Shown: positions 1 to 64,000 of the stretch, one piece after another
Numbering within the stretch: position 1 is the first letter of the stretch
Layout of the letters: every line of letters begins with the position of its first letter
DNA from: Candidatus Kapaibacterium sp.
GTDB taxonomy: Bacteria > Bacteroidota > Ignavibacteria > Kapaibacteriales > UBA2268
Length of the DNA stretch: 64,000 nucleotides
Assembly (NCBI GenBank): GCA_026418625.1
Contig: JAOABA010000056.1
Location: 124,001 to 188,000 of the forward strand
Reading direction: 5' to 3'
The notes under the pieces: generated by a model
Seen by the model: only the letters and a program-made list of their open reading frames with translations
What the model was told of the DNA's origin: nothing
Databases searched by the model: none
Made by a program: the position numbers and the translations under genes

Positions 1-1616
1 CTTTTTGCTATGTTGATAGCTGTTCTAATTCCTCCAAGAGTATCAACGAGGCCGATTTTATAAGCATCTTCACCAGTCCAAACACGACCTTTGGCAATAG
101 CCCTTACTTGATCGAATGTTTTATTTCTTCCTGATGATACTTTGTTAATAAATCTATGGTAAATCCCTTCCACTCTTTGATGAAACTTTTCTCTTTGTTC
201 TTTGCTGAATGGATAAAGAACGTTTAAATCTTGTGCTGAAGGGCTTGTGTTGATTGAATCGAGAGTGATATCAAGCTTTTTCAACATATCACTGACAATC
301 GGAATAGCCGAAATAACACCTATAGAACCAGTGATAGTCATAGGATGAGCTATAATTGTATCGCAGGGGACAGAAATATAATATCCACCTGATGCAGCCA
401 CATCACTCATTGAAGCATAAACAGGTTTTTCTTTCTTTGTATCAATGATCTCCTGCCAAATAGCATCAGAAGCAATAACAGATCCACCGGGACTGTCAAT
501 TCTTAATATTATCGCTTTAACTTTTTTATCTTCTCTTGCCTTTCTTAAATTCTTGACAAACTCCTTAGGTGTAATCACATTTTCGTTATCAAAGGGTGAA
601 TTAGAAGATTCTGGCATAATAGCACCGGAACCATAAATAATTGCAATAGTAGGAGCATCTTCTTTAACTTTTGTCAATTTTTCAGGAAGATCTGACCATA
701 GATAATTACTTGTTGAGACCAGCCTTAATTTCTTAGATTTTTCATCCTTAACGTCTGCAAAAGCAAGGTCTCTTACTTTGTCGCGAACTTGTTGCTCGGT
801 GGCAAATTCGTCAATCAAGCCGAGAGCTTTCATTGAATCAGCTGTGAAAACTCCTCTAGCAAGTAAATTTTCTACTGTTTGCTTGTCAAGTTTCCTATAT
901 TTGGCTACGGATTCGACAAACTGTTTGTGTCTTTGATTTAAAATAACTCTAAGCTGAAGTTTCGATGAGTCGCTGAATGAAGTTCTGTTCAATGATTCAC
1001 CGGCAGACTTGAAATCCTCGAAATGATCGACAAAAAATTCAATACCAAGTTTTGCAAATAATCCTTTGAGGAAAAGTTGAGTAATAGCAAAACCATTCAT
1101 TTCGGCAAAACCATCTTCGGGCATAAAAATCTTATCTGCAGGAAGAAGCCTCATATAATGATTTTCTGTTCCCGCTTCGAAATAAGCATAAATAAATTTA
1201 CCAGATTGTTTAAAATCATCCAAGGCTTCCATTAATTCCATTGTTTTGGCATAACCCAAATCAATAGGGGTTGCTTTAAAATAAATACCTTTAATTCTAT
1301 CGTCTTGCTTTGCTATTCTGATGGCTCTCAATATATCGTGGAAAGATTCCCCTTTCGACATAGTAAATAATGTTGCAAAGGGATCTGTTTTGCCCACTTC
1401 TTCAATTTCTGATTTGAAATTTAGATAAAGAACAGTATTTGATTTTACTTCAACTGGCTCTTTTGCAAAAAATGAATCTATTGATGATAGAAATGAATAT
1501 ATTAGAATAATAAATCCGAGAAATATAACTCCGATGATTAGAACAGGTATCCACCATCGAGATCTTCGCCTCGAATAATATGGCTCAGGAGTCAAAGGTG
1601 TTTGAGTATTTGTCAT
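1..1616 (-). CDS. sppA: Signal peptide peptidase SppA, 67K type (C-terminus cut by window edge)
   Basis: Reading the minus strand from the ATG at 1614-1616 gives an open frame that runs off the window start, so the C-terminus is missing. The N-terminus has a charged stretch, then one transmembrane helix (about residues 20-45). Two tandem ClpP-fold S49 peptidase domains follow. The first contains the F-K-S-A-G-E-S segment that corresponds to the catalytic Lys region of E. coli SppA (known family: Lys in domain 1). The second has D-S-P-G-G and then S-D-V-A-A-S-G-G-Y-Y, where the Ser before GGYY is the expected nucleophile. The family degrades cleaved signal peptides in the membrane. This would suit a cell exporting many T9SS proteins. 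Identification is firm; the missing end prevents a length comparison. Confidence 0.93.
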   Translation of the reverse strand, partial: MTNTQTPLTPEPYYSRRRSRWWIPVLIIGVIFLGFIILIYSFLSSIDSFFAKEPVEVKSNTVLYLNFKSEIEEVGKTDPFATLFTMSKGESFHDILRAIRIAKQDDRIKGIYFKATPIDLGYAKTMELMEALDDFKQSGKFIYAYFEAGTENHYMRLLPADKIFMPEDGFAEMNGFAITQLFLKGLFAKLGIEFFVDHFEDFKSAGESLNRTSFSDSSKLQLRVILNQRHKQFVESVAKYRKLDKQTVENLLARGVFTADSMKALGLIDEFATEQQVRDKVRDLAFADVKDEKSKKLRLVSTSNYLWSDLPEKLTKVKEDAPTIAIIYGSGAIMPESSNSPFDNENVITPKEFVKNLRKAREDKKVKAIILRIDSPGGSVIASDAIWQEIIDTKKEKPVYASMSDVAASGGYYISVPCDTIIAHPMTITGSIGVISAIPIVSDMLKKLDITLDSINTSPSAQDLNVLYPFSKEQREKFHQRVEGIYHRFINKVSSGRNKTFDQVRAIAKGRVWTGEDAYKIGLVDTLGGIRTAINIAK

Positions 1617-1668
1617 AAATTCTCCCTCAAAAAATAAAAACTAATAAATTAAATACGAAGGAATTCTT

Positions 1669-2331
1669 CTAATGTTTCAATCTATTGTAAATTGAAAAAT
1701 TTAACCAGTGGGAATTGTTTATTTTCTTATTTTTCTCAAAAATTACGAAAAAAACGATTGCTGTTACAACTCCTATAATGGAACCAGCCCAAACATCAAT
1801 AAGAAAATGCTGCAATAAGTAAATTCTTGATATGCAAACAAAGAAAGCAATTAGGAAAAAAAATAAGGACATTAAATTATTCTTTGTTACCAGTGATAAG
1901 GTTAAAAATAAAGCAAAAGCTGTTGCTGAATGACCTGAGGGAAAACTATTATGATAGTAGATGTCAATTCCCTGAACTATATGCAAATTCTCAAAATTCA
2001 CTAAATATTTCAAAGGTCTGGGACTTTGAACAATGTGCTTAATTATTTGCGCGATTATTCCGCTAACTACATAAGTAATTACTGTTAAAACTGCATATCT
2101 TATTCTTATGAAAGCAATCGGTAAAATAACAATCAAAATAAACAGACCATCCCCCAAAAAAGTCATATATTTAAAGAATGAATCAAAGAAAGAATTATGG
2201 AATGAATTTAAAATCAGCAGGGAATGCTCCCTCGGAAAAATTATTGAGTATATTAAACCAAAAAAGAAAAAAATAATATATAACAGAAAGAATATTCTGT
2301 TGTTTTTTATTAATTCTATAAAGGTTTTCAT
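1669..2331 (-). CDS. PAP2-family membrane phosphatase
   Basis: A 220-residue protein with about six transmembrane helices. It carries all three PAP2 (type 2 phosphatidic acid phosphatase) signatures: K-x6-R-P (KHIVQSPRP), P-S-G-H (NSFPSGHSAT) and S-R-x5-H-x3-D (SRIYLLQHFLIDVW). The two His and the Asp/Arg residues form the active site in known members, which hydrolyse lipid phosphates such as phosphatidic acid, undecaprenyl pyrophosphate or phosphatidylglycerophosphate. Which lipid is used cannot be told from sequence. It ends 52 bp from sppA and starts 5 bp after the stop of the upstream minus-strand gene, so these genes may be cotranscribed. Confidence 0.9.
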   Translation of the reverse strand: MKTFIELIKNNRIFFLLYIIFFFFGLIYSIIFPREHSLLILNSFHNSFFDSFFKYMTFLGDGLFILIVILPIAFIRIRYAVLTVITYVVSGIIAQIIKHIVQSPRPLKYLVNFENLHIVQGIDIYYHNSFPSGHSATAFALFLTLSLVTKNNLMSLFFFLIAFFVCISRIYLLQHFLIDVWAGSIIGVVTAIVFFVIFEKNKKINNSHWLNFSIYNRLKH

Positions 2332-2335
2332 TTAT

Positions 2336-3325
2336 TTAAGTTGTTGCTAACTGTGCATTAAAATTATTGTTCGTATTATTATTTTCTTCCTCTTCAAATG
2401 TATGGACGATGGTGAACAACTTTTTCTTTCTGAATTGTTTACATATCATATCTGCATAATTATAGGAATAAAAAGAGCCTATGGAATATGCTACACCACC
2501 GGCAGCTTGAACCTTCACTGAATCCGGTAGAAGCTGTTTAATGGTATCTTCATCTTGTGGTTTTTGTGGAACAATAATCACGTGATAAATTTTTATTTCT
2601 TCGTCTTTTTTCAAATATGTTTCAATAATACCCATTAATTCAGAAGTAATCAACTCTTCTTCTTCAGTAATTTTTTCGTCAGCATTAATTAATTCAGTCA
2701 TCATATCTTTCAGTTGAGCAACCTGCTCAGTTGGAGGCTCTCTATCTAGATAATCAAGAAGGCTATTTCTAAGTCTGATATAATTATTTTCAGTTCCTTT
2801 AAGTCTCTCTCTATCTAATTTTTCAATAGAATAATCAATATTCCATTCATTAGCAAAAGCAGTGATTAATTCCTTTTCTTTTGAGTCGAGTTCTTCATCA
2901 ATCATAGCCAATTGATGAAGGATGTTAATGATAACTTCGGCGTTTTGGGGCTTAAAGAAACGTTTGATTAAATAGTTAGCTTCTTTTCTTTCAAGTCTTA
3001 GAGATTGCTTAATCAATGTCCATAAACCTAATCTTTTCTGTCCCTTCACCCATAATCCAGTTCCAACAAGGAGGAAGATAGTTGCTTCAACCATAATTAT
3101 TGAAGTATCAATGATGCTCTCATAGTCTTGCTTAATTATATAAGAAATAATCCAAATGGAGCAATTAAGCAATAAAAGAGACAAACCGAAAATTGATTGT
3201 GATTCTGCAACTTCTTTGTCCCATTTACGTTTCCAAATTTTATTAGCTCTTAAATAAAGCTGGACAATAGACATTCCAATCGAGATCCAAAGAAAAACAT
3301 CAATTATTTTTTCAAAAAGATTCAT
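2336..3325 (-). CDS. Membrane-anchored protein with TerB-like middle region
   Basis: A 329-residue protein with an N-terminal membrane portion (three hydrophobic segments within residues 1-95). A helical acidic region follows (about 125-235) that has the look of a TerB-like domain: hydrophobic helix, L-A-M-I-D-E-E-L-D-S-K-E, and a repeat of the pattern further on (I-N-A-D-E-K-I-T-E-E-E). The last 90 residues form a small alpha/beta module ending in an Asn-rich tail; the segment Y-S-I-G-S-F-Y-S-Y-N-Y-A-D resembles a SPOR-type fold but this is weak. No catalytic motif is seen and no function is assigned. It overlaps nothing and is divergent from the hydrogenase operon. Confidence 0.6.
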   Translation of the reverse strand: MNLFEKIIDVFLWISIGMSIVQLYLRANKIWKRKWDKEVAESQSIFGLSLLLLNCSIWIISYIIKQDYESIIDTSIIMVEATIFLLVGTGLWVKGQKRLGLWTLIKQSLRLERKEANYLIKRFFKPQNAEVIINILHQLAMIDEELDSKEKELITAFANEWNIDYSIEKLDRERLKGTENNYIRLRNSLLDYLDREPPTEQVAQLKDMMTELINADEKITEEEELITSELMGIIETYLKKDEEIKIYHVIIVPQKPQDEDTIKQLLPDSVKVQAAGGVAYSIGSFYSYNYADMICKQFRKKKLFTIVHTFEEEENNNTNNNFNAQLATT

Positions 3326-3486
3326 TTCTTATTTACCAAATTAAATTGATTAGAAAGAGTTGCAAGATAATAAAGTTATGAATTTTAAAAAAGTTAAAAG
3401 TTCAAAATAATATCAAACGTAGCAACACTTATGTTACATAGTAATCGAATTAATTATTTTTAATTAAGTTAAATAGAAATTTTTCT

Positions 3487-3494
3487 TATGTTTG
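3487..3494 (+). promoter_or_regulatory. Candidate Bacteroidota -7 element for the hydrogenase operon
   Basis: TATGTTTG fits the Bacteroidota sigma factor consensus TAnnTTTG, 39 bp before the response regulator start. No clear TTTG box is found about 20 bp upstream. The 207-bp divergent intergenic region also holds an AT-rich inverted repeat near 3449-3466 and a short palindrome TTACATAGTAA near 3434. A match to this degenerate motif is expected by chance in AT-rich DNA, so position and context carry most of the weight. Confidence 0.35.
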
Positions 3495-3533
3495 AAATTG
3501 TAACCATAATGTTTTTTTAATGAAAGTTTTATT

Positions 3534-3899
3534 ATGGCAAAAATTGCAATTATTGATGATGATCCCGATATTGTCGAAGCAATAGGAACCTTGCTGGAAC
3601 TAAAGGGATTTGAAGTAATAACCGCATCTGACATCGATGCCGGTTACGATTTAATATCAAACGAAACACCGGATTTAATAATATTAGATGTAATGATGCA
3701 GGAACCGGATGATGGTTTTTATCTGGCTATGAAATTGAGGAAAAAAGGCTATAATATGCCAATTATTATGCTGACATCAGTTGCCAAAGCAACAGGTTTA
3801 GAATTTGGTGCTGATGGTGCTGTTCCGATTAATGAATTTTTGGAGAAACCAATCCAATCAAATGTTTTGCTTGATATGATCAATAAATATCTATCTTAA
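3534..3899 (+). CDS. Single-domain response regulator
   Basis: A 121-residue CheY-like receiver with no output domain. The acidic pocket is D8-D9-D10, the phospho-acceptor is D52 (L-I-I-L-D-V-M-M), the switch Thr is T81 (L-T-S) and the conserved Lys is K105 (E-K-P). It ends 15 bp before hydC, so it is almost certainly cotranscribed with the hydrogenase genes. A membrane histidine kinase lies at the other end of the same run of genes. The inferred role is a phospho-relay partner of that kinase, possibly reporting hydrogen or redox status. Because it lacks DNA binding, it would act by protein contact. Confidence 0.92.
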   Translation: MAKIAIIDDDPDIVEAIGTLLELKGFEVITASDIDAGYDLISNETPDLIILDVMMQEPDDGFYLAMKLRKKGYNMPIIMLTSVAKATGLEFGADGAVPINEFLEKPIQSNVLLDMINKYLS

Positions 3900-3914
3900 C
3901 CAAGGAGCTCATTT

Positions 3915-4388
3915 ATGTTAGTTTCAGAAAAACATGGTTTAACAGCAGAAATAGAAAGTCTCGCTGAAAAATATGGAAGAACACGAGAAGCACTGCTTCC
4001 CATTCTTCAAGAAATACAAATGAGGCATGGATATATTTCTGAATTCGCCCAGCAAGAAATCGCAAACTTTTTAGATATACATCCAGTTGAAGTTTATGGA
4101 GTTGTAACTTTTTACGCTTTTTTAAGCAGGAAACCCGAAGGAAGATATATAGTAAAACTTTGTCAAACAATAGCTTGTGATCTTGCTGATAAAGAAGCTA
4201 TCGCACGCGCCATCGAAAGAGAACTTAATATTAAGTTTGGAGAAACAACTCAGGACACTAAGTTTACCCTTCAATATATTAATTGTATGGGAATGTGTGA
4301 TCAAGGTCCTGCTATGCTTGTTAACGATGATGTTTATACACATCTCACTCCACATAAAGCTGTTGAAATAATTAAAAGCTATAAGTAG
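3915..4388 (+). CDS. hydC: [FeFe]-hydrogenase subunit HydC, NuoE-like [2Fe-2S] protein
   Basis: 157 residues, the usual size for NuoE/HydC. The thioredoxin-like [2Fe-2S] domain has its four ligands as C83-x4-C88 and C124-x3-C128. The N-terminal helical bundle (residues 10-70) is the NuoE type (A-L-L-P-I-L-Q-E-I-Q). An AAGGAG ribosome binding site lies 7 nt before the ATG. In trimeric electron-bifurcating hydrogenases this subunit sits next to the flavin subunit and passes electrons between HydA and HydB. The following gene starts 10 bp after its stop, which supports one complex. Confidence 0.93.
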   Translation: MLVSEKHGLTAEIESLAEKYGRTREALLPILQEIQMRHGYISEFAQQEIANFLDIHPVEVYGVVTFYAFLSRKPEGRYIVKLCQTIACDLADKEAIARAIERELNIKFGETTQDTKFTLQYINCMGMCDQGPAMLVNDDVYTHLTPHKAVEIIKSYK

Positions 4389-4398
4389 GGAGGTAAAA

Positions 4399-5571
4399 AT
4401 GCCAATAATGAACGATACAATACAGTTTAATGTCGGTGAGCATAGATTAGCTCTCGAGAAAGCTTTGAAGCTCACCCCTCAAGATATTGTTATGGAAATC
4501 AGAGAAGCTGGACTCAAAGGAAGAGGTGGTGCCGGCTTTCCAACTGGAACTAAATGGCTCCTTGCTCTATCAGCTGTTGCAGAAAAAAAATTTGTTATTT
4601 GTAATGCTGACGAAGGCGAACCCGGAACCTTCAAAGATAGAGTCCTTCTCGATGAATACACAAATCTTGTCATTGATGGTATGACTATCGGAGGTTATGC
4701 TATTCAAGCAACTGAGGGAATTATTTATCTCAGAGGTGAATATAAATACCTTCTTAACAAACTCGAAAGATTCCTTGATGAAAAAAGAGAAAACAATCAA
4801 CTTGGAAATAATATACTTGGAACTGGTTTTAATTTTGATATTAAAATCAGGCTGGGTTCAGGTGCTTATGTTTGTGGGGAAGAAACTGCCTTAATCGAAT
4901 CACTCGAGGGACATAGAGGTGAAGCACGAAATCGCCCTCCGTTTCCTGTAAATACTGGATTTATGGGTTACCCAACTATTGTTAACAACGTTGAAACTTT
5001 TGCTTCAGCTGCAATTATCATATCCAAAGGGGCAGATTGGTTTAAAAAGATTGGTATTTCAAAATCTTATGGAACAAAATTAGTTTCAATATCAGGCGAT
5101 TGCAAAAAGCCCGGAGTCTATGAAGTTCCATTTGGAATATCTATTAGAGATTTACTGAAAATGGTGGAAGCTGATGAAGCAAAAGCCGTTCAGGTTGGAG
5201 GAGCCTCTGGACAGTGTGTTCCAGAGTCCCAATTTGACAGAAAAATTTCCTTCGAAGATCTTTCAACGGGTGGCTCAGTAATGATATTTAACAAATCAAG
5301 GGATATGCTTCACATTCTTAAAAATTTTATGGAATTTTTTGTGGAGGAATCCTGCGGGCAGTGCTCACCTTGTAGAATTGGTAATAAAAAATTACTTGAA
5401 GGTATTGAACTAATTGAACAAGGAAAATGCTCTTATACATATTTAAATGAGTTGATTGAACTTGGAAAATCTATGCAATTAGCTTCTAAATGTGGGCTTG
5501 GGCAATCGAGTCCTAATCCTTTCATTTCTATTTTGACTAATTTCGAGAACGAAGTATTTTCAACAAAATAA
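4399..5571 (+). CDS. hydB: [FeFe]-hydrogenase subunit HydB, NuoF-like NADH/FMN protein (short form)
   Basis: 390 residues. The FMN/NADH-binding core is intact: G-R-G-G-A-G-F-P-T-G (41-50), C-N-A-D-E-G-E-P-G-T (68-77), G-A-Y-V-C-G-E-E-T-A-L-I-E-S-L-E-G (155-171). The SLBB region follows, then the [4Fe-4S] helical bundle with ligands C319-x2-C322-x2-C325 and C365. Compared with the roughly 600-residue HydB of Thermotoga-type enzymes, it lacks both the N-terminal [2Fe-2S] thioredoxin-like domain and the C-terminal double [4Fe-4S] ferredoxin domain. It is therefore about NuoF length. The expected role is NAD(H) oxidation/reduction at FMN. Whether this minimal form bifurcates electrons to ferredoxin is open. 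GGGAGG precedes the ATG. Confidence 0.92.
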   Translation: MPIMNDTIQFNVGEHRLALEKALKLTPQDIVMEIREAGLKGRGGAGFPTGTKWLLALSAVAEKKFVICNADEGEPGTFKDRVLLDEYTNLVIDGMTIGGYAIQATEGIIYLRGEYKYLLNKLERFLDEKRENNQLGNNILGTGFNFDIKIRLGSGAYVCGEETALIESLEGHRGEARNRPPFPVNTGFMGYPTIVNNVETFASAAIIISKGADWFKKIGISKSYGTKLVSISGDCKKPGVYEVPFGISIRDLLKMVEADEAKAVQVGGASGQCVPESQFDRKISFEDLSTGGSVMIFNKSRDMLHILKNFMEFFVEESCGQCSPCRIGNKKLLEGIELIEQGKCSYTYLNELIELGKSMQLASKCGLGQSSPNPFISILTNFENEVFSTK

Positions 5572-5582
5572 GGAAAATTAAA

Positions 5583-7457
5583 ATGATTAAAGATAAATTG
5601 TCAAGAACCCCTGTCAGCCAGCAACCCTTAATTGTTAAAAAAGAAGAAGAAGGCGGAATTGGGTCTTTTGTTGAAGTAGAAATCAATGGAAGAAAAATAC
5701 AAGTTCAAATGGGAACAACTATTTTGGAAGCTTGCAGGCAAAACAATATTCATATACCAACATTATGCTATCACGAAGATCTTTGTTTGGCTGGTTTATG
5801 CAGAATCTGCGTGGTTGAAATCGAAGGAATGAGAACTCTTCAAGCTGCCTGCACTTATCCCATTACTAATAAACTAAAAATCCAAACAACAAGTGAAAAA
5901 GTCCGAAAAGCAAGAAGACACATTTTAGACTTATTATTAAGCGAGCATTATGGCGAATGTTATTCCTGCCATAGAAACGGAAACTGCGAGCTACAGTCTC
6001 TGGCAAAAGAATATGGTGTGGACGGTTACAAATTCGGTCATATAACAGAAAGAAGACACACTGTTGACCGATCGAGCTATTCTGTCATCAGGGATATGGA
6101 TAAATGTGTTCTTTGCAAGAGATGTGTTAGAACTTGTATTGACCTTCAGGAAGTTGGTGTTCTGGAAGCAACTCACAGAGGCTATGATACAACCATATCT
6201 ACATTTTATGATAAGCCATTAGCCGATGTAATTTGTATTAACTGTGGACAATGTATAAATAGGTGTCCTACTGCGGCTCTAAAAGCTAATGATCCTTCAG
6301 ATGAAATTTGGGTTGCAATTGATAATCCTAAAAAACACGTTGTTATACAAACAGCTCCCTCGCCACGAGCTTCAATCGGCGAAGAATTCGGTTTACCCCC
6401 GGGTCATTCTATGACAAAACAATTGAACACTGCACTCCGTTGGATTGGTTTCGATAAAGTGTTTGACACAAATTTTACAGCCGACTTGACTATTATGGAA
6501 GAAGGAACTGAATTACTTAACAGATTGAAAAAAAAGCTGGTTGAGGGAGATAATAATATAAAATTACCTCAATTTACATCTTGTTCACCCGGATGGGTTA
6601 AATATATTGAACATTTTTATCCGGATTACCTTGATTATCTTTCAACTTGCAAATCTCCACAGCAAATGTTTGGTGCATTAATTAAAACTTTCTATGCCCA
6701 AGAAAATAATATTGCACCCGAAGATATAGTAACAGTTGCTCTTATGCCCTGCTCTGCTAAGAAATTCGAATGTAATCGCCCTGAGATGCATTCCTCGGGC
6801 TTCAAAGATGTTGACTATGGTCTAACAACTCGTGAGATGGCTCAAATGATTAGAGAAGCCGGAATTAACTTGCCCGATTTAGAAGGTTCTGGTTTTGACG
6901 ATCCTTTTGGTGATGCTTCCGGTGCAGGTCTTATTTTTGGTGCTACCGGTGGTGTTATGGAAGCCGCTCTAAGAACTGTTTATGAAATTGTTACTGGCAG
7001 AGAAGTTCCATTCAAAAATTTAGAAATTACTCCCTGCCGTGGTTTCGAAGGAGTCCGTCAGGCTTCTGTAAAACTCGAAGGAACTTTGCCAGAGTGGAAT
7101 TTCCTCGAAGGAGTTGATTTGAATTTTATGATTGCTCACGGCACCGCTAATGCAAAAAAAGTTATGGAAGCTCTTGTTCGTGGAGAATTGGAAAATATTC
7201 ACTTTATTGAAGTTATGGCTTGCCCGGGCGGTTGCATCGGTGGTGGTGGTCAGCCAATTCCGACATCTCCTGAAATCAGAAAGAAAAGGGCTGAAGCAAT
7301 TTATAACGAAGACAGAGGCTTAGAAGTAAGGAAATCACATCAAAATCCTCATATTAAATATATTTACGAAAAATTCTTGATTGATGGTCCTTGCGGACAT
7401 ATTTCACATAAGCTACTTCATACTCATTATGTGAAACGTGGTAAATTTATAGCTTAA
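5583..7457 (+). CDS. hydA: [FeFe]-hydrogenase catalytic subunit HydA (NADH-linked trimeric type)
   Basis: 624 residues with four cluster modules before the H-cluster domain. Plant-type [2Fe-2S]: C62-x10-C73-x2-C76-x13-C90. His-ligated [4Fe-4S]: H122-x3-C126-x2-C129-x5-C135. Two [4Fe-4S] ferredoxin sites: C175/178/181/185 and C218/221/224/228. The H-cluster motifs are L1 T-S-C-S-P-G-W (332-338), L2 M-P-C-S-A-K-K-F-E (388-396) and L3 M-A-C-P-G-G-C-I-G-G-G-G-Q-P (545-558). The small-subunit-like C-terminus (H-K-L-L-H-T-H-Y) is fused, as is usual for this type. The enzyme makes or uses H2 with NAD(H) and perhaps ferredoxin, in the cytoplasm. The odd point is Ser335 in L1, where the canonical motif is TSCCPxW. 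Maturases HydE/F/G are not in the window. Confidence 0.95.
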   Translation: MIKDKLSRTPVSQQPLIVKKEEEGGIGSFVEVEINGRKIQVQMGTTILEACRQNNIHIPTLCYHEDLCLAGLCRICVVEIEGMRTLQAACTYPITNKLKIQTTSEKVRKARRHILDLLLSEHYGECYSCHRNGNCELQSLAKEYGVDGYKFGHITERRHTVDRSSYSVIRDMDKCVLCKRCVRTCIDLQEVGVLEATHRGYDTTISTFYDKPLADVICINCGQCINRCPTAALKANDPSDEIWVAIDNPKKHVVIQTAPSPRASIGEEFGLPPGHSMTKQLNTALRWIGFDKVFDTNFTADLTIMEEGTELLNRLKKKLVEGDNNIKLPQFTSCSPGWVKYIEHFYPDYLDYLSTCKSPQQMFGALIKTFYAQENNIAPEDIVTVALMPCSAKKFECNRPEMHSSGFKDVDYGLTTREMAQMIREAGINLPDLEGSGFDDPFGDASGAGLIFGATGGVMEAALRTVYEIVTGREVPFKNLEITPCRGFEGVRQASVKLEGTLPEWNFLEGVDLNFMIAHGTANAKKVMEALVRGELENIHFIEVMACPGGCIGGGGQPIPTSPEIRKKRAEAIYNEDRGLEVRKSHQNPHIKYIYEKFLIDGPCGHISHKLLHTHYVKRGKFIA

Positions 7458-7545
7458 GCCTTTATTATCATAGATTTTGGCAAAGAAAATTTTTTCTCAT
7501 TAAATTGAGAAATTAATTATGTTTCTTTAAAATTTTGTAGGTCTT

Positions 7546-8991
7546 ATGGGTGGCAACTTCCTAAAATTAGTTCCCGAAAGGGTGAAATTCGACCAATTCT
7601 GGGTCGAAATAAGGAAGCGAAACCGCTGGTTAATCCTGCTTAGGTATGGCGCTGTTATACTTCTTGCCACCCTTATTATAGGAATATTGATACTGCAAAG
7701 TATTTTCCCAAATTTCTATATTAGCACAATTCCTCTCTGGATTATAGCCGGTTCAATACTCATTTATAATGTTTTTTTTCACCAGCTTTGGCTTTATCTC
7801 TCAAAGAAAAGGAAATGGTATCTACAGAAAAAATCCGAATTTATTGACAAAGGTTTTCATAGTCTTCACTTTTCTTTAATGCAAATATGTTTCGACCTAG
7901 TCGCTTTGCTTTTGTTCATTTATTACACCGGCGGTGTCGAGACTCCTTTGTTTGTCTTTTTTATTTTTCATATTATCATTGGTTCTTTGTTTTTGCCCGG
8001 TGAAATAATTGCGATTCTTGTTACTTGCGTTCTGGGTATTTCAATCACTGGCTCATTGCTTGAATTAAATGGAGTCATACCACATTATGCTATTTACGGC
8101 TACCTTGAAACCCCACTTTATAATAACTATGTATATCTGATATTTTTCTTCGGGACTTTTGGCATAGCACTTTATTTATCAGTTTATCTGGCAAATTCAA
8201 TCGCTAAAACTTTGTATCAACGAGAAAGAGCCTTAACTTCAGCTTATGATGAATTGGAAAATGCTGAAAAATCTAAATCAAGATATGTTCAGGCTGTCGT
8301 CCACGACCTAAAAACTCCAATAGCTGCTACTCTTACTTATATTGATATGATTCTTCAAGGAACATTGGGCGAAGTCCCACGTCAAATTCTTCGACCTATT
8401 GAACGCTCAAAAATTAGATTAAGCAATGCAATCCAGACCATTAACGATATTCTCCATATCTCCCAAATTAAGCTTGAATCTGGCTTAGAAAGCATCACTA
8501 AGGTGAATTTAATTGAAATATTCGATGAAATCCATAGAGAAATTTTATTTTTGATTGAGAATAAAGGCATTTCATACTCTTTTATTGCCGAGGACGAGGA
8601 AGAACTTAATATTATCAGTGACCCAAAATTGCTCAAACTCGCCCTTTCAAATTTGCTCTCCAATGCTTATAAATATACAGATAGCGGAGGTAAAATTCAG
8701 GTTAAAGTCAATGAAACAAAAGACCATTTGATAATTTCTGTGGCTGATACCGGTATTGGCATTCCCGAAAATGAACTGAATAAGATATTCAATGCTTTCT
8801 ACAGGACTTCAATTTCCAAATCAAAGGGGATTGAAGGCTCAGGACTTGGGCTGTCAATGGTCAGCGAAATAGTCGAAAAATTTAACGGAAAAATTGAGGT
8901 GAAATCTCCCTCTTATCTTTCTACCTCTGCTGATAGACCCGGAACTGAATTCATTATCACTTTACCAAAGGTTTTTGAATTAATGAAATAA
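7546..8991 (+). CDS. Membrane sensor histidine kinase
   Basis: 481 residues. Residues 30-220 hold about six transmembrane helices with no sizeable extracellular domain, so the signal is probably sensed in the membrane or by redox state. A short coiled linker leads to HisKA with H253 (V-V-H-D-L-K-T-P). The HATPase domain has the N box (L-S-N-L-L-S-N-A-Y-K-Y), G1 (D-T-G-I-G-I) and G2 (G-S-G-L-G-L-S-M-V). It lies 88 bp after hydA on the same strand, with the response regulator at the front of the operon. The inferred job is signal input for that receiver. Its target is unknown. Confidence 0.9.
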   Translation: MGGNFLKLVPERVKFDQFWVEIRKRNRWLILLRYGAVILLATLIIGILILQSIFPNFYISTIPLWIIAGSILIYNVFFHQLWLYLSKKRKWYLQKKSEFIDKGFHSLHFSLMQICFDLVALLLFIYYTGGVETPLFVFFIFHIIIGSLFLPGEIIAILVTCVLGISITGSLLELNGVIPHYAIYGYLETPLYNNYVYLIFFFGTFGIALYLSVYLANSIAKTLYQRERALTSAYDELENAEKSKSRYVQAVVHDLKTPIAATLTYIDMILQGTLGEVPRQILRPIERSKIRLSNAIQTINDILHISQIKLESGLESITKVNLIEIFDEIHREILFLIENKGISYSFIAEDEEELNIISDPKLLKLALSNLLSNAYKYTDSGGKIQVKVNETKDHLIISVADTGIGIPENELNKIFNAFYRTSISKSKGIEGSGLGLSMVSEIVEKFNGKIEVKSPSYLSTSADRPGTEFIITLPKVFELMK

Positions 8992-9009
8992 TAAAAAGTC
9001 AATTTTTAA

Positions 9010-9534
9010 ATGGAAACCCCTTTAGAGCAAATCCTAATTAAAAGATATAAGTCTGAAATGATAGCTTATATTGCTTCACACCCTGAGGATTTTGATGAAT
9101 TAGTTAATTTAGCCATAACCGACAAACCGCCCTATTCTTGGAGAGCTGCTTGGCTACTATTCAATTACTTAGAGAAAAATGATAAAAGATTGAAAAGATA
9201 TACACAACAAATCATTGACTCATTGCCTTCATTAGGTCATAGCCATCAAAGAGAATTATTAAAAATCCTCTACATAATTGATATTGATGAAGATTACGAA
9301 GGAGCAATTTTTGACATAGCCCTAAGTATTTGGGAAAAAATTAACTCTCAACCCTCACTCAGGGTAAACGCTTTTAAAATCATTGTTAAAATTATCAAAA
9401 AGCACCCCGAATTAAAGCACGAGTTAGAATATATCCTTCGCAAAGAGCATCTTGAAACCTTATCCCCCGGAATTAGGCATTCACTAAAATTAATGATAAA
9501 GCAGTTAAAGCTATCATCTAATTTTAATTTATAA
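9010..9534 (+). CDS. Helical-repeat (HEAT-like) hypothetical protein
   Basis: A 174-residue, all-helical, soluble protein. The sequence P-P-Y-S-W-R-A-A-W-L-L-F-N-Y-L and later L-R-V-N-A-F-K-I-I-V-K-I are typical of ARM/HEAT helices in which one member of each pair carries W-R-A-A-W or R-x-N-A-F. It begins 18 bp after the kinase stop, so it belongs to the hydrogenase/two-component transcript. No enzyme motif is visible. It may be a scaffold or adaptor, but function is not assigned. Confidence 0.65.
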   Translation: METPLEQILIKRYKSEMIAYIASHPEDFDELVNLAITDKPPYSWRAAWLLFNYLEKNDKRLKRYTQQIIDSLPSLGHSHQRELLKILYIIDIDEDYEGAIFDIALSIWEKINSQPSLRVNAFKIIVKIIKKHPELKHELEYILRKEHLETLSPGIRHSLKLMIKQLKLSSNFNL

Positions 9535-9543
9535 TTAACCGGT

Positions 9544-11976
9544 TTATCTTCTAATCAACATTTTGATTGTTTTAGAATGACTTCCCGCTTTTAATCTACA
9601 AAAGAAGACTCCACTCGGCAATTGAAACCCGTTTGAATCATTTCCATTCCAAATTACCTCGTATTGATCAGCTTCAACAGTATGATTAACAAGCTCAAGA
9701 ACTTTATTACCAAAAATATCAACTATCTCAAGTAAAACGTTTAATTTTTCCGGCACTGAAAATTTTATCTTGGTTTCATTATCAAATGGGTTTGGGTAAT
9801 TTTCTTGTAAAGTTAGATTTATTAAATTGTCATAATAAATTGAAACTACTTGTGAGCCTACATTCGAGCTTCCATCAATATCAATCTGCCTTAGAACATA
9901 TTGATAGGTTTTTCCTGAAATAATATCTCTATCTGTATAATTATAATTCCTTACAACTGATGAATTCCCATAACCTTTAACAAAACCTATAGATGTCCAA
10001 TCTGTCTGCCCCCCCAAAATTCGTCTCTCAATATAAAAACCTTTATTGTTTTGTTCCGAAGCAGTAGCCCAATACAAGTCAATTGCCTTATCACGTGCTA
10101 AACCTTCAAAATAAATTAGCTCAACCGGTATTATGTCTCTGTCTTGTAATAGGGTGTCTTTTTCGTCATCTTCGGTTGCAAGAAAAGCAGTATAAGTTGA
10201 TAGCACATTATATTCCAAGCTCTTATTGATAATATCATATAGATTTAATAAAGTCTTTGTTCTTAGTATTTCCATATTTCTTATCCATAAACCTGCCCAC
10301 ATAGACCTATTATCATAGTAGTTTGCATATTGATCCTCGCTAATGAAGAAGGTTGAATTATATGGAACACCCCTGTAATATCCTGTTAAATCAATTTTCA
10401 TAGGTAATGGTAATTTGATATTATCAAAAGTATTGCCTTCAAATTTTCCAAACTCAACAAATATTTCCTGAGAATTTAGATTAGCCTGACTTCCAGTGTA
10501 TGCTATTTTGTCATAAACAAAGCCTCTATAGAAAGAAATGGTTAAAGTGAAATTCTCGAAACCGCCTATCATTGATTTAAATACTGAATTAATCATACTT
10601 TCGACTGAGTTACCAACATCGCCAATCTTAACAATAAATCCACGTCGTGGATAAACCAAACCTGCATAAAGATAATCATTACCTGTATAAGGAACACTGG
10701 CTATCCAATTAGTTACCCAATTCTTTTCTGTATATGTGCAAACAGAAATCTGGATATTGTTTTTCAGTAATTTATTTACTTTTTCGCCAATTTTATTAGC
10801 TGTGTCTTGCTTGCCATGTTGGTCTGTGTTAGAAATTAATAATATTTTTGCTTCTACAGCATTAGCATTTACCCATTCAGCTGCTTCATATAACAGATTT
10901 GCAAGATTTGATTTATTACCTAAAGATGCAGATAAAAAATCATTTGAAATGTAATCAATATTTTTTTCTGATGCTGATATCCACTTGTCTGACAAAGAAT
11001 AAATTTTATCGTTCGAAATAAAAAGGTTAAATGAATCAAGTGGAGTCAGGTAGTCTTTCATAACTTTTTTTAAAGAATTAATAACCTCAAGTTTTGTTCG
11101 ATTACTTTTATTCAAGTCGTAATCAAGCAAAATAGCCACTTTCTGTGAATTTTTTGGATTGAAGAATTTTTTTGGATTAACCATCACTTGATAAAAATTC
11201 TCTTTAAGGCCAAAGTAAGTGTTCGCAAAAATTCCATCCTGATACAAATGCTTAAAATAAAAATTTGAGGCTTTAGTGCTGTCAGTAAATCCTATATAGC
11301 CCAACTTAGCTTCCCCAAATCTTGGATTAAATACATCATGAAAGCTAACATTTGGATTATCCAGAAAACCAACAGTATGAAAATTATCATCAGGATATGC
11401 ATAAACCTTTATATACTCCGGCTTTTTGAAAGAAGCATTTATGAAATTGACAGGTAGGATACTAGAAACAAGGCTATCAGTCCATTCCACAGGAAGGAAA
11501 CAATTGATTTTGACTGTTCTGGTCGAATTTCCTAATAAAGGAAATATCTTAATTATAAACTGCCCTTGATCTTTTTTATAAAGTATAGAAGGGTCTGCCA
11601 TTCTTTGAACGATTCCCTCGTAAATATAGCCGGCAGTCCATTTATCAAGCAATCTGGCTTTAACATAAACAGAGTCATTCAAAAACAACCACATCCCATT
11701 GATAAATGCCCTTTGGTCAAGTTCAAATTCAAGAACAGCTTCTAATGTATCCTTATCTGATGAATAAATCGAGCCTTTTGGGGAAAAAGTAATGAAAATA
11801 CCGGCTTCAATGAAAGAGCCGTGCGGTTTGAGTGTCATTTTCATTTCTTCAATTGTTCCGGGATAACGAGAAAAACCTGTCCTTGGCGAGGCAACTGTCA
11901 ATTTTAATGAGAAGGAGTTTTCGACAGCACTCAATAACAATACTACTAAGAGGAAAAAAATTGATAAACTTTTCAT
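9544..11976 (-). CDS. VIT/VWA-like secreted protein with T9SS type A sorting domain
   Basis: 810 residues. A signal peptide spans about residues 1-23. The first 170 residues after it look like a VIT (vault/inter-alpha-trypsin) domain (E-A-V-L-E-F-E-L-D, Y-I-Y-E-G-I-V-Q-R, F-I-I-K-I-F-P-L-L). A von Willebrand A-like fold follows (about 280-470). Its metal site is degenerate: the place of D-x-S-x-S reads L-L-D-Y-D-L-N-K-S-N. A fibronectin-like region (A-T-A-S-E-Q-N-N-K-G-F) is next. The last 80 residues are a sorting domain (N-Y-P-N-P-F-D-N-E-T-K-I to I-K-M-L-I-R-R). It is expected at the cell surface or secreted. It converges with the hydrogenase operon, 9 bp away. Confidence 0.85.
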   Translation of the reverse strand: MKSLSIFFLLVVLLLSAVENSFSLKLTVASPRTGFSRYPGTIEEMKMTLKPHGSFIEAGIFITFSPKGSIYSSDKDTLEAVLEFELDQRAFINGMWLFLNDSVYVKARLLDKWTAGYIYEGIVQRMADPSILYKKDQGQFIIKIFPLLGNSTRTVKINCFLPVEWTDSLVSSILPVNFINASFKKPEYIKVYAYPDDNFHTVGFLDNPNVSFHDVFNPRFGEAKLGYIGFTDSTKASNFYFKHLYQDGIFANTYFGLKENFYQVMVNPKKFFNPKNSQKVAILLDYDLNKSNRTKLEVINSLKKVMKDYLTPLDSFNLFISNDKIYSLSDKWISASEKNIDYISNDFLSASLGNKSNLANLLYEAAEWVNANAVEAKILLISNTDQHGKQDTANKIGEKVNKLLKNNIQISVCTYTEKNWVTNWIASVPYTGNDYLYAGLVYPRRGFIVKIGDVGNSVESMINSVFKSMIGGFENFTLTISFYRGFVYDKIAYTGSQANLNSQEIFVEFGKFEGNTFDNIKLPLPMKIDLTGYYRGVPYNSTFFISEDQYANYYDNRSMWAGLWIRNMEILRTKTLLNLYDIINKSLEYNVLSTYTAFLATEDDEKDTLLQDRDIIPVELIYFEGLARDKAIDLYWATASEQNNKGFYIERRILGGQTDWTSIGFVKGYGNSSVVRNYNYTDRDIISGKTYQYVLRQIDIDGSSNVGSQVVSIYYDNLINLTLQENYPNPFDNETKIKFSVPEKLNVLLEIVDIFGNKVLELVNHTVEADQYEVIWNGNDSNGFQLPSGVFFCRLKAGSHSKTIKMLIRR

Positions 11977-12128
11977 AAATCACCTTTTTGTGAAAGATAT
12001 AATTTTGTAAAAATATCAAATCAAAACACTTTTAAATTTTTTGCATATATAAATGTATTAAACACTTCAAACGCAAAAAGGTCTCAAAAAAAACAAAAAA
12101 AATTTTAAATCTAAAAAAATATCCATAA

Positions 12129-12148
12129 TTTTAGATTATAATCTAAAA
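12129..12148. promoter_or_regulatory. Perfect 20-bp palindrome, candidate operator
   Basis: The sequence TTTTAGATTATAATCTAAAA is its own reverse complement. It lies 32 bp before the start of the DUF4143 ATPase gene. The half-site ATCTAAAAAAATAT occurs once more just upstream (about 12109-12122). No regulator gene is adjacent, so a self-binding or global factor would have to be assumed. Confidence 0.4.
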
Positions 12149-12179
12149 AAATATATATAATTAGAGATTAGGATTTATT

Positions 12180-13304
12180 ATGATTGAAAGAACTATTGAA
12201 AAAGTGATTAAAAACTGGCTCGGAAAAAACAAAATTATTATCATTTACGGAGCCAGACAAGTTGGAAAAACTACCCTAATGAAAAAAATCGCTTCCTATT
12301 TGCAGCAGGACTATCTCTGGCTTGATTGTGATGAACCGGATGTTCGAACCATTTTGACTAATAAATCTTCAACTTTTCTTAAATCCCTTATTGCTAACAA
12401 AAAATATCTTTTTATTGATGAGGCTCAAAGAGTTAAAGACATTGGTATAACATTGAAAATAATATTTGATAACATCAAAAATGTTCAAATTGTTGCTTCC
12501 GGATCTTCATCTTTTGAATTAGCTAATGAAATCAGCGAACCTCTGACAGGTAGAAAAATTGAATTCGTTTTATATCCATTTTCTTTTGGCGAACTTGTTG
12601 GCTATACCAATTTGCTTGAAGAAAAAAGAATACTTGAAAAAAGGATTATCTATGGTTATTATCCCGATGTTGTTATTCAAAAAGGAAATGAAATTGAGAT
12701 ACTAAGAGAACTTACAACCAGTTATCTATACAAAGATTTGTTCGAATATGAAAAAATTAGGAAACCAGCTCTTCTGGAAAAATTACTACAAGCTTTAGCT
12801 TTACAAATCTCCAGCGAAGTCAATAATAATGAGCTTAGCAGGCTTATTGGTATTGATAAACAAACCATTGAGAAGTATTTAGACTTGCTGGAAAAATCCT
12901 TTGTTATTTACCGCTTGAATTCATTTTCAAGAAATCTTCGAAATGAGTTAAAAAAATCCAAAAAGATATATTTTATTGACAATGGTGTAAGAAATGCACT
13001 AATCAAGAGCTTCAATCCGATTGATTTAAGAGATGATATTGGAAAGCTTTGGGAAAATTTTTTCATATCCGAAATGAAGAAAAAAAATGGAAATGAAAGA
13101 AAATGGGTGAACTCCTTCTTTTGGAGAACCATTGACAAACAGGAAATTGACTATATCGAGGAATTTAACTCAATCTTGAAAGCATATCAGATAAAATGGA
13201 ATCCGGAGGCAAAAATAAAAATTCCACCCTCTTTTGCTAAGACATATAAAGACACTGAATTTATTTATATTAACAGCGAAAACTTTTGGGAATATTTGAT
13301 TTAG
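12180..13304 (+). CDS. AAA ATPase with C-terminal DUF4143 domain
   Basis: 374 residues in the two-part layout of this family. An N-terminal AAA_14 domain has Walker A (G-A-R-Q-V-G-K-T-T, about 20-28), Walker B (Y-L-F-I-D-E-A-Q-R) and the sensor-like A-S-G-S-S-S-F-E-L. A DUF4143 domain follows, with a helix-turn-helix-like segment (N-N-E-L-S-R-L-I-G-I-D-K-Q-T-I-E-K-Y-L) and a nuclease-fold-like end (W-R-T-I-D-K-Q-E-I-D-Y-I ... Q-I-K-W-N). Such genes are common, often horizontally moved, and of uncertain role. The flanking DNA is very AT-rich. No partner gene is seen. Confidence 0.88.
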   Translation: MIERTIEKVIKNWLGKNKIIIIYGARQVGKTTLMKKIASYLQQDYLWLDCDEPDVRTILTNKSSTFLKSLIANKKYLFIDEAQRVKDIGITLKIIFDNIKNVQIVASGSSSFELANEISEPLTGRKIEFVLYPFSFGELVGYTNLLEEKRILEKRIIYGYYPDVVIQKGNEIEILRELTTSYLYKDLFEYEKIRKPALLEKLLQALALQISSEVNNNELSRLIGIDKQTIEKYLDLLEKSFVIYRLNSFSRNLRNELKKSKKIYFIDNGVRNALIKSFNPIDLRDDIGKLWENFFISEMKKKNGNERKWVNSFFWRTIDKQEIDYIEEFNSILKAYQIKWNPEAKIKIPPSFAKTYKDTEFIYINSENFWEYLI

Positions 13305-13395
13305 ATAATGAAAAACATTTAGAAACACAGAAGAAAATTCATTTGGTTTGATAATGAAAAGTTAATATATTTATCAATTCAATTAAATAAAACTT

Positions 13396-13530
13396 ATGAA
13401 AAAAATTAAAAATATTATCATCATAAGCATTTTGTTAGGTATAATAATCGGTAGCGGCTCTTATTTTCTTATTAAATGTGCCTCGGTTAAGAATTCGCGT
13501 TCTGAAAATATTTCGATTTTAGTAAAGTAG
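13396..13530 (+). CDS. Small single-pass membrane peptide (44 residues)
   Basis: An ORF of 44 codons with a basic start (M-K-K-I-K-N) followed by an unbroken hydrophobic helix (I-I-I-I-S-I-L-L-G-I-I-I-G) and a short polar tail ending I-L-V-K. Composition suits a small membrane protein, and it fills most of the gap between two genes. A TTTG-like start region cannot be recognised and there is no strong ribosome binding site, so it may be chance. Confidence 0.35.
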   Translation: MKKIKNIIIISILLGIIIGSGSYFLIKCASVKNSRSENISILVK

Positions 13531-13597
13531 CTCAATCATTCTTTTTGAGTATTAAATGCACAAGTATCGGGAATTTATTAAGTAAAAAATAAATCTT

Positions 13598-13915
13598 ATG
13601 AATCAAAAACAATTGTCATTTATTGTCATTAGGCTGGTGGCTATTGTGATGCTTTCAATAGCTTTATTAAAACTACCATACGGATATTATACACTGATGA
13701 GACTTGTGCTTTGCTTTTCTTTTTGCTTCTTCATCTATATCAATTATTCGGTTTACCGAAATTTTCTGTTTTACCCCATCTTTGGTCTTTTAGCTATAAT
13801 ATATAATCCTGTTTTTCCGCTTCATCTTGGCAGGGAAGTCTGGACTTATGTAAATCTGGTTACTATATTAACTATAATAATATCCTTTTTTGTTTTTAAG
13901 GCTAAAAAAATCTGA
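13598..13915 (+). CDS. Small membrane protein, DUF6804-like
   Basis: 105 residues with four transmembrane helices. The pattern K-L-P-Y-G-Y-Y-T-L-M-R near residue 30 and N-P-V-F-P-L-H-L-G-R-E-V-W-T-Y-V-N near residue 75 resembles the DUF6804 family as I recall it. The second motif, with its His-Leu-x-Arg, is the most constrained part. Function unknown. It stands alone between repeats. Confidence 0.65.
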   Translation: MNQKQLSFIVIRLVAIVMLSIALLKLPYGYYTLMRLVLCFSFCFFIYINYSVYRNFLFYPIFGLLAIIYNPVFPLHLGREVWTYVNLVTILTIIISFFVFKAKKI

Positions 13916-13965
13916 TAGCAAGGAAATAGTTAAGATAAAATCCGAAAATGTGGAGTGAGCTTTCG

Positions 13966-14096
13966 AAACTGTGCAAAAAGCAATCATACTGAGGCGAAGG
14001 CGAAGAATCTATATTACATAAGTCATAGAAATATCATAGACTCTTCACTTCGTTCAGTGTGACAAAGAACTATTTTTAACCGTTTTTATACAGCCT
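13966..14096 (+). mobile_element. MITE-like element, copy 1 (131 bp, terminal inverted repeats)
   Basis: Counted from the sequence, this element is 131 bp, as is copy 2 at 24080-24210. The right end is TTTTTATACAGCCT and the left end AAACTGTGCAAAAA, a diverged form of AGGCTGTGTAAAAA. The 98-bp core from the left end to GTGAC carries two inverted arms related to GTCAYTCTGARCGAAG. It encodes nothing. It occupies the 383-bp gap 13916-14298, in which nothing else was recognised. Elements of this size with terminal inverted repeats and no gene are typical non-autonomous transposon derivatives; the source transposase is not in the window. Confidence 0.65.
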
Positions 14097-14298
14097 ATTT
14101 ACCTTGAATTACAATAATGAAGATAGCTTTTTAACCAAGAATATTCACAAGAAAAAGAAATGATTAATTGGTATATGTTTTATGGTGTCGTTCTGACAAA
14201 GGAATTTCTCACGATCCCATATTTTTTATGGGTCTTTCTCCTTCTCTAAGAAAATGAAGTTTCGGTATAATAATTTTTAAAATCTGGATATAAGCAAA

Positions 14299-14790
14299 TC
14301 AAATTTTATCAAGAGCTTCCTGAAGCATTTCTTCAGGTGATTTGCCATTAAGCTCGATTTCCTTATTCTTTATTTTTTGTATCAGATCCAAAAGAATTTT
14401 GTTTTTCTTCATCTCCAATGAATATTTCGACAGAAAGCGAACTTTGGCTATGAGTAATTTTTCTTCAATCGGTTTACTAAGAAAATCGTCAGCTCCTGCA
14501 TCAACCGATTTGACCTGATTGGCAACGTCATTGAGAGCTGTAACAATAACAACCGGAATATCCTTAGTGTGTTCCTGCGACTTTAATCTCTTTACAGTTT
14601 CGTATCCATCGAGCCTTGGCATCATCACATCAAGAATGATAGCATCGGGAATTTTTTCCTCTACCTTCTCGAGGCACTCGACCCCGTCATAAGCTTCTCC
14701 TGCCTGATATCCATTTGTTTCAAGATATCTTTTCAGTAGCTTGGTTGTAATTTTATTATCGTCCACAACAAGAATAAAAGGTTTTTCCAT
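14299..14790 (-). CDS. Response regulator with helical C-terminal tail
   Basis: 163 residues: a receiver domain (D10-D11 acidic pair, phospho-acceptor D54 in I-L-D-V-M-M-P, T-A switch, S-K-P lysine), then about 45 residues of charged helix that could form a coiled coil (K-Y-S-L-E-M-K-K-N-K onward). No DNA-binding or enzymatic output domain. The family of receivers with long helical tails often docks on kinases or cyclases. No kinase gene is adjacent. A TAAATTTG -7-like box on the minus strand lies at 14828-14835. Confidence 0.88.
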   Translation of the reverse strand: MEKPFILVVDDNKITTKLLKRYLETNGYQAGEAYDGVECLEKVEEKIPDAIILDVMMPRLDGYETVKRLKSQEHTKDIPVVIVTALNDVANQVKSVDAGADDFLSKPIEEKLLIAKVRFLSKYSLEMKKNKILLDLIQKIKNKEIELNGKSPEEMLQEALDKI

Positions 14791-14882
14791 AAATTATCCC
14801 AGTTAAATTTATTTTTTCTACATATTTCAAATTTAATCATTTGACAATTAAATTTATCGGCATTTTTCAGAAATCTGTAATT

Positions 14883-15542
14883 TTATTGCATAAATTTTAT
14901 ATGGTTTTTAACGTAAGCCAAAATTTTAATATCATTTCTGTTTTTTATTTCAAATGGTTTAATTTTTTCATTTGCAGAGCAAAGTTTAATGACTCCCTTT
15001 TCTATTACTATTCTTTTGATGAATAATTCATTTAGATACTCCAGAACAACTATTTTGTTGTTTGTTATTTGGACGCGTCTATCAGCAATAACATAATCAC
15101 CATCCTCTATTCCTTCGTCAATCATAGAGTTTCCAGTGATTTTAAATATCATCAAAAATTCTTTGGGAATTCCGAGTAACTGATAAATATTTAAATCAGA
15201 TGCTGAAGCAATATCGAATTGACCTAATTTTTGGCTTTTTTTGATTATATTTATAAACTGAATAATTTCAGATTGGCTCATAAAGTCAATTCTTTGAATA
15301 TTAATTGTTTCATTTTGTTTGAATCCATCATTTTCAAAAGGGACTGACAGATAAGCGTCATTCAAAGCCTTTTCGTAAATTTTGATATTTCTTTTGGCAC
15401 ATTCGGAATAAATTAGTTCAATCTTTTTCTTATTGTTGTAATTTGTAAAGGCAAAAAGATGAATAGAAGTCTTAGCCTCTTGGTATAACTGATTGTCAGT
15501 AAGATTTTGTAATTTTTTTTCATATTCTTCAAGGCTGCTCAT
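14883..15542 (-). CDS. S24 (LexA/UmuD/CI-type) peptidase-fold protein without its own HTH
   Basis: 219 residues. The C-terminal S24 domain has the Ser in K-I-T-G-N-S-M (S139) and the Lys in L-F-I-K-R-I (K176). Their spacing of 37 is the same as in LexA and UmuD. The D-G-D-Y-V-I-A loop is typical. About 35 residues before the Ser, where LexA has its Ala-Gly scissile bond, no Ala-Gly or Cys-Gly is seen, so self-cleavage is uncertain. The N-terminal 100 residues are helical with no HTH. The start codon lies inside the end of the upstream HTH gene (14-bp overlap), so the two are translationally coupled and may make one repressor from two chains. Confidence 0.88.
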   Translation of the reverse strand: MSSLEEYEKKLQNLTDNQLYQEAKTSIHLFAFTNYNNKKKIELIYSECAKRNIKIYEKALNDAYLSVPFENDGFKQNETINIQRIDFMSQSEIIQFINIIKKSQKLGQFDIASASDLNIYQLLGIPKEFLMIFKITGNSMIDEGIEDGDYVIADRRVQITNNKIVVLEYLNELFIKRIVIEKGVIKLCSANEKIKPFEIKNRNDIKILAYVKNHIKFMQ

Positions 15543-15936
15543 TCAAATTCCGCTCACTAATGATTTTAACAATATTTCCGGCAGCAACCGAAAGAATTTT
15601 TGCTTGTTCAAGTAGTTCTTCGCTCGTCATTTTCGAATAATCTTTTTCTTGTTCATTTTGAAATTCTATCTTTTCTTTCAACTTATTTCCGGCTTCGTTA
15701 TCGGCAAATTTACTTCCATATCCATTAATTATATACAGCGGGTTAATCCCTATATCATACAAAACTTTCAGAACGCGAACCGGAAGGCTTGCTTTCCCGT
15801 TTTCATAATTAGTCAAATTATATTTTGACTCACCGAGCAAAGCAGCAAATTGCTCAATAGTTGCTTTATATCCACCATTGTAAATTTTTCTAACTTCTTT
15901 TAGCCTTGCTCCTATTTCTTTGTTTAAATTTTTCAT
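15529..15936 (-). CDS. XRE-family HTH repressor
   Basis: 135 residues. The HTH spans about residues 22-65: A-T-I-E-Q-F-A-A-L-L-G-E-S-K-Y-N-L-T-N-Y-E, followed by N-G-K-A-S-L-P. The rest is helical and acidic. Its last codons overlap the first of the S24 gene. The gene faces a Mor-like activator across a 113-bp region rich in AGTAA/TTACT half-sites. The layout is that of a phage or mobile-element lysogeny switch. Confidence 0.88.
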   Translation of the reverse strand: MKNLNKEIGARLKEVRKIYNGGYKATIEQFAALLGESKYNLTNYENGKASLPVRVLKVLYDIGINPLYIINGYGSKFADNEAGNKLKEKIEFQNEQEKDYSKMTSEELLEQAKILSVAAGNIVKIISERNLNEQP

Positions 15937-15942
15937 TATTTA

Positions 15943-16008
15943 TTACTTGTAATATTAGTAAATTTTACATATATTGCAATTAGTAATATTTTTTTAGTAA
16001 ATATTACT
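15943..16008. promoter_or_regulatory. Cluster of AGTAA/TTACT half-sites in a divergent promoter
   Basis: Half-sites: TTACT at 15943-15947, AGTAA at 15957-15961, AGTAA at 15982-15986, and the pair AGTAA (15996-16000) with TTACT (16004-16008) separated by three bases. All lie between the XRE repressor and the Mor-like gene. Repeated half-sites of this kind are what an XRE dimer would bind. That the adjacent repressor binds here is an inference. Confidence 0.5.
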
Positions 16009-16049
16009 TTGCAAATATAAATATAATTTTGATAAAAAGGAAGCTAATT

Positions 16050-16319
16050 ATGAATGATATTTATTCAATTATTGACGAAGAAGACTTAACACCCGATTTG
16101 AAAATGTTATCTGAGACTTGCGGTTTAGAAGTGGTTCAAAATATTCTCAGAAATTTTGGTGGATTAAATTTCTATATTCCAAAAATATCCAGACTTGATA
16201 CTTTCATCGAGCGATACATAAGAGAAAATAATACAAAAACGCTCAAACAATTAGCAAAAGAGCTAAATTTGTCCGAGCGTTATTTAAGACTATTGAAAAT
16301 GAAATATAGAATATATTAG
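16050..16319 (+). CDS. Mor-like transcription activator
   Basis: 89 residues from the ATG at 16050, preceded by AAAAGGAAG; a TTG at 16029 would add seven residues but has no such site. The sequence matches the Mor/C activator plan of Mu-like phages: G-L-E-V-V-Q-N-I-L-R-N-F-G-G-L-N-F-Y-I-P-K in the dimerisation part, then a C-terminal HTH (L-K-Q-L-A-K-E-L-N-L-S-E-R-Y-L-R-L-L). Mor activates middle phage operons in Mu. No phage structural gene follows; ndk comes next in reverse orientation. This is either a domesticated remnant or a chromosomal regulator. Confidence 0.75.
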   Translation: MNDIYSIIDEEDLTPDLKMLSETCGLEVVQNILRNFGGLNFYIPKISRLDTFIERYIRENNTKTLKQLAKELNLSERYLRLLKMKYRIY

Positions 16320-16322
16320 GAA

Positions 16323-16751
16323 CTAAGATGATGTTGCTGTCAATTCGTTTCTGCTAAAAAAGAAGCCAACTTCTTTTTCACCGTTCTCAACTGAATCAGA
16401 ACCGTGAACAGCATTAGATTCGATATTAGTTCCATAAAGTTTTCTTATAGTTCCTTCTTCTGCTTTTTCGGGGTTGGTATTTCCGATAAGTTTTCTATAA
16501 TCCTCGATTGCGTTTTCTTTTTCGAGAGCAATCACAACAATCGGTCCCGAGGACATATAATTCACCAAATCATTATAGAATGGTCTTTCTTTATGTATTT
16601 CATAAAAAGCACCAGCCTGTTCTTTGGAAATTTTTATCATTTTCAAGCCTAAAATTTCGAAACCGGCTGATTGTATTTTTGCAATTATTTCGCCGATGAC
16701 TTTCTTCTTTACGGCATCAGGTTTTATTATAGCTAAAGTTTTTTCTTTCAT
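16323..16751 (-). CDS. ndk: Nucleoside diphosphate kinase
   Basis: 142 residues, the normal length. It starts with K-T-L-A-I-I-K-P-D-A and carries the active-site His in N-A-V-H-G-S-D-S-V-E-N-G. It transfers the gamma phosphate from ATP to nucleoside diphosphates through phospho-His, in the cytoplasm. Its start is 21 bp after the stop of sucD on the same strand, so the two are probably cotranscribed; GTP/ATP exchange links it functionally to succinyl-CoA synthetase. Confidence 0.97.
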   Translation of the reverse strand: MKEKTLAIIKPDAVKKKVIGEIIAKIQSAGFEILGLKMIKISKEQAGAFYEIHKERPFYNDLVNYMSSGPIVVIALEKENAIEDYRKLIGNTNPEKAEEGTIRKLYGTNIESNAVHGSDSVENGEKEVGFFFSRNELTATSS

Positions 16752-16772
16752 AGATTTTATTAAAATGTTAAA

Positions 16773-17732
16773 CTAAGATTTTTCAGATTTTTTTGTTGAT
16801 TTCTTCTTTTCAGCTTTATTTTTATCAGCGATTTTAATTCCAAGTGCGTGTGCAACAGTTATTCCAATCTTTGCAGGAGAATCGGCAACTTTAATACCAG
16901 CAGACTTTAGAGCCATAATTTTATCGGCTGCAGTTCCTTTTCCACCAGCAATGATAGCTCCTGCGTGTCCCATTCTTCTTCCGGGTGGTGCAGTTCTACC
17001 TGCAATAAAGCCAATTACTGGTTTCTTAACATATTTTTTAACATATTCTGCAGCAGTTTCTTCGGCATTTCCCCCAATTTCTCCTATCATTAGAATAGCT
17101 TCTGTATCCGGGTCTTCATTAAATAATTTTATTACATCAATAAATTGAGTTCCAATAATCGGGTCGCCACCAATACCAATACAAGTTGATTGCCCGATAT
17201 CGAGGTCGCTAAGTTGCTTTACGGCTTCATAAGTCAATGTCCCACTTCTTGAAACTACACCAACTTTGCCGGGTTTATGAATGAACCCGGGCATAATTCC
17301 TATCTTGGTTTCGCCGGGTGTTATTATACCGGGGCAATTTGGACCAATCATTCTTGCACCAGATGATTTAAGTGCAGAGTAAACTTTTATCATATCTTTT
17401 GTTGGAATTCCTTCGGTAATAGCAACAATAAGCTTTATCCCAGCTTCAATAGATTCAAGAATTGCATCTGCTGCTAAAGGTGGCGGAACAAATACTATTG
17501 AAACATCTGGTTTTTTGGCTTCTACTGCTTCTTTCATAGTGTTAAAGACAGGGACGGGCTTTTTAAATGTAAAATCCCCTTTGCCAGAATACTCCGTTCC
17601 TCCTTTTCCCGGCGTAACTCCCGCTACTACTTTTGTTCCGTAAGCTATCATTTGGGAAGTGTGAAATGTTCCTTCAGAGCCTGTTATTCCTTGAACAACA
17701 ACCTTTGTCTTTTTATTAACTAAAATACTCAT
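16773..17732 (-). CDS. sucD: Succinate-CoA ligase (ADP/GDP-forming) alpha subunit
   Basis: 319 residues. The N-terminal CoA-binding Rossmann domain begins [11 protein letters not shown]. The active-site His is in [16 protein letters not shown] and the phosphate loop are intact. It performs substrate-level phosphorylation in the TCA cycle. It carries a C-terminal tail of about 20 residues rich in Lys and Ser ([11 protein letters not shown]) beyond the usual end. The beta subunit gene sucC is not in this window. Confidence 0.96.
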
Positions 17733-17865
17733 CTTTTGACCTCAAATATTTGATTTCAATATGATTATTAATATTTTTTAAATTTAGATTTACAATTTAA
17801 TAATTATCTGCGACCTGAAATAGTATTTTTTTTTGCTTAATTAATTATAAAATATAGAATCATTT

Positions 17866-19338
17866 TCATTTAGGAATATAAATATATTGTGGTCTTGTCT
17901 TTTGAGATATAGTAAAAAAGGCATCCTCAACGAAAACATTTTCACTTTTTTTGTAATATTCATCTATTAAATAATGTGAAAAATCCTCATTGATAATAAT
18001 CGCACTAAAATATTTGTTCTCTAATTTATTTTTTAATTCATTTTCTAACTTATATTTTATTTCTGATTTGCTAATCATCACATCAAGATAACCAACCCAG
18101 TGAGCGAAGTTTTTCTTTCCGGCATATCTGCATAAATATCCGTGATTTGGAATATAAACATTGCCTTCAATTTCTTTGATTTTTTTTACAATTTTATCTC
18201 CAGCTATTCTATCTGCTTCCGAAGGTATCGCTTTGCTTGGATTGTAATTCAATGTTAATAATTGACTTAATATAATGACATATATTATTATCGAGAATAA
18301 ATTGTTTTGATGATAAAGGGTTTTTAGTTTTTTATCAAAAAATAATAGAGCTAAAGGAAAAATTATTGAAAAAAAGGCATAAAATGGAATATTTGCATTA
18401 ACATAACCCCCAAGATGCAATCTTTGCAGCCAAGCTGAAATTAGCACTCCAATCATCAAACACATATAAAAATAAACTATCCTTTGTTCTTTTTCTTTAC
18501 TTAGCAATATTATCCATAACAGACTCATAATGAAAATGAGAGAGCTATGTTTGAAAACATCATAAGACCAAAAAGACAGTAAATATTTAAAATTCCACTC
18601 GTGACTTGATGGCAACTCAAAAACCCAAAAAGAATACCAACCATTTGTATAATAATTAAATATTATAGTTGTAAGAAGAATCCCAAAGGCAAACGTCAAG
18701 ATAAAATAAAGAGATTTGAATTTGTAATTTAATATTAAATAGATTGATATCGGTAACAATATCATCAAAGTGCTTTGCTTGGTCAAAAACGCAAAAATCG
18801 CAAAGATAGCAGATAAAATCAGACCATATATCTTGTCATTAAACCTTAATACGTATAAAGAAAGAATTATAAACAATAGGAATAAAGAATCAACCCTTGC
18901 TAAATCGAACCAAAAGGCTGTTATCTGATAAAATCCAGCAAATAAACCGGCAGAACCCAATGCAAAGATTGTATTTCCTGTTTCTTTTCTTACAAATAAA
19001 AATATAATTAAAAAAGTAAGAATAATTGAAGTTAAAGATATTAACCTTAACGAAAAAAAATTCTCTCCAAAAATTTTAATAGAAAAAACTGATATAAAAG
19101 AATACATTGGAGGATAAATAAAAGGTATATAATCAAGCGTTGGTTCTGTATATAAGGGCTTACCTTCATTTAATCTAATAGCATTTTCGAGCATACCCCC
19201 TTCCATCATCTCTAATTCATAAGGATAGCCAACTCTTTGAATTGAAATAAAAAGAAAAACTAAGATATAATAAGAGGATATAATAATTAATAATGCTTGT
19301 AGTGTAATTAATACATTTTTTTCAATATTTTCTCTCAT
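17866..19338 (-). CDS. Membrane glycosyltransferase, ArnT/PMT-like (GT39/GT83 type)
   Basis: 490 residues with about eleven transmembrane helices in the first 370 and a short soluble C-terminus. The first extracytoplasmic loop has Y-E-L-E-M-M-E-G-G-M-L-E-N-A-I-R-L, which holds the acidic residues expected in the GT-C fold, followed by Y-P-P-M-Y-S-F in the next loop. Such enzymes transfer sugars from polyprenyl-phosphate donors at the outer face of the membrane. The acceptor is unknown. It is monocistronic. Confidence 0.75.
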   Translation of the reverse strand: MRENIEKNVLITLQALLIIISSYYILVFLFISIQRVGYPYELEMMEGGMLENAIRLNEGKPLYTEPTLDYIPFIYPPMYSFISVFSIKIFGENFFSLRLISLTSIILTFLIIFLFVRKETGNTIFALGSAGLFAGFYQITAFWFDLARVDSLFLLFIILSLYVLRFNDKIYGLILSAIFAIFAFLTKQSTLMILLPISIYLILNYKFKSLYFILTFAFGILLTTIIFNYYTNGWYSFWVFELPSSHEWNFKYLLSFWSYDVFKHSSLIFIMSLLWIILLSKEKEQRIVYFYMCLMIGVLISAWLQRLHLGGYVNANIPFYAFFSIIFPLALLFFDKKLKTLYHQNNLFSIIIYVIILSQLLTLNYNPSKAIPSEADRIAGDKIVKKIKEIEGNVYIPNHGYLCRYAGKKNFAHWVGYLDVMISKSEIKYKLENELKNKLENKYFSAIIINEDFSHYLIDEYYKKSENVFVEDAFFTISQKTRPQYIYIPK

Positions 19339-19448
19339 TCGAAAATTTTTTATTCTTCAAATAATATTTTTAGTTAAATTTATATGCCAATGTAACAAAA
19401 CTAAATAAAATTTGTTTCTTAAATTGATTCATTTATTTAAAAAAAATT

Positions 19449-21170
19449 ATGAGTAAGAATAAATTATTAATTTTATCTATATTTTTTCTAATTATTTTTG
19501 GTATTTCAGAATTATTAGCTGATAAAAGAGAATACAAATTAAGTAACCAGCTAATAATTAATGGTGATTTCGAAGGAGGTAACGTTGGCTTCCAAACCGA
19601 TTATAAATTTTCACCCAGTAATATGAGACCAGAAGGGACTTACTGCCTTTCACAAAATCCTAAAAAACAATATTCAAGATTTGATTCTTGCTCAGATAAA
19701 ACTAATCAATCAGGTTTTATGCTTTTAGTTAATGGTTCCGACCTTCCAGATATGATTGTGTGGAAACAAACTGTTAGAGGACTTGATCTTAATTCAATTT
19801 ATCTTTTTTCATTTTGGAGCGCTCCGGTATATTCACTCAACCCGCCATTCTTCGAGGTTTTTATAAATGGTGTGCTGATGCAACCCAGTCCAATTTATCT
19901 ACCACCAGATGTTTGTAAATGGACCGAAATCAGATATATATGGAATTCAGGCAATATTGATACAGCAGAAATTATAATTTATAATCGAAATCAGAGGAAA
20001 TCCGGTAATGATTTTGTGATTGATGATATTTCTTTCTCGATTTATTGTTCCTTGGTAACTTCTGCTCAGAAGCTTCTGTCAACGTGTAAAGGGGGAGAAG
20101 TTCAGTTAAATGTTTCTGTTTCTGGTGGCGAGCCTCCTTTTAAATATGAATGGTTCCCAAAAACTGGCTTAGATAACCCTTATTCACCTAATCCAAACGC
20201 TAAAGTTGATTTTAGCACAACATATATTGTAAAGATTGTTGATAGTAAATTCTGCGAAGCTTATGATACGGTAAATGTTAATATATATCCACTACCACAG
20301 CCAACAATTAACTCAGATAAAGGCTTAACATTATGCCCTTGCGACAGTGTAAAGTTGATTGGTCCACCGGGTATGTCTCAATACTTTTGGTCAACTGGTG
20401 AGCAAAGCCCAAGTATAATTACCAAGCATTCGGGTGCTGTGTCCCTAAAAGTAATTGATAAAAATGGCTGTTCTGCGGATACAACCGTTTTCATCCAAAA
20501 ATTGGATGTCTCTGCCAAAATACAAATTGGAGAGCTTGAAGCCAATATTGGAGACACAATAACATTACCAGTATTGGTTAAGTGGAGCGATACAAAAGTT
20601 CTATGCGACTTTACCATTAGTAAACTTGGTATAGCTTATAATAAATCAATCCTACAACCTATAGGAACTTATTCCAATCGAAGTTTAGAGGGAGATTTGG
20701 AGTATGTTGAAATCATCGGAAAAAATATTGAAGATCTGATTAACAATTTAAAATTTAAAACAGTTCTTGGTAAAGTTGAATGCTCACCAATCGAGATTAC
20801 TCAATTAAATTATGACTGCAATGAAATAAATGTTTCAACTTATAACGGCAGGATTTGTCTTAATAATTTATGCAAGGAAGGCGGGACGCGATTGGTTGAT
20901 ACTGATAAAATTTTATTCCTTTCTGTCCTTCAAAATTCACAAATACAAGATGAGATTAATATACAATTTGGAGTTATCGAGAGCGGACCTGTTTCTATCC
21001 AGATATATGATTATCTTGGAAGAAAGTTAATCACATATGATTTAAATAATTTGGAAGCTGGAACTTATGATTATACAATCGACAAAAAGAATCTCAATTC
21101 TGGGTTACATTTTATACTATTAATCACTCAATCGAATACATTGAGTAAACCCATTATAATTACTAAATGA
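19449..21170 (+). CDS. Secreted T9SS cargo protein with PKD/Ig-like middle region
   Basis: 573 residues. A signal peptide covers about 1-25. Residues 35-200 resemble a carbohydrate-binding/jelly-roll module (N-Q-L-I-I-N-G-D-F-E-G-G-N). Residues 205-360 hold two SprB-like or PKD-like repeats (C-K-G-G-E-V-Q-L-N-V-S-V-S-G-G). A cohesin-like region follows (about 360-480). The last 80 residues are a diverged sorting domain (V-S-I-Q-I-Y-D-Y-L-G-R to I-I-I-T-K) in which the N-P-x start motif is not obvious. Probably an outer-surface protein; function not assigned. Confidence 0.75.
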   Translation: MSKNKLLILSIFFLIIFGISELLADKREYKLSNQLIINGDFEGGNVGFQTDYKFSPSNMRPEGTYCLSQNPKKQYSRFDSCSDKTNQSGFMLLVNGSDLPDMIVWKQTVRGLDLNSIYLFSFWSAPVYSLNPPFFEVFINGVLMQPSPIYLPPDVCKWTEIRYIWNSGNIDTAEIIIYNRNQRKSGNDFVIDDISFSIYCSLVTSAQKLLSTCKGGEVQLNVSVSGGEPPFKYEWFPKTGLDNPYSPNPNAKVDFSTTYIVKIVDSKFCEAYDTVNVNIYPLPQPTINSDKGLTLCPCDSVKLIGPPGMSQYFWSTGEQSPSIITKHSGAVSLKVIDKNGCSADTTVFIQKLDVSAKIQIGELEANIGDTITLPVLVKWSDTKVLCDFTISKLGIAYNKSILQPIGTYSNRSLEGDLEYVEIIGKNIEDLINNLKFKTVLGKVECSPIEITQLNYDCNEINVSTYNGRICLNNLCKEGGTRLVDTDKILFLSVLQNSQIQDEINIQFGVIESGPVSIQIYDYLGRKLITYDLNNLEAGTYDYTIDKKNLNSGLHFILLITQSNTLSKPIIITK

Positions 21171-21187
21171 TATTGATAAGCTAAAAA

Positions 21188-23557
21188 TTAATCCGACACG
21201 ATAAAAGGAATTATCAATGTTTCATTAAGTGACTGAATTTTAAATAAATATATGCCATTTGTCAGGTTTGAAACGTCAATTGAATAGTTCCCATATTCGT
21301 AAATCATATCATTTTTTGAATCCAACAAAGATAATTTTTTTGTATATGCTTCAATTTTTTCACCAAAAGAATTGAAAACTTCCACTATTTCTTCAAAATG
21401 ACTGTCTGGCACTTCAACTTTTTGAAATGGTAAATTGACAATTGTTTTTGATGGATTAGGATAAGGGAAACCTGCTGAAAAAAGATATCTTCCGGGAATG
21501 GCAGATGTTTTCATTGATAAGGGAACATCGCAATTAGATTCACCAGAAAATAGATTGGGAATTCCTTTTGCTTGTAAAGGAAGAATGTGAGGCGAACAAT
21601 TATCCTCAAATAGTAAAGTATCATATTCAAAGCCCAACTTCGATGGTGAATAACAAATGGTAACTTCTCGTTTTTCACCTGCTGGAATATTTATTTCAAA
21701 CTGACTCAATGGAGCTGAAAATGAAGTATTAAAATACAAATAAACAGAGCTAAGTTTGAAATCCCTTGAGTCTTTGTTTCTTATACTTAATTTTTTACAA
21801 ATAATTTCAGGATAGTAAGTAGAATCCAATTCGAAATATTTTTTTGTTTCTAACACATCAATTGCCAGACTGTTCGAATCAAGTCTAACAATAATATTAA
21901 CAGTATCGGAATTACCCACACACCCTTCTTTTGAAGTTACGATTACATAATAATCTCCATCTTCGGTAACGTTGATTTTATTACTATTCTCTGCTATTTT
22001 TCGATTTTCTGGTAATTTAAACCAACTGTAACTTGAAAAACCAATTGGTGCTGAAATTTCGGCGGTATCACCTATACAAATAACATTTTTTGTCTTAAGT
22101 GTTAATTTTGGTTTTGGATTAGGAACAACCGTAACATCTATTGAATCAGAAGCTCTGCAACCGTTAGAATCAATAATATCAACAGAATACCGCCCTGAAG
22201 CTTTGATTATTATCGAATTTGTTGTTTCACCGGTTGACCATTTATAATTAGTAAATCCCTGAACAGAGAGAATTATACTATCACCTTCACAGATTATAGG
22301 CGGAGATTTACTTGCCTGAATTTTAAAATTTGGTTTTGGGAAATTACTAACTTCAAACATTGCCTCGCTCGATATATCACAACTATCGTCGGAAACAGTA
22401 AGCTTGTAAAGTCCCGGTTTAGTAACAAAAATTATTGAGTCTTTAACATCAGCAATTATTTGGTTATTATAAGACCAGAAATATTTTTTATGTTTAGTAG
22501 CTGAATATAATATAGCTGTGTCACCTTCGCAAATCTTTGACTGACCTTGAATTTTTGGATAAATTACTCTTTCTGGTATATTTCTGAAAATGCCATCACC
22601 AACAACCCACCCAAGTGTATCGTTTATAAACCAGAAATCGTCGAGGCTTGCCCCATCAATTCCACAATTCTTGAGCATCCAGGTTTTCCCACCATCGGGT
22701 GTATAGTAAACAGCTCCGTTCCATCCACAAGCCCAACCTCTGAGCGAGTCAATCAAAAAAGTTCCAAACATTGATTGACCGGTTCTGAATTGCCGCCAAG
22801 ATTTTCCTCCATCCAAAGATGAGCGAACCCCCCCATCATTTCCGCCTCCAGTGCAACCGGTAGAATATGGAACTAAAAAAGTATTTCCTCTCACGTGCAA
22901 ATCTTCTTGCCAGTCCTCAGACCCGCTTCGAGAGAATATGCCCCAACTTCTGCCACCATCAGTTGTTTTCCAGATTCTTCCACTGCTTGAAGCATAACCC
23001 AAACCATCTTTTGAAAAGAGCATTACATCTGTGAGTCCTGTATTTGGAACTTCGCCAATGAAAACAGACCAACTGTTTCCACCATTAGTGGTTCGATAAA
23101 ATTTTTGAACCTCACCACAACCACCTCCAACAACCATACCGGTATTGTCATCCAAGAAATAGTTTCCCCATAAAGCAAATGCAGTGCTTGGTGTAATATC
23201 GCGCCAAGTTGCTCCTCCATCAGTGGTTTTATATATAGCACCCGAAAAATTTTGGTCTAAACCAGAGGTATAGCCAACAAGTTTGCTAGTGAAATGAATG
23301 CTTTCGAGCTGATAAGCACCTCTGATAACAGTTCCCTGCCAGGTTTTTCCTTGATCCGTTGTTCTTATTACCATTCCGTCATAACCACAGACCCAGCCAT
23401 AATTTTCATCTTCGGGTAAAAAGAAAATCTCGAGCCAATAATTGGATGAGTAAGGTGGTGGAATGTTATTTAGTTTTTTCCATTGTGCAGACAAAGGATT
23501 AATAACTGAAAAAAGAAAAAAAGTAAAAAACAGCAATATAATTTTGATTATCTTCAT
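21188..23557 (-). CDS. Secreted beta-propeller (Ycf48/BNR-like) protein with T9SS sorting domain
   Basis: 789 residues with a signal peptide (about 1-24). Residues 25-335 are blades of a Ycf48-like propeller: repeats such as R-T-T-D-Q-G-K-T-W, Y-K-T-T-D-G-G-A-T-W and W-K-T-T-D-G-G-R-S-W. Residues 340-560 contain PKD/Ig-like repeats, each with C-E-G-D or C-I-G-D and Y-x-W-S. A choice-of-anchor-like domain is next, then the sorting domain (Y-P-N-P-S-K-T-I-V to the end, 790-ish). It is convergent with the neighbouring cargo gene, whose stop is 17 bp away. Confidence 0.85.
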   Translation of the reverse strand: MKIIKIILLFFTFFLFSVINPLSAQWKKLNNIPPPYSSNYWLEIFFLPEDENYGWVCGYDGMVIRTTDQGKTWQGTVIRGAYQLESIHFTSKLVGYTSGLDQNFSGAIYKTTDGGATWRDITPSTAFALWGNYFLDDNTGMVVGGGCGEVQKFYRTTNGGNSWSVFIGEVPNTGLTDVMLFSKDGLGYASSSGRIWKTTDGGRSWGIFSRSGSEDWQEDLHVRGNTFLVPYSTGCTGGGNDGGVRSSLDGGKSWRQFRTGQSMFGTFLIDSLRGWACGWNGAVYYTPDGGKTWMLKNCGIDGASLDDFWFINDTLGWVVGDGIFRNIPERVIYPKIQGQSKICEGDTAILYSATKHKKYFWSYNNQIIADVKDSIIFVTKPGLYKLTVSDDSCDISSEAMFEVSNFPKPNFKIQASKSPPIICEGDSIILSVQGFTNYKWSTGETTNSIIIKASGRYSVDIIDSNGCRASDSIDVTVVPNPKPKLTLKTKNVICIGDTAEISAPIGFSSYSWFKLPENRKIAENSNKINVTEDGDYYVIVTSKEGCVGNSDTVNIIVRLDSNSLAIDVLETKKYFELDSTYYPEIICKKLSIRNKDSRDFKLSSVYLYFNTSFSAPLSQFEINIPAGEKREVTICYSPSKLGFEYDTLLFEDNCSPHILPLQAKGIPNLFSGESNCDVPLSMKTSAIPGRYLFSAGFPYPNPSKTIVNLPFQKVEVPDSHFEEIVEVFNSFGEKIEAYTKKLSLLDSKNDMIYEYGNYSIDVSNLTNGIYLFKIQSLNETLIIPFIVSD

Positions 23558-23807
23558 ACTTAAAACAAGTCGAATTCAATAATCAATAATTGTAATACTC
23601 AGTTTTTGTTACAAATCTTAATACATTTTAACAGTTCGATCATTTATCTAAATAAAATCAATATGTATTAAATATCAAATTACACCTAAATATTGATATT
23701 ATTTAATTGAAAAAACTGATATGTAAGGATTTATCTCATTTCGACTCAATATTGTATTTAAATTTTTTTAAAAATTTCTACTAAAATATCAAGCATTATT
23801 TTTTCAG

Positions 23808-23828
23808 ATTCCTTGACAAGCAAGGAAT
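23808..23828. repeat. ATTCCT(N)AGGAAT palindrome, variant copy
   Basis: ATTCCTTG and CAAGGAAT flank a 5-base loop. It belongs to the same family as the copies at 24241, 24507, 32875, 32911, 34287 and 34324. The upstream 250 bp (23558-23807) is AT-rich with no feature recognised. Confidence 0.6.
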
Positions 23829-23876
23829 GACGGGAGAGAAGGAGCTACCTTTCTTCGTCTTATTGCTAATGAATAG

Positions 23877-23896
23877 CCCCGACCTTCAGGTCGGGG
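23877..23896. repeat. CCCCGACCT/AGGTCGGGG palindrome
   Basis: A 9-bp perfect stem with a 2-base loop, GC-rich in an AT-rich surround. It lies in the debris between two T9SS genes. This sequence type is a known dispersed repeat in bacteria. Confidence 0.6.
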
Positions 23897-23944
23897 TCCA
23901 TTGGTCCTTTCACTATTCGGCTTCAGCCAAACACAAATCCATAT

Positions 23945-24050
23945 TTTACCCTCTTGAGGGCTGGCACGAAGTGATGGGGTTGATAAAATGCACTCACCAA
24001 GGATGTTGTAAATACAGGTTTCAAATTCCTTTTTCCGCAAGAGTGACTGT
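23945..24050 (-). pseudogene. Decayed T9SS sorting-domain fragment
   Basis: Read on the minus strand, this encodes Y-N-I-L-G-E-C-I-L-S-T-P-S-L-R-A-S-P-Q-E-G-K, closely matching the end of the M1 aminopeptidase just downstream (F-N-V-L-G-E-C-V-L-S-T-P-A-L-R-A-T-P-Q-E-G-N). No upstream gene body or start exists, and the reading frame then runs into unrelated repeat sequence. A degenerate ATTCCT palindrome (about 24026-24049) lies at the same place as the intact copy in the aminopeptidase. It is therefore a partial duplicate of a cargo gene end. Confidence 0.7.
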
Positions 24051-24079
24051 TCCAAACTTTATCGTCATTCCTATGCACG

Positions 24080-24210
24080 AGGCTGTTTCACAACCATTCA
24101 TTCTAAGGTGTAGGTGAAGAATCCTTATCACATTAGTCATTGATAAATAATGGTCTCTTCACTTTGTTCAGAGTGACAAAAAACCACTTTTTATACTTTT
24201 TACACAGCCT
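24080..24210 (+). mobile_element. MITE-like element, copy 2 (131 bp, terminal inverted repeats)
   Basis: Begins AGGCTGTTTCACAACC and ends TTTTTACACAGCCT; the first six and last six bases are exact inverted repeats and the next bases are related. Length (131) and core (98 bp to GAGTGAC) equal those of copy 1. It interrupts the debris between the sorting-domain remnant and the M1 gene. Confidence 0.7.
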
Positions 24211-24240
24211 CGGAGGCAGGAGTCTTAATTAATATAAGAG

Positions 24241-24260
24241 ATTCCTGTCTGCACAGGAAT
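24241..24260. repeat. ATTCCTGT palindrome, intergenic copy
   Basis: ATTCCTGT, four-base loop CTGC, ACAGGAAT: an 8-bp perfect stem. It is the intergenic counterpart of copies found inside coding sequence. Confidence 0.7.
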
Positions 24261-24319
24261 GACGAAGAACAGACGAGGGCATCAGTTCCTCGGGTAAACT
24301 ATTAGTATTTTCCTTTTTT

Positions 24320-24339
24320 CCACTAGTTGAAAGTAGTGG
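24320..24339 (-). terminator. Hairpin directly after the M1 aminopeptidase stop
   Basis: CCACTA-TT pairs with AAGTAGTGG (one mismatch). The same hairpin follows the stop codon of the orphan fragment at 34034-34053 and of the gene ending at 38402. On the minus strand the stem is followed by a short U-poor run, so it may act as a 3' stabiliser rather than a strong terminator. Confidence 0.5.
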
Positions 24340-26325
24340 CTATTCAATTTTAACAAACCTCCCCACCCTACCACCAAGACGGACATAGTAAATTCCTGAT
24401 GGCAGGTTTGAAATATCAATCCTAAAATTCCCCTCTTGAGGAGTGGCACGAAGTGCCGGGGTTGATAATACACACTCGCCAAGGACATTAAAAATCCTGA
24501 TGTCAGATTCCTGCATTCGCAGGAATGACAAGGGAAATGAGATATTTATATATTCGCTTGATGGGTTTGGATATATTTTAATTGTATTTTTCTCTTCTTT
24601 TCTTTCGGCAACATCTGTGATAGCATAATTAAGTTCCAATAACGATATAACATTTTTCCCCTGATTAAATAAAAAACCCTGAAATTCGGGCAGTGAATCA
24701 ATTGTGTAATTGTCAATATCTTTTCTAATTTTTAAGACTTTATGGAAGTATTTTTGTTCTTTTGTGTCGAAAAAACTTACTTCAAGTGGGACATTATCAT
24801 AAATACCGTAGGAAGAATTTTGGATTTGCTTCAGGTCATAAATAGTGAATTTATAATTGCCATCATTATTTTTAGAGATATCAATTTTGAAATCATAGAG
24901 GGGCCAGCCTTTGCCATAAACCCATTGACTAAAAAACCAATCAAGTTCTTTTCCTGAATATTCCTCTAAAGCTGTTTTCAAATCTTCCGTGTTAGCTGAT
25001 GAGTAAGCAAATTTTTCAAGATAAAACTTTAATGCACCGAAAAAGAGTGAATCCCCAAGCTCATATCTCAGCATCCCAAGAATAACAGCCCCTTTTTGAT
25101 AAATAGTTTCTGGATAGTTTGATGATGGAGGTGTTCTTGGAAAATCATAAAGCGGAAAAACACCTTCCTGCTTTGCGATTGATTTCAAATATCTATCAGT
25201 TTTAGCTCTTTGATTTTCAAAATATTTATCTAATCCAAAGAGGTATTCATACCAAATACTTTCGCAATAAGTTGCGAAACTTTCGTTCAGCCAAGCATCG
25301 CGAAAATCCTTGCAGGTAACCATATCACCAAACCATTGATGTGCAAGTTCGTGAGCCGCTACCATATTTATTGAATCAGTGCTTCTGATTAGATTAGCAG
25401 GATAGGAAATCATCGTTTGATGCTCCATAGCACCGATAGGTGTATTGACATAACCTACTTTTTCGAAAGGATATTTTCCAAATCTTTGCTCGAAAGCCTC
25501 AATCATTCTTGGGACAAGACGGTATCCACGAGCAGATGCGGCACTGTCGCTACGAAGTGTGTAAATGCTGATATAGGGATTTGTGCCGGGAAGATTAATT
25601 TCTATGTAATTATCAACTGCAAAAGTCAATAAATATGTGGCAACAGGGATATTTGTATGCCAAACATATAACCTTTCCGATAAATTATCACTTAAATGAA
25701 TCAAGTCCCCAACAGAAGCCACAACTTTGTCGTTTTTAACAAGAAAGCTACCAGTGAAAGTAGCTTTATCAGACGGTAAGTCGTAGCAGGGCATCCAATG
25801 TTGAGTTGCAGAGACATAATTGTTGTAAAAACCAACACCCATAGCAAAAAGAGAACTCCCCCTTGAACCAACACCTCCCCAGTATGGACTCGAGGGTTCC
25901 GTTGTCATTCTGCCTTGATAATATATTGTCGATATTACAGTATCCCCTTTTTTACCAAAAGGAGGAATTACTTCATAATGGAAGGTTGCTGATGATTTGT
26001 CTCCAACGGGCGTTGCATCTATTTTTTGCTTTTCATAAAAGACTGAGTCAACTTTTAAATCTCTCAGGTGAAAATAAAATTTATTAGTATCGGGAGAATC
26101 TGTCCATCTAAACTTAATTCTGCAGATACCAATAGCATCGGGTGAGGGTGCTTTTGTCAAATCCAAACTGACATCATAATGAAGAACATCAAAGGCTTGT
26201 TCGATAAATTCAGTAGGTTTTCCGATTTCCTTAGCCAAAAGTAAATCATCTTTTTGAAGAAATTGAGAAAAAAGATAATTATTAAAAATAAACGCAAAAA
26301 AAATTATCCCAAAAAAATAATTCAT
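24340..26325 (-). CDS. Secreted M1-family (gluzincin) aminopeptidase with T9SS sorting domain
   Basis: 661 residues. Signal peptide about 1-20. The substrate motif is G-A-M-E-H (298-302, GxMEN-like with His for Asn). The zinc site is H325-E326-x2-H329 with E348 (N-E-S-F-A-T-Y). The domain belongs to the M1 class that removes N-terminal residues from peptides, here outside the cell. The tail from about 585 is a sorting domain (I-Y-P-N-P-S-S-E-Y-I-N-I-S). In this tail the segment S-F-L-R-M-Q-E-S is encoded by an ATTCCTGC palindrome (24507-24526), and T-P-A-L-R-A-T-P-Q-E-G by another palindromic stretch (24424-24464). Both keep frame. Confidence 0.92.
   Translation of the reverse strand: MNYFFGIIFFAFIFNNYLFSQFLQKDDLLLAKEIGKPTEFIEQAFDVLHYDVSLDLTKAPSPDAIGICRIKFRWTDSPDTNKFYFHLRDLKVDSVFYEKQKIDATPVGDKSSATFHYEVIPPFGKKGDTVISTIYYQGRMTTEPSSPYWGGVGSRGSSLFAMGVGFYNNYVSATQHWMPCYDLPSDKATFTGSFLVKNDKVVASVGDLIHLSDNLSERLYVWHTNIPVATYLLTFAVDNYIEINLPGTNPYISIYTLRSDSAASARGYRLVPRMIEAFEQRFGKYPFEKVGYVNTPIGAMEHQTMISYPANLIRSTDSINMVAAHELAHQWFGDMVTCKDFRDAWLNESFATYCESIWYEYLFGLDKYFENQRAKTDRYLKSIAKQEGVFPLYDFPRTPPSSNYPETIYQKGAVILGMLRYELGDSLFFGALKFYLEKFAYSSANTEDLKTALEEYSGKELDWFFSQWVYGKGWPLYDFKIDISKNNDGNYKFTIYDLKQIQNSSYGIYDNVPLEVSFFDTKEQKYFHKVLKIRKDIDNYTIDSLPEFQGFLFNQGKNVISLLELNYAITDVAERKEEKNTIKIYPNPSSEYINISFPLSFLRMQESDIRIFNVLGECVLSTPALRATPQEGNFRIDISNLPSGIYYVRLGGRVGRFVKIE
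24507..24526. repeat. ATTCCTGC palindrome inside the M1 aminopeptidase coding region
   Basis: ATTCCTGC, loop ATTC, GCAGGAAT. Read in the gene's frame it yields S-F-L-R-M-Q-E-S. It sits just before the I-R-I-F-N strand of the sorting domain. Confidence 0.8.
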
Positions 26326-26349
26326 ACTTTCCTTTTTTTAATATAAAAA

Positions 26350-26742
26350 TTAGAATGGACCAATGCCATCACGCTCACGGTCTGTGAATGAGCAGTCGTG
26401 ATGTTCAAGATGTCCTTTGTATTGAATTTCCATAGTTTGTTTATAATGCTCTTCGAGAGAATGACAAATTTCAGGTCTTTTAAGCCATTTGCCATTTGCA
26501 TCGGTGCAATACTTTTTATCAAGCATAATCTCGCTATTTCTATAGACTCCAAAAATTTCAACTCTGTCAGGGGTTATAGAATTTTCATCGAGATAATCAA
26601 TCAAACCACAAATAGTGTCAGCAAAATAGTGATTGGTAATGTCCTCTTCGCCCTCAATAATGAACTCCTTTGCCATATAAGTGTATGGTAGTGTGTTATC
26701 GTATTTTGAGCCCGGCACATAAAGACCCGATACAATTGTCAT
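26350..26742 (-). CDS. Hypothetical protein, 130 residues
   Basis: A soluble acidic protein with no signal peptide or recognised domain. Features seen: G-L-I-D-Y-L-D-E-N-S-I-T-P-D-R-V-E-I-F-G-V-Y-R (a compact alpha/beta segment), a Lys-Lys-Tyr-Cys stretch, and a His-rich end (H-L-E-H-H-D-C). The GAGAGG site 6 nt before the ATG supports the start. The His/Cys-rich C-terminus could bind metal, but this is a guess. It lies between the M1 gene and adenine deaminase, same strand. Confidence 0.7.
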   Translation of the reverse strand: MTIVSGLYVPGSKYDNTLPYTYMAKEFIIEGEEDITNHYFADTICGLIDYLDENSITPDRVEIFGVYRNSEIMLDKKYCTDANGKWLKRPEICHSLEEHYKQTMEIQYKGHLEHHDCSFTDRERDGIGPF

Positions 26743-26806
26743 TTTACACCTCTCAGTTGTTCGAGAACTTAATGTAAATTAACAAAAAATCAAATCCAAA
26801 ACAAAA

Positions 26807-28435
26807 TTATTCTGTGTGAATATCTGTAAAAGAAAATTTTTCTGCATCGAATAATCCTTTGTCGCTTAACTTTAATTTTGTAATAACAAGCAAAGCCAGA
26901 AAGGAAAGAGTCATAAATGGAGATTTTAGAATAGAGCCAAATGATTTTACTTTTTCCTGAAGGAGGGAATACTTTTCTGCAACTTCATAAGCATTTTCAT
27001 CGCTCATAAGACCTGCGACAGGTAAAGGTAAAGTAGTGTAATCTGTTCCATCAACCGCAACCAAGCCACCACCAAGATTGATAACAGCATTAACAGCTTT
27101 ACAAATTTCATTATCTGAAACCCCAACAGCTATTATATTATGAGAATCGTGAGCTACGCTTGATGCTATTGCTCCTGTCTTTAATCCAAATCCTTTAACA
27201 AAACCTATTGCGGGTTTTGCATTATCATATCTGTTCACAACTGCACATTTAAGGACATCTTGAGATATATCAGAGACTACATTTGAATAAATAATATATT
27301 CATCAGCAGTAGTAGAATTCGTAATAATTTCACCATCTATTACTTCAATAACTTTTATCTGCTTTCCCTTAGGCTTAACAATGAAATTATATGGAAATTT
27401 TTCTTGACAATTGAATTTGTTAACTAATTCAATTTCTATTTTTGGAAGAAGTGAATGACCGTTTTCTGCTACCTTTGTTCCTTTAATAAATGTATTTAAA
27501 ATTCGGAATTCTGATAGGTTATTAACGATAATGAAATCAGCATCATCGCCTACCCTTAACAAACCGACATCTAAATTATAATGAAGAACGGGATTGAGAC
27601 TTGCCACTTTCAGAACTTTGAAAAGATTATGACCATTTTCAATTGCTCTTTTAACCATAAGATTGATATGTCCATTGATTAAGTCATCAGGATGTTTATC
27701 GTCGCTACAAAACATTACCATATCATTATGAGTAGAAATGAGGCTGTTTAATTTATCAAAATCTTTTGCGGCGGAGCCTTCTCTGATGAGGATTTTCATA
27801 CCAAGACTAATTTTTTCCAAAGCTTCGTCGAGTTCAGTAGTCTCATGGTCAGTTAAGATACCTGCTTGAACATATTTTTCCAAGTCCTTGCCTCGAAGGT
27901 TTGGTGAGTGTCCATCAATTGGAAGACCTCTTTTCTTAGCGATATTTAATTTTTCCAAAACTTCCTCATTTTCGAAGATAACACCCGGATAGTTCATCAT
28001 TTCACTTAGGTATTTCAGATGATACTTATCAAATAATTCCTCAATGTCTTTTGAAGTAATTGTTCCACCTGAAGTTTCGAAATTTGTTGCCGGGACACAG
28101 GAAGGAGCACCAAAATAAAACTTAAAAGAAACTTTTCCCGCATTATTAATCATATACTCAACACCCTCAATTCCAAGCACATTTGCAATCTCGTGTGGGT
28201 CAGAAACAGTTGCGACGGTTCCGTGAATTGAGGCTACCTTGGCAAATTCTGAAGGGACAAGCATAGAACTTTCGATGTGAATATGAGAATCAATAAATCC
28301 GGGTAGTATGAAATTATCAAAATCGCCTTCGATTTCTTTAATTGATAAGATTTTTCCGTTTTCTATTTCGATTCTGCCGGGAAAAATCCTTTCGTTAATA
28401 ATATCAACAATATTAGATTCGAACATCAAGGACAT
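26807..28435 (-). CDS. ade: Adenine deaminase (amidohydrolase family)
   Basis: 542 residues from the ATG at 28433-28435, chosen because AAAGG lies 6 nt upstream; an in-frame ATG 30 bp further out has no such site. Metal-binding motifs of the amidohydrolase fold: G-F-I-D-S-H-I-H-I-E-S-S-M-L (N-terminal HxH), D-G-H-S-P-N-L-R-G, D-H-E-T-T and C-S-D-D-K-H-P-D. The C-terminal Ade domain (A-S-S-V-A-H-D-S-H-N-I-I-A-V-G) is complete. It converts adenine to hypoxanthine and ammonia for purine salvage. A nucleoside transporter gene lies elsewhere in this window. Confidence 0.93.
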   Translation of the reverse strand: MSLMFESNIVDIINERIFPGRIEIENGKILSIKEIEGDFDNFILPGFIDSHIHIESSMLVPSEFAKVASIHGTVATVSDPHEIANVLGIEGVEYMINNAGKVSFKFYFGAPSCVPATNFETSGGTITSKDIEELFDKYHLKYLSEMMNYPGVIFENEEVLEKLNIAKKRGLPIDGHSPNLRGKDLEKYVQAGILTDHETTELDEALEKISLGMKILIREGSAAKDFDKLNSLISTHNDMVMFCSDDKHPDDLINGHINLMVKRAIENGHNLFKVLKVASLNPVLHYNLDVGLLRVGDDADFIIVNNLSEFRILNTFIKGTKVAENGHSLLPKIEIELVNKFNCQEKFPYNFIVKPKGKQIKVIEVIDGEIITNSTTADEYIIYSNVVSDISQDVLKCAVVNRYDNAKPAIGFVKGFGLKTGAIASSVAHDSHNIIAVGVSDNEICKAVNAVINLGGGLVAVDGTDYTTLPLPVAGLMSDENAYEVAEKYSLLQEKVKSFGSILKSPFMTLSFLALLVITKLKLSDKGLFDAEKFSFTDIHTE

Positions 28436-28478
28436 ATTTGACCTTTGAAAAATTAAACTATTCAAAGTGTGAAAATAA

Positions 28479-29393
28479 TTATTTTTTCTTTATTTCGATT
28501 TTCTTTCTTGTTGTTGAACCTTTTCTATTATCTCTTGATTTCGGTGGAAATTTCGCCCCTTTACTTTTTTGGTAAGGCTTACTTCTACCCCTTGAACCAC
28601 CCATTTCTGATTTTTTAATGAGTCTTTTTTTCTGAGGAAATTTTTCTAAATTTTTTGCTTCATAGTTTTCTTCTCCTACAACTTCATCAAGGGAGGCACC
28701 CTCGAAACATACAACAAATTCTCCTTTGAACTTTTCCTTTTTCATTTTTTCGTATAGCTCCGAAAATGTGCCATAGTGGTGAGTCTCATAAGGCATTGTA
28801 AGGTTACACCCCAAATAAGCTCTTCGTGATGGCATTACCTGACTTGCAGCTTCGAGCAAAGGAAGTAATCTATATGGAGTTTCAAGCAAAACAACTGTTT
28901 TCGCTTCTTCTTTGAGTCTTTTAAGTTGCAGAATTCTTTCCTGCTTATCCCGACTAAGAAAACCTGCATAAAGGAACTGGCTTAAATCAAAACCGCTACG
29001 TACAAGTGCTGTCATAATTGAAGTCACACCGGGGACCACAACAATATCAATATGTTTAGAAAGCGCCGAACGAACAAGCATAAGTCCCGGATCCGCAAAT
29101 ACAGGTGTTCCACAATCAGAAATGAGAGCTAAATTAGTTCCAGCTTCGAGCATATTAATCAACTCAATTGTTTTTTCGAATTCATTCTGCTCGTTCAATA
29201 ACTCCATCTTTTGTTTTAAATTATATTTATGAAGAATCCTTGCTCCAACTTTTGGTTCCTCGCAAACAACAACATCAGCAGATTTAAGGACCTTCATCGC
29301 TCTTAGAGTAATATCATCAAAATTTCCAATAGGTGTAGAAACAAGAAATAATTTACCCTTTTTCTTATCCTGATTTGTTAATTCATCGGACAT
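28479..29393 (-). CDS. RsmI-family tetrapyrrole-methylase-fold rRNA methyltransferase
   Basis: 304 residues from the ATG at 29391-29393 (a TTG 15 bp upstream also keeps frame). The SAM-binding fold is the RsmI type: F-L-V-S-T-P-I-G-N-F-D-D-I-T-L-R-A, A-L-I-S-D-C-G-T-P-V-F-A-D-P-G and V-P-G-V-T-S-I. RsmI 2'-O-methylates C1402 of 16S rRNA. Two departures: the usual E-D-T-R motif after the first strand reads E-E-P-K, and the tail (about 235-304) is very basic (K-K-R, K-K-K). It may be a paralogue rather than RsmI itself. A TAAATTTG -7-like box on the minus strand lies at 29422-29429. Confidence 0.8.
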   Translation of the reverse strand: MSDELTNQDKKKGKLFLVSTPIGNFDDITLRAMKVLKSADVVVCEEPKVGARILHKYNLKQKMELLNEQNEFEKTIELINMLEAGTNLALISDCGTPVFADPGLMLVRSALSKHIDIVVVPGVTSIMTALVRSGFDLSQFLYAGFLSRDKQERILQLKRLKEEAKTVVLLETPYRLLPLLEAASQVMPSRRAYLGCNLTMPYETHHYGTFSELYEKMKKEKFKGEFVVCFEGASLDEVVGEENYEAKNLEKFPQKKRLIKKSEMGGSRGRSKPYQKSKGAKFPPKSRDNRKGSTTRKKIEIKKK

Positions 29394-29492
29394 AGGTTGT
29401 TCAAGCAAATATTTAAAAATACAAATTTACTAATTTCGTTCAGCTTATTAATTTTTTTTATGAAAAATATCATCTTTTTTTTTAATATTAGT

Positions 29493-29500
29493 TAAATTTG
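29493..29500 (+). promoter_or_regulatory. Candidate -7 element for the DUF3098-era transcript
   Basis: TAAATTTG matches TAnnTTTG, 30 bp before the DUF3098 ATG. No TTTG box is present at the expected upstream distance. Confidence 0.35.
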
Positions 29501-29529
29501 TAAGCTGAATAAATTATAATAGGGAAAAA

Positions 29530-29862
29530 ATGGCAAAACAAATTCAAAAAGGTAAAGCTGATAAATTAAAAACACAGAAAAAAAGTGGAAAAACAAAAGT
29601 TACTTGGCAATTTCCATTAACAAGACAAAACTATATTGTTTTGGGCATAGGAATTGGTATTATTATTCTTGGTTATATACTGATGGCAACTGGTATTACC
29701 GAAGAACCTGCTCTGCCTCAGGGAAAATGGAATAATCCTCTCGCTGTTTATGTTGCTCCTATTCTGCTTGTTATTGGATATTGTGTTGTTATTCCCTATG
29801 GTTTAATGATGGTTTTTAAGAAAAAACCTCAGGACATTTCAACACCTGAAGAAAATCAGTGA
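29530..29862 (+). CDS. DUF3098 membrane protein
   Basis: 110 residues. A basic N-terminus (K-K-S-G-K-T-K), then two transmembrane helices; the first begins L-T-R-Q-N-Y-I-V-L-G-I-G-I-G-I-I-I-L-G-Y, which fits DUF3098, a family found mainly in Bacteroidota and relatives. Function unknown. Its stop overlaps the start of era (GTGA), so expression of the two is coupled. Confidence 0.8.
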   Translation: MAKQIQKGKADKLKTQKKSGKTKVTWQFPLTRQNYIVLGIGIGIIILGYILMATGITEEPALPQGKWNNPLAVYVAPILLVIGYCVVIPYGLMMVFKKKPQDISTPEENQ

Positions 29863-30758
29863 CAGAAAAAACAAGAGCCGGTTTTGTTGCAATTCTTGGG
29901 ATGCCCAATGCCGGCAAGTCAACTTTTTTGAATAAGGTTCTTGACTCCAAGCTCGCTATTGTTTCGCCTAAACCACAAACAACCCGCAAAAGATTAACAG
30001 GGATCTTTACCACCGATAATTATCAAATTGTCTTTTACGACAATCCCGGCTTGCTTGAACCAAAATATGAGCTTCATCAGTCAATGAAAAGGTATATCGA
30101 AGAATCTTTGCAGGATTGTGATATAATTACTTTTTTTCTTGACATTACAAAAAGTGATTATGAAAGTAATGCTCTATTATCTGAATTTTTTGAGAATTTA
30201 AGAAATTTAGAGAAGCCCAAGTTATTGATTCTTAATAAGATTGATTTACTTGATAATCTTAAATTAGTATTGCCAATAATCAAAAAATTCGATGATCTTA
30301 AAGTATTTGATGAAATAATACCGATTTCCGCAATAAAAGGGATGGAATTGCAGGAAGTCATTAACACGATTGTTAAGTATTTACCTGAATCCCCATTTTA
30401 TTATGACCCTGAAAACATTTCTGATTTGAGCGAAAGATTTTTCGTTTCTGAAATTATAAGAGAATTAATATTTTTCTCATATCACGATGAAATTCCATTT
30501 TCAACAGATGTTGTAATCAACGAATTTAAAGAAAGAAAAAAAGGAAAATGGTTCATTTCGGCTGATATTTACGTTGAAAAAAATTCTCACAAAGGCATTA
30601 TTATTGGTGAAAATGGGAAGAAATTGAAACTTTTAGGTGAAAATGCACGATTAGCCATCGAAAGACATCTCGGAACCCCCGTCTATTTAGAGCTTTTCGT
30701 AAAATTAAAAGAAAACTGGAGGAATGACCCTCAAACATTAAAGAATTTAGGATATTAA
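29859..30758 (+). CDS. era: GTPase Era
   Basis: 299 residues beginning at GTG, which overlaps the DUF3098 stop by four bases. G1 G-M-P-N-A-G-K-S-T, G2 K-P-Q-T-T-R, G3 D-N-P-G and G4 N-K-I-D are all present. The C-terminal KH domain has G-E-N-G-K-K-L-K. Era binds 16S rRNA near its 3' end and acts in 30S subunit assembly. In G3 the usual D-T-P-G is D-N-P-G. Confidence 0.96.
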   Translation: MTEKTRAGFVAILGMPNAGKSTFLNKVLDSKLAIVSPKPQTTRKRLTGIFTTDNYQIVFYDNPGLLEPKYELHQSMKRYIEESLQDCDIITFFLDITKSDYESNALLSEFFENLRNLEKPKLLILNKIDLLDNLKLVLPIIKKFDDLKVFDEIIPISAIKGMELQEVINTIVKYLPESPFYYDPENISDLSERFFVSEIIRELIFFSYHDEIPFSTDVVINEFKERKKGKWFISADIYVEKNSHKGIIIGENGKKLKLLGENARLAIERHLGTPVYLELFVKLKENWRNDPQTLKNLGY

Positions 30759-30811
30759 TTAAAACCGACTCAGAATTTTGTGATATTTTTCATAAGATAA
30801 AGAAAATTTGT

Positions 30812-30819
30812 TAATTTTG
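30812..30819 (+). promoter_or_regulatory. Candidate -7 element for the choice-of-anchor V/Ig protein gene
   Basis: TAATTTTG matches TAnnTTTG, 26 bp before the ATG at 30845. Confidence 0.35.
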
Positions 30820-30844
30820 ATAATTGATTTTAAAGGGGCTTAAA

Positions 30845-33085
30845 ATGAAAAAACAAAATTTACGATATTCTTTAGTTTTCATTATTTTTTCAAGCTTAAT
30901 TATAGCTTTTACACTTTATCTTTATGCGGATGCAGACGGGAAAACTGGCAGGACATCATCTACTTCCGAAGGTTGTGGTAATTGCCACGGGAGTTCAAGC
31001 TCTAATGTTAATTTAAGCGTATCAAGTCAAACGGGAAGTTTTACTGTTTTACCAAACTCACAAACGATATTTACCGTAACACTGACTCATCCAAGCTTAA
31101 GTTATGCCGGCATTAATATTGGGGTAAAGACCTCTCCAACGCAAACACCCGGTGTTAATGCTGGAACATTATCTACAATATCTGGTTCTGGTTTAAAATT
31201 AGCCGGAAATCCACAGGAACTTACTCAAAGTGTTCCAAAACCTTTAAATGGTGGTAGTGTATCATTTTCTTTTTATTGGACAGCACCATCAGAACCGGGA
31301 ACATATTATTTGAGAGCTGTAGGGCTTGCTTCAGATAATAATGGAAGGGCAAGCGGTGACGAGTGGAATTGGATGCAAGTAAAAGAAATTATTGTTGCTC
31401 CCGCACAAAGCGTTACTCTTACATATCCTAACGGCGGGGAAAAGCTATGTATGGGTTCAAAAATGGATATAACTTGGAACTATAGCGAAATATCCTTCGT
31501 GAAAATTGAATTATCACCAAATGGAGGGCAATGGTATCCCTTGGAACTGGTAGATAATTATCCTGCACAAACTAAGAAATTTACTTGGACAATCCCAACA
31601 ACAATTGAACCCGGAACTGATTTTGTTATACGAATTTCGGATGCCTCAAACCCAACAATTAACGATGTCAGTAATTCAAGTTTTTCGATACTGCCAAGCA
31701 CAAGAATTACTAAACATCCTGAGAAACAAAGCGTTTGCGAGGGTTATTCTGCTTCTTTTTCTTGTTCTGCTGAGGGTGTTAACCTGAGATACCAATGGTA
31801 TAAAGGGAATAATATCATACAAGGAGCGACATTGCCTGTTTATAGTATTTCCAACCCTAAATTCTCAGACACAGGATTTTATAAAGTTAAAGTAACAGGT
31901 GATTGCGGAGCATCAATATTTAGCGATTCAGCTAAGCTTGAAATTAATCTACCCCCGAAAATCGTCAAACAGCCAGAGCCAGTCAAAGTTTGTCTTGGCG
32001 AAAAGGCTACTTTTTCAGTGAAAGCTGAGGGCTTTAATTTATCTTATAGATGGCTGAAGAATGGAATTGTTATTCAAGGTGCCACAGGTGATACTTATAC
32101 AATTGAAAGTGTAAAGGAATCGGATGCGGGTTTGTATTCGGCTCATATCTCAGGTGCTTGTCCACCTACCCAAACATCCCAAGAGGCAAGATTAAGCATT
32201 GATTTACCACCTACTATCACAGTTCAACCGCAAGATCAATTTGTAGAGGAAGGGGCTGATGTTACTTTCACTTGTGATGCTACTGGAACCTTGCCCGATT
32301 TCCAATGGCAAAAGAATGGAGAAAATATAGCAAATGAAATAGGTAAAACTCTTACAATTAAAAATGTAAAAAAGTCTGATGAAGGAAATTATACCTGTGT
32401 CGTAAAAAATAATTGTGGAACAAGAACAACTCGTCCGGCAAAGTTAACAATTAAAACAACTGATAATTATGCACTATTAACTCTGTCATCTTCAATTATT
32501 GATTTTGGTTCGGTCAACTTTGGCACCAGCAAGGATACTTTATTGAAAGGAATTATCAAAAATACTGGAAATATTAATTTAGAAATAACACAAGCTTATA
32601 TTTCTGGCACAAACGCAAGTGAATTCGAGATTCAAGGTTTGAGTTTACCTTTAACAGTTAAACCAAATGAGACTTCAGATTTAAATATTAGATTTCAGCC
32701 AATTTCCGATGGGTCTAAATCAGCAATAATTCATTTTGTATCGAATTCTCAAACTAATCCCACAATTAGCTTAATTGGTAATTCTATAAATTCAGTTGAT
32801 GAGTATGAAATTTCTCATTTGACGATTAAACCAAACCCAGCAAACGGATATATAGAAATCTCTTTACCAGAGTCATTCCTGCAAAGGCAAGAATCTTCTT
32901 CTAAATTGTCATTCCTGCGAATGCAGGAATCTGAAATTAGGATTTTCAACATCCTTGGCAAGTGCGTATTATCAGAGAAAATTCATCCGATAACTCTGAG
33001 TTATCGGATGAATATCGAACATTTGCCCGCAGGGCTTTACTATGCCCGTCTTGGTAATTGGGTGGGGAGCTTTGTGAAGATTTAG
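30845..33085 (+). CDS. Secreted choice-of-anchor V / Ig-repeat protein with T9SS sorting domain
   Basis: 746 residues from the ATG at 30845, preceded by AAAGGGG at a 7-nt gap; an upstream TTG in frame has no such site. Signal peptide about 1-28. The next 150 residues are the Reeler-like choice-of-anchor V module, beginning with E-G-C-G-N-C-H-G, a CxxCH sequence. A Kre9-like/Ig domain follows, then three Ig-like domains (each with C-x-G or C-L-G-E and Y-x-W), then a HYDIN/ASPM-like domain (D-F-G-S-V-N-F-G-T). The tail is a sorting domain. It contains palindrome-derived inserts: two ATTCCTGC copies (32875-32894, 32911-32930) and a 33-nt perfect hairpin (32981-33013). A paralogue lies at 61118. 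Confidence 0.88.
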   Translation: MKKQNLRYSLVFIIFSSLIIAFTLYLYADADGKTGRTSSTSEGCGNCHGSSSSNVNLSVSSQTGSFTVLPNSQTIFTVTLTHPSLSYAGINIGVKTSPTQTPGVNAGTLSTISGSGLKLAGNPQELTQSVPKPLNGGSVSFSFYWTAPSEPGTYYLRAVGLASDNNGRASGDEWNWMQVKEIIVAPAQSVTLTYPNGGEKLCMGSKMDITWNYSEISFVKIELSPNGGQWYPLELVDNYPAQTKKFTWTIPTTIEPGTDFVIRISDASNPTINDVSNSSFSILPSTRITKHPEKQSVCEGYSASFSCSAEGVNLRYQWYKGNNIIQGATLPVYSISNPKFSDTGFYKVKVTGDCGASIFSDSAKLEINLPPKIVKQPEPVKVCLGEKATFSVKAEGFNLSYRWLKNGIVIQGATGDTYTIESVKESDAGLYSAHISGACPPTQTSQEARLSIDLPPTITVQPQDQFVEEGADVTFTCDATGTLPDFQWQKNGENIANEIGKTLTIKNVKKSDEGNYTCVVKNNCGTRTTRPAKLTIKTTDNYALLTLSSSIIDFGSVNFGTSKDTLLKGIIKNTGNINLEITQAYISGTNASEFEIQGLSLPLTVKPNETSDLNIRFQPISDGSKSAIIHFVSNSQTNPTISLIGNSINSVDEYEISHLTIKPNPANGYIEISLPESFLQRQESSSKLSFLRMQESEIRIFNILGKCVLSEKIHPITLSYRMNIEHLPAGLYYARLGNWVGSFVKI
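32875..32930. repeat. Two ATTCCTGC palindromes in frame within a sorting domain
   Basis: Copy A (32875-32894) is degenerate; copy B (32911-32930) is perfect with loop GAAT. They encode S-F-L-Q-R-Q-E-S and S-F-L-R-M-Q-E-S. Each repeat is 24 nt with its flanks, a multiple of three. Confidence 0.8.
32981..33013. repeat. 33-nt perfect palindrome inside coding sequence
   Basis: A 16-bp perfect stem with a one-base loop, beginning ATTCATCCGATAACTC. In frame it encodes I-H-P-I-T-L-S-Y-R-M-N. It follows C-V-L-S, exactly where other genes have a different palindrome. The 33-base length keeps frame. Confidence 0.85.
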
Positions 33086-33107
33086 GTAATTATAATAAAT
33101 TAGTATT

Positions 33108-33500
33108 ATGGAGATAAATGAAAAAATAAAATATTGGGTAGATTTAGCCGAATATGACCTTGAAACAGCAAGGGCTATGCTTGATACTAAAAGATATCTT
33201 TATGTAGGTTTTATGTGCCATCAAGTAATTGAAAAATCATTAAAAGCATATTATGTCAAAATTATTAATCAACCACCACCGTTTACTCATAATCTCAGAT
33301 TCCTTTGCGATATAACAGGATTAGCAAAAGAAATAGATAATAGCATTTTATTATTTCTTTCAGAATTACAACCATTAAATATTGAGGGACGCTATCCTAC
33401 ATATAAGGATACAATTTTTAATTTATTGACAAAAGAAAAATGTGAAAGTTTAATTGAGAAAACCGAGGATCTTTTTAAATGGATAAAACAGAAATTATAG
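33108..33500 (+). CDS. HEPN-domain protein of a HEPN/MNT pair
   Basis: 130 residues. The four-helix HEPN pattern is clear: W-V-D-L-A-E-Y-D-L-E-T-A-R-A-M-L, then Y-L-Y-V-G-F-M-C-H-Q-V-I-E-K-S-L-K-A-Y-Y, then F-T-H-N-L-R-F-L. The catalytic R-x4-6-H motif of toxic HEPN RNases is not found. The gene overlaps the next by 22 nt. Known HEPN/MNT pairs act as toxin-antitoxin systems in which the nucleotidyltransferase modifies the HEPN protein. Confidence 0.88.
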   Translation: MEINEKIKYWVDLAEYDLETARAMLDTKRYLYVGFMCHQVIEKSLKAYYVKIINQPPPFTHNLRFLCDITGLAKEIDNSILLFLSELQPLNIEGRYPTYKDTIFNLLTKEKCESLIEKTEDLFKWIKQKL

Positions 33501-33784
33501 AAAAATTACAGTCATACAAAAAAGAATTACAAAAAATTATCAATTTGAAAAAAATGATTTTGTTCGGCTCTTACTCACAAGACTATGCAAGACCAGATAG
33601 CGATATAGATGTAGCTTTGGTTGTTGAAAAAATTCAGGGAGATTATTTAAATTTTCTAACTCTTATCTGGAAAATTGGAGGAGACACCGACCCAAGGATT
33701 GAACCAATTGTATTTGAAGAAAATCAGCCAGATTACTCTGGTTTCCTTGAAACAATTTTGAATACTGGAATAGAAATAAATTAA
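33479..33784 (+). CDS. MNT-type minimal nucleotidyltransferase
   Basis: 101 residues. The catalytic signature is G-S-x10-D-x-D (G-S-Y-S-Q-D-Y-A-R-P-D-S-D-I-D), preceded by K-M-I-L-F. This is the MntA/NTP_transf_2 fold. The gene starts inside the HEPN gene, so translation is coupled. It would supply the antitoxin or modifying activity of the pair. Confidence 0.9.
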   Translation: MDKTEIIEKLQSYKKELQKIINLKKMILFGSYSQDYARPDSDIDVALVVEKIQGDYLNFLTLIWKIGGDTDPRIEPIVFEENQPDYSGFLETILNTGIEIN

Positions 33785-33877
33785 TTTTTATATAAATATC
33801 ATATAAACGTAATCTTAAAATGTGAGCTATTGCACACTATCATTATAAAACCTTTAATACTTTAATAATAGTAAACT

Positions 33878-34033
33878 GAAATCAGGATTTAATATTTTCT
33901 TTTTGAGTGTGTTTTATCCGTAGAGACACAGCATGCTGTGTCTCTACAAAGGATTGACATTTCAAATTTGCCATCAGGAATTTACTTTGTCCGTCTTGGC
34001 ACTTTGGTGGGACGGTTTGTCAAGATCGAATAG
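33878..34033 (+). pseudogene. Orphan T9SS sorting-domain fragment
   Basis: From 33905 to the stop at 34031-34033, 42 codons encode E-C-V-L-S-V-E-T-Q-H-A-V-S-L-Q then R-I-D-I-S-N-L-P-S-G-I-Y-F-V-R-L-G and G-R-F-V-K-I-E. Just upstream (from about 33878) traces of E-I-R-I remain, but the frame is broken by small deletions. No cargo gene precedes it. It matches the end of the gene at 37110-38402 over the same 129 nt with about 12 differences by eye. It is a displaced copy of a sorting-domain cassette. Confidence 0.8.
33920..33947. repeat. 28-bp perfect palindrome with GTAGAGACACAG arms (orphan copy)
   Basis: Arms GTAGAGACACAGCA and its complement. An identical copy is at 38289-38316 within coding sequence. 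Palindromes beginning GTAGAGAC are a known dispersed type in bacteria. Confidence 0.8.
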
Positions 34034-34053
34034 CCACTACTTTTAAGTAGTGG
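34034..34053 (+). terminator. Hairpin after the orphan sorting-domain stop
   Basis: CCACTACTT, loop TT, AAGTAGTGG, directly after the TAG. Conserved with those at 38403-38422 and 24320-24339. Confidence 0.55.
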
Positions 34054-34111
34054 AATAAATTATTTCAGATAGTGTCTTCCGTTAGAACAGACAACCCTTT
34101 GCGCGCAAAAA

Positions 34112-34144
34112 AGATGTCCCACACCTCTAAGGTGTAGGACATCT
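34112..34144. repeat. Long hairpin, AGATGTCC...GGACATCT
   Basis: Two 15-base arms with a single mismatch around a 3-base loop (CTA). A related hairpin is at 38488-38520 in the duplicated segment. Confidence 0.7.
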
Positions 34145-34159
34145 GAAAAATATTATTTT

Positions 34160-34257
34160 GTCACTCTGAACGAAGTGAAGAGTCCATTATTTTTCAATGA
34201 CTTATGTAATATGGATTCTTCGCCTTCGGCTCTGAATGACTGGTTTTTACACAGCCT
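34160..34257 (-). mobile_element. MITE-like element, copy 3 (98-bp core, one end lost)
   Basis: Inverted relative to copies 1 and 2. It runs from GTCACTCTGAAC to the terminal ACAGCCT. The outer end beyond GTCACT is replaced by the hairpin cassette. The 98-bp length equals the same part of copies 1, 2 and 4. Confidence 0.65.
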
Positions 34258-34286
34258 CGCATATAGGAATTTCTTTCTTCCCTGTC

Positions 34287-34343
34287 ATTCCTGTGCATAC
34301 AGGAATCTCCTCAAGCCACAGAGACTCCTGCATCCGCAGGAGT
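34287..34343. repeat. Two adjacent palindromes of the ATTCCTGT / ACTCCTGC family
   Basis: 34287-34306: ATTCCTGT, loop GCAT, ACAGGAAT. 34324-34343: ACTCCTGC, loop ATCC, GCAGGAGT. Each has an 8-bp perfect stem. Nothing is recognised in 34344-34490. Confidence 0.75.
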
Positions 34344-34491
34344 GACATATTAGGTCTGCCTCCGCAGGAGCAAGGCACTCGTCACTCACATCATCCTTTC
34401 TTATCAAGGAATCTAAAAAAAAATTAATAAAAATTAATTTGGATATTAGAATTTTTAATATTACAATTGCATTTGTTAGGTGTGAAATTTT

Positions 34492-34551
34492 ACCGAACAC
34501 CGAACACCGAACACCGAACACCGAACACCGAACACCGAACACCGAACACCG
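34492..34551. repeat. Heptanucleotide tandem repeat, ACCGAAC x 8 plus partial
   Basis: Eight exact 7-bp units (34492-34547) followed by ACCG. A unit of 7 does not keep a reading frame and no gene is supported here. Length is likely to vary by slippage. Confidence 0.9.
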
Positions 34552-34599
34552 GTTTGGTTATTGTTATTTGACTTCAGATTAAAAAAAGAAACAGAAAGG

Positions 34600-34721
34600 A
34601 GGGTTAGCCTATGATTGCAATAAAAAAGCCGAACCGATAAAAGCAGTATCAGTTCGGCAAGGGTTGAAGCTGACTGCTTTCGCAGTTTCCCACCGGCTTT
34701 TGCCCTATTCCAATGGGCAAA
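34600..34721 (+). other. Structured, GC-richer segment with competing stems (possible leader RNA)
   Basis: Stems visible: GCCGAAC (34628-34634) with GTTCGGC (34652-34658); ACTGC (34673-34677) with GCAGT (34682-34686); TTTGCCC (34699-34705) with GGGCAAA (34715-34721); and AAAAGCCG (34624-34631) with CGGCTTTT (34694-34701). The first and last of these share bases, so they cannot form together. It lies 60-180 bp before the next gene. It matches no riboswitch I can name. Confidence 0.4.
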
Positions 34722-34779
34722 TTAATAAAAATTTTCAAAAATCAAAATTAATTTGTTAAATTAAAAATGGAGATGAAAA

Positions 34780-35730
34780 ATGAAAGATAAATCATTGACT
34801 TTATTATTCATTATTTTGTTGTTCTTATCAACAGTTAAAGTATATGGAGAAAATCCACCTTGTAAACCAGAAGGCGAATCTAATTGCGATTGGATTGAAG
34901 CTGGAGTAATTGAATTTCATCTTAACCCTCAAATACAAGGATACGATGAAGACTGCGAAAACTGCAAATTTTTTGTAAAATATTGGTATAGAAGATGCCC
35001 TATACCTCCTTATGGAAATGGCTTCTATCAAGATATTAGTATTACTGATATCTGGTATGATGCTGCTGATAATGATTGTCAGAATTGTTCACCTTCAAAC
35101 TTGTTCCTAAATGCACTATTCGCCATATGGGAAGAAAATGCAATGAATTTTGTTAAATTATGCACAGATGCACCAAATACTTATAATAGAATAAGCGAAG
35201 GATCTTGTTGGCGTGTTGTAACTGTCTACGTTGAACCACTTCCTCCATTTCCAGCAAAAACTGAAATACATTTAATGCCTTGCGAAGGATATGGATGCTG
35301 TCAATCTTATTATACTATTACTTTTGATTCATACTGTAATATTACCAAACTTGTAACTATTGACTTTCTTGAGGTAACCGATGATTGCCAAGACCCTTGC
35401 TTTTTTGTATGTAATCAATTAGTTTTCAATTTTCAGGCATCACAAGGTAAGTTACCGACATACGATAAGACTATTGATATGTCTGAAAAGGTAATTAATA
35501 TAATCATTAATAATTTATCTGATAATACTATTATACTAAAAAGTAAAGATGAAAAAATTGAATCTTTTTGCATCTATAACTTAATAGGTGAAAATGTCTT
35601 TACTTATTACTGTAACATTCAACAAAAAGATGGTTTATCTATTGATCTCCAATCATACCCTAAAGGAATGTATCATTTATTAGTGAAAACGAATAAAAAT
35701 TTGTATCACTATAGTGTTCTTAATTTATAG
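34780..35730 (+). CDS. Cys-rich secreted protein with diverged T9SS tail
   Basis: 316 residues from the ATG with GGAG 7 nt upstream. Signal peptide about 1-23. The mature part has many Cys (C-K-P, N-C-D-W, D-C-E-N-C-K, N-C-S, P-C-E-G-Y-G-C-C), which suggests disulfides outside the cytoplasm. The last 75 residues resemble a sorting domain (F-C-I-Y-N-L-I-G-E-N-V to the end) without a clear N-P start. Function unknown. It heads a run of three cargo genes. Confidence 0.75.
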   Translation: MKDKSLTLLFIILLFLSTVKVYGENPPCKPEGESNCDWIEAGVIEFHLNPQIQGYDEDCENCKFFVKYWYRRCPIPPYGNGFYQDISITDIWYDAADNDCQNCSPSNLFLNALFAIWEENAMNFVKLCTDAPNTYNRISEGSCWRVVTVYVEPLPPFPAKTEIHLMPCEGYGCCQSYYTITFDSYCNITKLVTIDFLEVTDDCQDPCFFVCNQLVFNFQASQGKLPTYDKTIDMSEKVINIIINNLSDNTIILKSKDEKIESFCIYNLIGENVFTYYCNIQQKDGLSIDLQSYPKGMYHLLVKTNKNLYHYSVLNL

Positions 35731-35794
35731 CATATAATGTAGTAAATTTAATGAATTATTTTTTCTTTGAGAGAATAGTATTTATTGAGCAGCT

Positions 35795-37108
35795 ATGAAA
35801 TATTTAAAAATTTATTTACAAGTATTAATATTTATTTCTGTATCATTTAATACTGAAAATACATTTTCATTCGACTTTTTTTTGCAAACGGTTGATTCAA
35901 ACGCTAAATATACTATTTTTGATATTGATTGTGCCGATTCGGCTAATTGTATTTCTTTGTCACGAAAAAATGGTCAATATCATAGGATAAGACATACAAC
36001 TGACAGGGGATTGACTTGGTTTGATTCATTTATACAACCTGATACTGGTAAATTTCCAATGGACTTATATGACATATCATATCCCGATAATGATTTTGCT
36101 TATGTTTCCTGTGATAGTGGAATTATTTTAAAAACATCTAATAATGGGAAAGAATGGGAGCGAATTTTTATCGACTCGAATAAAGCTTTAAATAAAATAT
36201 TTATGTTAGATAGAGCTCTTGGCTATTCTCTATCAAATTACGGTAAGTCTCTTTATAAAACTAAGGATGGCTGGAAAACTCATAATATAATAAGCCTTCC
36301 TGATAGCTTTCTTTTAGGGAGAACAGATATGCAGATATTTGACGAAGGAATAATATATATATATTCCCCCATTATTGAAGGCGGTAATATATTCATCACA
36401 TACAATGATGGTATTAGTTGGTCAGTTAGAAAAACACCAAAATTAGCGTATTGGATTAAGACTTATTTTTATAATAGGCAAATTGGATGGGCTTTAGGAG
36501 CTATTTCCTTTGGTTCTAAGAACTATTATTATATTTATAAAACCGAAGATTCAGGTCAAACCTGGAAATTGCAAAGCGAAATATTAAATCAAAGAAATTA
36601 TAATGACATATGTTTTACTGACTCTTTAAACGGTGTAATAGTTGGTAATTTTGAGTTAATAATGTTAACAACCGATGGTGGTAATTCTTGGAAGGAAAAT
36701 GAGATACCAAAATATGCAAATCCCTTATCATATAATAGAATAGTATTTCCATCAAAATCTTCAGCTTTTATTACGGCAAATTTAGGTGTAATTAAAAAAT
36801 GGGATAAGTCTTTAACTTCAATTTTTTCTTCTTCAGAAGCCAAAAATTTAAAACCTATTATCTATCCAAACCCGGTACAATCTGGCGATGAAATAAACAT
36901 TGATATTGCAGGATTTGAACATGGAAATTCTTCCTTTTTCATATGCGATATTTTAGGAAAACAGTTAACTACTGCAGATTATCAGTATTTGTCAATAGAT
37001 ACAAAAACAATAACATTTACTTTCGCAAGGAATGTTAAACCGGGTGTTTATCTTATTAATTTGACAATTCATAAAAAAAGGTTTAATGAAATATTAGTAG
37101 TATATTAA
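35795..37108 (+). CDS. Secreted Ycf48/BNR-like propeller protein with T9SS sorting domain
   Basis: 437 residues. Signal peptide about 1-24. Propeller motifs: H-T-T-D-R-G-L-T-W, K-T-S-N-N-G-K-E-W, Y-K-T-E-D-S-G-Q-T-W, L-T-T-D-G-G-N-S-W. Sorting domain from Y-P-N-P-V-Q-S-G to the end. It lacks palindromic inserts in its tail. Its stop abuts the ATG of the next gene (one base between), so the two form an operon of paralogues. Confidence 0.85.
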   Translation: MKYLKIYLQVLIFISVSFNTENTFSFDFFLQTVDSNAKYTIFDIDCADSANCISLSRKNGQYHRIRHTTDRGLTWFDSFIQPDTGKFPMDLYDISYPDNDFAYVSCDSGIILKTSNNGKEWERIFIDSNKALNKIFMLDRALGYSLSNYGKSLYKTKDGWKTHNIISLPDSFLLGRTDMQIFDEGIIYIYSPIIEGGNIFITYNDGISWSVRKTPKLAYWIKTYFYNRQIGWALGAISFGSKNYYYIYKTEDSGQTWKLQSEILNQRNYNDICFTDSLNGVIVGNFELIMLTTDGGNSWKENEIPKYANPLSYNRIVFPSKSSAFITANLGVIKKWDKSLTSIFSSSEAKNLKPIIYPNPVQSGDEINIDIAGFEHGNSSFFICDILGKQLTTADYQYLSIDTKTITFTFARNVKPGVYLINLTIHKKRFNEILVVY

Positions 37109-37109
37109 C

Positions 37110-38402
37110 ATGAAAAAATCAATAACTACATTATTTATGTTATTTTTTAGCATTACGGTATCAGCATTCTGCGGTGATGGTTGGTCAATTGTAGATTCGA
37201 ATAAATGGATGTGGCAATATACAGATGCGGTTTGTCTTGATAGCAATAATTGCTTTGCTGTAGCCTACTTTGCAAAATCTTATTTTGTTAATTCAACCGA
37301 TGGAGGTAAAACATGGAATCAAATTTATTCGGACACAATATTTAAAGGTAAAAACAATGAGCAATTAGAAGTGCATACAATAGCATATTTGGATAAAAAA
37401 AATATAATTTTGGGTTGTTCGCTTGGTGATTTTATTATTTCCGAAGATTCCGGAAAAACATGGCAAAAATCATCTATCGGTAAAAAAGAACAAGTAAGGG
37501 TCATTAGCTTTATTTCAAAAGACTCTGGTATTGTATTAACTGATAATTCGTTATATAAAACAGTAAACGGAGGTAAGATATGGGATAAAGTAGTATTCCT
37601 TAATCTTGGTTTCGATATTCTTCAGCATTGGAATCTTGCTTTTCCTAATAAGAATTTAATAATTATTAATTCCGATTTAAAAGGCAACCAAAATGTTTTT
37701 TTAATTTCGTATGATTTTGGTTCTTCATGGGAAATAATTCCTAATCCTGCAGGAGGAATAACTGTAGTATATTTTAAAGATGAAAAAATCGGATGGTTGT
37801 TATCAATTGGTTTTAAAAAACGTTATGAATTATATGATAGAATTTTGAAAACAACCGATGGTGGTTGGACTTGGACTGAGCAATTAAATAGATTTAGTGG
37901 TATTAACAGCTTATTATTTGACATATTCTTTTTCGATTATTACAAAGGATATGTATCAGGTATAGATGGTAAGCTATATAAAACAACAAATTCCGGAAAT
38001 AATTGGATTTTATTAAATCCTTATCCTAAAGTAGGTTATGAACCACATTTTACTTGTGTTACAATGCCATCAAAAAATACCTGTCTTGTTTTTACAAATA
38101 ACGGCGAAATATTAAGATATGATGAGTCAACTCTCAATGTAAATAATAAAATATCGGATGAATTATCCATCTTCCCCAATCCAGCAATAGATTATATTGA
38201 AATAATTTATAATGTAGAGACAGGTCTCAGACCTGCCTATACTGAGGGAATAAATATTTTCAACATACTTGGAGAGTGTGTTTTATCCGTAGAGACACAG
38301 CATGCTGTGTCTCTACAAAGGATTGATATTTCAAATTTGCCTTTAGGAATTTACTTTGTCCGTCTTGGTGATTGGGTTGGGAGGTTTGTCAAAATTGAAT
38401 AG
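37110..38402 (+). CDS. Secreted Ycf48/BNR-like propeller protein with repeat-bearing T9SS sorting domain
   Basis: 430 residues, paralogue of the preceding gene. Signal peptide about 1-20. Motifs: N-S-T-D-G-G-K-T-W, I-S-E-D-S-G-K-T-W, Y-K-T-V-N-G-G-K-I-W, K-T-T-D-G-G-W-T-W. The sorting domain begins F-P-N-P-A-I-D-Y-I-E-I. Within it, V-E-T-G-L-R-P-A-Y-T-E-G is encoded by a stretch with the palindrome CAGGTCT/AGACCTG (38221-38235). V-E-T-Q-H-A-V-S-L-Q is encoded by the 28-bp palindrome at 38289-38316. The end G-R-F-V-K-I-E and following hairpin are shared with two other loci. Confidence 0.88.
   Translation: MKKSITTLFMLFFSITVSAFCGDGWSIVDSNKWMWQYTDAVCLDSNNCFAVAYFAKSYFVNSTDGGKTWNQIYSDTIFKGKNNEQLEVHTIAYLDKKNIILGCSLGDFIISEDSGKTWQKSSIGKKEQVRVISFISKDSGIVLTDNSLYKTVNGGKIWDKVVFLNLGFDILQHWNLAFPNKNLIIINSDLKGNQNVFLISYDFGSSWEIIPNPAGGITVVYFKDEKIGWLLSIGFKKRYELYDRILKTTDGGWTWTEQLNRFSGINSLLFDIFFFDYYKGYVSGIDGKLYKTTNSGNNWILLNPYPKVGYEPHFTCVTMPSKNTCLVFTNNGEILRYDESTLNVNNKISDELSIFPNPAIDYIEIIYNVETGLRPAYTEGINIFNILGECVLSVETQHAVSLQRIDISNLPLGIYFVRLGDWVGRFVKIE
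38289..38316. repeat. 28-bp perfect palindrome inside coding sequence
   Basis: Identical to 33920-33947. Arms begin GTAGAGACACAGCA. It lies after C-V-L-S in the sorting domain and keeps the frame together with its flanks. Confidence 0.85.
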
Positions 38403-38422
38403 CCACTACTTGAAAGTAGTGG
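38403..38422 (+). terminator. Hairpin after the propeller gene stop
   Basis: CCACTACTT, loop GA, AAGTAGTGG, followed by an A-rich run. Same hairpin as at 34034-34053. Confidence 0.5.
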
Positions 38423-38487
38423 AGAAAAAAAAATTAATTTCTAATAGTTCCTTCCGGTTTAACAGACAACTCTATCTGTGCAAAGAA

Positions 38488-38520
38488 AGATATCCTACAC
38501 CTCTAAGGTGTAGGACACCT
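38488..38520. repeat. CCTACACCT/AGGTGTAGG hairpin
   Basis: Nine-bp perfect stem around loop CTA, the counterpart of 34112-34144. Confidence 0.7.
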
Positions 38521-38534
38521 GAGAAAAAAAAATT

Positions 38535-38632
38535 GTCACTCTGAACGAAGTGAAGAGTCCATTATTTATCAATGAGTTAAATGATATGGATTCTTCGCCT
38601 TAGGCTCTGAATGACTGGTTTTTACAAAGCCT
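38535..38632 (-). mobile_element. MITE-like element, copy 4 (98-bp core, one end lost)
   Basis: Same orientation, length and truncation as copy 3, ending ACAAAGCCT. Together with the hairpins and sorting-domain end it makes the whole stretch 38274-38632 a duplicate of 33905-34257. The remaining gap to 38768 holds nothing recognised. Confidence 0.65.
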
Positions 38633-38768
38633 CATACGCTGGAATGATGGGGAAGCATAAAAGTTCACTCTTTGGAAATAGGAGTCAGGAATTGAGAATT
38701 GTTTTTAATAGCACAAACATAAACAAATGGATTTTTCATAAGCAGGAATGCTTTATCTACTTGTTTAT

Positions 38769-40025
38769 TTAGATAAAGAAACTTGCGATGATTGCTGTCA
38801 ATAGATTAACTAAAGCACCAATAAACATAGCTTTGAAACCTAAACGGGCTATCTCAGCTCTTTTCTCGGGAACCAAAGCACCAAGTCCCCCAATTTGGAC
38901 AGCAATTGAACCGAAATTAGCAAAACCGCATAGAGCAAATGTCGCTATTGAGGCTGTTCTTGCAGAGATTTTACCTTCAAGAATTAATTGTGATAAATCA
39001 GCATAAGCAAGAAATTCATTCAGACTGATTTTCGTTCCGATGAGACTACCTAAAATTTTTGCCTCTGAGGCTGGAACTCCGACAAAATAGGCAAATGGCT
39101 GGAAAATAAAACCGAATATTTCTTTTAAACTTTTTGGGAAATAAACAAACCCAATAGTTGAAAGCCATTGATGAGCTATATTTAAACCAGCATCAATCAA
39201 CGCTATCAAAGAAATGAATGCAATAAGAACTGCAATAATGTTTAAGGAAAGTTTCATTCCGTCACCGGCACCTTGAGTAATGGCATCTAACAAATTACTA
39301 CTCTGCGGGATAGAGATATTTTTTATTTCCTTCAAACTCAGTATGTCTGACGATGGTGGAACAACTATTTTCGATAGAATTATACTTCCGGGAGCAGAAA
39401 TTAAGCTTGCTGTAATAAGAAAAACAGGTGAAATACCCATTTGTATATACGCTGCCATCACCCCTCCAGCAATTGTTGCAAATCCACCGGTCATTATTGT
39501 CAATAATTCTGAGCGGGAAACATTTCCAAGGTAGTGTCTGACAAGTAAGGGTGCTTCTGTCTGTCCTAAGAAAATATTTGAAGCGACTACCAAGGATTCA
39601 ACGCCAGATGTTTTCAAAGTCTTTTGCATCAGGCAAGCAATACCATAAACAATTTTTTGGATGATACCATATTTATATAAAATTGAAACAAAAGCCGAAA
39701 AGAATATTATTGTTGATGAGATAATGATTGCAAACTGAAAGCCAAATACATTATTGCTCTCTGCTTTGCCTATATTGCCAAATAAAAATTCAGTTCCTTT
39801 TTTACTGAAATCAAGAAAGTCCTTCACTCTATCTCCAATCCACTGGAATATCTGATAAGTGATAGGAATATACAAAATTATGATGGCTAAGATAATTTGT
39901 AAGAAAATCCCTATAATAATTATTCTAAATGGAAAATTTCTTTTATTTTCGGAAATAATCCAAAGAATAAAAAAAATTATTAGGATGCCTATAATTCCAA
40001 GAAATTTGCTTACAATTAAATCCAA
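38769..40025 (-). CDS. Concentrative nucleoside transporter (CNT/NupC family)
   Basis: 418 residues, TTG start. About eight to ten transmembrane helices. CNT signatures: F-L-G-Q-T-E-A-P-L-L-V (substrate loop), M-T-G-G-F-A-T-I-A-G-G-V-M-A-A-Y, and T-F-A-L-C-G-F-A-N-F-G-S-I-A near the end. It imports nucleosides with Na+ or H+. The likely ribosome binding site lies within a hairpin immediately upstream (40031-40051). Adenine deaminase in this window is a plausible pathway partner. Confidence 0.92.
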   Translation of the reverse strand: MDLIVSKFLGIIGILIIFFILWIISENKRNFPFRIIIIGIFLQIILAIIILYIPITYQIFQWIGDRVKDFLDFSKKGTEFLFGNIGKAESNNVFGFQFAIIISSTIIFFSAFVSILYKYGIIQKIVYGIACLMQKTLKTSGVESLVVASNIFLGQTEAPLLVRHYLGNVSRSELLTIMTGGFATIAGGVMAAYIQMGISPVFLITASLISAPGSIILSKIVVPPSSDILSLKEIKNISIPQSSNLLDAITQGAGDGMKLSLNIIAVLIAFISLIALIDAGLNIAHQWLSTIGFVYFPKSLKEIFGFIFQPFAYFVGVPASEAKILGSLIGTKISLNEFLAYADLSQLILEGKISARTASIATFALCGFANFGSIAVQIGGLGALVPEKRAEIARLGFKAMFIGALVNLLTAIIASFFI

Positions 40026-40051
40026 AAAAAACTCCGATTAAGAATCGGAGT
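40024..40051 (-). promoter_or_regulatory. Hairpin plus U-run overlapping the nucleoside transporter ribosome binding site
   Basis: On the minus strand, ACTCCGATT pairs with AATCGGAGT (9 bp, loop of three), followed by seven U. The GGAG of the 3' arm is 6 nt before the TTG start. The element can act as an intrinsic terminator for the upstream STAS gene, as a lid on the ribosome binding site, or both. Confidence 0.6.
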
Positions 40052-40082
40052 AATTTAAAAAAAATGTCTTGATTAATCTAAA

Positions 40083-40436
40083 TTATTCTAAATTTTTTAT
40101 TGCATTTTCCATATTTTCAAAAATCCTAAAAACTTTATCCAAATGGGTCATTTCTAATAATTTCTGAACTTTTTCGGGAAGACAGCAAAGCCAAAATTCA
40201 ATTTCGTATTTTTTAAGAGTAGTTAATGCACTAACCAACATACCCAGACCTGATGAGTTTATAATTTCGACTTTTGACAGGTCAGCGATTACATATTTTA
40301 TCTTTTTCGATGCTAATTCATTCAGTTTACTTATAAGAATCAACGCATCATTCCCACCTAATAACTGGCTCCCAAAAGTTACCAAGGAAGTATTTTCTTT
40401 ACCAGAAATATTTTCTATTATGAAATCAGAACCCAT
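40083..40436 (-). CDS. STAS-domain protein (anti-sigma factor antagonist type)
   Basis: 117 residues, a single STAS domain. The conserved segment V-E-I-I-N-S-S-G-L-G-M-L-V-S-A has the Ser that is phosphorylated in SpoIIAA-like proteins. Such proteins relay signals in partner-switching. No anti-sigma kinase or phosphatase gene is adjacent. It sits 21 bp after secF on the same strand, so it is probably cotranscribed with secDF. Confidence 0.9.
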   Translation of the reverse strand: MGSDFIIENISGKENTSLVTFGSQLLGGNDALILISKLNELASKKIKYVIADLSKVEIINSSGLGMLVSALTTLKKYEIEFWLCCLPEKVQKLLEMTHLDKVFRIFENMENAIKNLE

Positions 40437-40457
40437 TTAACGTAATGATATTTTTTA

Positions 40458-41405
40458 TTATATAGCTGTTGAGACTGCTGGTTTCTTAGTTGTTTCTTCC
40501 TCAAATTTAACTTTCTTAACTTTTTCAAGGAACCAAATAACAAATGAACTGGCAATGTAAATTGAAGAGTAAGTTCCTACAATAACTCCAACTAACATTG
40601 TGAATGCAAAGCCTTGCAAAACTGGACCAGCAACTAAAACCAATGTTACAAGAACCATAACAACAGTTAAAACCGTATTAATTGTTCTGCTCAATGTCTC
40701 ATTAATACTCAAATTAACCATTTTTATGAAATTCATACCCTTGTGCTTTTCCTTGTTTTCACGAATTCTGTCGAAAATGATAACAGTATCGTTGACAGAA
40801 TAACCGATAACAGTTAAAAAGGCAGCAAGGATAGACAAATTCATTTCAATATCAATTATTTTCAAATGATGAACAATAACAACAATTCCTAAAGTAAAGA
40901 GAACATCGTGAACCAAAGCAACAATAGCACCAAGGCCAAAAATAAACTCAAAACGGAAAGCTATGTATATCAGAATTCCTATAATGGCTAAAAGAACCGC
41001 TAAAATAGCTTGAGTCCTCAATTCAGAACCAATTTTAGGTCCAATCGTGTCGGCTTTTAATAATGTAATCTTATTATTAGGAAAAGCCTTTTGTAATGCT
41101 TCTACAATCTGTTCAGCAATTTTTCCGGTTTGTTTTAATCTGATTAAATGCTGTCCTTCTTCACCAAAGGATTTTATTTCTGAACCTGCAAAACCAGCTT
41201 TTGTCATAGCATCACGTATCAAATCAGTATTGACCTCTTTCTCGAATTTAACACCGACTTCAGTTCCGCCGACGAAATCTATTCCATATTCAATACCAAG
41301 AATACTAGTAGCAATCAAGCCACCTATTATAAAAACAAGCGAAAAAATAAAGGACTGTAGTCTTAAACCAATAAAATTAATATTTGTCTTTTTAAAAAAT
41401 TGCAT
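40458..41405 (-). CDS. secF: Protein translocase subunit SecF
   Basis: 315 residues. First transmembrane helix, then the periplasmic domain starting F-V-G-G-T-E-V-G-V, then helices 2-6 with the R-F-E-F-I-F-G-L-G motif and D-T-V-I-I-F-D-R-I-R-E-N. SecF works with SecD to drive preprotein release using the proton gradient. It is separate from secD and 14 bp after it. Confidence 0.96.
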   Translation of the reverse strand: MQFFKKTNINFIGLRLQSFIFSLVFIIGGLIATSILGIEYGIDFVGGTEVGVKFEKEVNTDLIRDAMTKAGFAGSEIKSFGEEGQHLIRLKQTGKIAEQIVEALQKAFPNNKITLLKADTIGPKIGSELRTQAILAVLLAIIGILIYIAFRFEFIFGLGAIVALVHDVLFTLGIVVIVHHLKIIDIEMNLSILAAFLTVIGYSVNDTVIIFDRIRENKEKHKGMNFIKMVNLSINETLSRTINTVLTVVMVLVTLVLVAGPVLQGFAFTMLVGVIVGTYSSIYIASSFVIWFLEKVKKVKFEEETTKKPAVSTAI

Positions 41406-41418
41406 ATCTAATTCCTTC

Positions 41419-43530
41419 TTAAGCAGTTAAACTTTTTGGTTGACCAAAATTAAATGTAGTTGCACCTCTGATAATGAAAATATCTATCATTGCCCTCGAA
41501 AGAACGATGGCAGTAAATAAGTTTCCTAAAATTCCTATCATCAAAGTCATAGCGAAACCTTGAATTGGTCCTGTTCCAAGGAAGAACAAAATCAAACCGG
41601 TTATAAATGTTGTAATATTGGAATCAAGAATAGCACTCAAAGCTTTGCTGAAACCTTCATCAATTGCCGATTTAATTGACCTTCCCCTAGCTAATTCTTC
41701 CCTAATTCTTTCATAAATTAGAATATTAGCATCTACAGCCATACCTATAGTCAAGATTATACCTGCGATACCGGGTAGAGTGAGCGTTCCTTGAAATGCT
41801 GCGAGAACACCAAGAATTAGCAATACGTTAATCATCACGGCTATGACAGAAATTATTCCACCAACATTATAATAAAGAGCCATAAACAGAACAACAAGCA
41901 CAATTGCTATAAGAAATGATGTTAAACCACTTTTAATTGAATCTTCGCCCAAAGACGGTCCAACAACCCTTTCCTCAATTATTTGAACTGGGGCTTTTAA
42001 AGCACCTGCTTTCAAAACTATTTTAAGCAATTTAGCTTCTTCAGCATCACTCATACCAGTAATCTGTGAATTTCCTCCAATAATTTTATTCTGAACAACC
42101 GGAGCGGAATAAACTTGGTCATCAAGGACTATAGCTATTCTTTTTTGAATATTCTCACCAGTAATTTTTGCCCATCTGTCAGAACCTTCATCGTTCATTG
42201 TCATTGATACAATAGGTTGATTGTTCTGTGGGTCATAAGTAGCAATAGCATCTGTTATTACATCACCGGTGAGTTCAGGATCTTTTTTAAGAACAAAAAA
42301 GTTATAAGACTTTATTTCTTTTCCTGCATTATCTTTGTTTATTTGTGGTTTAGCACTGAAAAGAATTTGAGTTCCGTAAGGTAATAATTCTTTTATTTCA
42401 TATCTTGAAATTATCTGATTGAATTTCTTGACAACAGGTTCATAAATATGAAAATTATAGTCACCTTTTGGAAAATTATCAATGATGTAATTAATCATTT
42501 GAGGCCTTTGGTTCTTTCCTTTTGGAATAAACCAAGTTTCAAAAAGTGAAGTAAACGGATGATCTTCGAGGTATCTTCTTCTTGTTTCGTCTTCAGATAA
42601 TCCAGCGTAGGGATTAGTTGTATCAACCGCTGCTTGCTTGGTAGTATCAGTGGTAGTAGTATCGTTTTTTGCAATATTAGCGGTTGTATCAGCTGTCTTT
42701 TTGACTAAGCTGGTATCTTGGCTGATTTTAGTAGTATCATCAACTTTTAAGCCTTTTTTAAGTTTTTCTTCTCTTGCCAAAAATTTGTCTATGGCATAAA
42801 AAGCAGATACTGTAACTTCATCGTTTTTGACAAGTTTGAACTCCAGACGTGCAGTAGTTTGAAGCAACTGTCTCATTTCAACTTCATTTGTAACGCCGGG
42901 TAATTCGAGAAGAATTCTTCGGGCGCCCTGTTTTTGAATTGTTGGTTCAGCAATACCATATTTGTCAATTCTTTGGCGGATAACCTGCATTGCTTGATCT
43001 ATAGCGTCTTGCTCATTCGATTTTAGAGTAGCTAATATCTTTTCCTCTGACATAGCTTCCCCACCTTCACCGCCAAAATCAAAGTAATCAGACAAGAATT
43101 TCCTTTTTGGTTTAGCTATTTGTTCAAAATTCTTATAAAAAATATCTATTACATCTTCATCTGTATTAACGGCTTCGGCTTTTGTTTTATTCAGAACTTC
43201 CATAAAAACATCATCAATCTGATCCGATTGAGCTGATTCTTCAAGTAATCTAATGATATCAACTTCTAATGTAACATACATCCCTCCGCGTAAATCGAGA
43301 CCAAGTTTCAAACGGTTTTGTTTTGCGCTCAAAAGTTCTGCGCCGTATTGCTTCTCAAAATTTTCGATTCTTGCTAATGAATCAGCAGAGCTTGTGTCTT
43401 TTTTGGCGAGCTCAAAAACTTCATTTTGTAACTTAATCAACTCATTGGCACGGTAAGTAGGGTATAACAGTAATATCGCTGCTACCACCGGTAGAACTAT
43501 AAGTAATACCTTCCCAATTATTTTCTTCAA
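41419..43530 (-). CDS. secD: Protein translocase subunit SecD
   Basis: 703 residues, longer than E. coli SecD (615). First helix, then G-L-D-L-R-G-G-M-Y-V-T-L-E-V; the large P1 domain contains a low-complexity Thr/Lys/Asp stretch (about residues 265-310) that accounts for part of the extra length. The membrane part has G-M-A-V-D-A-N-I-L-I-Y-E-R-I-R-E. Separate SecD and SecF, rather than a fusion, argues against typical Bacteroidia. A well-formed promoter lies upstream. Confidence 0.96.
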   Translation of the reverse strand: MKKIIGKVLLIVLPVVAAILLLYPTYRANELIKLQNEVFELAKKDTSSADSLARIENFEKQYGAELLSAKQNRLKLGLDLRGGMYVTLEVDIIRLLEESAQSDQIDDVFMEVLNKTKAEAVNTDEDVIDIFYKNFEQIAKPKRKFLSDYFDFGGEGGEAMSEEKILATLKSNEQDAIDQAMQVIRQRIDKYGIAEPTIQKQGARRILLELPGVTNEVEMRQLLQTTARLEFKLVKNDEVTVSAFYAIDKFLAREEKLKKGLKVDDTTKISQDTSLVKKTADTTANIAKNDTTTTDTTKQAAVDTTNPYAGLSEDETRRRYLEDHPFTSLFETWFIPKGKNQRPQMINYIIDNFPKGDYNFHIYEPVVKKFNQIISRYEIKELLPYGTQILFSAKPQINKDNAGKEIKSYNFFVLKKDPELTGDVITDAIATYDPQNNQPIVSMTMNDEGSDRWAKITGENIQKRIAIVLDDQVYSAPVVQNKIIGGNSQITGMSDAEEAKLLKIVLKAGALKAPVQIIEERVVGPSLGEDSIKSGLTSFLIAIVLVVLFMALYYNVGGIISVIAVMINVLLILGVLAAFQGTLTLPGIAGIILTIGMAVDANILIYERIREELARGRSIKSAIDEGFSKALSAILDSNITTFITGLILFFLGTGPIQGFAMTLMIGILGNLFTAIVLSRAMIDIFIIRGATTFNFGQPKSLTA

Positions 43531-43567
43531 TGAAAAATCCTCCGCAAAATTAAATTTTAAAGAACTA

Positions 43568-43598
43568 CAAATATATTGCTATTTTATGAAATTTCAAA
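43568..43598 (-). promoter_or_regulatory. Bacteroidota-type promoter for secDF
   Basis: On the minus strand, TTTG (43595-43598), a 19-base spacer, and TATATTTG (43568-43575). This is a full match to the consensus spacing. The -7 box is 37 bp before the secD start. Confidence 0.6.
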
Positions 43599-43654
43599 CG
43601 TTTTTCTTAATTGCTTTTCCACTTATTCTATTCTAATTATTTTCAATTTGTATT

Positions 43655-44515
43655 TTAGAATTGTGGTATTGTAACCAACATATTGTCTATCAACCTTGTC
43701 TTACCAATATATACGGCAATAAGTAATACCACAAGCTGACCACTATTGAATTCTTCGGGTTCAGATAAATCATTAGCATCAGCTGCTGAGGCATAATCAA
43801 TTTTAACAAGGGGTTCACTTCGTAAAGAATTTAACATAATAGCATTTATTATTTTTCTGCGTTTTTCCCCTTTGAGTATAGCTTCTTTTGCAGTAATCAA
43901 TGTTCGGTATATTATATCAGCTCTGGTTCTTTCATAAGTGCTAAGATAAACATTTCTTGAACTCATTGCAAGTCCATCTGACTGCCTTAAAGTTGGAACT
44001 ATATAGATAGATATTGGAAATAATAAATCCTCAACAAGTTTCTTAATCACTAACGTTTGTTGATAATCTTTCTGACCAAAAAAAGCAATATTTGGCATTA
44101 CAGCATTAAATAATTTTGTAACAACAGTTGCAACTCCATTAAAATGAGTAGGTCTTTTTTCTCCCTCAAATTTTTTGGTTACAGTATCCACCAAAACCAT
44201 TGTATCAAATCCATTCGGATACATTTCGTTATCTGATGGATAAAAAATAAAATCAGAGCCGGCTTTCTCGGCAAGCTCTTTGTCTCTTTCGAAATCTCTT
44301 GGATATCTTGAAAAATCCTCGTTAGGAGCAAATTGTGTTGGATTAACGTAAATAGAAGTAATAACGATATCTGACATTTCTTTTGCTTTTCTAATTAAAC
44401 TCAAGTGTCCCTCGTGCAAGTAGCCCATAGTTGGAACAAATCCGATGTTTTTCCCTTTTTGTTTTTGCTCGATAGAGATTTCCTGCATTTCTCTTACAGT
44501 TTTTATTATTTCCAT
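43655..44515 (-). CDS. panC: Pantothenate synthetase
   Basis: 286 residues, usual length. F-V-P-T-M-G-Y-L-H-E-G-H-L-S-L-I-R (HIGH-type motif), F-G-Q-K-D-Y-Q-Q (substrate binding), M-S-S-R-N (KMSKS-like). It condenses pantoate and beta-alanine with ATP for coenzyme A synthesis. The start is 10 bp after the preceding minus-strand gene, so cotranscription is likely. Confidence 0.96.
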   Translation of the reverse strand: MEIIKTVREMQEISIEQKQKGKNIGFVPTMGYLHEGHLSLIRKAKEMSDIVITSIYVNPTQFAPNEDFSRYPRDFERDKELAEKAGSDFIFYPSDNEMYPNGFDTMVLVDTVTKKFEGEKRPTHFNGVATVVTKLFNAVMPNIAFFGQKDYQQTLVIKKLVEDLLFPISIYIVPTLRQSDGLAMSSRNVYLSTYERTRADIIYRTLITAKEAILKGEKRRKIINAIMLNSLRSEPLVKIDYASAADANDLSEPEEFNSGQLVVLLIAVYIGKTRLIDNMLVTIPQF

Positions 44516-44525
44516 AAATCCTTCT

Positions 44526-45152
44526 TTAATTATTAATGATTACTGTTCCTGCTCTTCCTGATGTTTGATTCTGAATATCTATTGCAAAATTCTCGCTTTT
44601 AGAAATTGGTATATCTGCAACTATTTCAATGGCATCCTGAAAAGATTCTTTAAAATCAATAGAATCTCTAATTACTAATTTTTTCACTGTTTGATAGTCT
44701 TCGTAAGTACAAAAAATCTTTAACGTTATTGTTCTGAAAACAGGTTTTTTTGAGCAAAGATTTAATACACCTGAAGCTGCATCAGCATAAGCTCTTGCAA
44801 GAGGACCAATTCCTAATTTAGTTCCACCAAAATACCTTGTAACTACAACAACTATATCAGTTAAATCGTGTTTCTGGATAGCGAAGAGAATCGGTTTCCC
44901 CGCAGATCCACTTGGTTCGCCATCATCGGATGAGCGATATTCAAGACCGTCATAACCAATCCTATAAGCCCAAGTATTATGTGTGGCATCGAAGAATTCA
45001 GCTTTGATTGTATCAATAAAAGCCATAGCTTCCCATTTGGAATTTGCGGGAGATGCCGTTGCAATAAATCTTGAGCCTTTCACCTTAGATTCATATCTTT
45101 CTCTGGCTTCTATGCTATAATAAATGTCAGTATCATTCGACTTTGTAATCAT
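44526..45152 (-). CDS. IMPACT/YigZ family protein
   Basis: 208 residues. N-terminal UPF0029 domain with E-Y-R-S-S-D-D-G-E-P-S-G-S-A-G-K-P and V-V-V-T-R-Y-F-G-G-T-K-L-G-I-G-P-L (the family signature), then a DUF1949 EF-G-like domain. Eukaryotic IMPACT regulates translation; the bacterial role is not settled. Divergent from bshA with 17 bp between starts. Confidence 0.92.
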   Translation of the reverse strand: MITKSNDTDIYYSIEARERYESKVKGSRFIATASPANSKWEAMAFIDTIKAEFFDATHNTWAYRIGYDGLEYRSSDDGEPSGSAGKPILFAIQKHDLTDIVVVVTRYFGGTKLGIGPLARAYADAASGVLNLCSKKPVFRTITLKIFCTYEDYQTVKKLVIRDSIDFKESFQDAIEIVADIPISKSENFAIDIQNQTSGRAGTVIINN

Positions 45153-45169
45153 TTTTTAACGGTCTCGTG

Positions 45170-46288
45170 ATGAAAATAGGAATTGTCTGTTACCCAACTT
45201 ATGGAGGCAGTGGTATAGTTGCTACTGAGCTTGGGCGTTTGTTGGCTGGAAATAATCATCAAGTTCATTTTATTTCTTACTCTTTGCCAACTCGACTTGA
45301 TAGTTTTCAAGAAAATATTTATTATCACGCCGTCGAAATACCTCATTATCCTTTATTCGAATTTAATTTATACACACTTGCATTAACAGGAAAAATAATA
45401 GACGTTGCAAAATATGAAAAAATTGATATACTCCACGTTCATTATGCAATTCCCCACGCTATAAGCGGTTTCCTTGCAAAAGATATATTAAAACAATCTG
45501 ATTCTTTGAAACTCGTAACAACTCTTCACGGAACTGACATTACATTGGTTGGCTTGGAACCCGCTTTTCAACCAATAGTAAAATATTCATTAGAGCATTC
45601 TGACGCAATTACCTCTGTTTCCGAATATCTTGCACAAAAGACATATCAACATTTTAACACTGGCAAAAAAATTGAGGTAATCCCTAACTTTGTTGATACA
45701 AATTTTTATAAAAGACAACATTATCCATTTCTGCGAAAACAATTTGCCAACGAGGATGAAGCAATTCTGATACATATTTCAAACTTCCGCCCTGTCAAGC
45801 GTGTTCCTGACACCATTAAAATTTTAGCAGAAGTTTTGAAAACCCACAAAGCAAAACTATTATTAATTGGTGATGGTCCAGATAGAACTGAAGCTGAGAG
45901 ACTTGTAAGAGAATTAAGTGTTTCACAAAATGTTCGTTTCTTAGGTCTTCAAACTTCTCTCGTTGAACTTTTATCAATTAGTGATATATTTTTGTTACCC
46001 AGTCAATCCGAAAGTTTTGGTCTATCGGCTCTCGAAGCAATGAGCTGTGGAGTGCCTGTTGTTGCATCAAACATCGGTGGAATACCAGAAGTTGTTTTTC
46101 ACGGAGAAACAGGTTATGTTGCTGAGCTGGGAGATATAGAAAGAATGGCTAAATATGTTGTCTCTTTATTAGATAATAAGAAAAAATGGCAGATATTTTC
46201 CGAAAATGCACGACAAGTTGCAGTTGAAAAATTTGACTCATTAAAAATTCTGCCCAAATATCAAAACTTGTATGATTCTTTGCTTTAA
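45170..46288 (+). CDS. bshA: N-acetyl-alpha-D-glucosaminyl L-malate synthase (bacillithiol pathway)
   Basis: 372 residues from the ATG at 45170; a GTG directly before it is in frame. GT4 family glycosyltransferase, GT-B fold. The N-terminus [21 protein letters not shown] is characteristic of BshA. Later: [15 protein letters not shown], and the donor site [13 protein letters not shown]. It makes GlcNAc-malate, the first step of bacillithiol synthesis. BshB/BshC are not in the window. Confidence 0.92.
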
Positions 46289-46428
46289 AACTATTAAATA
46301 TGGGAAGTTTTTTTAGAAATGAAATTATAAACCCTTAGAAATTAAAAATTGTCAAAAATATTCATCCGATTATTCTCATACAATAGATGAAAGTAAAAAA
46401 CTATTCATAAAAAATTCAATAATTTTCT

Positions 46429-46436
46429 TATTTTTG
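46429..46436 (+). promoter_or_regulatory. Candidate -7 element for the restriction-modification gene
   Basis: TATTTTTG matches TAnnTTTG, 38 bp before the ATG. The gap 46289-46474 otherwise shows only AT-rich sequence. Confidence 0.35.
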
Positions 46437-46474
46437 TTTGATTCCTCAAAGATTTATAATTTATTGATTTTTTA

Positions 46475-48919
46475 ATGAAATATCCCTCAAATATTAGGGA
46501 AGAAGAACTTAAAAACAAGGTTGCTAATGATTATTTCTGGCAATTTGATTGCACTAAGATTATTGGCAATGTTGATTTTTGTGTTACCAAACACCAAAGT
46601 AAGAAAGAACTTTTCGAGCAGGAATCTCTCCTTTGGGCTGAAGCAAAGAAAGGCGTTTCAGATATTTATAAATCAATCGTTCAGTTGATTTTGACAATAG
46701 GCAAAGCAAGAACTTTCGATAAATATCTTCCACCGGCTTTGCTTGGTGCTTTCGATGCCGAAAAAATTGCTTTTATTCCTTATAATGAAATACACGATAT
46801 ATTTTATCAAAACGATTTCAACTGGAATGTTACTCCATCAAATCACGAAACGAAAGAATTCAGGCTCGTTTTGGATAAAGTAAAAAGAATAATTGACCAA
46901 AATGCTTTGCTCTTTGATTTTGAAAAGGATGAAAAAGAACTCAAGAAATTCATCAAAAAAAATTTCATAATTGGAAAATTCGGTTTAACAAAAACAAGAA
47001 TTGATAAAAACAATTTTGTTGTGATTTACAATAAATGGCTTGCTGAAGTGAAGCCATCAATATCGGTAAATTGGGAGATTGCAAAGAAAAACGGCATAAT
47101 TGATGGGGATTTCTATCTTGCTGATTTACTTTCCGAAGATAATATAACAATCAAAGAAAAGCTCTTTGTCTTGCTCAAGAAAGACCATTATGAGTTGGAC
47201 AGAAAAGTTGATGAACTGGGTCTTTTCACGACAAAAACTACTGCCTTCAATGATAATCAAAAAGCACACACTCAGTTTTGGAACAAATACGAGCGACCAC
47301 CTAAGGAGGAATACTGGGATTACATTGTCGAGCGTCGGGATTTACTTGTTCCGCAGGACATTCGGGAAAGAAAAGGTAGCTTCTTTACTCCGCAGATGTG
47401 GGTAGAGCTTTCGCAGAGGTATCTGACAGAGGTTCTGGGCGAGGACTGGCAGGATGAATATTATGTTTGGGATTGTGCTGCAGGGACTGGCAACCTTCTG
47501 GCAGGGCTTACTAACAAATACAATATCTGGGCTTCTACAATTGACCAGCAAGATGTGGAAGTGATGAAAGACCGCATTAGAAATGGTGCCAACCTACTCG
47601 AAGACCACGTCTTTCAGTTCGATTTCCTGAATGATGATTTTTCCAAGCTACCTTTGCCATTACAAAAAATCATCAATGACCCCAAAAAAAGGAAAAAACT
47701 TGTTATATATATTAATCCCCCGTATGCTGAGGCTGGAAGTGGAGTTGGAAGGTCGTTCAAAGAACAAGTAGCCCTTGAACATAAAACTCATTCAAAATAC
47801 AAAGAAGTTTTGGGTAAAGCAGGCAATGAAATTTATATTCAATTTTTAGTTAGGATCTATTTTGAGATACCCGACTGCATAATTGCAGAATTTTCAACAT
47901 TAAAGCTTTTACAAGCATCGAACTTTAAAAATTTCAGAGAGCATTTTTTAGCAAAATTGGAAAAGTGTTTTGTTGTGCCTGCATATACATTTGACAATGT
48001 TAATGGTCAGTTTCCAATTGGTTTTAAAATTTGGAATACGAAGAAAAAGGAAAATTTTTCTCAAATTAAAGCTGATGTATATGGTGAAAATGGAGAATTT
48101 TTAGGGAACAAAAATTTTTATTCTTATGATGATGAAAAAGGTAGAATAAATGATTGGTTAAGGAAATATTTCGATAAGGCTAACGAGCCAATTGGTATTA
48201 TGCATAACAACAAAAATGATTTTCAGCATAATTTACAAGTTCGAATTACAAGCTCAGATATTAAAGATCATACAACGCCCATTACAAAAAATAATCTTGT
48301 TCAAATGTGCATTTACTTCGCTGTCCGTCACTGTATTGAAGCGACTTGGCTGAATGACCGCGACCAGTTCCTTTATCCAAATGACGGTTGGAAAGATGAT
48401 ACTGAATTTCAAAATGACTGCCTTGCATTTACACTGTTCCATAGCCAGAATAGAATTACATCAAAGGAAGGCACTAATCATTGGATTCCATTCACTGAAT
48501 ATCAAGTTGGTGCCAGAGAAAAATTCGACAGCAATTTTATGACTGACTTCATCAACGGCGAAATTGATAAATCTATTGTTTCTGATGTAATGCTGTTTTA
48601 TGGGGATTACTCTGGAGCCTCTTACGCAGAACCAAAAAGAAGGAACTCACCATTGGAATTTTCACAAGAAGCGAAAGAAGTCTTCAAAGCCGGTCTGGAG
48701 CTTTGGATTTATTACCATAAAAAGCCAAACTGTAATGTTAATGCCTCTCTTTATGACATTCGGGAATATTTTCAAGGTCGCAACGAAAAAGGCAAAATGA
48801 ACAATAAGAGCGATGATGAAACTTATATGAGTCTCATCAATAATTTAAGAGATAAATTGAAAATCCTTGCCTATAAAATCCAACCAAAGGTTTACAAATA
48901 TGGCTTTTTGAAGGAGTGA
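46475..48919 (+). CDS. Single-chain type IIG-like restriction-modification enzyme (nuclease plus N6-adenine methyltransferase)
   Basis: 814 residues. Near the N-terminus the pattern D34 then E56-A-K58 (V-D-F ... L-W-A-E-A-K) fits a PD-(D/E)xK nuclease core. A helical connector follows. The methyltransferase has motif I D-C-A-A-G-T-G-N-L-L (from residue 333) and motif IV N-P-P-Y (414-417), the N6-adenine class. The C-terminal third is the likely target-recognition part (Y-P-N-D-G-W-K-D-D, F-T-E-Y-Q-V-G-A-R). No separate restriction, methylase or specificity gene is nearby. The site recognised is unknown. An orphan methylase is the alternative if the nuclease motif is inactive. Confidence 0.82.
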   Translation: MKYPSNIREEELKNKVANDYFWQFDCTKIIGNVDFCVTKHQSKKELFEQESLLWAEAKKGVSDIYKSIVQLILTIGKARTFDKYLPPALLGAFDAEKIAFIPYNEIHDIFYQNDFNWNVTPSNHETKEFRLVLDKVKRIIDQNALLFDFEKDEKELKKFIKKNFIIGKFGLTKTRIDKNNFVVIYNKWLAEVKPSISVNWEIAKKNGIIDGDFYLADLLSEDNITIKEKLFVLLKKDHYELDRKVDELGLFTTKTTAFNDNQKAHTQFWNKYERPPKEEYWDYIVERRDLLVPQDIRERKGSFFTPQMWVELSQRYLTEVLGEDWQDEYYVWDCAAGTGNLLAGLTNKYNIWASTIDQQDVEVMKDRIRNGANLLEDHVFQFDFLNDDFSKLPLPLQKIINDPKKRKKLVIYINPPYAEAGSGVGRSFKEQVALEHKTHSKYKEVLGKAGNEIYIQFLVRIYFEIPDCIIAEFSTLKLLQASNFKNFREHFLAKLEKCFVVPAYTFDNVNGQFPIGFKIWNTKKKENFSQIKADVYGENGEFLGNKNFYSYDDEKGRINDWLRKYFDKANEPIGIMHNNKNDFQHNLQVRITSSDIKDHTTPITKNNLVQMCIYFAVRHCIEATWLNDRDQFLYPNDGWKDDTEFQNDCLAFTLFHSQNRITSKEGTNHWIPFTEYQVGAREKFDSNFMTDFINGEIDKSIVSDVMLFYGDYSGASYAEPKRRNSPLEFSQEAKEVFKAGLELWIYYHKKPNCNVNASLYDIREYFQGRNEKGKMNNKSDDETYMSLINNLRDKLKILAYKIQPKVYKYGFLKE

Positions 48920-49010
48920 AAATATTACTAAATTATATATTAAACCCTCACATTATTTATTCATGTTTCATTTATTGATTCTATGTAAAATCATTAGATA
49001 ATTTAAAACT

Positions 49011-50429
49011 TCAAGTCAGCTTTTCATCAAGATAATTTTTGATATTGCTATCGGAAACCCTATCCTGAAGCATTGAATCTCTATTCCTAATTGTTACTGA
49101 TCCATCCTCAAGACTTTGACTATCAATAGTTATGCAAAATGGTGTCCCAATTTCATCCTGCCTTCGGTATCTTCTTCCAATAGCACCAGAAGTATCATAT
49201 TGAGCCCTAAAATTTTTATGAATATCTTGATAAATTTTTTCCGCTAATTCAGGCATTCCATCTCTATTAACCAGTGGAAAAACAGCTACAGTAATTGGAG
49301 CGAGTTTACTATTTAAGTGTAGAACGGTTCTTTTTTCTATTTTTCCATTTTCTCCAATGACATCTTCTTCATCATAGGCATCACATAGAAATGCCATAAA
49401 CGAGCGAGTTACACCCCCGGAAGTCTCTACAACATAAGGTATATAACGCTCATTATTTACTGTATCGACATATTCCATTTTTTTCCCAGAAAATTCCTGA
49501 TGGTTTTTTAGGTCAAAATCCGTTCTTGAGTGAATTCCTTCGATTTCACCCCATCCCCAAGGAAATTTGAACTCAATATCAACAGCTTTATTTGCATAGT
49601 GTGCTAATTTTTCGTGATCTTTGAATTTCAAATTTTCCTGCTTAATTCCCAAATCTATATACCATTTGAAACGGAGTTCTTTCCAGTATTCATACCATTC
49701 CAATTCATTTCCGGGTTTGACGAAATATTGCATTTCCATCTGTTCAAATTCACGAGTTCTGAAAAGAAAATTCTTAGTGTTTATTTCATTTCTAAAAGCT
49801 TTGCCGATTTGTGCAATACCAAATGGAATTTTTTGCCTTGTAGTTTGAAGAACTGTATTGAAATTAACAAAAATCCCTTGAGCTGACTCTGGTCTTAAAT
49901 AAACAATGCTTCCGTTATCCTCGACAGGACCAATAAAAGTTTTAAACATTAAATTAAAATTTCTTACTTCAGTCCAGTCTTTCGTTCCAGAGACAGGATC
50001 TGGTATTTCATATTTGATAATAATGTCATAATAATCAGACGGTTCTTTTGCACGAGATAGTTGGAGTTCAATTTCATCAGCTAAATCATTTTTTTTCTTA
50101 TTTCTCATTCTTTCGATATATTCTTCAATCAAATTATCGGCTCGAAATCTTGCCTTGCTTGTTTTATTATCAATCATTGGATCGCTGAATTGAGCAATAT
50201 GACCACTCGCTTCCCAAGTTCTCGGATGCATAAGAATTGATGCATCAATCCCTTCAATGTCATCCCGATAAGTCATTGCCTTCCACCAAAGATCCTTCAA
50301 ATTTCTGAGCATTTCAACACCTAAGGGACCAAAATCCCAGCAACCATTCAACCCACCATATATTTCAGATGATTGAAAAACAAAACCACGCCTTTTTGCC
50401 AATGAAATAATAGTATCTAACTTAACCAT
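49011..50429 (-). CDS. glyS: Glycyl-tRNA synthetase, dimeric class II type
   Basis: 472 residues, the alpha2 type rather than alpha2beta2. Class II motif 2 region: F-R-N-E-I-N-T-K-N-F-L-F-R-T-R-E-F-E-Q-M-E. Motif 3: S-G-G-V-T-R-S-F-M-A-F-L. The C-terminal anticodon-binding domain begins A-P-I-T-V-A-V-F-P-L. Charges tRNA-Gly. Divergent from rimM. Confidence 0.95.
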   Translation of the reverse strand: MVKLDTIISLAKRRGFVFQSSEIYGGLNGCWDFGPLGVEMLRNLKDLWWKAMTYRDDIEGIDASILMHPRTWEASGHIAQFSDPMIDNKTSKARFRADNLIEEYIERMRNKKKNDLADEIELQLSRAKEPSDYYDIIIKYEIPDPVSGTKDWTEVRNFNLMFKTFIGPVEDNGSIVYLRPESAQGIFVNFNTVLQTTRQKIPFGIAQIGKAFRNEINTKNFLFRTREFEQMEMQYFVKPGNELEWYEYWKELRFKWYIDLGIKQENLKFKDHEKLAHYANKAVDIEFKFPWGWGEIEGIHSRTDFDLKNHQEFSGKKMEYVDTVNNERYIPYVVETSGGVTRSFMAFLCDAYDEEDVIGENGKIEKRTVLHLNSKLAPITVAVFPLVNRDGMPELAEKIYQDIHKNFRAQYDTSGAIGRRYRRQDEIGTPFCITIDSQSLEDGSVTIRNRDSMLQDRVSDSNIKNYLDEKLT

Positions 50430-50542
50430 TCTATCAAATAAAATTAATTATGAAATAAATTTATAAGTGCTTTAAGATGTCTAAAAACTAAATTTATTTT
50501 CTTTCGTGTTTTGTCATTGTCTCAGTTATTGTTTTAAAACAT

Positions 50543-51097
50543 ATGAATTTAGATTCAAAAAATAATTTGATTTATTTAGGGACTATTGATAATTTTAACA
50601 GTAACTTAAATTTTATCAGATTAAGAGATATTGCAGTTGGATATGATTTAAAAAATACTTGCACTGAAATTTATTATGGTTACTCAAGAACGTTTCTCGA
50701 AAATTTAAAAATTAAAAAATTTGAATGTCTTGAAAATCAGATTTTTTTATACTTAGATGAACACAAAATTACCGACAGCAAAAATCTTATCAATAAAGCT
50801 GTTTTCATTGAAAAAAAATTCTTGATTGATAAAAAGCCAGATTTCTATTTGATTGAGGATTTGCTTGGTTGTGATGTTATTAATATTGATAATGGAAATT
50901 TGATAGGTAAAATATCAGATGTTAGTATATTACCTTCCAATGATGTTTGGTTTATCCAGACCGAAAAAGGTGAGTTGCCTATCCCTGTGATAAAAGATGT
51001 TGTTAAAAAAGTTGATATTTCTAAAAAATGTATTTATATAAAATTATTAGATGGATTGTTTGATTTAACAAATTCTAAAACTGATGAAGAAGCTTAA
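50543..51097 (+). CDS. rimM: 16S rRNA processing protein RimM
   Basis: 184 residues in two beta domains: the N-terminal RimM domain, and the PRC-barrel domain starting Y-L-I-E-D-L-L-G-C-D-V and holding I-P-V-I-K-D-V-V-K-K-V-D. It helps mature the 30S subunit head. The sequence is diverged in its first 90 residues (no clear G-R-I-G-K-P-H-G). Its position overlapping trmD by 14 bp fits the usual gene order, without rpsP and rplS. Confidence 0.88.
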   Translation: MNLDSKNNLIYLGTIDNFNSNLNFIRLRDIAVGYDLKNTCTEIYYGYSRTFLENLKIKKFECLENQIFLYLDEHKITDSKNLINKAVFIEKKFLIDKKPDFYLIEDLLGCDVINIDNGNLIGKISDVSILPSNDVWFIQTEKGELPIPVIKDVVKKVDISKKCIYIKLLDGLFDLTNSKTDEEA

Positions 51098-51809
51098 GAA
51101 AAACAGTGAGCCTTTGTTAAGAATTGAAGTTATAACTGCGCACCCATCAATGTTTTATTCTGTTTTAAATACAAGTATATTAAAAATAGCTCAGGAAAAG
51201 AAAATTGTTGAGATCTATCTTCATAACCTTCACGATTATGCTAATGATAGATTTAAACATATAGACGACACTCCTTATGGCGGCGGTGCAGGTATGATCA
51301 TTAAATGTGAGCCAGTTTTTAAATGCGTTGAAAAATTGCTTGAAGAGCGTCATTATGATGAAATTATTTATATGACGGCTGACGGTAATCCTCTAAATCA
51401 AAAAATAGCTAATGAATTATCTCTGAAAAAAAACATAATAATACTCGCTGGTCATTATAAAGGAATAGATCAGAGAATAAGAGATAAACTTATAACAAAG
51501 GAAATTTCAATCGGTGATTATGTTTTAAGTGGTGGCGAGCTTCCAGCTATGGTTCTAATAGACTCAGTCGTTAGGTTAGTTCCGGGGGTTCTTGGAAATT
51601 CAGAATCGGCTTTGGAGGATTCATTCCAGAATGGATTACTTGAACCACCTTATTACACAAAGCCAGCGGACTTCAGAGGAATGAAAGTACCGGAAATCCT
51701 TTTAAGCGGGAATCATAAAGAAATTAATCAATGGCGAGAAGAACAGGCAATACTAAAAACCAAAACAAGAAGACCTGATTTAATTAATGAAAACCCGAAA
51801 GAAATTTGA
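51084..51809 (+). CDS. trmD: tRNA (guanine-N1)-methyltransferase TrmD
   Basis: 241 residues. SPOUT trefoil-knot signatures: D-D-T-P-Y-G-G-G-A-G-M, L-A-G-H-Y-K-G-I-D-Q-R-I-R, S-I-G-D-Y-V-L-S-G-G-E-L-P-A. It methylates G37 of tRNAs reading CNN codons. Convergent with mazG, two bases between stops. Confidence 0.96.
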   Translation: MKKLKKNSEPLLRIEVITAHPSMFYSVLNTSILKIAQEKKIVEIYLHNLHDYANDRFKHIDDTPYGGGAGMIIKCEPVFKCVEKLLEERHYDEIIYMTADGNPLNQKIANELSLKKNIIILAGHYKGIDQRIRDKLITKEISIGDYVLSGGELPAMVLIDSVVRLVPGVLGNSESALEDSFQNGLLEPPYYTKPADFRGMKVPEILLSGNHKEINQWREEQAILKTKTRRPDLINENPKEI

Positions 51810-51811
51810 AA

Positions 51812-52618
51812 TTATAATTCTTTTTTTGCTTCATCCCAAATTGCATCCATTTCCTCAAGGGTCATTTCGCTTAATTTTTTGTTACTCTGTTTAACTTTTT
51901 CTTCGATATACTGAAATCTTTTAATGAATTTATTATTAGTTAGTTGCAAAGATTCCTCTGCTACGACGCCTTCAAAGCGGCAGGCATTAACAATTGAAAA
52001 AAGTAAATCGCCTATTTCTTCTGTTTTATTCTCAATCTTTTCCTCGAGTAAAGCTTTCTTAAGTTCGGTAATTTCTTCTTCAACTTTTTCCCAAACATCT
52101 TCCTTTTTTTGCCAATCAAAACCAACTCTTGATGCTTTGTGTTGAATGCGTTCAGCTCTTAAAAGAGATGGCAAAGTTGATGGAACTCCATCGAGGGCAG
52201 AATTTTTACCTTCCTTTTTCTTTAAATTTTCCCAATTTTCAACAACTTCTTCCTCGCCCGAAACTTCAAGTCCACCGAAAACGTGAGGATGTCTGAAAAC
52301 AAGCTTATCCTGAATTCTTTTTATAACATCCATTAAGTTAAAATAACCTTTTTCTTCTGCCATAACACTATGCATAATGATATGCAGCAAAAGATCACCT
52401 AATTCTTTGGATAAACCATCATAATCTTTATTGTGAATAGCATCTATTGTTTCGTAAGCTTCTTCAATCATTAAATGAGCGATTGATTCTATGGACTGTT
52501 TTCTATCCCAAGGGCACTCTTTTCTTAAAATTCTAATAATTTCAACTAATACTTCAAATTGTTCCTTTAAGTCATCAGGATTTTTTGCAACAGGCACTTT
52601 AATTAAATTTTCAGACAT
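51812..52618 (-). CDS. mazG: Nucleoside triphosphate pyrophosphohydrolase MazG
   Basis: 268 residues, two MazG domains. The first has C-P-W-D-R-K-Q-S and E-E-A-Y-E-T-I-D-A with E-L-G-D-L-L-L-H; the second has K-T-E-E-I-G-D-L-L-F-S. ExxE and ExxD residues bind Mg2+. It hydrolyses (d)NTPs to monophosphates and pyrophosphate. Confidence 0.95.
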   Translation of the reverse strand: MSENLIKVPVAKNPDDLKEQFEVLVEIIRILRKECPWDRKQSIESIAHLMIEEAYETIDAIHNKDYDGLSKELGDLLLHIIMHSVMAEEKGYFNLMDVIKRIQDKLVFRHPHVFGGLEVSGEEEVVENWENLKKKEGKNSALDGVPSTLPSLLRAERIQHKASRVGFDWQKKEDVWEKVEEEITELKKALLEEKIENKTEEIGDLLFSIVNACRFEGVVAEESLQLTNNKFIKRFQYIEEKVKQSNKKLSEMTLEEMDAIWDEAKKEL

Positions 52619-52753
52619 AAATTATTTTTCAATTTTTTAAAAAATTTATAACGTTGTGATACTTAAAATAGTGGTAAGTAATTAAGGTAAAAAAATGAGT
52701 ATTTAAATTAAATCTTTATTAACATTAAATTTTTTTATTTATAAAACAAATAA

Positions 52754-52761
52754 TATTTTTG
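52754..52761 (+). promoter_or_regulatory. Candidate -7 element for the enoyl-ACP reductase leader
   Basis: TATTTTTG, 26 bases before the leader hairpin. Transcription would begin about 7 bases later. Confidence 0.35.
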
Positions 52762-52787
52762 TAAAATTTTGAATTAAATAGATTAAT

Positions 52788-52813
52788 AGCATCTCATTTG
52801 AAGATGCTTTTTT
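52788..52813 (+). terminator. Terminator-like hairpin in the leader of the enoyl-ACP reductase gene
   Basis: AGCATCT, loop CATTTGA, AGATGCT, followed by six U (counting the last stem base). It points along the plus strand, yet no plus-strand gene lies upstream until trmD about 1 kb away, and mazG is reverse. It is 23 bp before the reductase ATG. An attenuator is the simplest reading. Confidence 0.55.
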
Positions 52814-52835
52814 GTATGAATAAACGGAAGAAATA

Positions 52836-53642
52836 ATGGAATCAAGAAATTTTTTTGCTTTGATACTTGGTGTTTCGAGCGGTTTTGGAAAGGCAACCGC
52901 TCACGAATTAGCTCGTAAAGGTTATAATATATATGGCGCTCATCTTGATATGGGGAGCGGAAAAAAACAAGCTGAGGAATTTGCCGAAGAGCTTAGATCA
53001 TTTGGTGTAAAAGTGAAATTCTTTAATGCTAATGCAGCTGATGATAAAGTCAGAGCTGATATTATTAATACTATAAAAGAAGATTTCAAAAATGAAATAA
53101 AACCTATGTTAAGAGTTTTACTCCATTCACTTGCATTTGGATCTATTCGACCTTTCTTTTCTACTAATCACGAAGAAATGATAACCAAAAAACAAGTCGA
53201 AATGACACTCGATGTAATGGCTAATAGCTTACTTTATTGGACACAAGATCTTTTCAAGGCTAATCTTTTAGCAAAAACTTGCAGAATTTTTGCCCTAACA
53301 AGTATTGGCTCCCAGAGAGCTATGGTAAATTATGGTGCAGTTTCGGCTGCTAAAGCAGCAATTGAAGCATATATCCGTCAAATTGCAGTTGAATTAGCCC
53401 CTTATCAAATCACAGCTAACGCAATAATGGCAGGTCTGACAGATACCCCAGCTGCCAGAAAAATCCCCGGATTTGAAGGTATGTTAGCCCACGCAAAGCA
53501 ACACAACCCCTTTGACAGAAATACACTGCCAGAAGATGTTGCACAAGCTATTTCTCTTTTAGCAGATGAAAAATTTTATTGGATAAATGGACAAACAATT
53601 GGTGTTGATGGTGGAGAAAACATTTTGAACTTTATTGGCTAA
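52836..53642 (+). CDS. Enoyl-[acyl-carrier-protein] reductase, FabL-like SDR
   Basis: 268 residues. N-terminal G-V-S-S-G-F-G-K-A nucleotide-binding loop. The active-site pair is Y-x6-K (N-Y-G-A-V-S-A-A-K), which separates enoyl reductases FabI/FabL from ordinary SDRs (Y-x3-K). It reduces the enoyl-ACP double bond, the last step in each fatty acid elongation cycle. The short insertion pattern is nearer FabL than FabI. The gene has its own hairpin-bearing leader. Confidence 0.88.
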   Translation: MESRNFFALILGVSSGFGKATAHELARKGYNIYGAHLDMGSGKKQAEEFAEELRSFGVKVKFFNANAADDKVRADIINTIKEDFKNEIKPMLRVLLHSLAFGSIRPFFSTNHEEMITKKQVEMTLDVMANSLLYWTQDLFKANLLAKTCRIFALTSIGSQRAMVNYGAVSAAKAAIEAYIRQIAVELAPYQITANAIMAGLTDTPAARKIPGFEGMLAHAKQHNPFDRNTLPEDVAQAISLLADEKFYWINGQTIGVDGGENILNFIG

Positions 53643-53759
53643 TCAAGCAACACAACAATTACAGTCATTTCTATTATTTATTTAATTTATTAGCTTATAA
53701 TGAATTACTTATTATTTTTGTTTTTATTTATTATTTAATGTTTTATCTTGGATTGAGCT

Positions 53760-54902
53760 ATGAATGATAATTTTTTTACTGAAGAACAAAATATGCTTCG
53801 TGAGATGGTTCGTGATTTTACAAATAACGAATTAAAACCAGTCGCAGCCAAAATTGACGAAAACGAGGAAATTCCACAGGATATAATAAATAAAATTAAG
53901 GAGCTTGGTCTTTTGGGTGCTCCATTCCCTATTGAATACGGTGGAAGCGGCTTTGGTGAAGTTGGGTATTGCATTGTTCAAGAAGAAATTGGCAGGGGTT
54001 GTCTCTCTACTGCAACTATGATAGGTGCTCATTGTTCAATTGGAACAAATGCAATGTTTATCGGTGGTGATGAACAATTAAAACAAAAATTCGTTGTCCC
54101 TTGCGCTTCTGGCGAAAAGATTGCTGCTTTTGCCCTTACCGAACAAGGAGCCGGCTCAGATGCTTTCAATCTTAAAACTAAAGCCCACTTGGATGGAAAT
54201 GAATGGGTAATTAATGGCGAAAAGCTTTGGATTACAAATGGTCCTTTCGCTGATATTTTTTCAGTTTTTGCAAGAACAAACCTTGGAATAACTGGTTTTG
54301 TTGTCGAAAAAGGAACCCCCGGCTTTACCCCCGGTGCCCCTGAAAGAAAAATGGGAATTCGTGGTAGCAAAACTTCTTCTTTAACATTCGATAATGTAAG
54401 AATTCCTAAAGATAATATAATTGGAAAGGAAGGAAAGGGTTTTCTAATTGCAATGAAAACTTTGGATGCTGGTAGATTAGGTTTAGGAGCTGCTTGCTTA
54501 GGTGCTTGCAAAGAATTACTTGAATTATCAACAAAATATGCTAAAGAACGCAAACAATTCGATGAACCTATCGCAAACTTTCAGGCAATTCAATTTATGC
54601 TTGCTGAAATGGCTACTGAAATCTATGTCCTTGATACTCTTGTCTATCATACAGCTAAGTTATATGATAGTGGTGAAATGCTTTCAAGGCAGGCTGCGAT
54701 GGTGAAATATGTAGCTTCAATGGCACTTGATAAATGCGCTGATCACGCTCTTCAGATCCACGGCGGAATGGGCTATTCTCGTGAATTACCCATTGAACGT
54801 TTCTATCGTGACTCGAGAATCAATAGAATTTTCGAAGGAACATCGGAGGTTCAGAAGCTTGTTATTGCACGTGATATAATCAAAAGAAATGGAAGAATGT
54901 AG
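53760..54902 (+). CDS. Acyl-CoA dehydrogenase
   Basis: 380 residues, standard length. FAD-binding F-A-L-T-E-Q-G-A-G-S-D and K-L-W-I-T-N-G; C-terminal I-H-G-G-M-G-Y-S and the catalytic Glu in R-I-F-E-G-T-S-E-V-Q. This is the short/medium/branched-chain class (butyryl-CoA dehydrogenase-like). It oxidises acyl-CoA to enoyl-CoA with ETF as electron acceptor. The exact chain length cannot be told. Confidence 0.93.
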   Translation: MNDNFFTEEQNMLREMVRDFTNNELKPVAAKIDENEEIPQDIINKIKELGLLGAPFPIEYGGSGFGEVGYCIVQEEIGRGCLSTATMIGAHCSIGTNAMFIGGDEQLKQKFVVPCASGEKIAAFALTEQGAGSDAFNLKTKAHLDGNEWVINGEKLWITNGPFADIFSVFARTNLGITGFVVEKGTPGFTPGAPERKMGIRGSKTSSLTFDNVRIPKDNIIGKEGKGFLIAMKTLDAGRLGLGAACLGACKELLELSTKYAKERKQFDEPIANFQAIQFMLAEMATEIYVLDTLVYHTAKLYDSGEMLSRQAAMVKYVASMALDKCADHALQIHGGMGYSRELPIERFYRDSRINRIFEGTSEVQKLVIARDIIKRNGRM

Positions 54903-54904
54903 AA

Positions 54905-55225
54905 TCACTCAACTATTTCTTCTTTTTTCTTTAATTCTAATAATTCTCTTTTAGCTCTTGCTTGAGCGCTATCCTGAATCCTGAGGAATTCCTCAGGATT
55001 CTTTGTATATTCAAAATACTTATCCCTAAAAGACTCCTTCGTATATCCATATTTTTCAAACACTTTCAAAACTTTGGGATTTGCTTCTGCGGTATCAGGA
55101 TAGATAGCTCTTAAAATGAGTATTTCCTTTTGGGTCTCAATAAATCTGTTCTTTTCTTCTTCGGAATTCGAACAAGAAAATAAAAAAATTAAAGAAAAAA
55201 CTATTATGATATTGCTAATATTCAT
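54905..55225 (-). CDS. Small lipoprotein, hypothetical
   Basis: 106 residues. Signal peptide with lipobox L-F-S-C followed by S-N-S-E-E-E. Mature part is a charged helical segment containing V-F-E-K-Y-G-Y-T-K-E-S-F-R-D-K-Y-F-E-Y, similar in layout to short DUF4296-type lipoproteins of Bacteroidota, not assigned firmly. Likely anchored in the outer or inner membrane. Confidence 0.75.
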   Translation of the reverse strand: MNISNIIIVFSLIFLFSCSNSEEEKNRFIETQKEILILRAIYPDTAEANPKVLKVFEKYGYTKESFRDKYFEYTKNPEEFLRIQDSAQARAKRELLELKKKEEIVE

Positions 55226-55272
55226 ATAGCAAAAATAATAATTTTAAATGAGAAGTAAAATTTTGGCTTATT

Positions 55273-55833
55273 TTAAGCTTCAACAAAAACATCGAGGCTA
55301 TGATAGAATAACTCAGAGCCTTTATTTAAGCCAAATTCGAACTCTTTCTTATCACAAACTGTATTAGCAAGGTTAAGTCCAAAATTAATATGATGAATTT
55401 CATTAAGATGCTCATCAAAATATTCAAGATCTGCTGGATCGAAGCCATAATGTTTTATTAAACCTTCCTTTTTTGTTTTTGCAACTTCTGGTTGCTGCAT
55501 TTCAAAGGATTGCAAAGCACCAAGACGAGCTGAAGGTGAAAGGAGGGATATTTCATCAATAATATATTTTAGACTTGGAGAATTTTCTGCTTTTGGAAGT
55601 TTTTCAATCCATTTAGTCCAAAGGGAAATATGTCGTGTTTCATCTTCGATAATTCTTTCTGAAGTTTCATTTTTTATGTTTAAATCTGTGATGATACTTC
55701 TCCATAAATCTGGCATAAAAGTTATTAATTCAACGTATGATTGTCCATATTCCGAAAGCTTTGGAATGCTGACTTTTCCCTCTGACCAACTTTGATAAAA
55801 AGGATGATCAAGTAATTTATATTTTAAATCCAT
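55273..55833 (-). CDS. TenA/PqqC-fold protein, CADD-like
   Basis: 186 residues from the ATG at 55831-55833, chosen because GGAG lies 6 nt upstream; an ATG 12 bp earlier is also in frame. All-helical. Probable metal ligands: E-D-E-T-R-H and E-H-L-N-E-I-H-H with earlier Glu residues, as in heme-oxygenase-like di-metal proteins. CADD of Chlamydia, in this fold, takes part in p-aminobenzoate synthesis. Function here is an inference. Monocistronic. Confidence 0.65.
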   Translation of the reverse strand: MDLKYKLLDHPFYQSWSEGKVSIPKLSEYGQSYVELITFMPDLWRSIITDLNIKNETSERIIEDETRHISLWTKWIEKLPKAENSPSLKYIIDEISLLSPSARLGALQSFEMQQPEVAKTKKEGLIKHYGFDPADLEYFDEHLNEIHHINFGLNLANTVCDKKEFEFGLNKGSELFYHSLDVFVEA

Positions 55834-55905
55834 ATTAAACTCCATAAAATAAAAAAATTTATTATCACAAAATTATTAATTAAGTTTATCTAATAAAAAT
55901 ATTCT

Positions 55906-55937
55906 TTTGTAAAAGTCAAAATTTAAGACTAATTTTG
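55906..55937 (+). promoter_or_regulatory. Bacteroidota-type promoter for the beta-helix protein
   Basis: TTTG (55906-55909), 20-base spacer, TAATTTTG (55930-55937), then GGAGG and ATG at 55961. A full match to the consensus layout. Confidence 0.6.
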
Positions 55938-55960
55938 ATAAAAAGAATTGGAGGAATAAA

Positions 55961-57646
55961 ATGATAATCAGAATTTTTTCATTACTTATTTTATTAAGTT
56001 TTGCTTCTTACTCCGCAACCTACTATGTTTCACTTAACGGCAATGACAATAATGATGGTTTAAGTTTGGAAAATGCTTTTGCAACACCGGGTTTCGCTTC
56101 AAAAGCAATGTCAAATGGTGATACTCTTTTAATTTTATCTGGTGATTATTTAATGTCTGTATATTATGATGATATGATAACACCACCTGCAGGCTTAAAT
56201 AATCGCTTTACAGTTATTCGAGGTATAGGTAACACTAAACCAAGGCTTATTGGCAAAGGAGAAAATGGTCTGGGATTATTATGTGCAATTGATTTAGGTG
56301 GAAATTCAAATATTTTAGTTGAAAATCTTGAAATCACGAGTTTGATTGACTCTCCATATTCTGGTGGTTTTCGAGATGGAATAGAGAATTTTGCTTCGGA
56401 AGACTGGGAGAAAATTTCAAATATTATTTTGTCAAATATTCTGATACACCATATTGAAGAAACAGCCATCAATTTAAGCGGAAATGCTGAAAATATTATT
56501 ATAAAAAATTGCCATTTGCATCACACTGGTGGAACATTAATAAGTTCAGCTTATCACTCTGCCGGATCTGGATGGAAGAATGTTCTTATTGATAGCTGTT
56601 TATTAGAATATGCAGGAAGATATTTTCGGGGAAAAGAACAAAATTCTGAATGGGACCGTCCCGATGGCATTGGCATTGAAATTTCAGAAGGACCCTTTGA
56701 AATCCGCAATTGTGTCAGTCAGTTTAATTTAGGTGATGGTTTCGATTCAAAAGCCCATAATACCTACATTCATCACTGTGTTTCAGCAAATAATTTTGCC
56801 GATGGTATAAAACTATGGGGAGATAGTGCTCGTGTTGAAAATTGTTTGATATATGGCATAGGTGGAGGTAATCCTGAAAGCTCACCTTGGGTATCTTTAA
56901 TACTTGAATGTGATAGAGAAAACTACTATGCTGAACTTACCAACTTAACTATCCACGACGGCTCGCCCAGACGACATTACTTAGGAACAATTAATTACGG
57001 GCTTGATAATAATTCTACTGTATTAATCAGAAATTGCCTTTTTCAGGGGGCTTCTAATCGCTTCTATTCAAGTCCAAATGTTAAACTTATTTTGAAAAAT
57101 AATATTTTTGGAACAACCGGAGAAAGCATTTTATTAGAAGCTATGGGACAGGAATTTGATGCAAATTCAATAAAAGAACTTGGTGTTGGTAACTTTTTTG
57201 CAGATGCTGATTTTGTTAATCCAACTTGGGGAAAAATTGGTAATTTTCACCTGAAACAAACTTCACCTGCTATTGATAAGGGAATTTTAGAAACTGGAAT
57301 TCCACTAACGGATTTAGATTATAAACCAAGACCAAAAATGAATGGTGTAGATATTGGTTGTTATGAATACGATCCTGAATCTGATATTGATTACGTAGTA
57401 TTGTTAGGAAGTAAAATCGAAATTTATCCAAATCCTGCTTCAAATTTTTTTAATATTTTATCTGATGTTTATATTTCAAGTGTTGAAATTCTTAATCTGC
57501 AAGGAATTTCTCAATTAAAACTAAATCAAGAATTTTATGGACAACACTCAATTGATATTAATGAATTGCCAAATGGTTTTCATATTGTCAAAATTAAAAC
57601 AAAGAATGATGTTATAATGAAACCTTTAATTAAAATTTCAAACTAA
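55961..57646 (+). CDS. Secreted right-handed beta-helix protein with T9SS sorting domain
   Basis: 561 residues. Signal peptide about 1-18. The start T-Y-Y-V-S-L-N-G-N-D-N-N-D-G-L-S is the usual entry of parallel beta-helix (pectin-lyase-like, PbH1) proteins. Repeats run to about residue 470 (N-I-I-I-K-N-C-H-L-H-H-T-G, F-E-I-R-N-C-V-S-Q, Y-I-H-H-C-V-S-A-N). The tail (Y-P-N-P-A-S-N-F-F to the end) is a sorting domain with no palindromic insert. A polysaccharide target is plausible but no catalytic residues are identified. Confidence 0.87.
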   Translation: MIIRIFSLLILLSFASYSATYYVSLNGNDNNDGLSLENAFATPGFASKAMSNGDTLLILSGDYLMSVYYDDMITPPAGLNNRFTVIRGIGNTKPRLIGKGENGLGLLCAIDLGGNSNILVENLEITSLIDSPYSGGFRDGIENFASEDWEKISNIILSNILIHHIEETAINLSGNAENIIIKNCHLHHTGGTLISSAYHSAGSGWKNVLIDSCLLEYAGRYFRGKEQNSEWDRPDGIGIEISEGPFEIRNCVSQFNLGDGFDSKAHNTYIHHCVSANNFADGIKLWGDSARVENCLIYGIGGGNPESSPWVSLILECDRENYYAELTNLTIHDGSPRRHYLGTINYGLDNNSTVLIRNCLFQGASNRFYSSPNVKLILKNNIFGTTGESILLEAMGQEFDANSIKELGVGNFFADADFVNPTWGKIGNFHLKQTSPAIDKGILETGIPLTDLDYKPRPKMNGVDIGCYEYDPESDIDYVVLLGSKIEIYPNPASNFFNILSDVYISSVEILNLQGISQLKLNQEFYGQHSIDINELPNGFHIVKIKTKNDVIMKPLIKISN

Positions 57647-57756
57647 TGATTTAGTAAAGAAAGACATCATATCAGGTTTTGTTATTATCAATTTTACGAT
57701 TAAATTATATGTTTTGATTTTTCAAATTTTAAAATTTTGTGAATTAGGAGAAATAG

Positions 57757-59094
57757 ATGTCGTTTAATCCAAATACTGAAGAAGTTCAGCAAGAAATGTT
57801 AAATATTATTGGTGTTAACAATTTTGAAGATTTGATAAAGGTTATTCCTAATGAATTAAGGTTCAAAGGAGACCTGAATTTACCGCCTGAATTATCTGAA
57901 TATGAAATAATAAAACTATTACAACAGTATTCATCAATGAACGCTTCATCATCTAACAATGTTTGCTTTATGGGTGGTGGAGCTTACGATGTATTTGTTC
58001 CATCTATTGTCAATATGGTTATTGATAGGTCTGAGTTTAAAACAGCTTATACACCATATCAAGCAGAAGTGTCTCAAGGAACCTTACAAGCAATGTATGA
58101 ATTCCAATCTTTGATTTGTAATTTAACAGCTATGGACGTTTCGAATGCCTCACTTTACGATGGTGGTAGCGCACTCGCCGAAGCCTGTCTTATGTCGAAT
58201 GCTCACAACCGAAAAACGGAATTCATCTATGCTGGAACAATCAATCCAAATTATAAGAAAGTCGTTTCAACAATATGTGCAGGAAAGAACTTTTCTTATA
58301 AAACTTTTGTCAAAAGCGATGGAACCACTGATTTAGAAGAATTAGAAAAAAACATTTCAGATAAAACATCGGCTGTTATCGTTCAGCATCCAAATGCTTA
58401 CGGAAATTTGGAAGAAGTTGAAGAAATTGAAAGAATTGCTCATAGTAAAGGTGCCTTATTCATTGTGTCGGTCGATCCAATATCACTTGGAATATTAAAG
58501 GCACCCGGCGAGTATAATGCTGATATTGTTACAGGTGAGGGACAAAGTTTGGGAATACCTCTAAGTTATGGTGGTCCTTATTTAGGCATATTTGCAACCA
58601 AGAAAGAATTCGTTAGGAAAATCCCCGGAAGAATCGCCGGTGTTACACTTGATGCAGATGGAAACAAATGTTTTGTTTTGACACTTCAAACAAGAGAGCA
58701 ACAAATTAAAAGAGAAAAAGCTACTTCAAATATATGCACAAATCAAGGTTTGTTTATGTTAGCCGCAACAGTTTATATGGAGACAATGGGAAAAGCTGGT
58801 ATAATTGAAGTTGCTGAAAATTCATTTCATAAAGCTCATTATCTTGCTTCAAAAATCAAGGAATTACCCGGTTATTCCTTACTTAACGATAAGCCATTTT
58901 TCAGAGAATTTTTGGTGAAAACACCTGTCAGTCCTTCGATAATTCTTGATGAAGCAAAAAAATTCGGTATTTTAGGTGGTATTGATACTAATCGCTTTTC
59001 AGACTGTGAACCGGGATTACTAATAGCAGTAACAGAAAAAAGAACAAAGGAGGAAATGGATAACTATATTGATATTCTAAAAAAATTTTCCTAA
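57757..59094 (+). CDS. gcvPA: Glycine dehydrogenase (decarboxylating) subunit 1
   Basis: 445 residues, matching the N-terminal half of P-protein. G-A-Y-D-V-F-V-P near 75, T-P-Y-Q-A-E-V-S-Q-G-T-L-Q, D-G-G-S-A-L-A-E-A and S-Y-G-G-P-Y-L-G-I-F. The PLP lysine lies in the second subunit (GcvPB), which is not in the window. It decarboxylates glycine in the glycine cleavage system. Precedes an FtsB-like gene by 6 bp. Confidence 0.95.
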   Translation: MSFNPNTEEVQQEMLNIIGVNNFEDLIKVIPNELRFKGDLNLPPELSEYEIIKLLQQYSSMNASSSNNVCFMGGGAYDVFVPSIVNMVIDRSEFKTAYTPYQAEVSQGTLQAMYEFQSLICNLTAMDVSNASLYDGGSALAEACLMSNAHNRKTEFIYAGTINPNYKKVVSTICAGKNFSYKTFVKSDGTTDLEELEKNISDKTSAVIVQHPNAYGNLEEVEEIERIAHSKGALFIVSVDPISLGILKAPGEYNADIVTGEGQSLGIPLSYGGPYLGIFATKKEFVRKIPGRIAGVTLDADGNKCFVLTLQTREQQIKREKATSNICTNQGLFMLAATVYMETMGKAGIIEVAENSFHKAHYLASKIKELPGYSLLNDKPFFREFLVKTPVSPSIILDEAKKFGILGGIDTNRFSDCEPGLLIAVTEKRTKEEMDNYIDILKKFS

Positions 59095-59100
59095 TCTAAT

Positions 59101-59385
59101 ATGCTGAAAAAAAAATTTTATACGATAATATATCTTGCTATATTATTACTGATAATCACTTTTATGGTTTTCTCTGATTTTGGGCTTTTGAAAAGAATAG
59201 AGTTAGAGTCTGAAAAAAATGCACTTTTAGAAAATAAGAGTAAAGAAATTATGATTAGAGATTCACTAAAAAGTGCAAAAATGAGGTTAGAGTCCGATTT
59301 TACCGAAATAGAGAGAATCGCAAGGGAATATTATGGATATATTATTCCCGGCGAAACAGTTTATATTATCAGCAATTCAAAATAA
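59101..59385 (+). CDS. FtsB/DivIC-like septum protein
   Basis: 94 residues: short N-terminus, one transmembrane helix (about 8-25), then a coiled coil (L-K-R-I-E-L-E-S-E-K-N) and a short end with R-E-Y-Y-G-Y-I-I-P-G-E. This is the DivIC/FtsB layout, in which the protein joins FtsL and FtsQ in division. No motif beyond topology confirms it. Confidence 0.75.
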   Translation: MLKKKFYTIIYLAILLLIITFMVFSDFGLLKRIELESEKNALLENKSKEIMIRDSLKSAKMRLESDFTEIERIAREYYGYIIPGETVYIISNSK

Positions 59386-59441
59386 TTATTATCTCTGAAA
59401 CGTTATAAATTGATATTTCAGTTAATTTTCAGTTAATTCCT

Positions 59442-60395
59442 ATGTATATCGGTTTAGACATCGGTGGAACAAATTTCAAGATTGGAGTAATAGACGAGAC
59501 AGGAAAATTAGTTCATCAATATACTGCTGCGACTAATGCTCACAAGGGTCTTGATTATGTTCTCAACTTGATTAAAAGAATGCTTACTATCTCTTTAAAC
59601 AAATTTAAAAATGCCAAATCAATTGGGGTTGGAATACCCGGAATTGTCGATGAGGAAGGGACAGTTAAAATATCCCCGAATTTACCTGAATGGTATGATA
59701 TTTCCCTTGGCAAGTTTTTAAGAAATCAATTTTCATTACCAATTGAAATTGATAATGATGCTAACGCAGCTGCTGCTGCTGAAATGCTTTTGGGAGCGGG
59801 AAAAAATGAAACTCATTTCCTTTATGTTACTTTAGGAACAGGCGTTGGTGGTGCTATTGTTTATGATAGAAAAATTCTCAGAGGAAAACACCGTGGAGCT
59901 GGAGAAATTGGACACGTTATTATTGATGCCCACGAGTCAGTAAATTCAAAAATGCCATTTAGAACTGGCATTCTCGAGGAATATGTAGGTCGAAATCAAA
60001 TTACTGCATTTGCTGCACGAGTCATCAAAAATTATCCTGATTCAATTCTTCATAAATACGATAGACCCGATCCTTATTTTGTTTCAGAAGCCTCTGCAAA
60101 AAATGATGAAGCAGCTATTGAAATATTTACTACAATTGGAGAATATCTTGGCTTAGGTCTTGTTTCAGCAATGAACTTACTCGATATGAGACTTGTTATA
60201 ATTGGAGGAGGAATTTCTCTTGCTCATCCAATACTTTTTGATACTGCGTTAAAAACAATTAAAGAGCGTGCTATTCCAACTATTGCCGAACACGCTGAAA
60301 TTCGTCGAGCTCAATTCACTAAAGATGCAGGAATTATTGGAGCTGCACTTCTCGGCAAATATTATTACCTGCAACAAGTAAGACAAAATCAGTGA
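59442..60395 (+). CDS. ROK-family sugar kinase lacking the zinc motif
   Basis: 317 residues. ATP/sugar sites: D-I-G-G-T-N-F-K-I-G-V, G-V-G-I-P-G-I-V, E-I-D-N-D-A-N-A-A-A (catalytic Asp), G-T-G-V-G-G-A-I, G-E-I-G-H-V. The usual CxCGxxGCxE zinc cluster is replaced by N-S-K-M-P-F-R-T-G-I-L-E-E. It probably phosphorylates glucose or N-acetyl sugars in the cytoplasm. Stop overlaps the next start by four bases. Confidence 0.9.
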   Translation: MYIGLDIGGTNFKIGVIDETGKLVHQYTAATNAHKGLDYVLNLIKRMLTISLNKFKNAKSIGVGIPGIVDEEGTVKISPNLPEWYDISLGKFLRNQFSLPIEIDNDANAAAAAEMLLGAGKNETHFLYVTLGTGVGGAIVYDRKILRGKHRGAGEIGHVIIDAHESVNSKMPFRTGILEEYVGRNQITAFAARVIKNYPDSILHKYDRPDPYFVSEASAKNDEAAIEIFTTIGEYLGLGLVSAMNLLDMRLVIIGGGISLAHPILFDTALKTIKERAIPTIAEHAEIRRAQFTKDAGIIGAALLGKYYYLQQVRQNQ

Positions 60396-61039
60396 TTTAT
60401 TTTTTCTTTAACAAATTGGCAAAGCCTAACAAAATAATTTTATCAATAAATTTTAGAACAATTTTATTGCTAACGTTTGTCTTATTTATTTTTTTTTCTA
60501 ATAATTTAATTGCTCAAACTACTAATAATCAATTCGACACACTTAAACAGGAAAAATTAGATACCTTATCCTTTAAAAGCCTCAGCTCTATAACAGACAA
60601 TCAAGAAATTAAAGAAAAAAATTTTGAAATGAAAAAGTCCCCACTCGGAGCAATCCTGAGATCATTAGTTTTTCCCGGTTGGGGCCAAATCTATGTTGAA
60701 AATTACTGGAAAGCACCTCTTTTCGCAGCTGGTTGTGGTTTGCTTGTTTATTTTGTCATTGATAATAATAATAAATTTCAGACATTTCAGAAACAGTTTG
60801 ATGAATTAAAAACCACTAATCCAAATAGTTCGGAATTATTCATTTTAAGAAGTAAAAAAGAATTCTACCGAGATAATCGGGACCAAAGTGCCTTTTTTCT
60901 TGTTGCTGTTTATATTCTTGCTGCTATCGATTCTTATGTCGGTGCTCACCTTTACGATTTTAATGTTGATGATAATATTGCCTTAACTCTAAACCACCAA
61001 TCGTATCCTTCGGTAACCCTAAAATTTAAATTAAAATAA
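60392..61039 (+). CDS. DUF5683-type membrane protein
   Basis: 215 residues beginning at GTG within the kinase stop. Signal-anchor (about 20-41, ending I-A-Q), then G-A-I-L-R-S-L-V-F-P-G-W-G-Q-I-Y, the DUF5683 signature, with further helices (about 105-125 and 165-185). Function unknown; found in Bacteroidota. A later start at residue 81 would lose the signal peptide. Confidence 0.8.
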   Translation: MIYFFFNKLAKPNKIILSINFRTILLLTFVLFIFFSNNLIAQTTNNQFDTLKQEKLDTLSFKSLSSITDNQEIKEKNFEMKKSPLGAILRSLVFPGWGQIYVENYWKAPLFAAGCGLLVYFVIDNNNKFQTFQKQFDELKTTNPNSSELFILRSKKEFYRDNRDQSAFFLVAVYILAAIDSYVGAHLYDFNVDDNIALTLNHQSYPSVTLKFKLK

Positions 61040-61117
61040 TTTTTTAGTTGAAACTTTTTTCAAATTAATTAGTTAATGCTAATAAATTGTTTAATTTTAT
61101 AAAAATTTGGAGGAATT

Positions 61118-63943
61118 ATGATTTCTTTATACAATTTAAAAAAAATAAGGTTAAAGCGAAGTGTTGTTTTTACCTTTTTTTCAATAGCTTTTGTTATAGC
61201 GATTACTTTAGCAGTCTATGCAAGGTCTAATGGTTATACAGGAGTAACATCAAGCACTTCGAGTGGGTGTAATTGCCATTCAACAAGTGCGAGTTCCAAT
61301 GTTAGTTTAAGCGTTTCGAGCGAGTCTGGTTCTTTTACAGTTCAGGCAGGTTCCACAACCAATTTTACGATAACAGTTTCAAGTTCAAATTCGAACCATA
61401 GGTCAGTAGGAATTGACATAGCCGTAAAAACAACTACAACAGGCGAAACTAATGCAGGAACCCTTACCCCGGGGTCTGGTTCTGGACTTCAATTGAGTTC
61501 AGGAGAATTAACTCATTCATCACCAAAATCTCTTCAAAGTGGTTCAGCGACTTTTACTTTTTCTTGGACAGCCCCATCACAACCGGGTAATTATTATTTG
61601 AGAGCCATAGCAAATTGTGTCAATGGAAATGGAAGTGCAGATGCTAACGATCAGTGGAATAGATTAGCAATTCAAACTATTATTGTTCAGGAAGCCCCTT
61701 CTATTACAGTCAATTCACCAAATGGAGGAGAAATATGGTGTCCGGGAATATCAAGAAATATTACTTGGACTGCAACCGCTATTCAAAATGTTAATATAGC
61801 TATTTCTTCTGACAATGGTGCAAATTATACTGATCTCGCTACGAATATCCCAGCAAATTCGGGTTCTTGGACTTGGAATATACCAAACGGTCAGACACCG
61901 GGAAATCAATATCTAATTAAAATTTCAAGTTCAACTGATGCATCAATAAATGATGCTTCAAACAGTCCATTTACCATTGGCGAACCCCCTCAAATCACTG
62001 AGCAACCACAGTCAATAAATGCTTGCACAGGGCAATCCGTAAGCTTCAGAGTTGCCGCAACCGGAAGCGGTTTAACTTACGTGTGGAGAAGAAACGGAAC
62101 AAATATTCCCAATAGCAATAGTGCTACATTTAATATAAATCCAGTAACATTGAATAGTGCCGGAACTTATGATTGTATTGTTACAGGTGCTTGTGGAAGT
62201 CCCATTACATCAAGCTCTGCAACACTGACTGTTGATGAATCCCCAACAATAACAAGGCAACCACAACCCAAATTAGTTTGTGTTGGTGATCAGGCAATTT
62301 TGTCAATTGGAGCAACTGGAACAGAAATAACTTATCAATGGAGAAAAGGAGGAAATCCAATTTCTGGTGCAAATGATTCCACATTAACTATTTTCAATGT
62401 TCAAAAATCTGACGAAGCATTATATGACTGCGTCGTTTCTGGAAAATGCACCCCTTCGAGAACTTCAGTTCAAGTTAAATTAACAGTCAATGAGCCACCT
62501 CAAATAACGGCTCAACCAAAATCATCTAATACTTGCGAAGGAGGAAAAGCTACATTCAAGGTTAGTGCAAAAGGAACTGATTTAAAGTTCCAATGGAGAA
62601 AAAACGGCAATAATATTCCTAATGCTACAGATTCAATTTTGACAATTGATAAAGTTTCTGTGAATGATTTAGGGACTTATGATGTTGTTGTTTCTGGTGC
62701 TTGTCCTCCCCAACAATTCAGCGAAACCGCTATCATCAACATTATAAAAGCACCCGAAATCACTTTACAACCAACCGATGCAACTGTTTCAGAAGGTTCT
62801 GATGTTGATTTTACAGTTGCTGCGAAGGGTGAAAAATTAAAATTCCAATGGATGAAAGACGGGAAAGACTTACAAGGCAAAACTACTGCCGACTTACATC
62901 TGAAAAATGTTCAAAAATCTGATGCAGGAAAATATTCTTGCAAAATAACAAACGATTGTGGAACAGTTACAAGCAAAGAAGCCACTTTAACAGTCAATGA
63001 TGCCTCTGCTAATCCACAATTAAGCTTGTTGCACACTGCCCTTGACTTTGGTCAGACAATTATTAACACTCAAAAAGATACTTTGTTCTCTGGTTTGATA
63101 AGAAATATAGGCACAAAAACACTGACAATCACTAAAATTACTATCACAGGGAATGATGCTTCTGACTTTCAAATATCTGGAATTACTCTGCCTATTTCAT
63201 TGAATAAAGGAGAATCATCTGATATAATAATATCTTTCACTCCAAAAAGCGATGGGCAAAAATCAGCTTTTCTTGAATTTGAGAGTAATTCCGAAACAAA
63301 TCCTAAATTCTCAATTATTGGTTTGGCGGGTGATATTTTATTGGAATTACCAACTTCACCGTTCCTTTTAAGCACTACCTCAGTGGATATTCCAACTGAA
63401 AGGCAATTGATTATTGTGAACAATGGAACACTTGATGCAGATTTAAGTTTATCTATAACCGGCGAAGATGCATCAGCATTTTCAATCAAAGATGACAAGA
63501 GTAATATAAACATCAAATCAAAAGCATCTGATTATGTAACCATAAGATTTGAACCGAAAAAATCAGAAGAATCAAATGCTAATCTAACAATTTTAATATC
63601 CGGTAAAAATGAGCCTGTAACTTTAGCCCTTAAAGGAAATATCTCTACATCTGTAGATGAAAGCCTTATAACAACTGGGGTGAATATTTTTCCAAACCCA
63701 TCGAGCAGTATTCTTAATTTTTCTATCAATTCAGTCTCAACAGATTTAATATCCATTCAAATTTTTGATATAAATGGGATTGAATATTTTTCATTGAATA
63801 ATTTACCCATAACAAATGGTTCTTATGAATTTAGTTGGGATGGAACTGATAAGAATGGAAAAAAGGCACCTTCAGGGTTCTACTCATTAAGACTAAGTGC
63901 AGGTAAGAAAATAAAGAATTTTGGTTTTATTTTGTCTAAGTAA
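61118..63943 (+). CDS. Large secreted choice-of-anchor V / Ig-repeat protein with T9SS sorting domain
   Basis: 941 residues, paralogue of the gene at 30845. GGAGG precedes the ATG. Signal peptide about 1-35. Choice-of-anchor V module with S-G-C-N-C-H-S-T, which reads CxCH where the paralogue has CxxCH. A Ser-Thr-N-P-like domain follows, then four Ig-like repeats (each Y-x-W or F-x-W and a C-pair), then two HYDIN/ASPM-like domains. Sorting domain from F-P-N-P-S-S-S-I-L to the end (I-K-N-F-G-F-I-L-S-K). No palindromic inserts are seen in its tail. Ends 57 bp before the window edge. Confidence 0.88.
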   Translation: MISLYNLKKIRLKRSVVFTFFSIAFVIAITLAVYARSNGYTGVTSSTSSGCNCHSTSASSNVSLSVSSESGSFTVQAGSTTNFTITVSSSNSNHRSVGIDIAVKTTTTGETNAGTLTPGSGSGLQLSSGELTHSSPKSLQSGSATFTFSWTAPSQPGNYYLRAIANCVNGNGSADANDQWNRLAIQTIIVQEAPSITVNSPNGGEIWCPGISRNITWTATAIQNVNIAISSDNGANYTDLATNIPANSGSWTWNIPNGQTPGNQYLIKISSSTDASINDASNSPFTIGEPPQITEQPQSINACTGQSVSFRVAATGSGLTYVWRRNGTNIPNSNSATFNINPVTLNSAGTYDCIVTGACGSPITSSSATLTVDESPTITRQPQPKLVCVGDQAILSIGATGTEITYQWRKGGNPISGANDSTLTIFNVQKSDEALYDCVVSGKCTPSRTSVQVKLTVNEPPQITAQPKSSNTCEGGKATFKVSAKGTDLKFQWRKNGNNIPNATDSILTIDKVSVNDLGTYDVVVSGACPPQQFSETAIINIIKAPEITLQPTDATVSEGSDVDFTVAAKGEKLKFQWMKDGKDLQGKTTADLHLKNVQKSDAGKYSCKITNDCGTVTSKEATLTVNDASANPQLSLLHTALDFGQTIINTQKDTLFSGLIRNIGTKTLTITKITITGNDASDFQISGITLPISLNKGESSDIIISFTPKSDGQKSAFLEFESNSETNPKFSIIGLAGDILLELPTSPFLLSTTSVDIPTERQLIIVNNGTLDADLSLSITGEDASAFSIKDDKSNINIKSKASDYVTIRFEPKKSEESNANLTILISGKNEPVTLALKGNISTSVDESLITTGVNIFPNPSSSILNFSINSVSTDLISIQIFDINGIEYFSLNNLPITNGSYEFSWDGTDKNGKKAPSGFYSLRLSAGKKIKNFGFILSK

Positions 63944-64000
63944 TATATTTTAAAGATAGGGCTGTCTCTTATTATATTCTCGTTTGAGTTTATTTGAGAA

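Follow-up and report, generated by a model that had tools for sequence, protein, structure and literature searches.

Palindromic elements at two homologous loops of T9SS sorting domains in a Candidatus Kapaibacterium genome and its relatives

The window analysed here, a 64,000-nucleotide stretch of Candidatus Kapaibacterium sp. (contig JAOABA010000056.1, positions 124,001 to 188,000), contains three cargo genes whose C-terminal T9SS sorting domains (CTDs) carry palindromes at the same two places, which we term site A and site B. The M1 peptidase gene (24340–26325, minus strand) ends in a decorated CTD (24343–24579, minus; PF18962 E 1.6e-13; TIGR04183 35.5 bits), for which we have an AF2 model. 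Its site A palindrome, ATTCCTGCATTCGCAGGAAT (24507–24526, minus), is a CGTC-1-like REP with the predicted reading SFLRMQES, and its site B palindrome, GGCAC-TTC-GTGCC (24445–24457, minus; GGCAC-GAA-GTGCC on the forward strand), is read inside TPALRATPQEG. A weak arm pair, CCCCTC/GAGGAG, adjoins this site B palindrome. The stop codon is abutted by the palindrome CCACTA..TAGTGG (24320–24339, minus), part of a downstream mosaic in which several palindromes follow in succession, and the decayed 3’ half of a second CTD also lies downstream of the gene (23941–24020, minus; M1rev 681–760).

The CTD of the gene at 30845 (32825–33082, plus; PF18962 E 1.6e-9) scores above the PF18962 cut-off and below that of TIGR04183. 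Two copies of the site A REP are present, the first with one mismatch (32875–32894, plus; predicted reading SFLQRQES) and the second exact (32911–32930, plus; predicted reading SFLRMQES), and site B holds a 33-nt perfect hairpin with 16-bp arms and a 1-nt loop, reading IHPITLSYRMN (32981–33013, plus). In the gene at 37110, the CTD (38163–38399, plus; PF18962 E 1.1e-11) contains a 29-nt site A palindrome, GTAGAGACAGGTCT..., that reads VETGLRPAYT and has slightly decayed arms on the 3’ side (38214–38242, plus), together with a 28-bp perfect palindrome at site B, reading VETQHAVSLQ (38289–38316, plus). Immediately 3’ of the stop codon is a CCACTACTT..AAGTAGTGG palindrome (38403–38422, plus). A second window copy of the 28-bp palindrome (33920–33947) sits inside an orphan, a non-coding stretch (33869–34030, plus) that duplicates the 3’ half of a CTD, is interrupted by stops and is likewise followed by a CCACTACTT..AAGTAGTGG palindrome (34034–34053, plus). 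One further coding palindrome in the window, at 54976–55001, is unrelated to the CTD elements.

An earlier note on this DNA had described palindromes at two fixed sites in these three genes and their absence from other cargo genes; we verified every coordinate it reported and found no elements in the remaining TIGR04183 CTDs of the window. The observation is confirmed as correct and general. Within the window’s own genome (G000), palindromes occupy the same two loops in about 20 T9SS CTDs, all of one subclass, and about 130 other CTDs are palindrome-free. The decorated domains are T9SS type A CTDs, since they match the Por_Secre_tail profile at the very end of the protein and form a beta-sandwich, sharing family (TIGR04183/PF18962), C-terminal position and fold with known members such as the RgpB CTD (7pq4), which was the second match in a PDB fold search (E 5e-3). 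In known T9SS, secretion removes the CTD by cleavage. The decorated domains differ from the known domain in carrying mobile-element sequence in both loops and in that the 3’ half also exists as dispersed non-coding copies. The AF2 model of the M1 CTD (pLDDT 86) places site A in the loop between strands 1 and 2 and site B in the loop between strands 3 and 4, bearing out the proposal that the insertion target is a loop region.

These elements are far more numerous than expected. The site A motif has 6 matches in the window against 0.17 expected and approximately 123 copies genome-wide against 0–1 for a reversed control, while the 28-nt and 33-nt site B elements have 11 and 15–17 genome copies, respectively, against 0 in the control. 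The 36 kb of DNA that codes for CTDs contains 11 strong palindromes, whereas the remaining 701 kb of coding sequence contains about 3 (p ~1e-12), so that the density is about 70 times higher in CTDs. The background rate was taken from about 855 kb of G000 (26% of the genome), sampled in the neighbourhood of REPs and T9SS genes. The equal frequency elsewhere in coding DNA that the earlier note had set against its own claim did not hold.

Each site accommodates at least four unrelated elements, freely combined within a genome, and the set differs by genus. Relatives carry different perfect palindromes at sites A and B, and decorated CTDs occur in several genomes of one family, within a group of uncultured Kapabacteria-like bacteria. 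A copy census in one relative (G025) found all 15 genomic copies of an INPTVNRRVD-type element at site A, and a KPSEG-type element at site A in 10 cases, in intergenic DNA in 13 and in other genes in none (23 of about 30 copies checked). In this census, the script labelled two INPT matches and two KPSEG matches ‘other ORF?’; visual inspection showed both INPT matches and one of the KPSEG matches to be CTDs, and the other KPSEG match (L387) was scored as intergenic. Together, the palindromes of the relatives and the census indicate that the conserved thing is the site and that element identity changes, as first suggested from the unrelated elements at each single site in the window. Nor are the extra residues ancestral, as orthologues of the M1 and 30845 genes in the same-genus G001 carry plain CTDs in both cases tested; DNA homology between each gene and its orthologue ends at the CTD.

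We compared the CTD palindromes with those around genes for RAYTs (REP-associated tyrosine transposases) and found that 7 of 20 types match palindromes at RAYT loci of genomes in the same family, against 0 in 200 null trials; at least 10 of the 20, including the CGTC-like site A and the 28-nt elements, have no clear RAYT match. A variant of the 33-nt site B element flanks the single putative RAYT gene of G000 and also lies in frame inside it, and the 29-nt site A palindrome of the 37110 gene adjoins a RAYT gene in G001, so that for both elements the same palindrome flanks a RAYT gene, as expected of a RAYT-associated REP (REPtron). Among the RAYT-locus palindromes compared, none matched the INPT type, the 28-nt element or the CGTC-like element. 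Detection of the G000 RAYT depended on NF047646, as PF01797 alone missed it; its score (E 3.4e-15, 56 bits) is below the curated cut-off of 80, and it has THFH and YIHQNP motifs, while the RAYTs of three relatives score above the cut-off. Several CTD palindromes are most likely REPs of the RAYT (HUH/Y1)-associated kind, which RAYT activity may have moved. No pair of empty and filled alleles with target duplications was found at any one site, and neither RAYT activity nor a recent insertion was seen.

In-frame REPs are already known, and the present elements resemble several described systems. Intragenic GTAG and CGTC REPs are likewise palindromes of 20–40 nt that lie in frame in genes (Di Nocera 2013, PMC3733652), and two Xanthomonas recB genes carry REPs at the same site (PMC3733652). 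The CGTC-1 class is defined by an 8-bp stem starting with AT, a 4-nt loop, a CGTC or TGTC head and a tail fitting CCA (PMC3733652). The ATTCCTG site A element of the M1 and 30845 genes, TTGTC-ATTCCTGC-GAAT-GCAGGAAT-C, agrees with CGTC-1 in its 8-bp stem, AT start, 4-nt loop and TGTC head, but its tail is CTG, and we describe it as CGTC-1-like rather than as a member. We rejected classifying the 28- and 29-nt elements as GTAG REPs because their palindromes are perfect and pair the GTAG with a CTAC, leaving no unpaired tag. Whereas the REPs of PMC3733652 are spread among numerous genes, a large share of which act in repair, the coding elements here are confined to two homologous CTD loops in which several REP families occur together.

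The REPtrons of Bacteroidetes subclass 2.6 and of subclass 2.4 (PMC6006769) similarly comprise a Y1 transposase with an HUH-type motif (THFH here), YIHQNP and flanking hairpins, and in subclass 2.4 a REP is inserted within the transposase gene; here the palindromes additionally occupy CTD loops, and the text of PMC6006769 as searched contains no match of REPs to a secretion signal. The parallel with Rickettsia RPE drawn in the earlier note holds in part. Those elements are likewise in-frame palindromes in unrelated proteins, and the ATTCCTG element resembles the CGTC-1 class to which RPE-6 belongs (PMC3733652), a likeness at class level only. The remainder is analogy: several of our elements match RAYT-flanking palindromes, and RPEs occupy many positions, in contrast to two homologous sites in a copied host domain. 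A literature search for work linking T9SS to palindromes or to Kapabacteria found nothing relevant.

Sequence comparison suggests that the decorated CTD itself was duplicated from one unrelated gene to another and into intergenic gaps. Near-identical CTDs are found on unrelated genes, homology extends about 250 bp beyond the stop codon, and approximately 30 orphan CTD copies lie in intergenic regions, many of them behind unrelated genes. Most copies of the 28-nt and 33-nt palindromes sit in CTD copies, including non-coding orphans, and these elements may therefore spread only with the CTD and not by their own transposition. The first interpretation is therefore partly supported: the two sites and their unrelated elements stand, but many copies did not arrive gene by gene and are instead carried along by a 3’ cassette of the CTD that is itself repeated. 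We dropped independent insertion for the 28-nt and 33-nt elements. Coding selection on the orphans was also rejected: their excess of synonymous differences probably dates from before they became orphans, and the differences private to a single orphan show a neutral pattern, at low power.

We favor, with a probability of roughly 0.7, a model in which REPs settled in two tolerant CTD loops and the decorated 3’ end then spread as a cassette by recombination. REP palindromes would land in two surface loops of one T9SS CTD subclass, which we propose tolerate 8–15 extra in-frame residues where the beta-sandwich core would not. The decorated 3’ end, comprising the CTD from site A on, the stop codon and the downstream REP mosaic, would become a repeated cassette, copies of which take the place of the original 3’ ends in unrelated cargo genes or end up as orphan fragments in intergenic DNA. 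In this model RAYT mobilized the palindromes, the cassette spread through recombination or gene conversion, and tolerance of the loops rather than benefit would explain the sites. A tentative extension is that the palindromes at site A and after the stop codon mark the limits of a transferable CTD unit. By transposition or recombination such a unit could join new genes and so generate secreted cargo or re-equip it, and the intergenic orphans would serve as a donor pool.

Host benefit offers another, rather unlikely, explanation: the hairpins at cargo-gene 3’ ends could be domesticated elements kept for stabilizing the mRNA 3’ end, for pausing translation before the stop or for a useful CTD loop surface. 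Consistent with this, helices are preserved despite sequence change (100% paired, with both sides altered in 7 of 12 pairs), in G000 and G025 nearly all CTDs of the subclass have a palindrome at site A as well as at site B, and site B palindromes such as the 33-nt element supply the conserved R-M-N of the next strand. However, the roughly 130 undecorated CTDs of G000 manage without palindromes, the same palindromes are present in non-coding orphans, element type varies freely, and young copies would stay perfect through copying alone.

We consider about as doubtful a history of copying only, in which each palindrome type entered an ancestral CTD once and duplication and gene conversion did the rest, with no site preference. 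That the INPT element of G025 and most 33-nt and 28-nt copies of G000 are confined to CTDs, and that unrelated genes bear near-identical CTDs, agrees with this account, but the diversity of elements per site, their free combination and the genus-specific sets require many separate entries, and KPSEG and CGTC-like elements are also widespread outside CTDs. Template switching that perfects imperfect inverted repeats in loops, involving no mobile element, would explain why the palindromes can have nearly any sequence and why changes on one arm are matched on the other; it is very improbable, as the same palindromes are repeated at other places in the genome and next to RAYT genes, much more often than in a shuffled null. 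Finally, all genomes are MAGs, in which misjoining of 150–400 bp repeats could create some orphan junctions, but chance or assembly artefact as a general explanation is contradicted by the enrichment and by recurrence in several genomes of the family, including G033 with its 6 contigs.

In-frame mobile palindromes have until now been scattered curiosities, and the recurrent use of two homologous secretion-signal loops by multiple REP families appears to be new. The CTD cassette would provide a concrete route by which a sorting signal spreads among unrelated proteins, a question still open for T9SS. The repeated presence of many unrelated REP families at the same two loops in several genera amounts to a natural experiment on the insertion tolerance of proteins, and the same pattern is informative on how REPs choose their sites.

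Among the at least 150 TIGR04183 domains encoded by this genome (G000; 3.3 Mb in 58 contigs), we distinguished a subclass of T9SS C-terminal sorting domains (CTDs) that ends in G-D-W-V-G-R-F-V-K-I-E and carries in-frame palindromes in two fixed loops, sites A and B. Both sites are palindromic or decayed-palindromic, as judged by eye, in about 20 of its 21 in-gene copies. Site A holds a GTAG-ended 29-mer (read VETGLRPVST), a CGTC-like short palindromic repeat (REP; SFLRMQES), a ATCAACCC type (INPTVNHRVD) or others, and site B a 33-mer (IHPITLSYRMN), a 28-mer (VETQHAVSLQ), a GGCAC/CCCCTC composite (TPALRATPQEG) or HPLIPSQEG, with types combining freely between the two sites. All palindromes named in an earlier note were recovered from the window sequence, in place or a few bases away, and its proposal that the site rather than the element is conserved holds: several unrelated types occupy each site here, with further types in relatives. 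The predicted surface-loop location is likewise borne out in an AF2 model of the CTD of the M1 peptidase gene (pLDDT 86, 41-row alignment; strands 13–17, 29–33, 39–44, 54–58, 65–71 and 74–80), where site A (residues 21–28) and site B (43–53) lie within the two lower-confidence loops. Against the PDB, the RgpB CTD ranks second with this model, at a modest E of 5e-3.

The elements belong to genome-wide families: the ATTCCTG element (the CGTC-like REP of site A) is present in about 123 copies, the 28-nt site-B element in 11 and the 33-nt site-B element in 15–17, against 0–1 for controls. The earlier note had asked whether palindromes are as frequent elsewhere in coding DNA. In a sample of ~855 kb, palindromes classed as strong (score ≥12, GC ≥28%) numbered 11 in 36 kb of CTD coding sequence (10 plus one in a CTD copy overlooked by the script, C52:5754) versus about 3 in 701 kb of other coding DNA, after removal of that copy and of an orphan (an intergenic CTD copy without a gene); the binomial tail is about 1e-12, although the sample was picked around T9SS genes and REPs, so that the rates are not those of a random sample; coding and CTD bases do, however, derive from shared stretches. 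Intergenic DNA of the same sample held 47 in 118 kb. Those left in other coding DNA are a transposase gene's own copy, one just beyond a CTD end, and one at window 54976–55001, a 26-bp perfect palindrome (GAATCCTGAGGAATTCCTCAGGATTC) within a 106-aa putative lipoprotein ORF that is not a T9SS domain. The sample contains 63 CGTC-like REPs, of which 55 are intergenic and 6 occupy site A; the other 2 fall within a dubious ORF next to an orphan. The CTCCTGC-type and GTCCTACACC-type families are intergenic apart from one element, which falls in this same ORF.

The sharpest test is the element census in one relative, G025, where nearly all of 20 CTDs carry perfect palindromes at both sites (four types at site A, at least four at site B). 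All 15 genomic copies of its INPTVNRRVD palindrome are at site A. For KPSEGFEPSEG, 23 of about 30 copies were examined: 10 are at site A, 13 are intergenic (counting L387, which overlaps a 177-codon open frame judged spurious) and none is inside another clear gene. Further types were seen in G005, G016, G033, G001, G019, G011 and record L210. The last (JAGXRP010000053.1) carries a decorated CTD of Kapabacteria type and belongs to a MAG labelled Desulfobulbaceae; the contig is probably misbinned or misnamed. In GTAG-ended site-B 28-mers across copies and species, 100% of cells are paired and both sides changed in 7 of 12 pairs, but these may be separate elements rather than one diverging element, and the data thus show pairing common to all, not selection maintaining it.

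Sequence comparison supports membership of several CTD palindrome types in REP families associated with REP-associated tyrosine transposases (RAYTs). The genome has a single RAYT-type gene (L188:3112–3684, minus strand; NF047646 E 3.4e-15, under the curated cut-off), and this gene is flanked on either side by a variant of the 33-nt site-B palindrome, which also occurs in frame within it. Many of the relatives' RAYT loci are ringed by repeated palindromes, the remainder not. Strong matches to a RAYT-locus palindrome were found for 7 of 20 CTD palindrome types, and for none of the composition-shuffled palindromes in 200 trials. For example, the site-A 29-mer of G000 matches a RAYT locus of G001, site A of G016 a locus of G016 itself, and site A of G005 one of G010. 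Matches fall more often across the family than inside one genome, and therefore support family membership, not transfer of a given copy by a given RAYT. Atypical hairpins have been described for Bacteroidetes RAYTs, as has a RAYT subclass with a REP within the transposase gene (PMC6006769). In three records (L188:3460–3492 on G000:C14, L294 and L304), the RAYT ORF itself contains an in-frame copy of its palindrome, at a roughly constant position following the HUH strand. In L303 (G016:C33, around 49106–49459), a 1118-aa ORF resembling a restriction-modification methylase contains, in frame, a Y1/RAYT-like transposase bordered on each side by paired AACAATGGAGCATGCTCCATTGTT palindromes.

The extra residues are not ancestral, the alternative weighed in the earlier note, since in G001, the nearest genome and a member of the same genus, the CTDs of both the M1 orthologue and the orthologue of the window gene at 30845 are plain. 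M1 shares 77% DNA identity with G001 over about 2,460 bases, and homology ends at the CTD; for 30845 it stops at window 32799, just ahead of the CTD. The CTD end was thus either replaced or diverged past recognition; replacement is the likelier of the two, given near-identical CTD copies at other places in the genome. These copies remain homologous beyond the stop codon, across a mosaic of palindromes about 250 bp long. The 30 orphans, some with stop codons, are found mostly downstream of genes that run in the same direction, many of which do not encode T9SS cargo. About seven (by eye) have a complete or almost complete site-A palindrome as their starting point, which therefore often delimits the copied unit at its 5' end. 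Two tandem orphans about 384 bp apart lie downstream of a T9SS cargo gene (G000:C36:4170–4706, L204). Directly 3' of decorated-CTD stop codons is a CCACTACTT..AAGTAGTGG palindrome (window 24320–24339, 34034–34053 and 38403–38422); its 37 copies in the ~855-kb sample are all intergenic, and a role as a terminator is possible.

Each component is already known by itself, namely in-frame REPs, the pairing of RAYTs with REPs, and T9SS CTDs; in the open-access literature searched, we found no report of REPs of several families in two loops of one secretion signal, or of a dispersed CTD cassette. The data establish that the sites are fixed while their elements turn over, that the palindromes resemble those of RAYT loci, that CTDs have been replaced and that orphans exist. 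A benefit of the palindromes to the host is conceivable. We infer that CTD loops would accept in-frame REPs where other coding DNA does not, and that the decorated 3' end would afterwards spread via recombination between repeats, with the palindromes perhaps serving as breakpoints.
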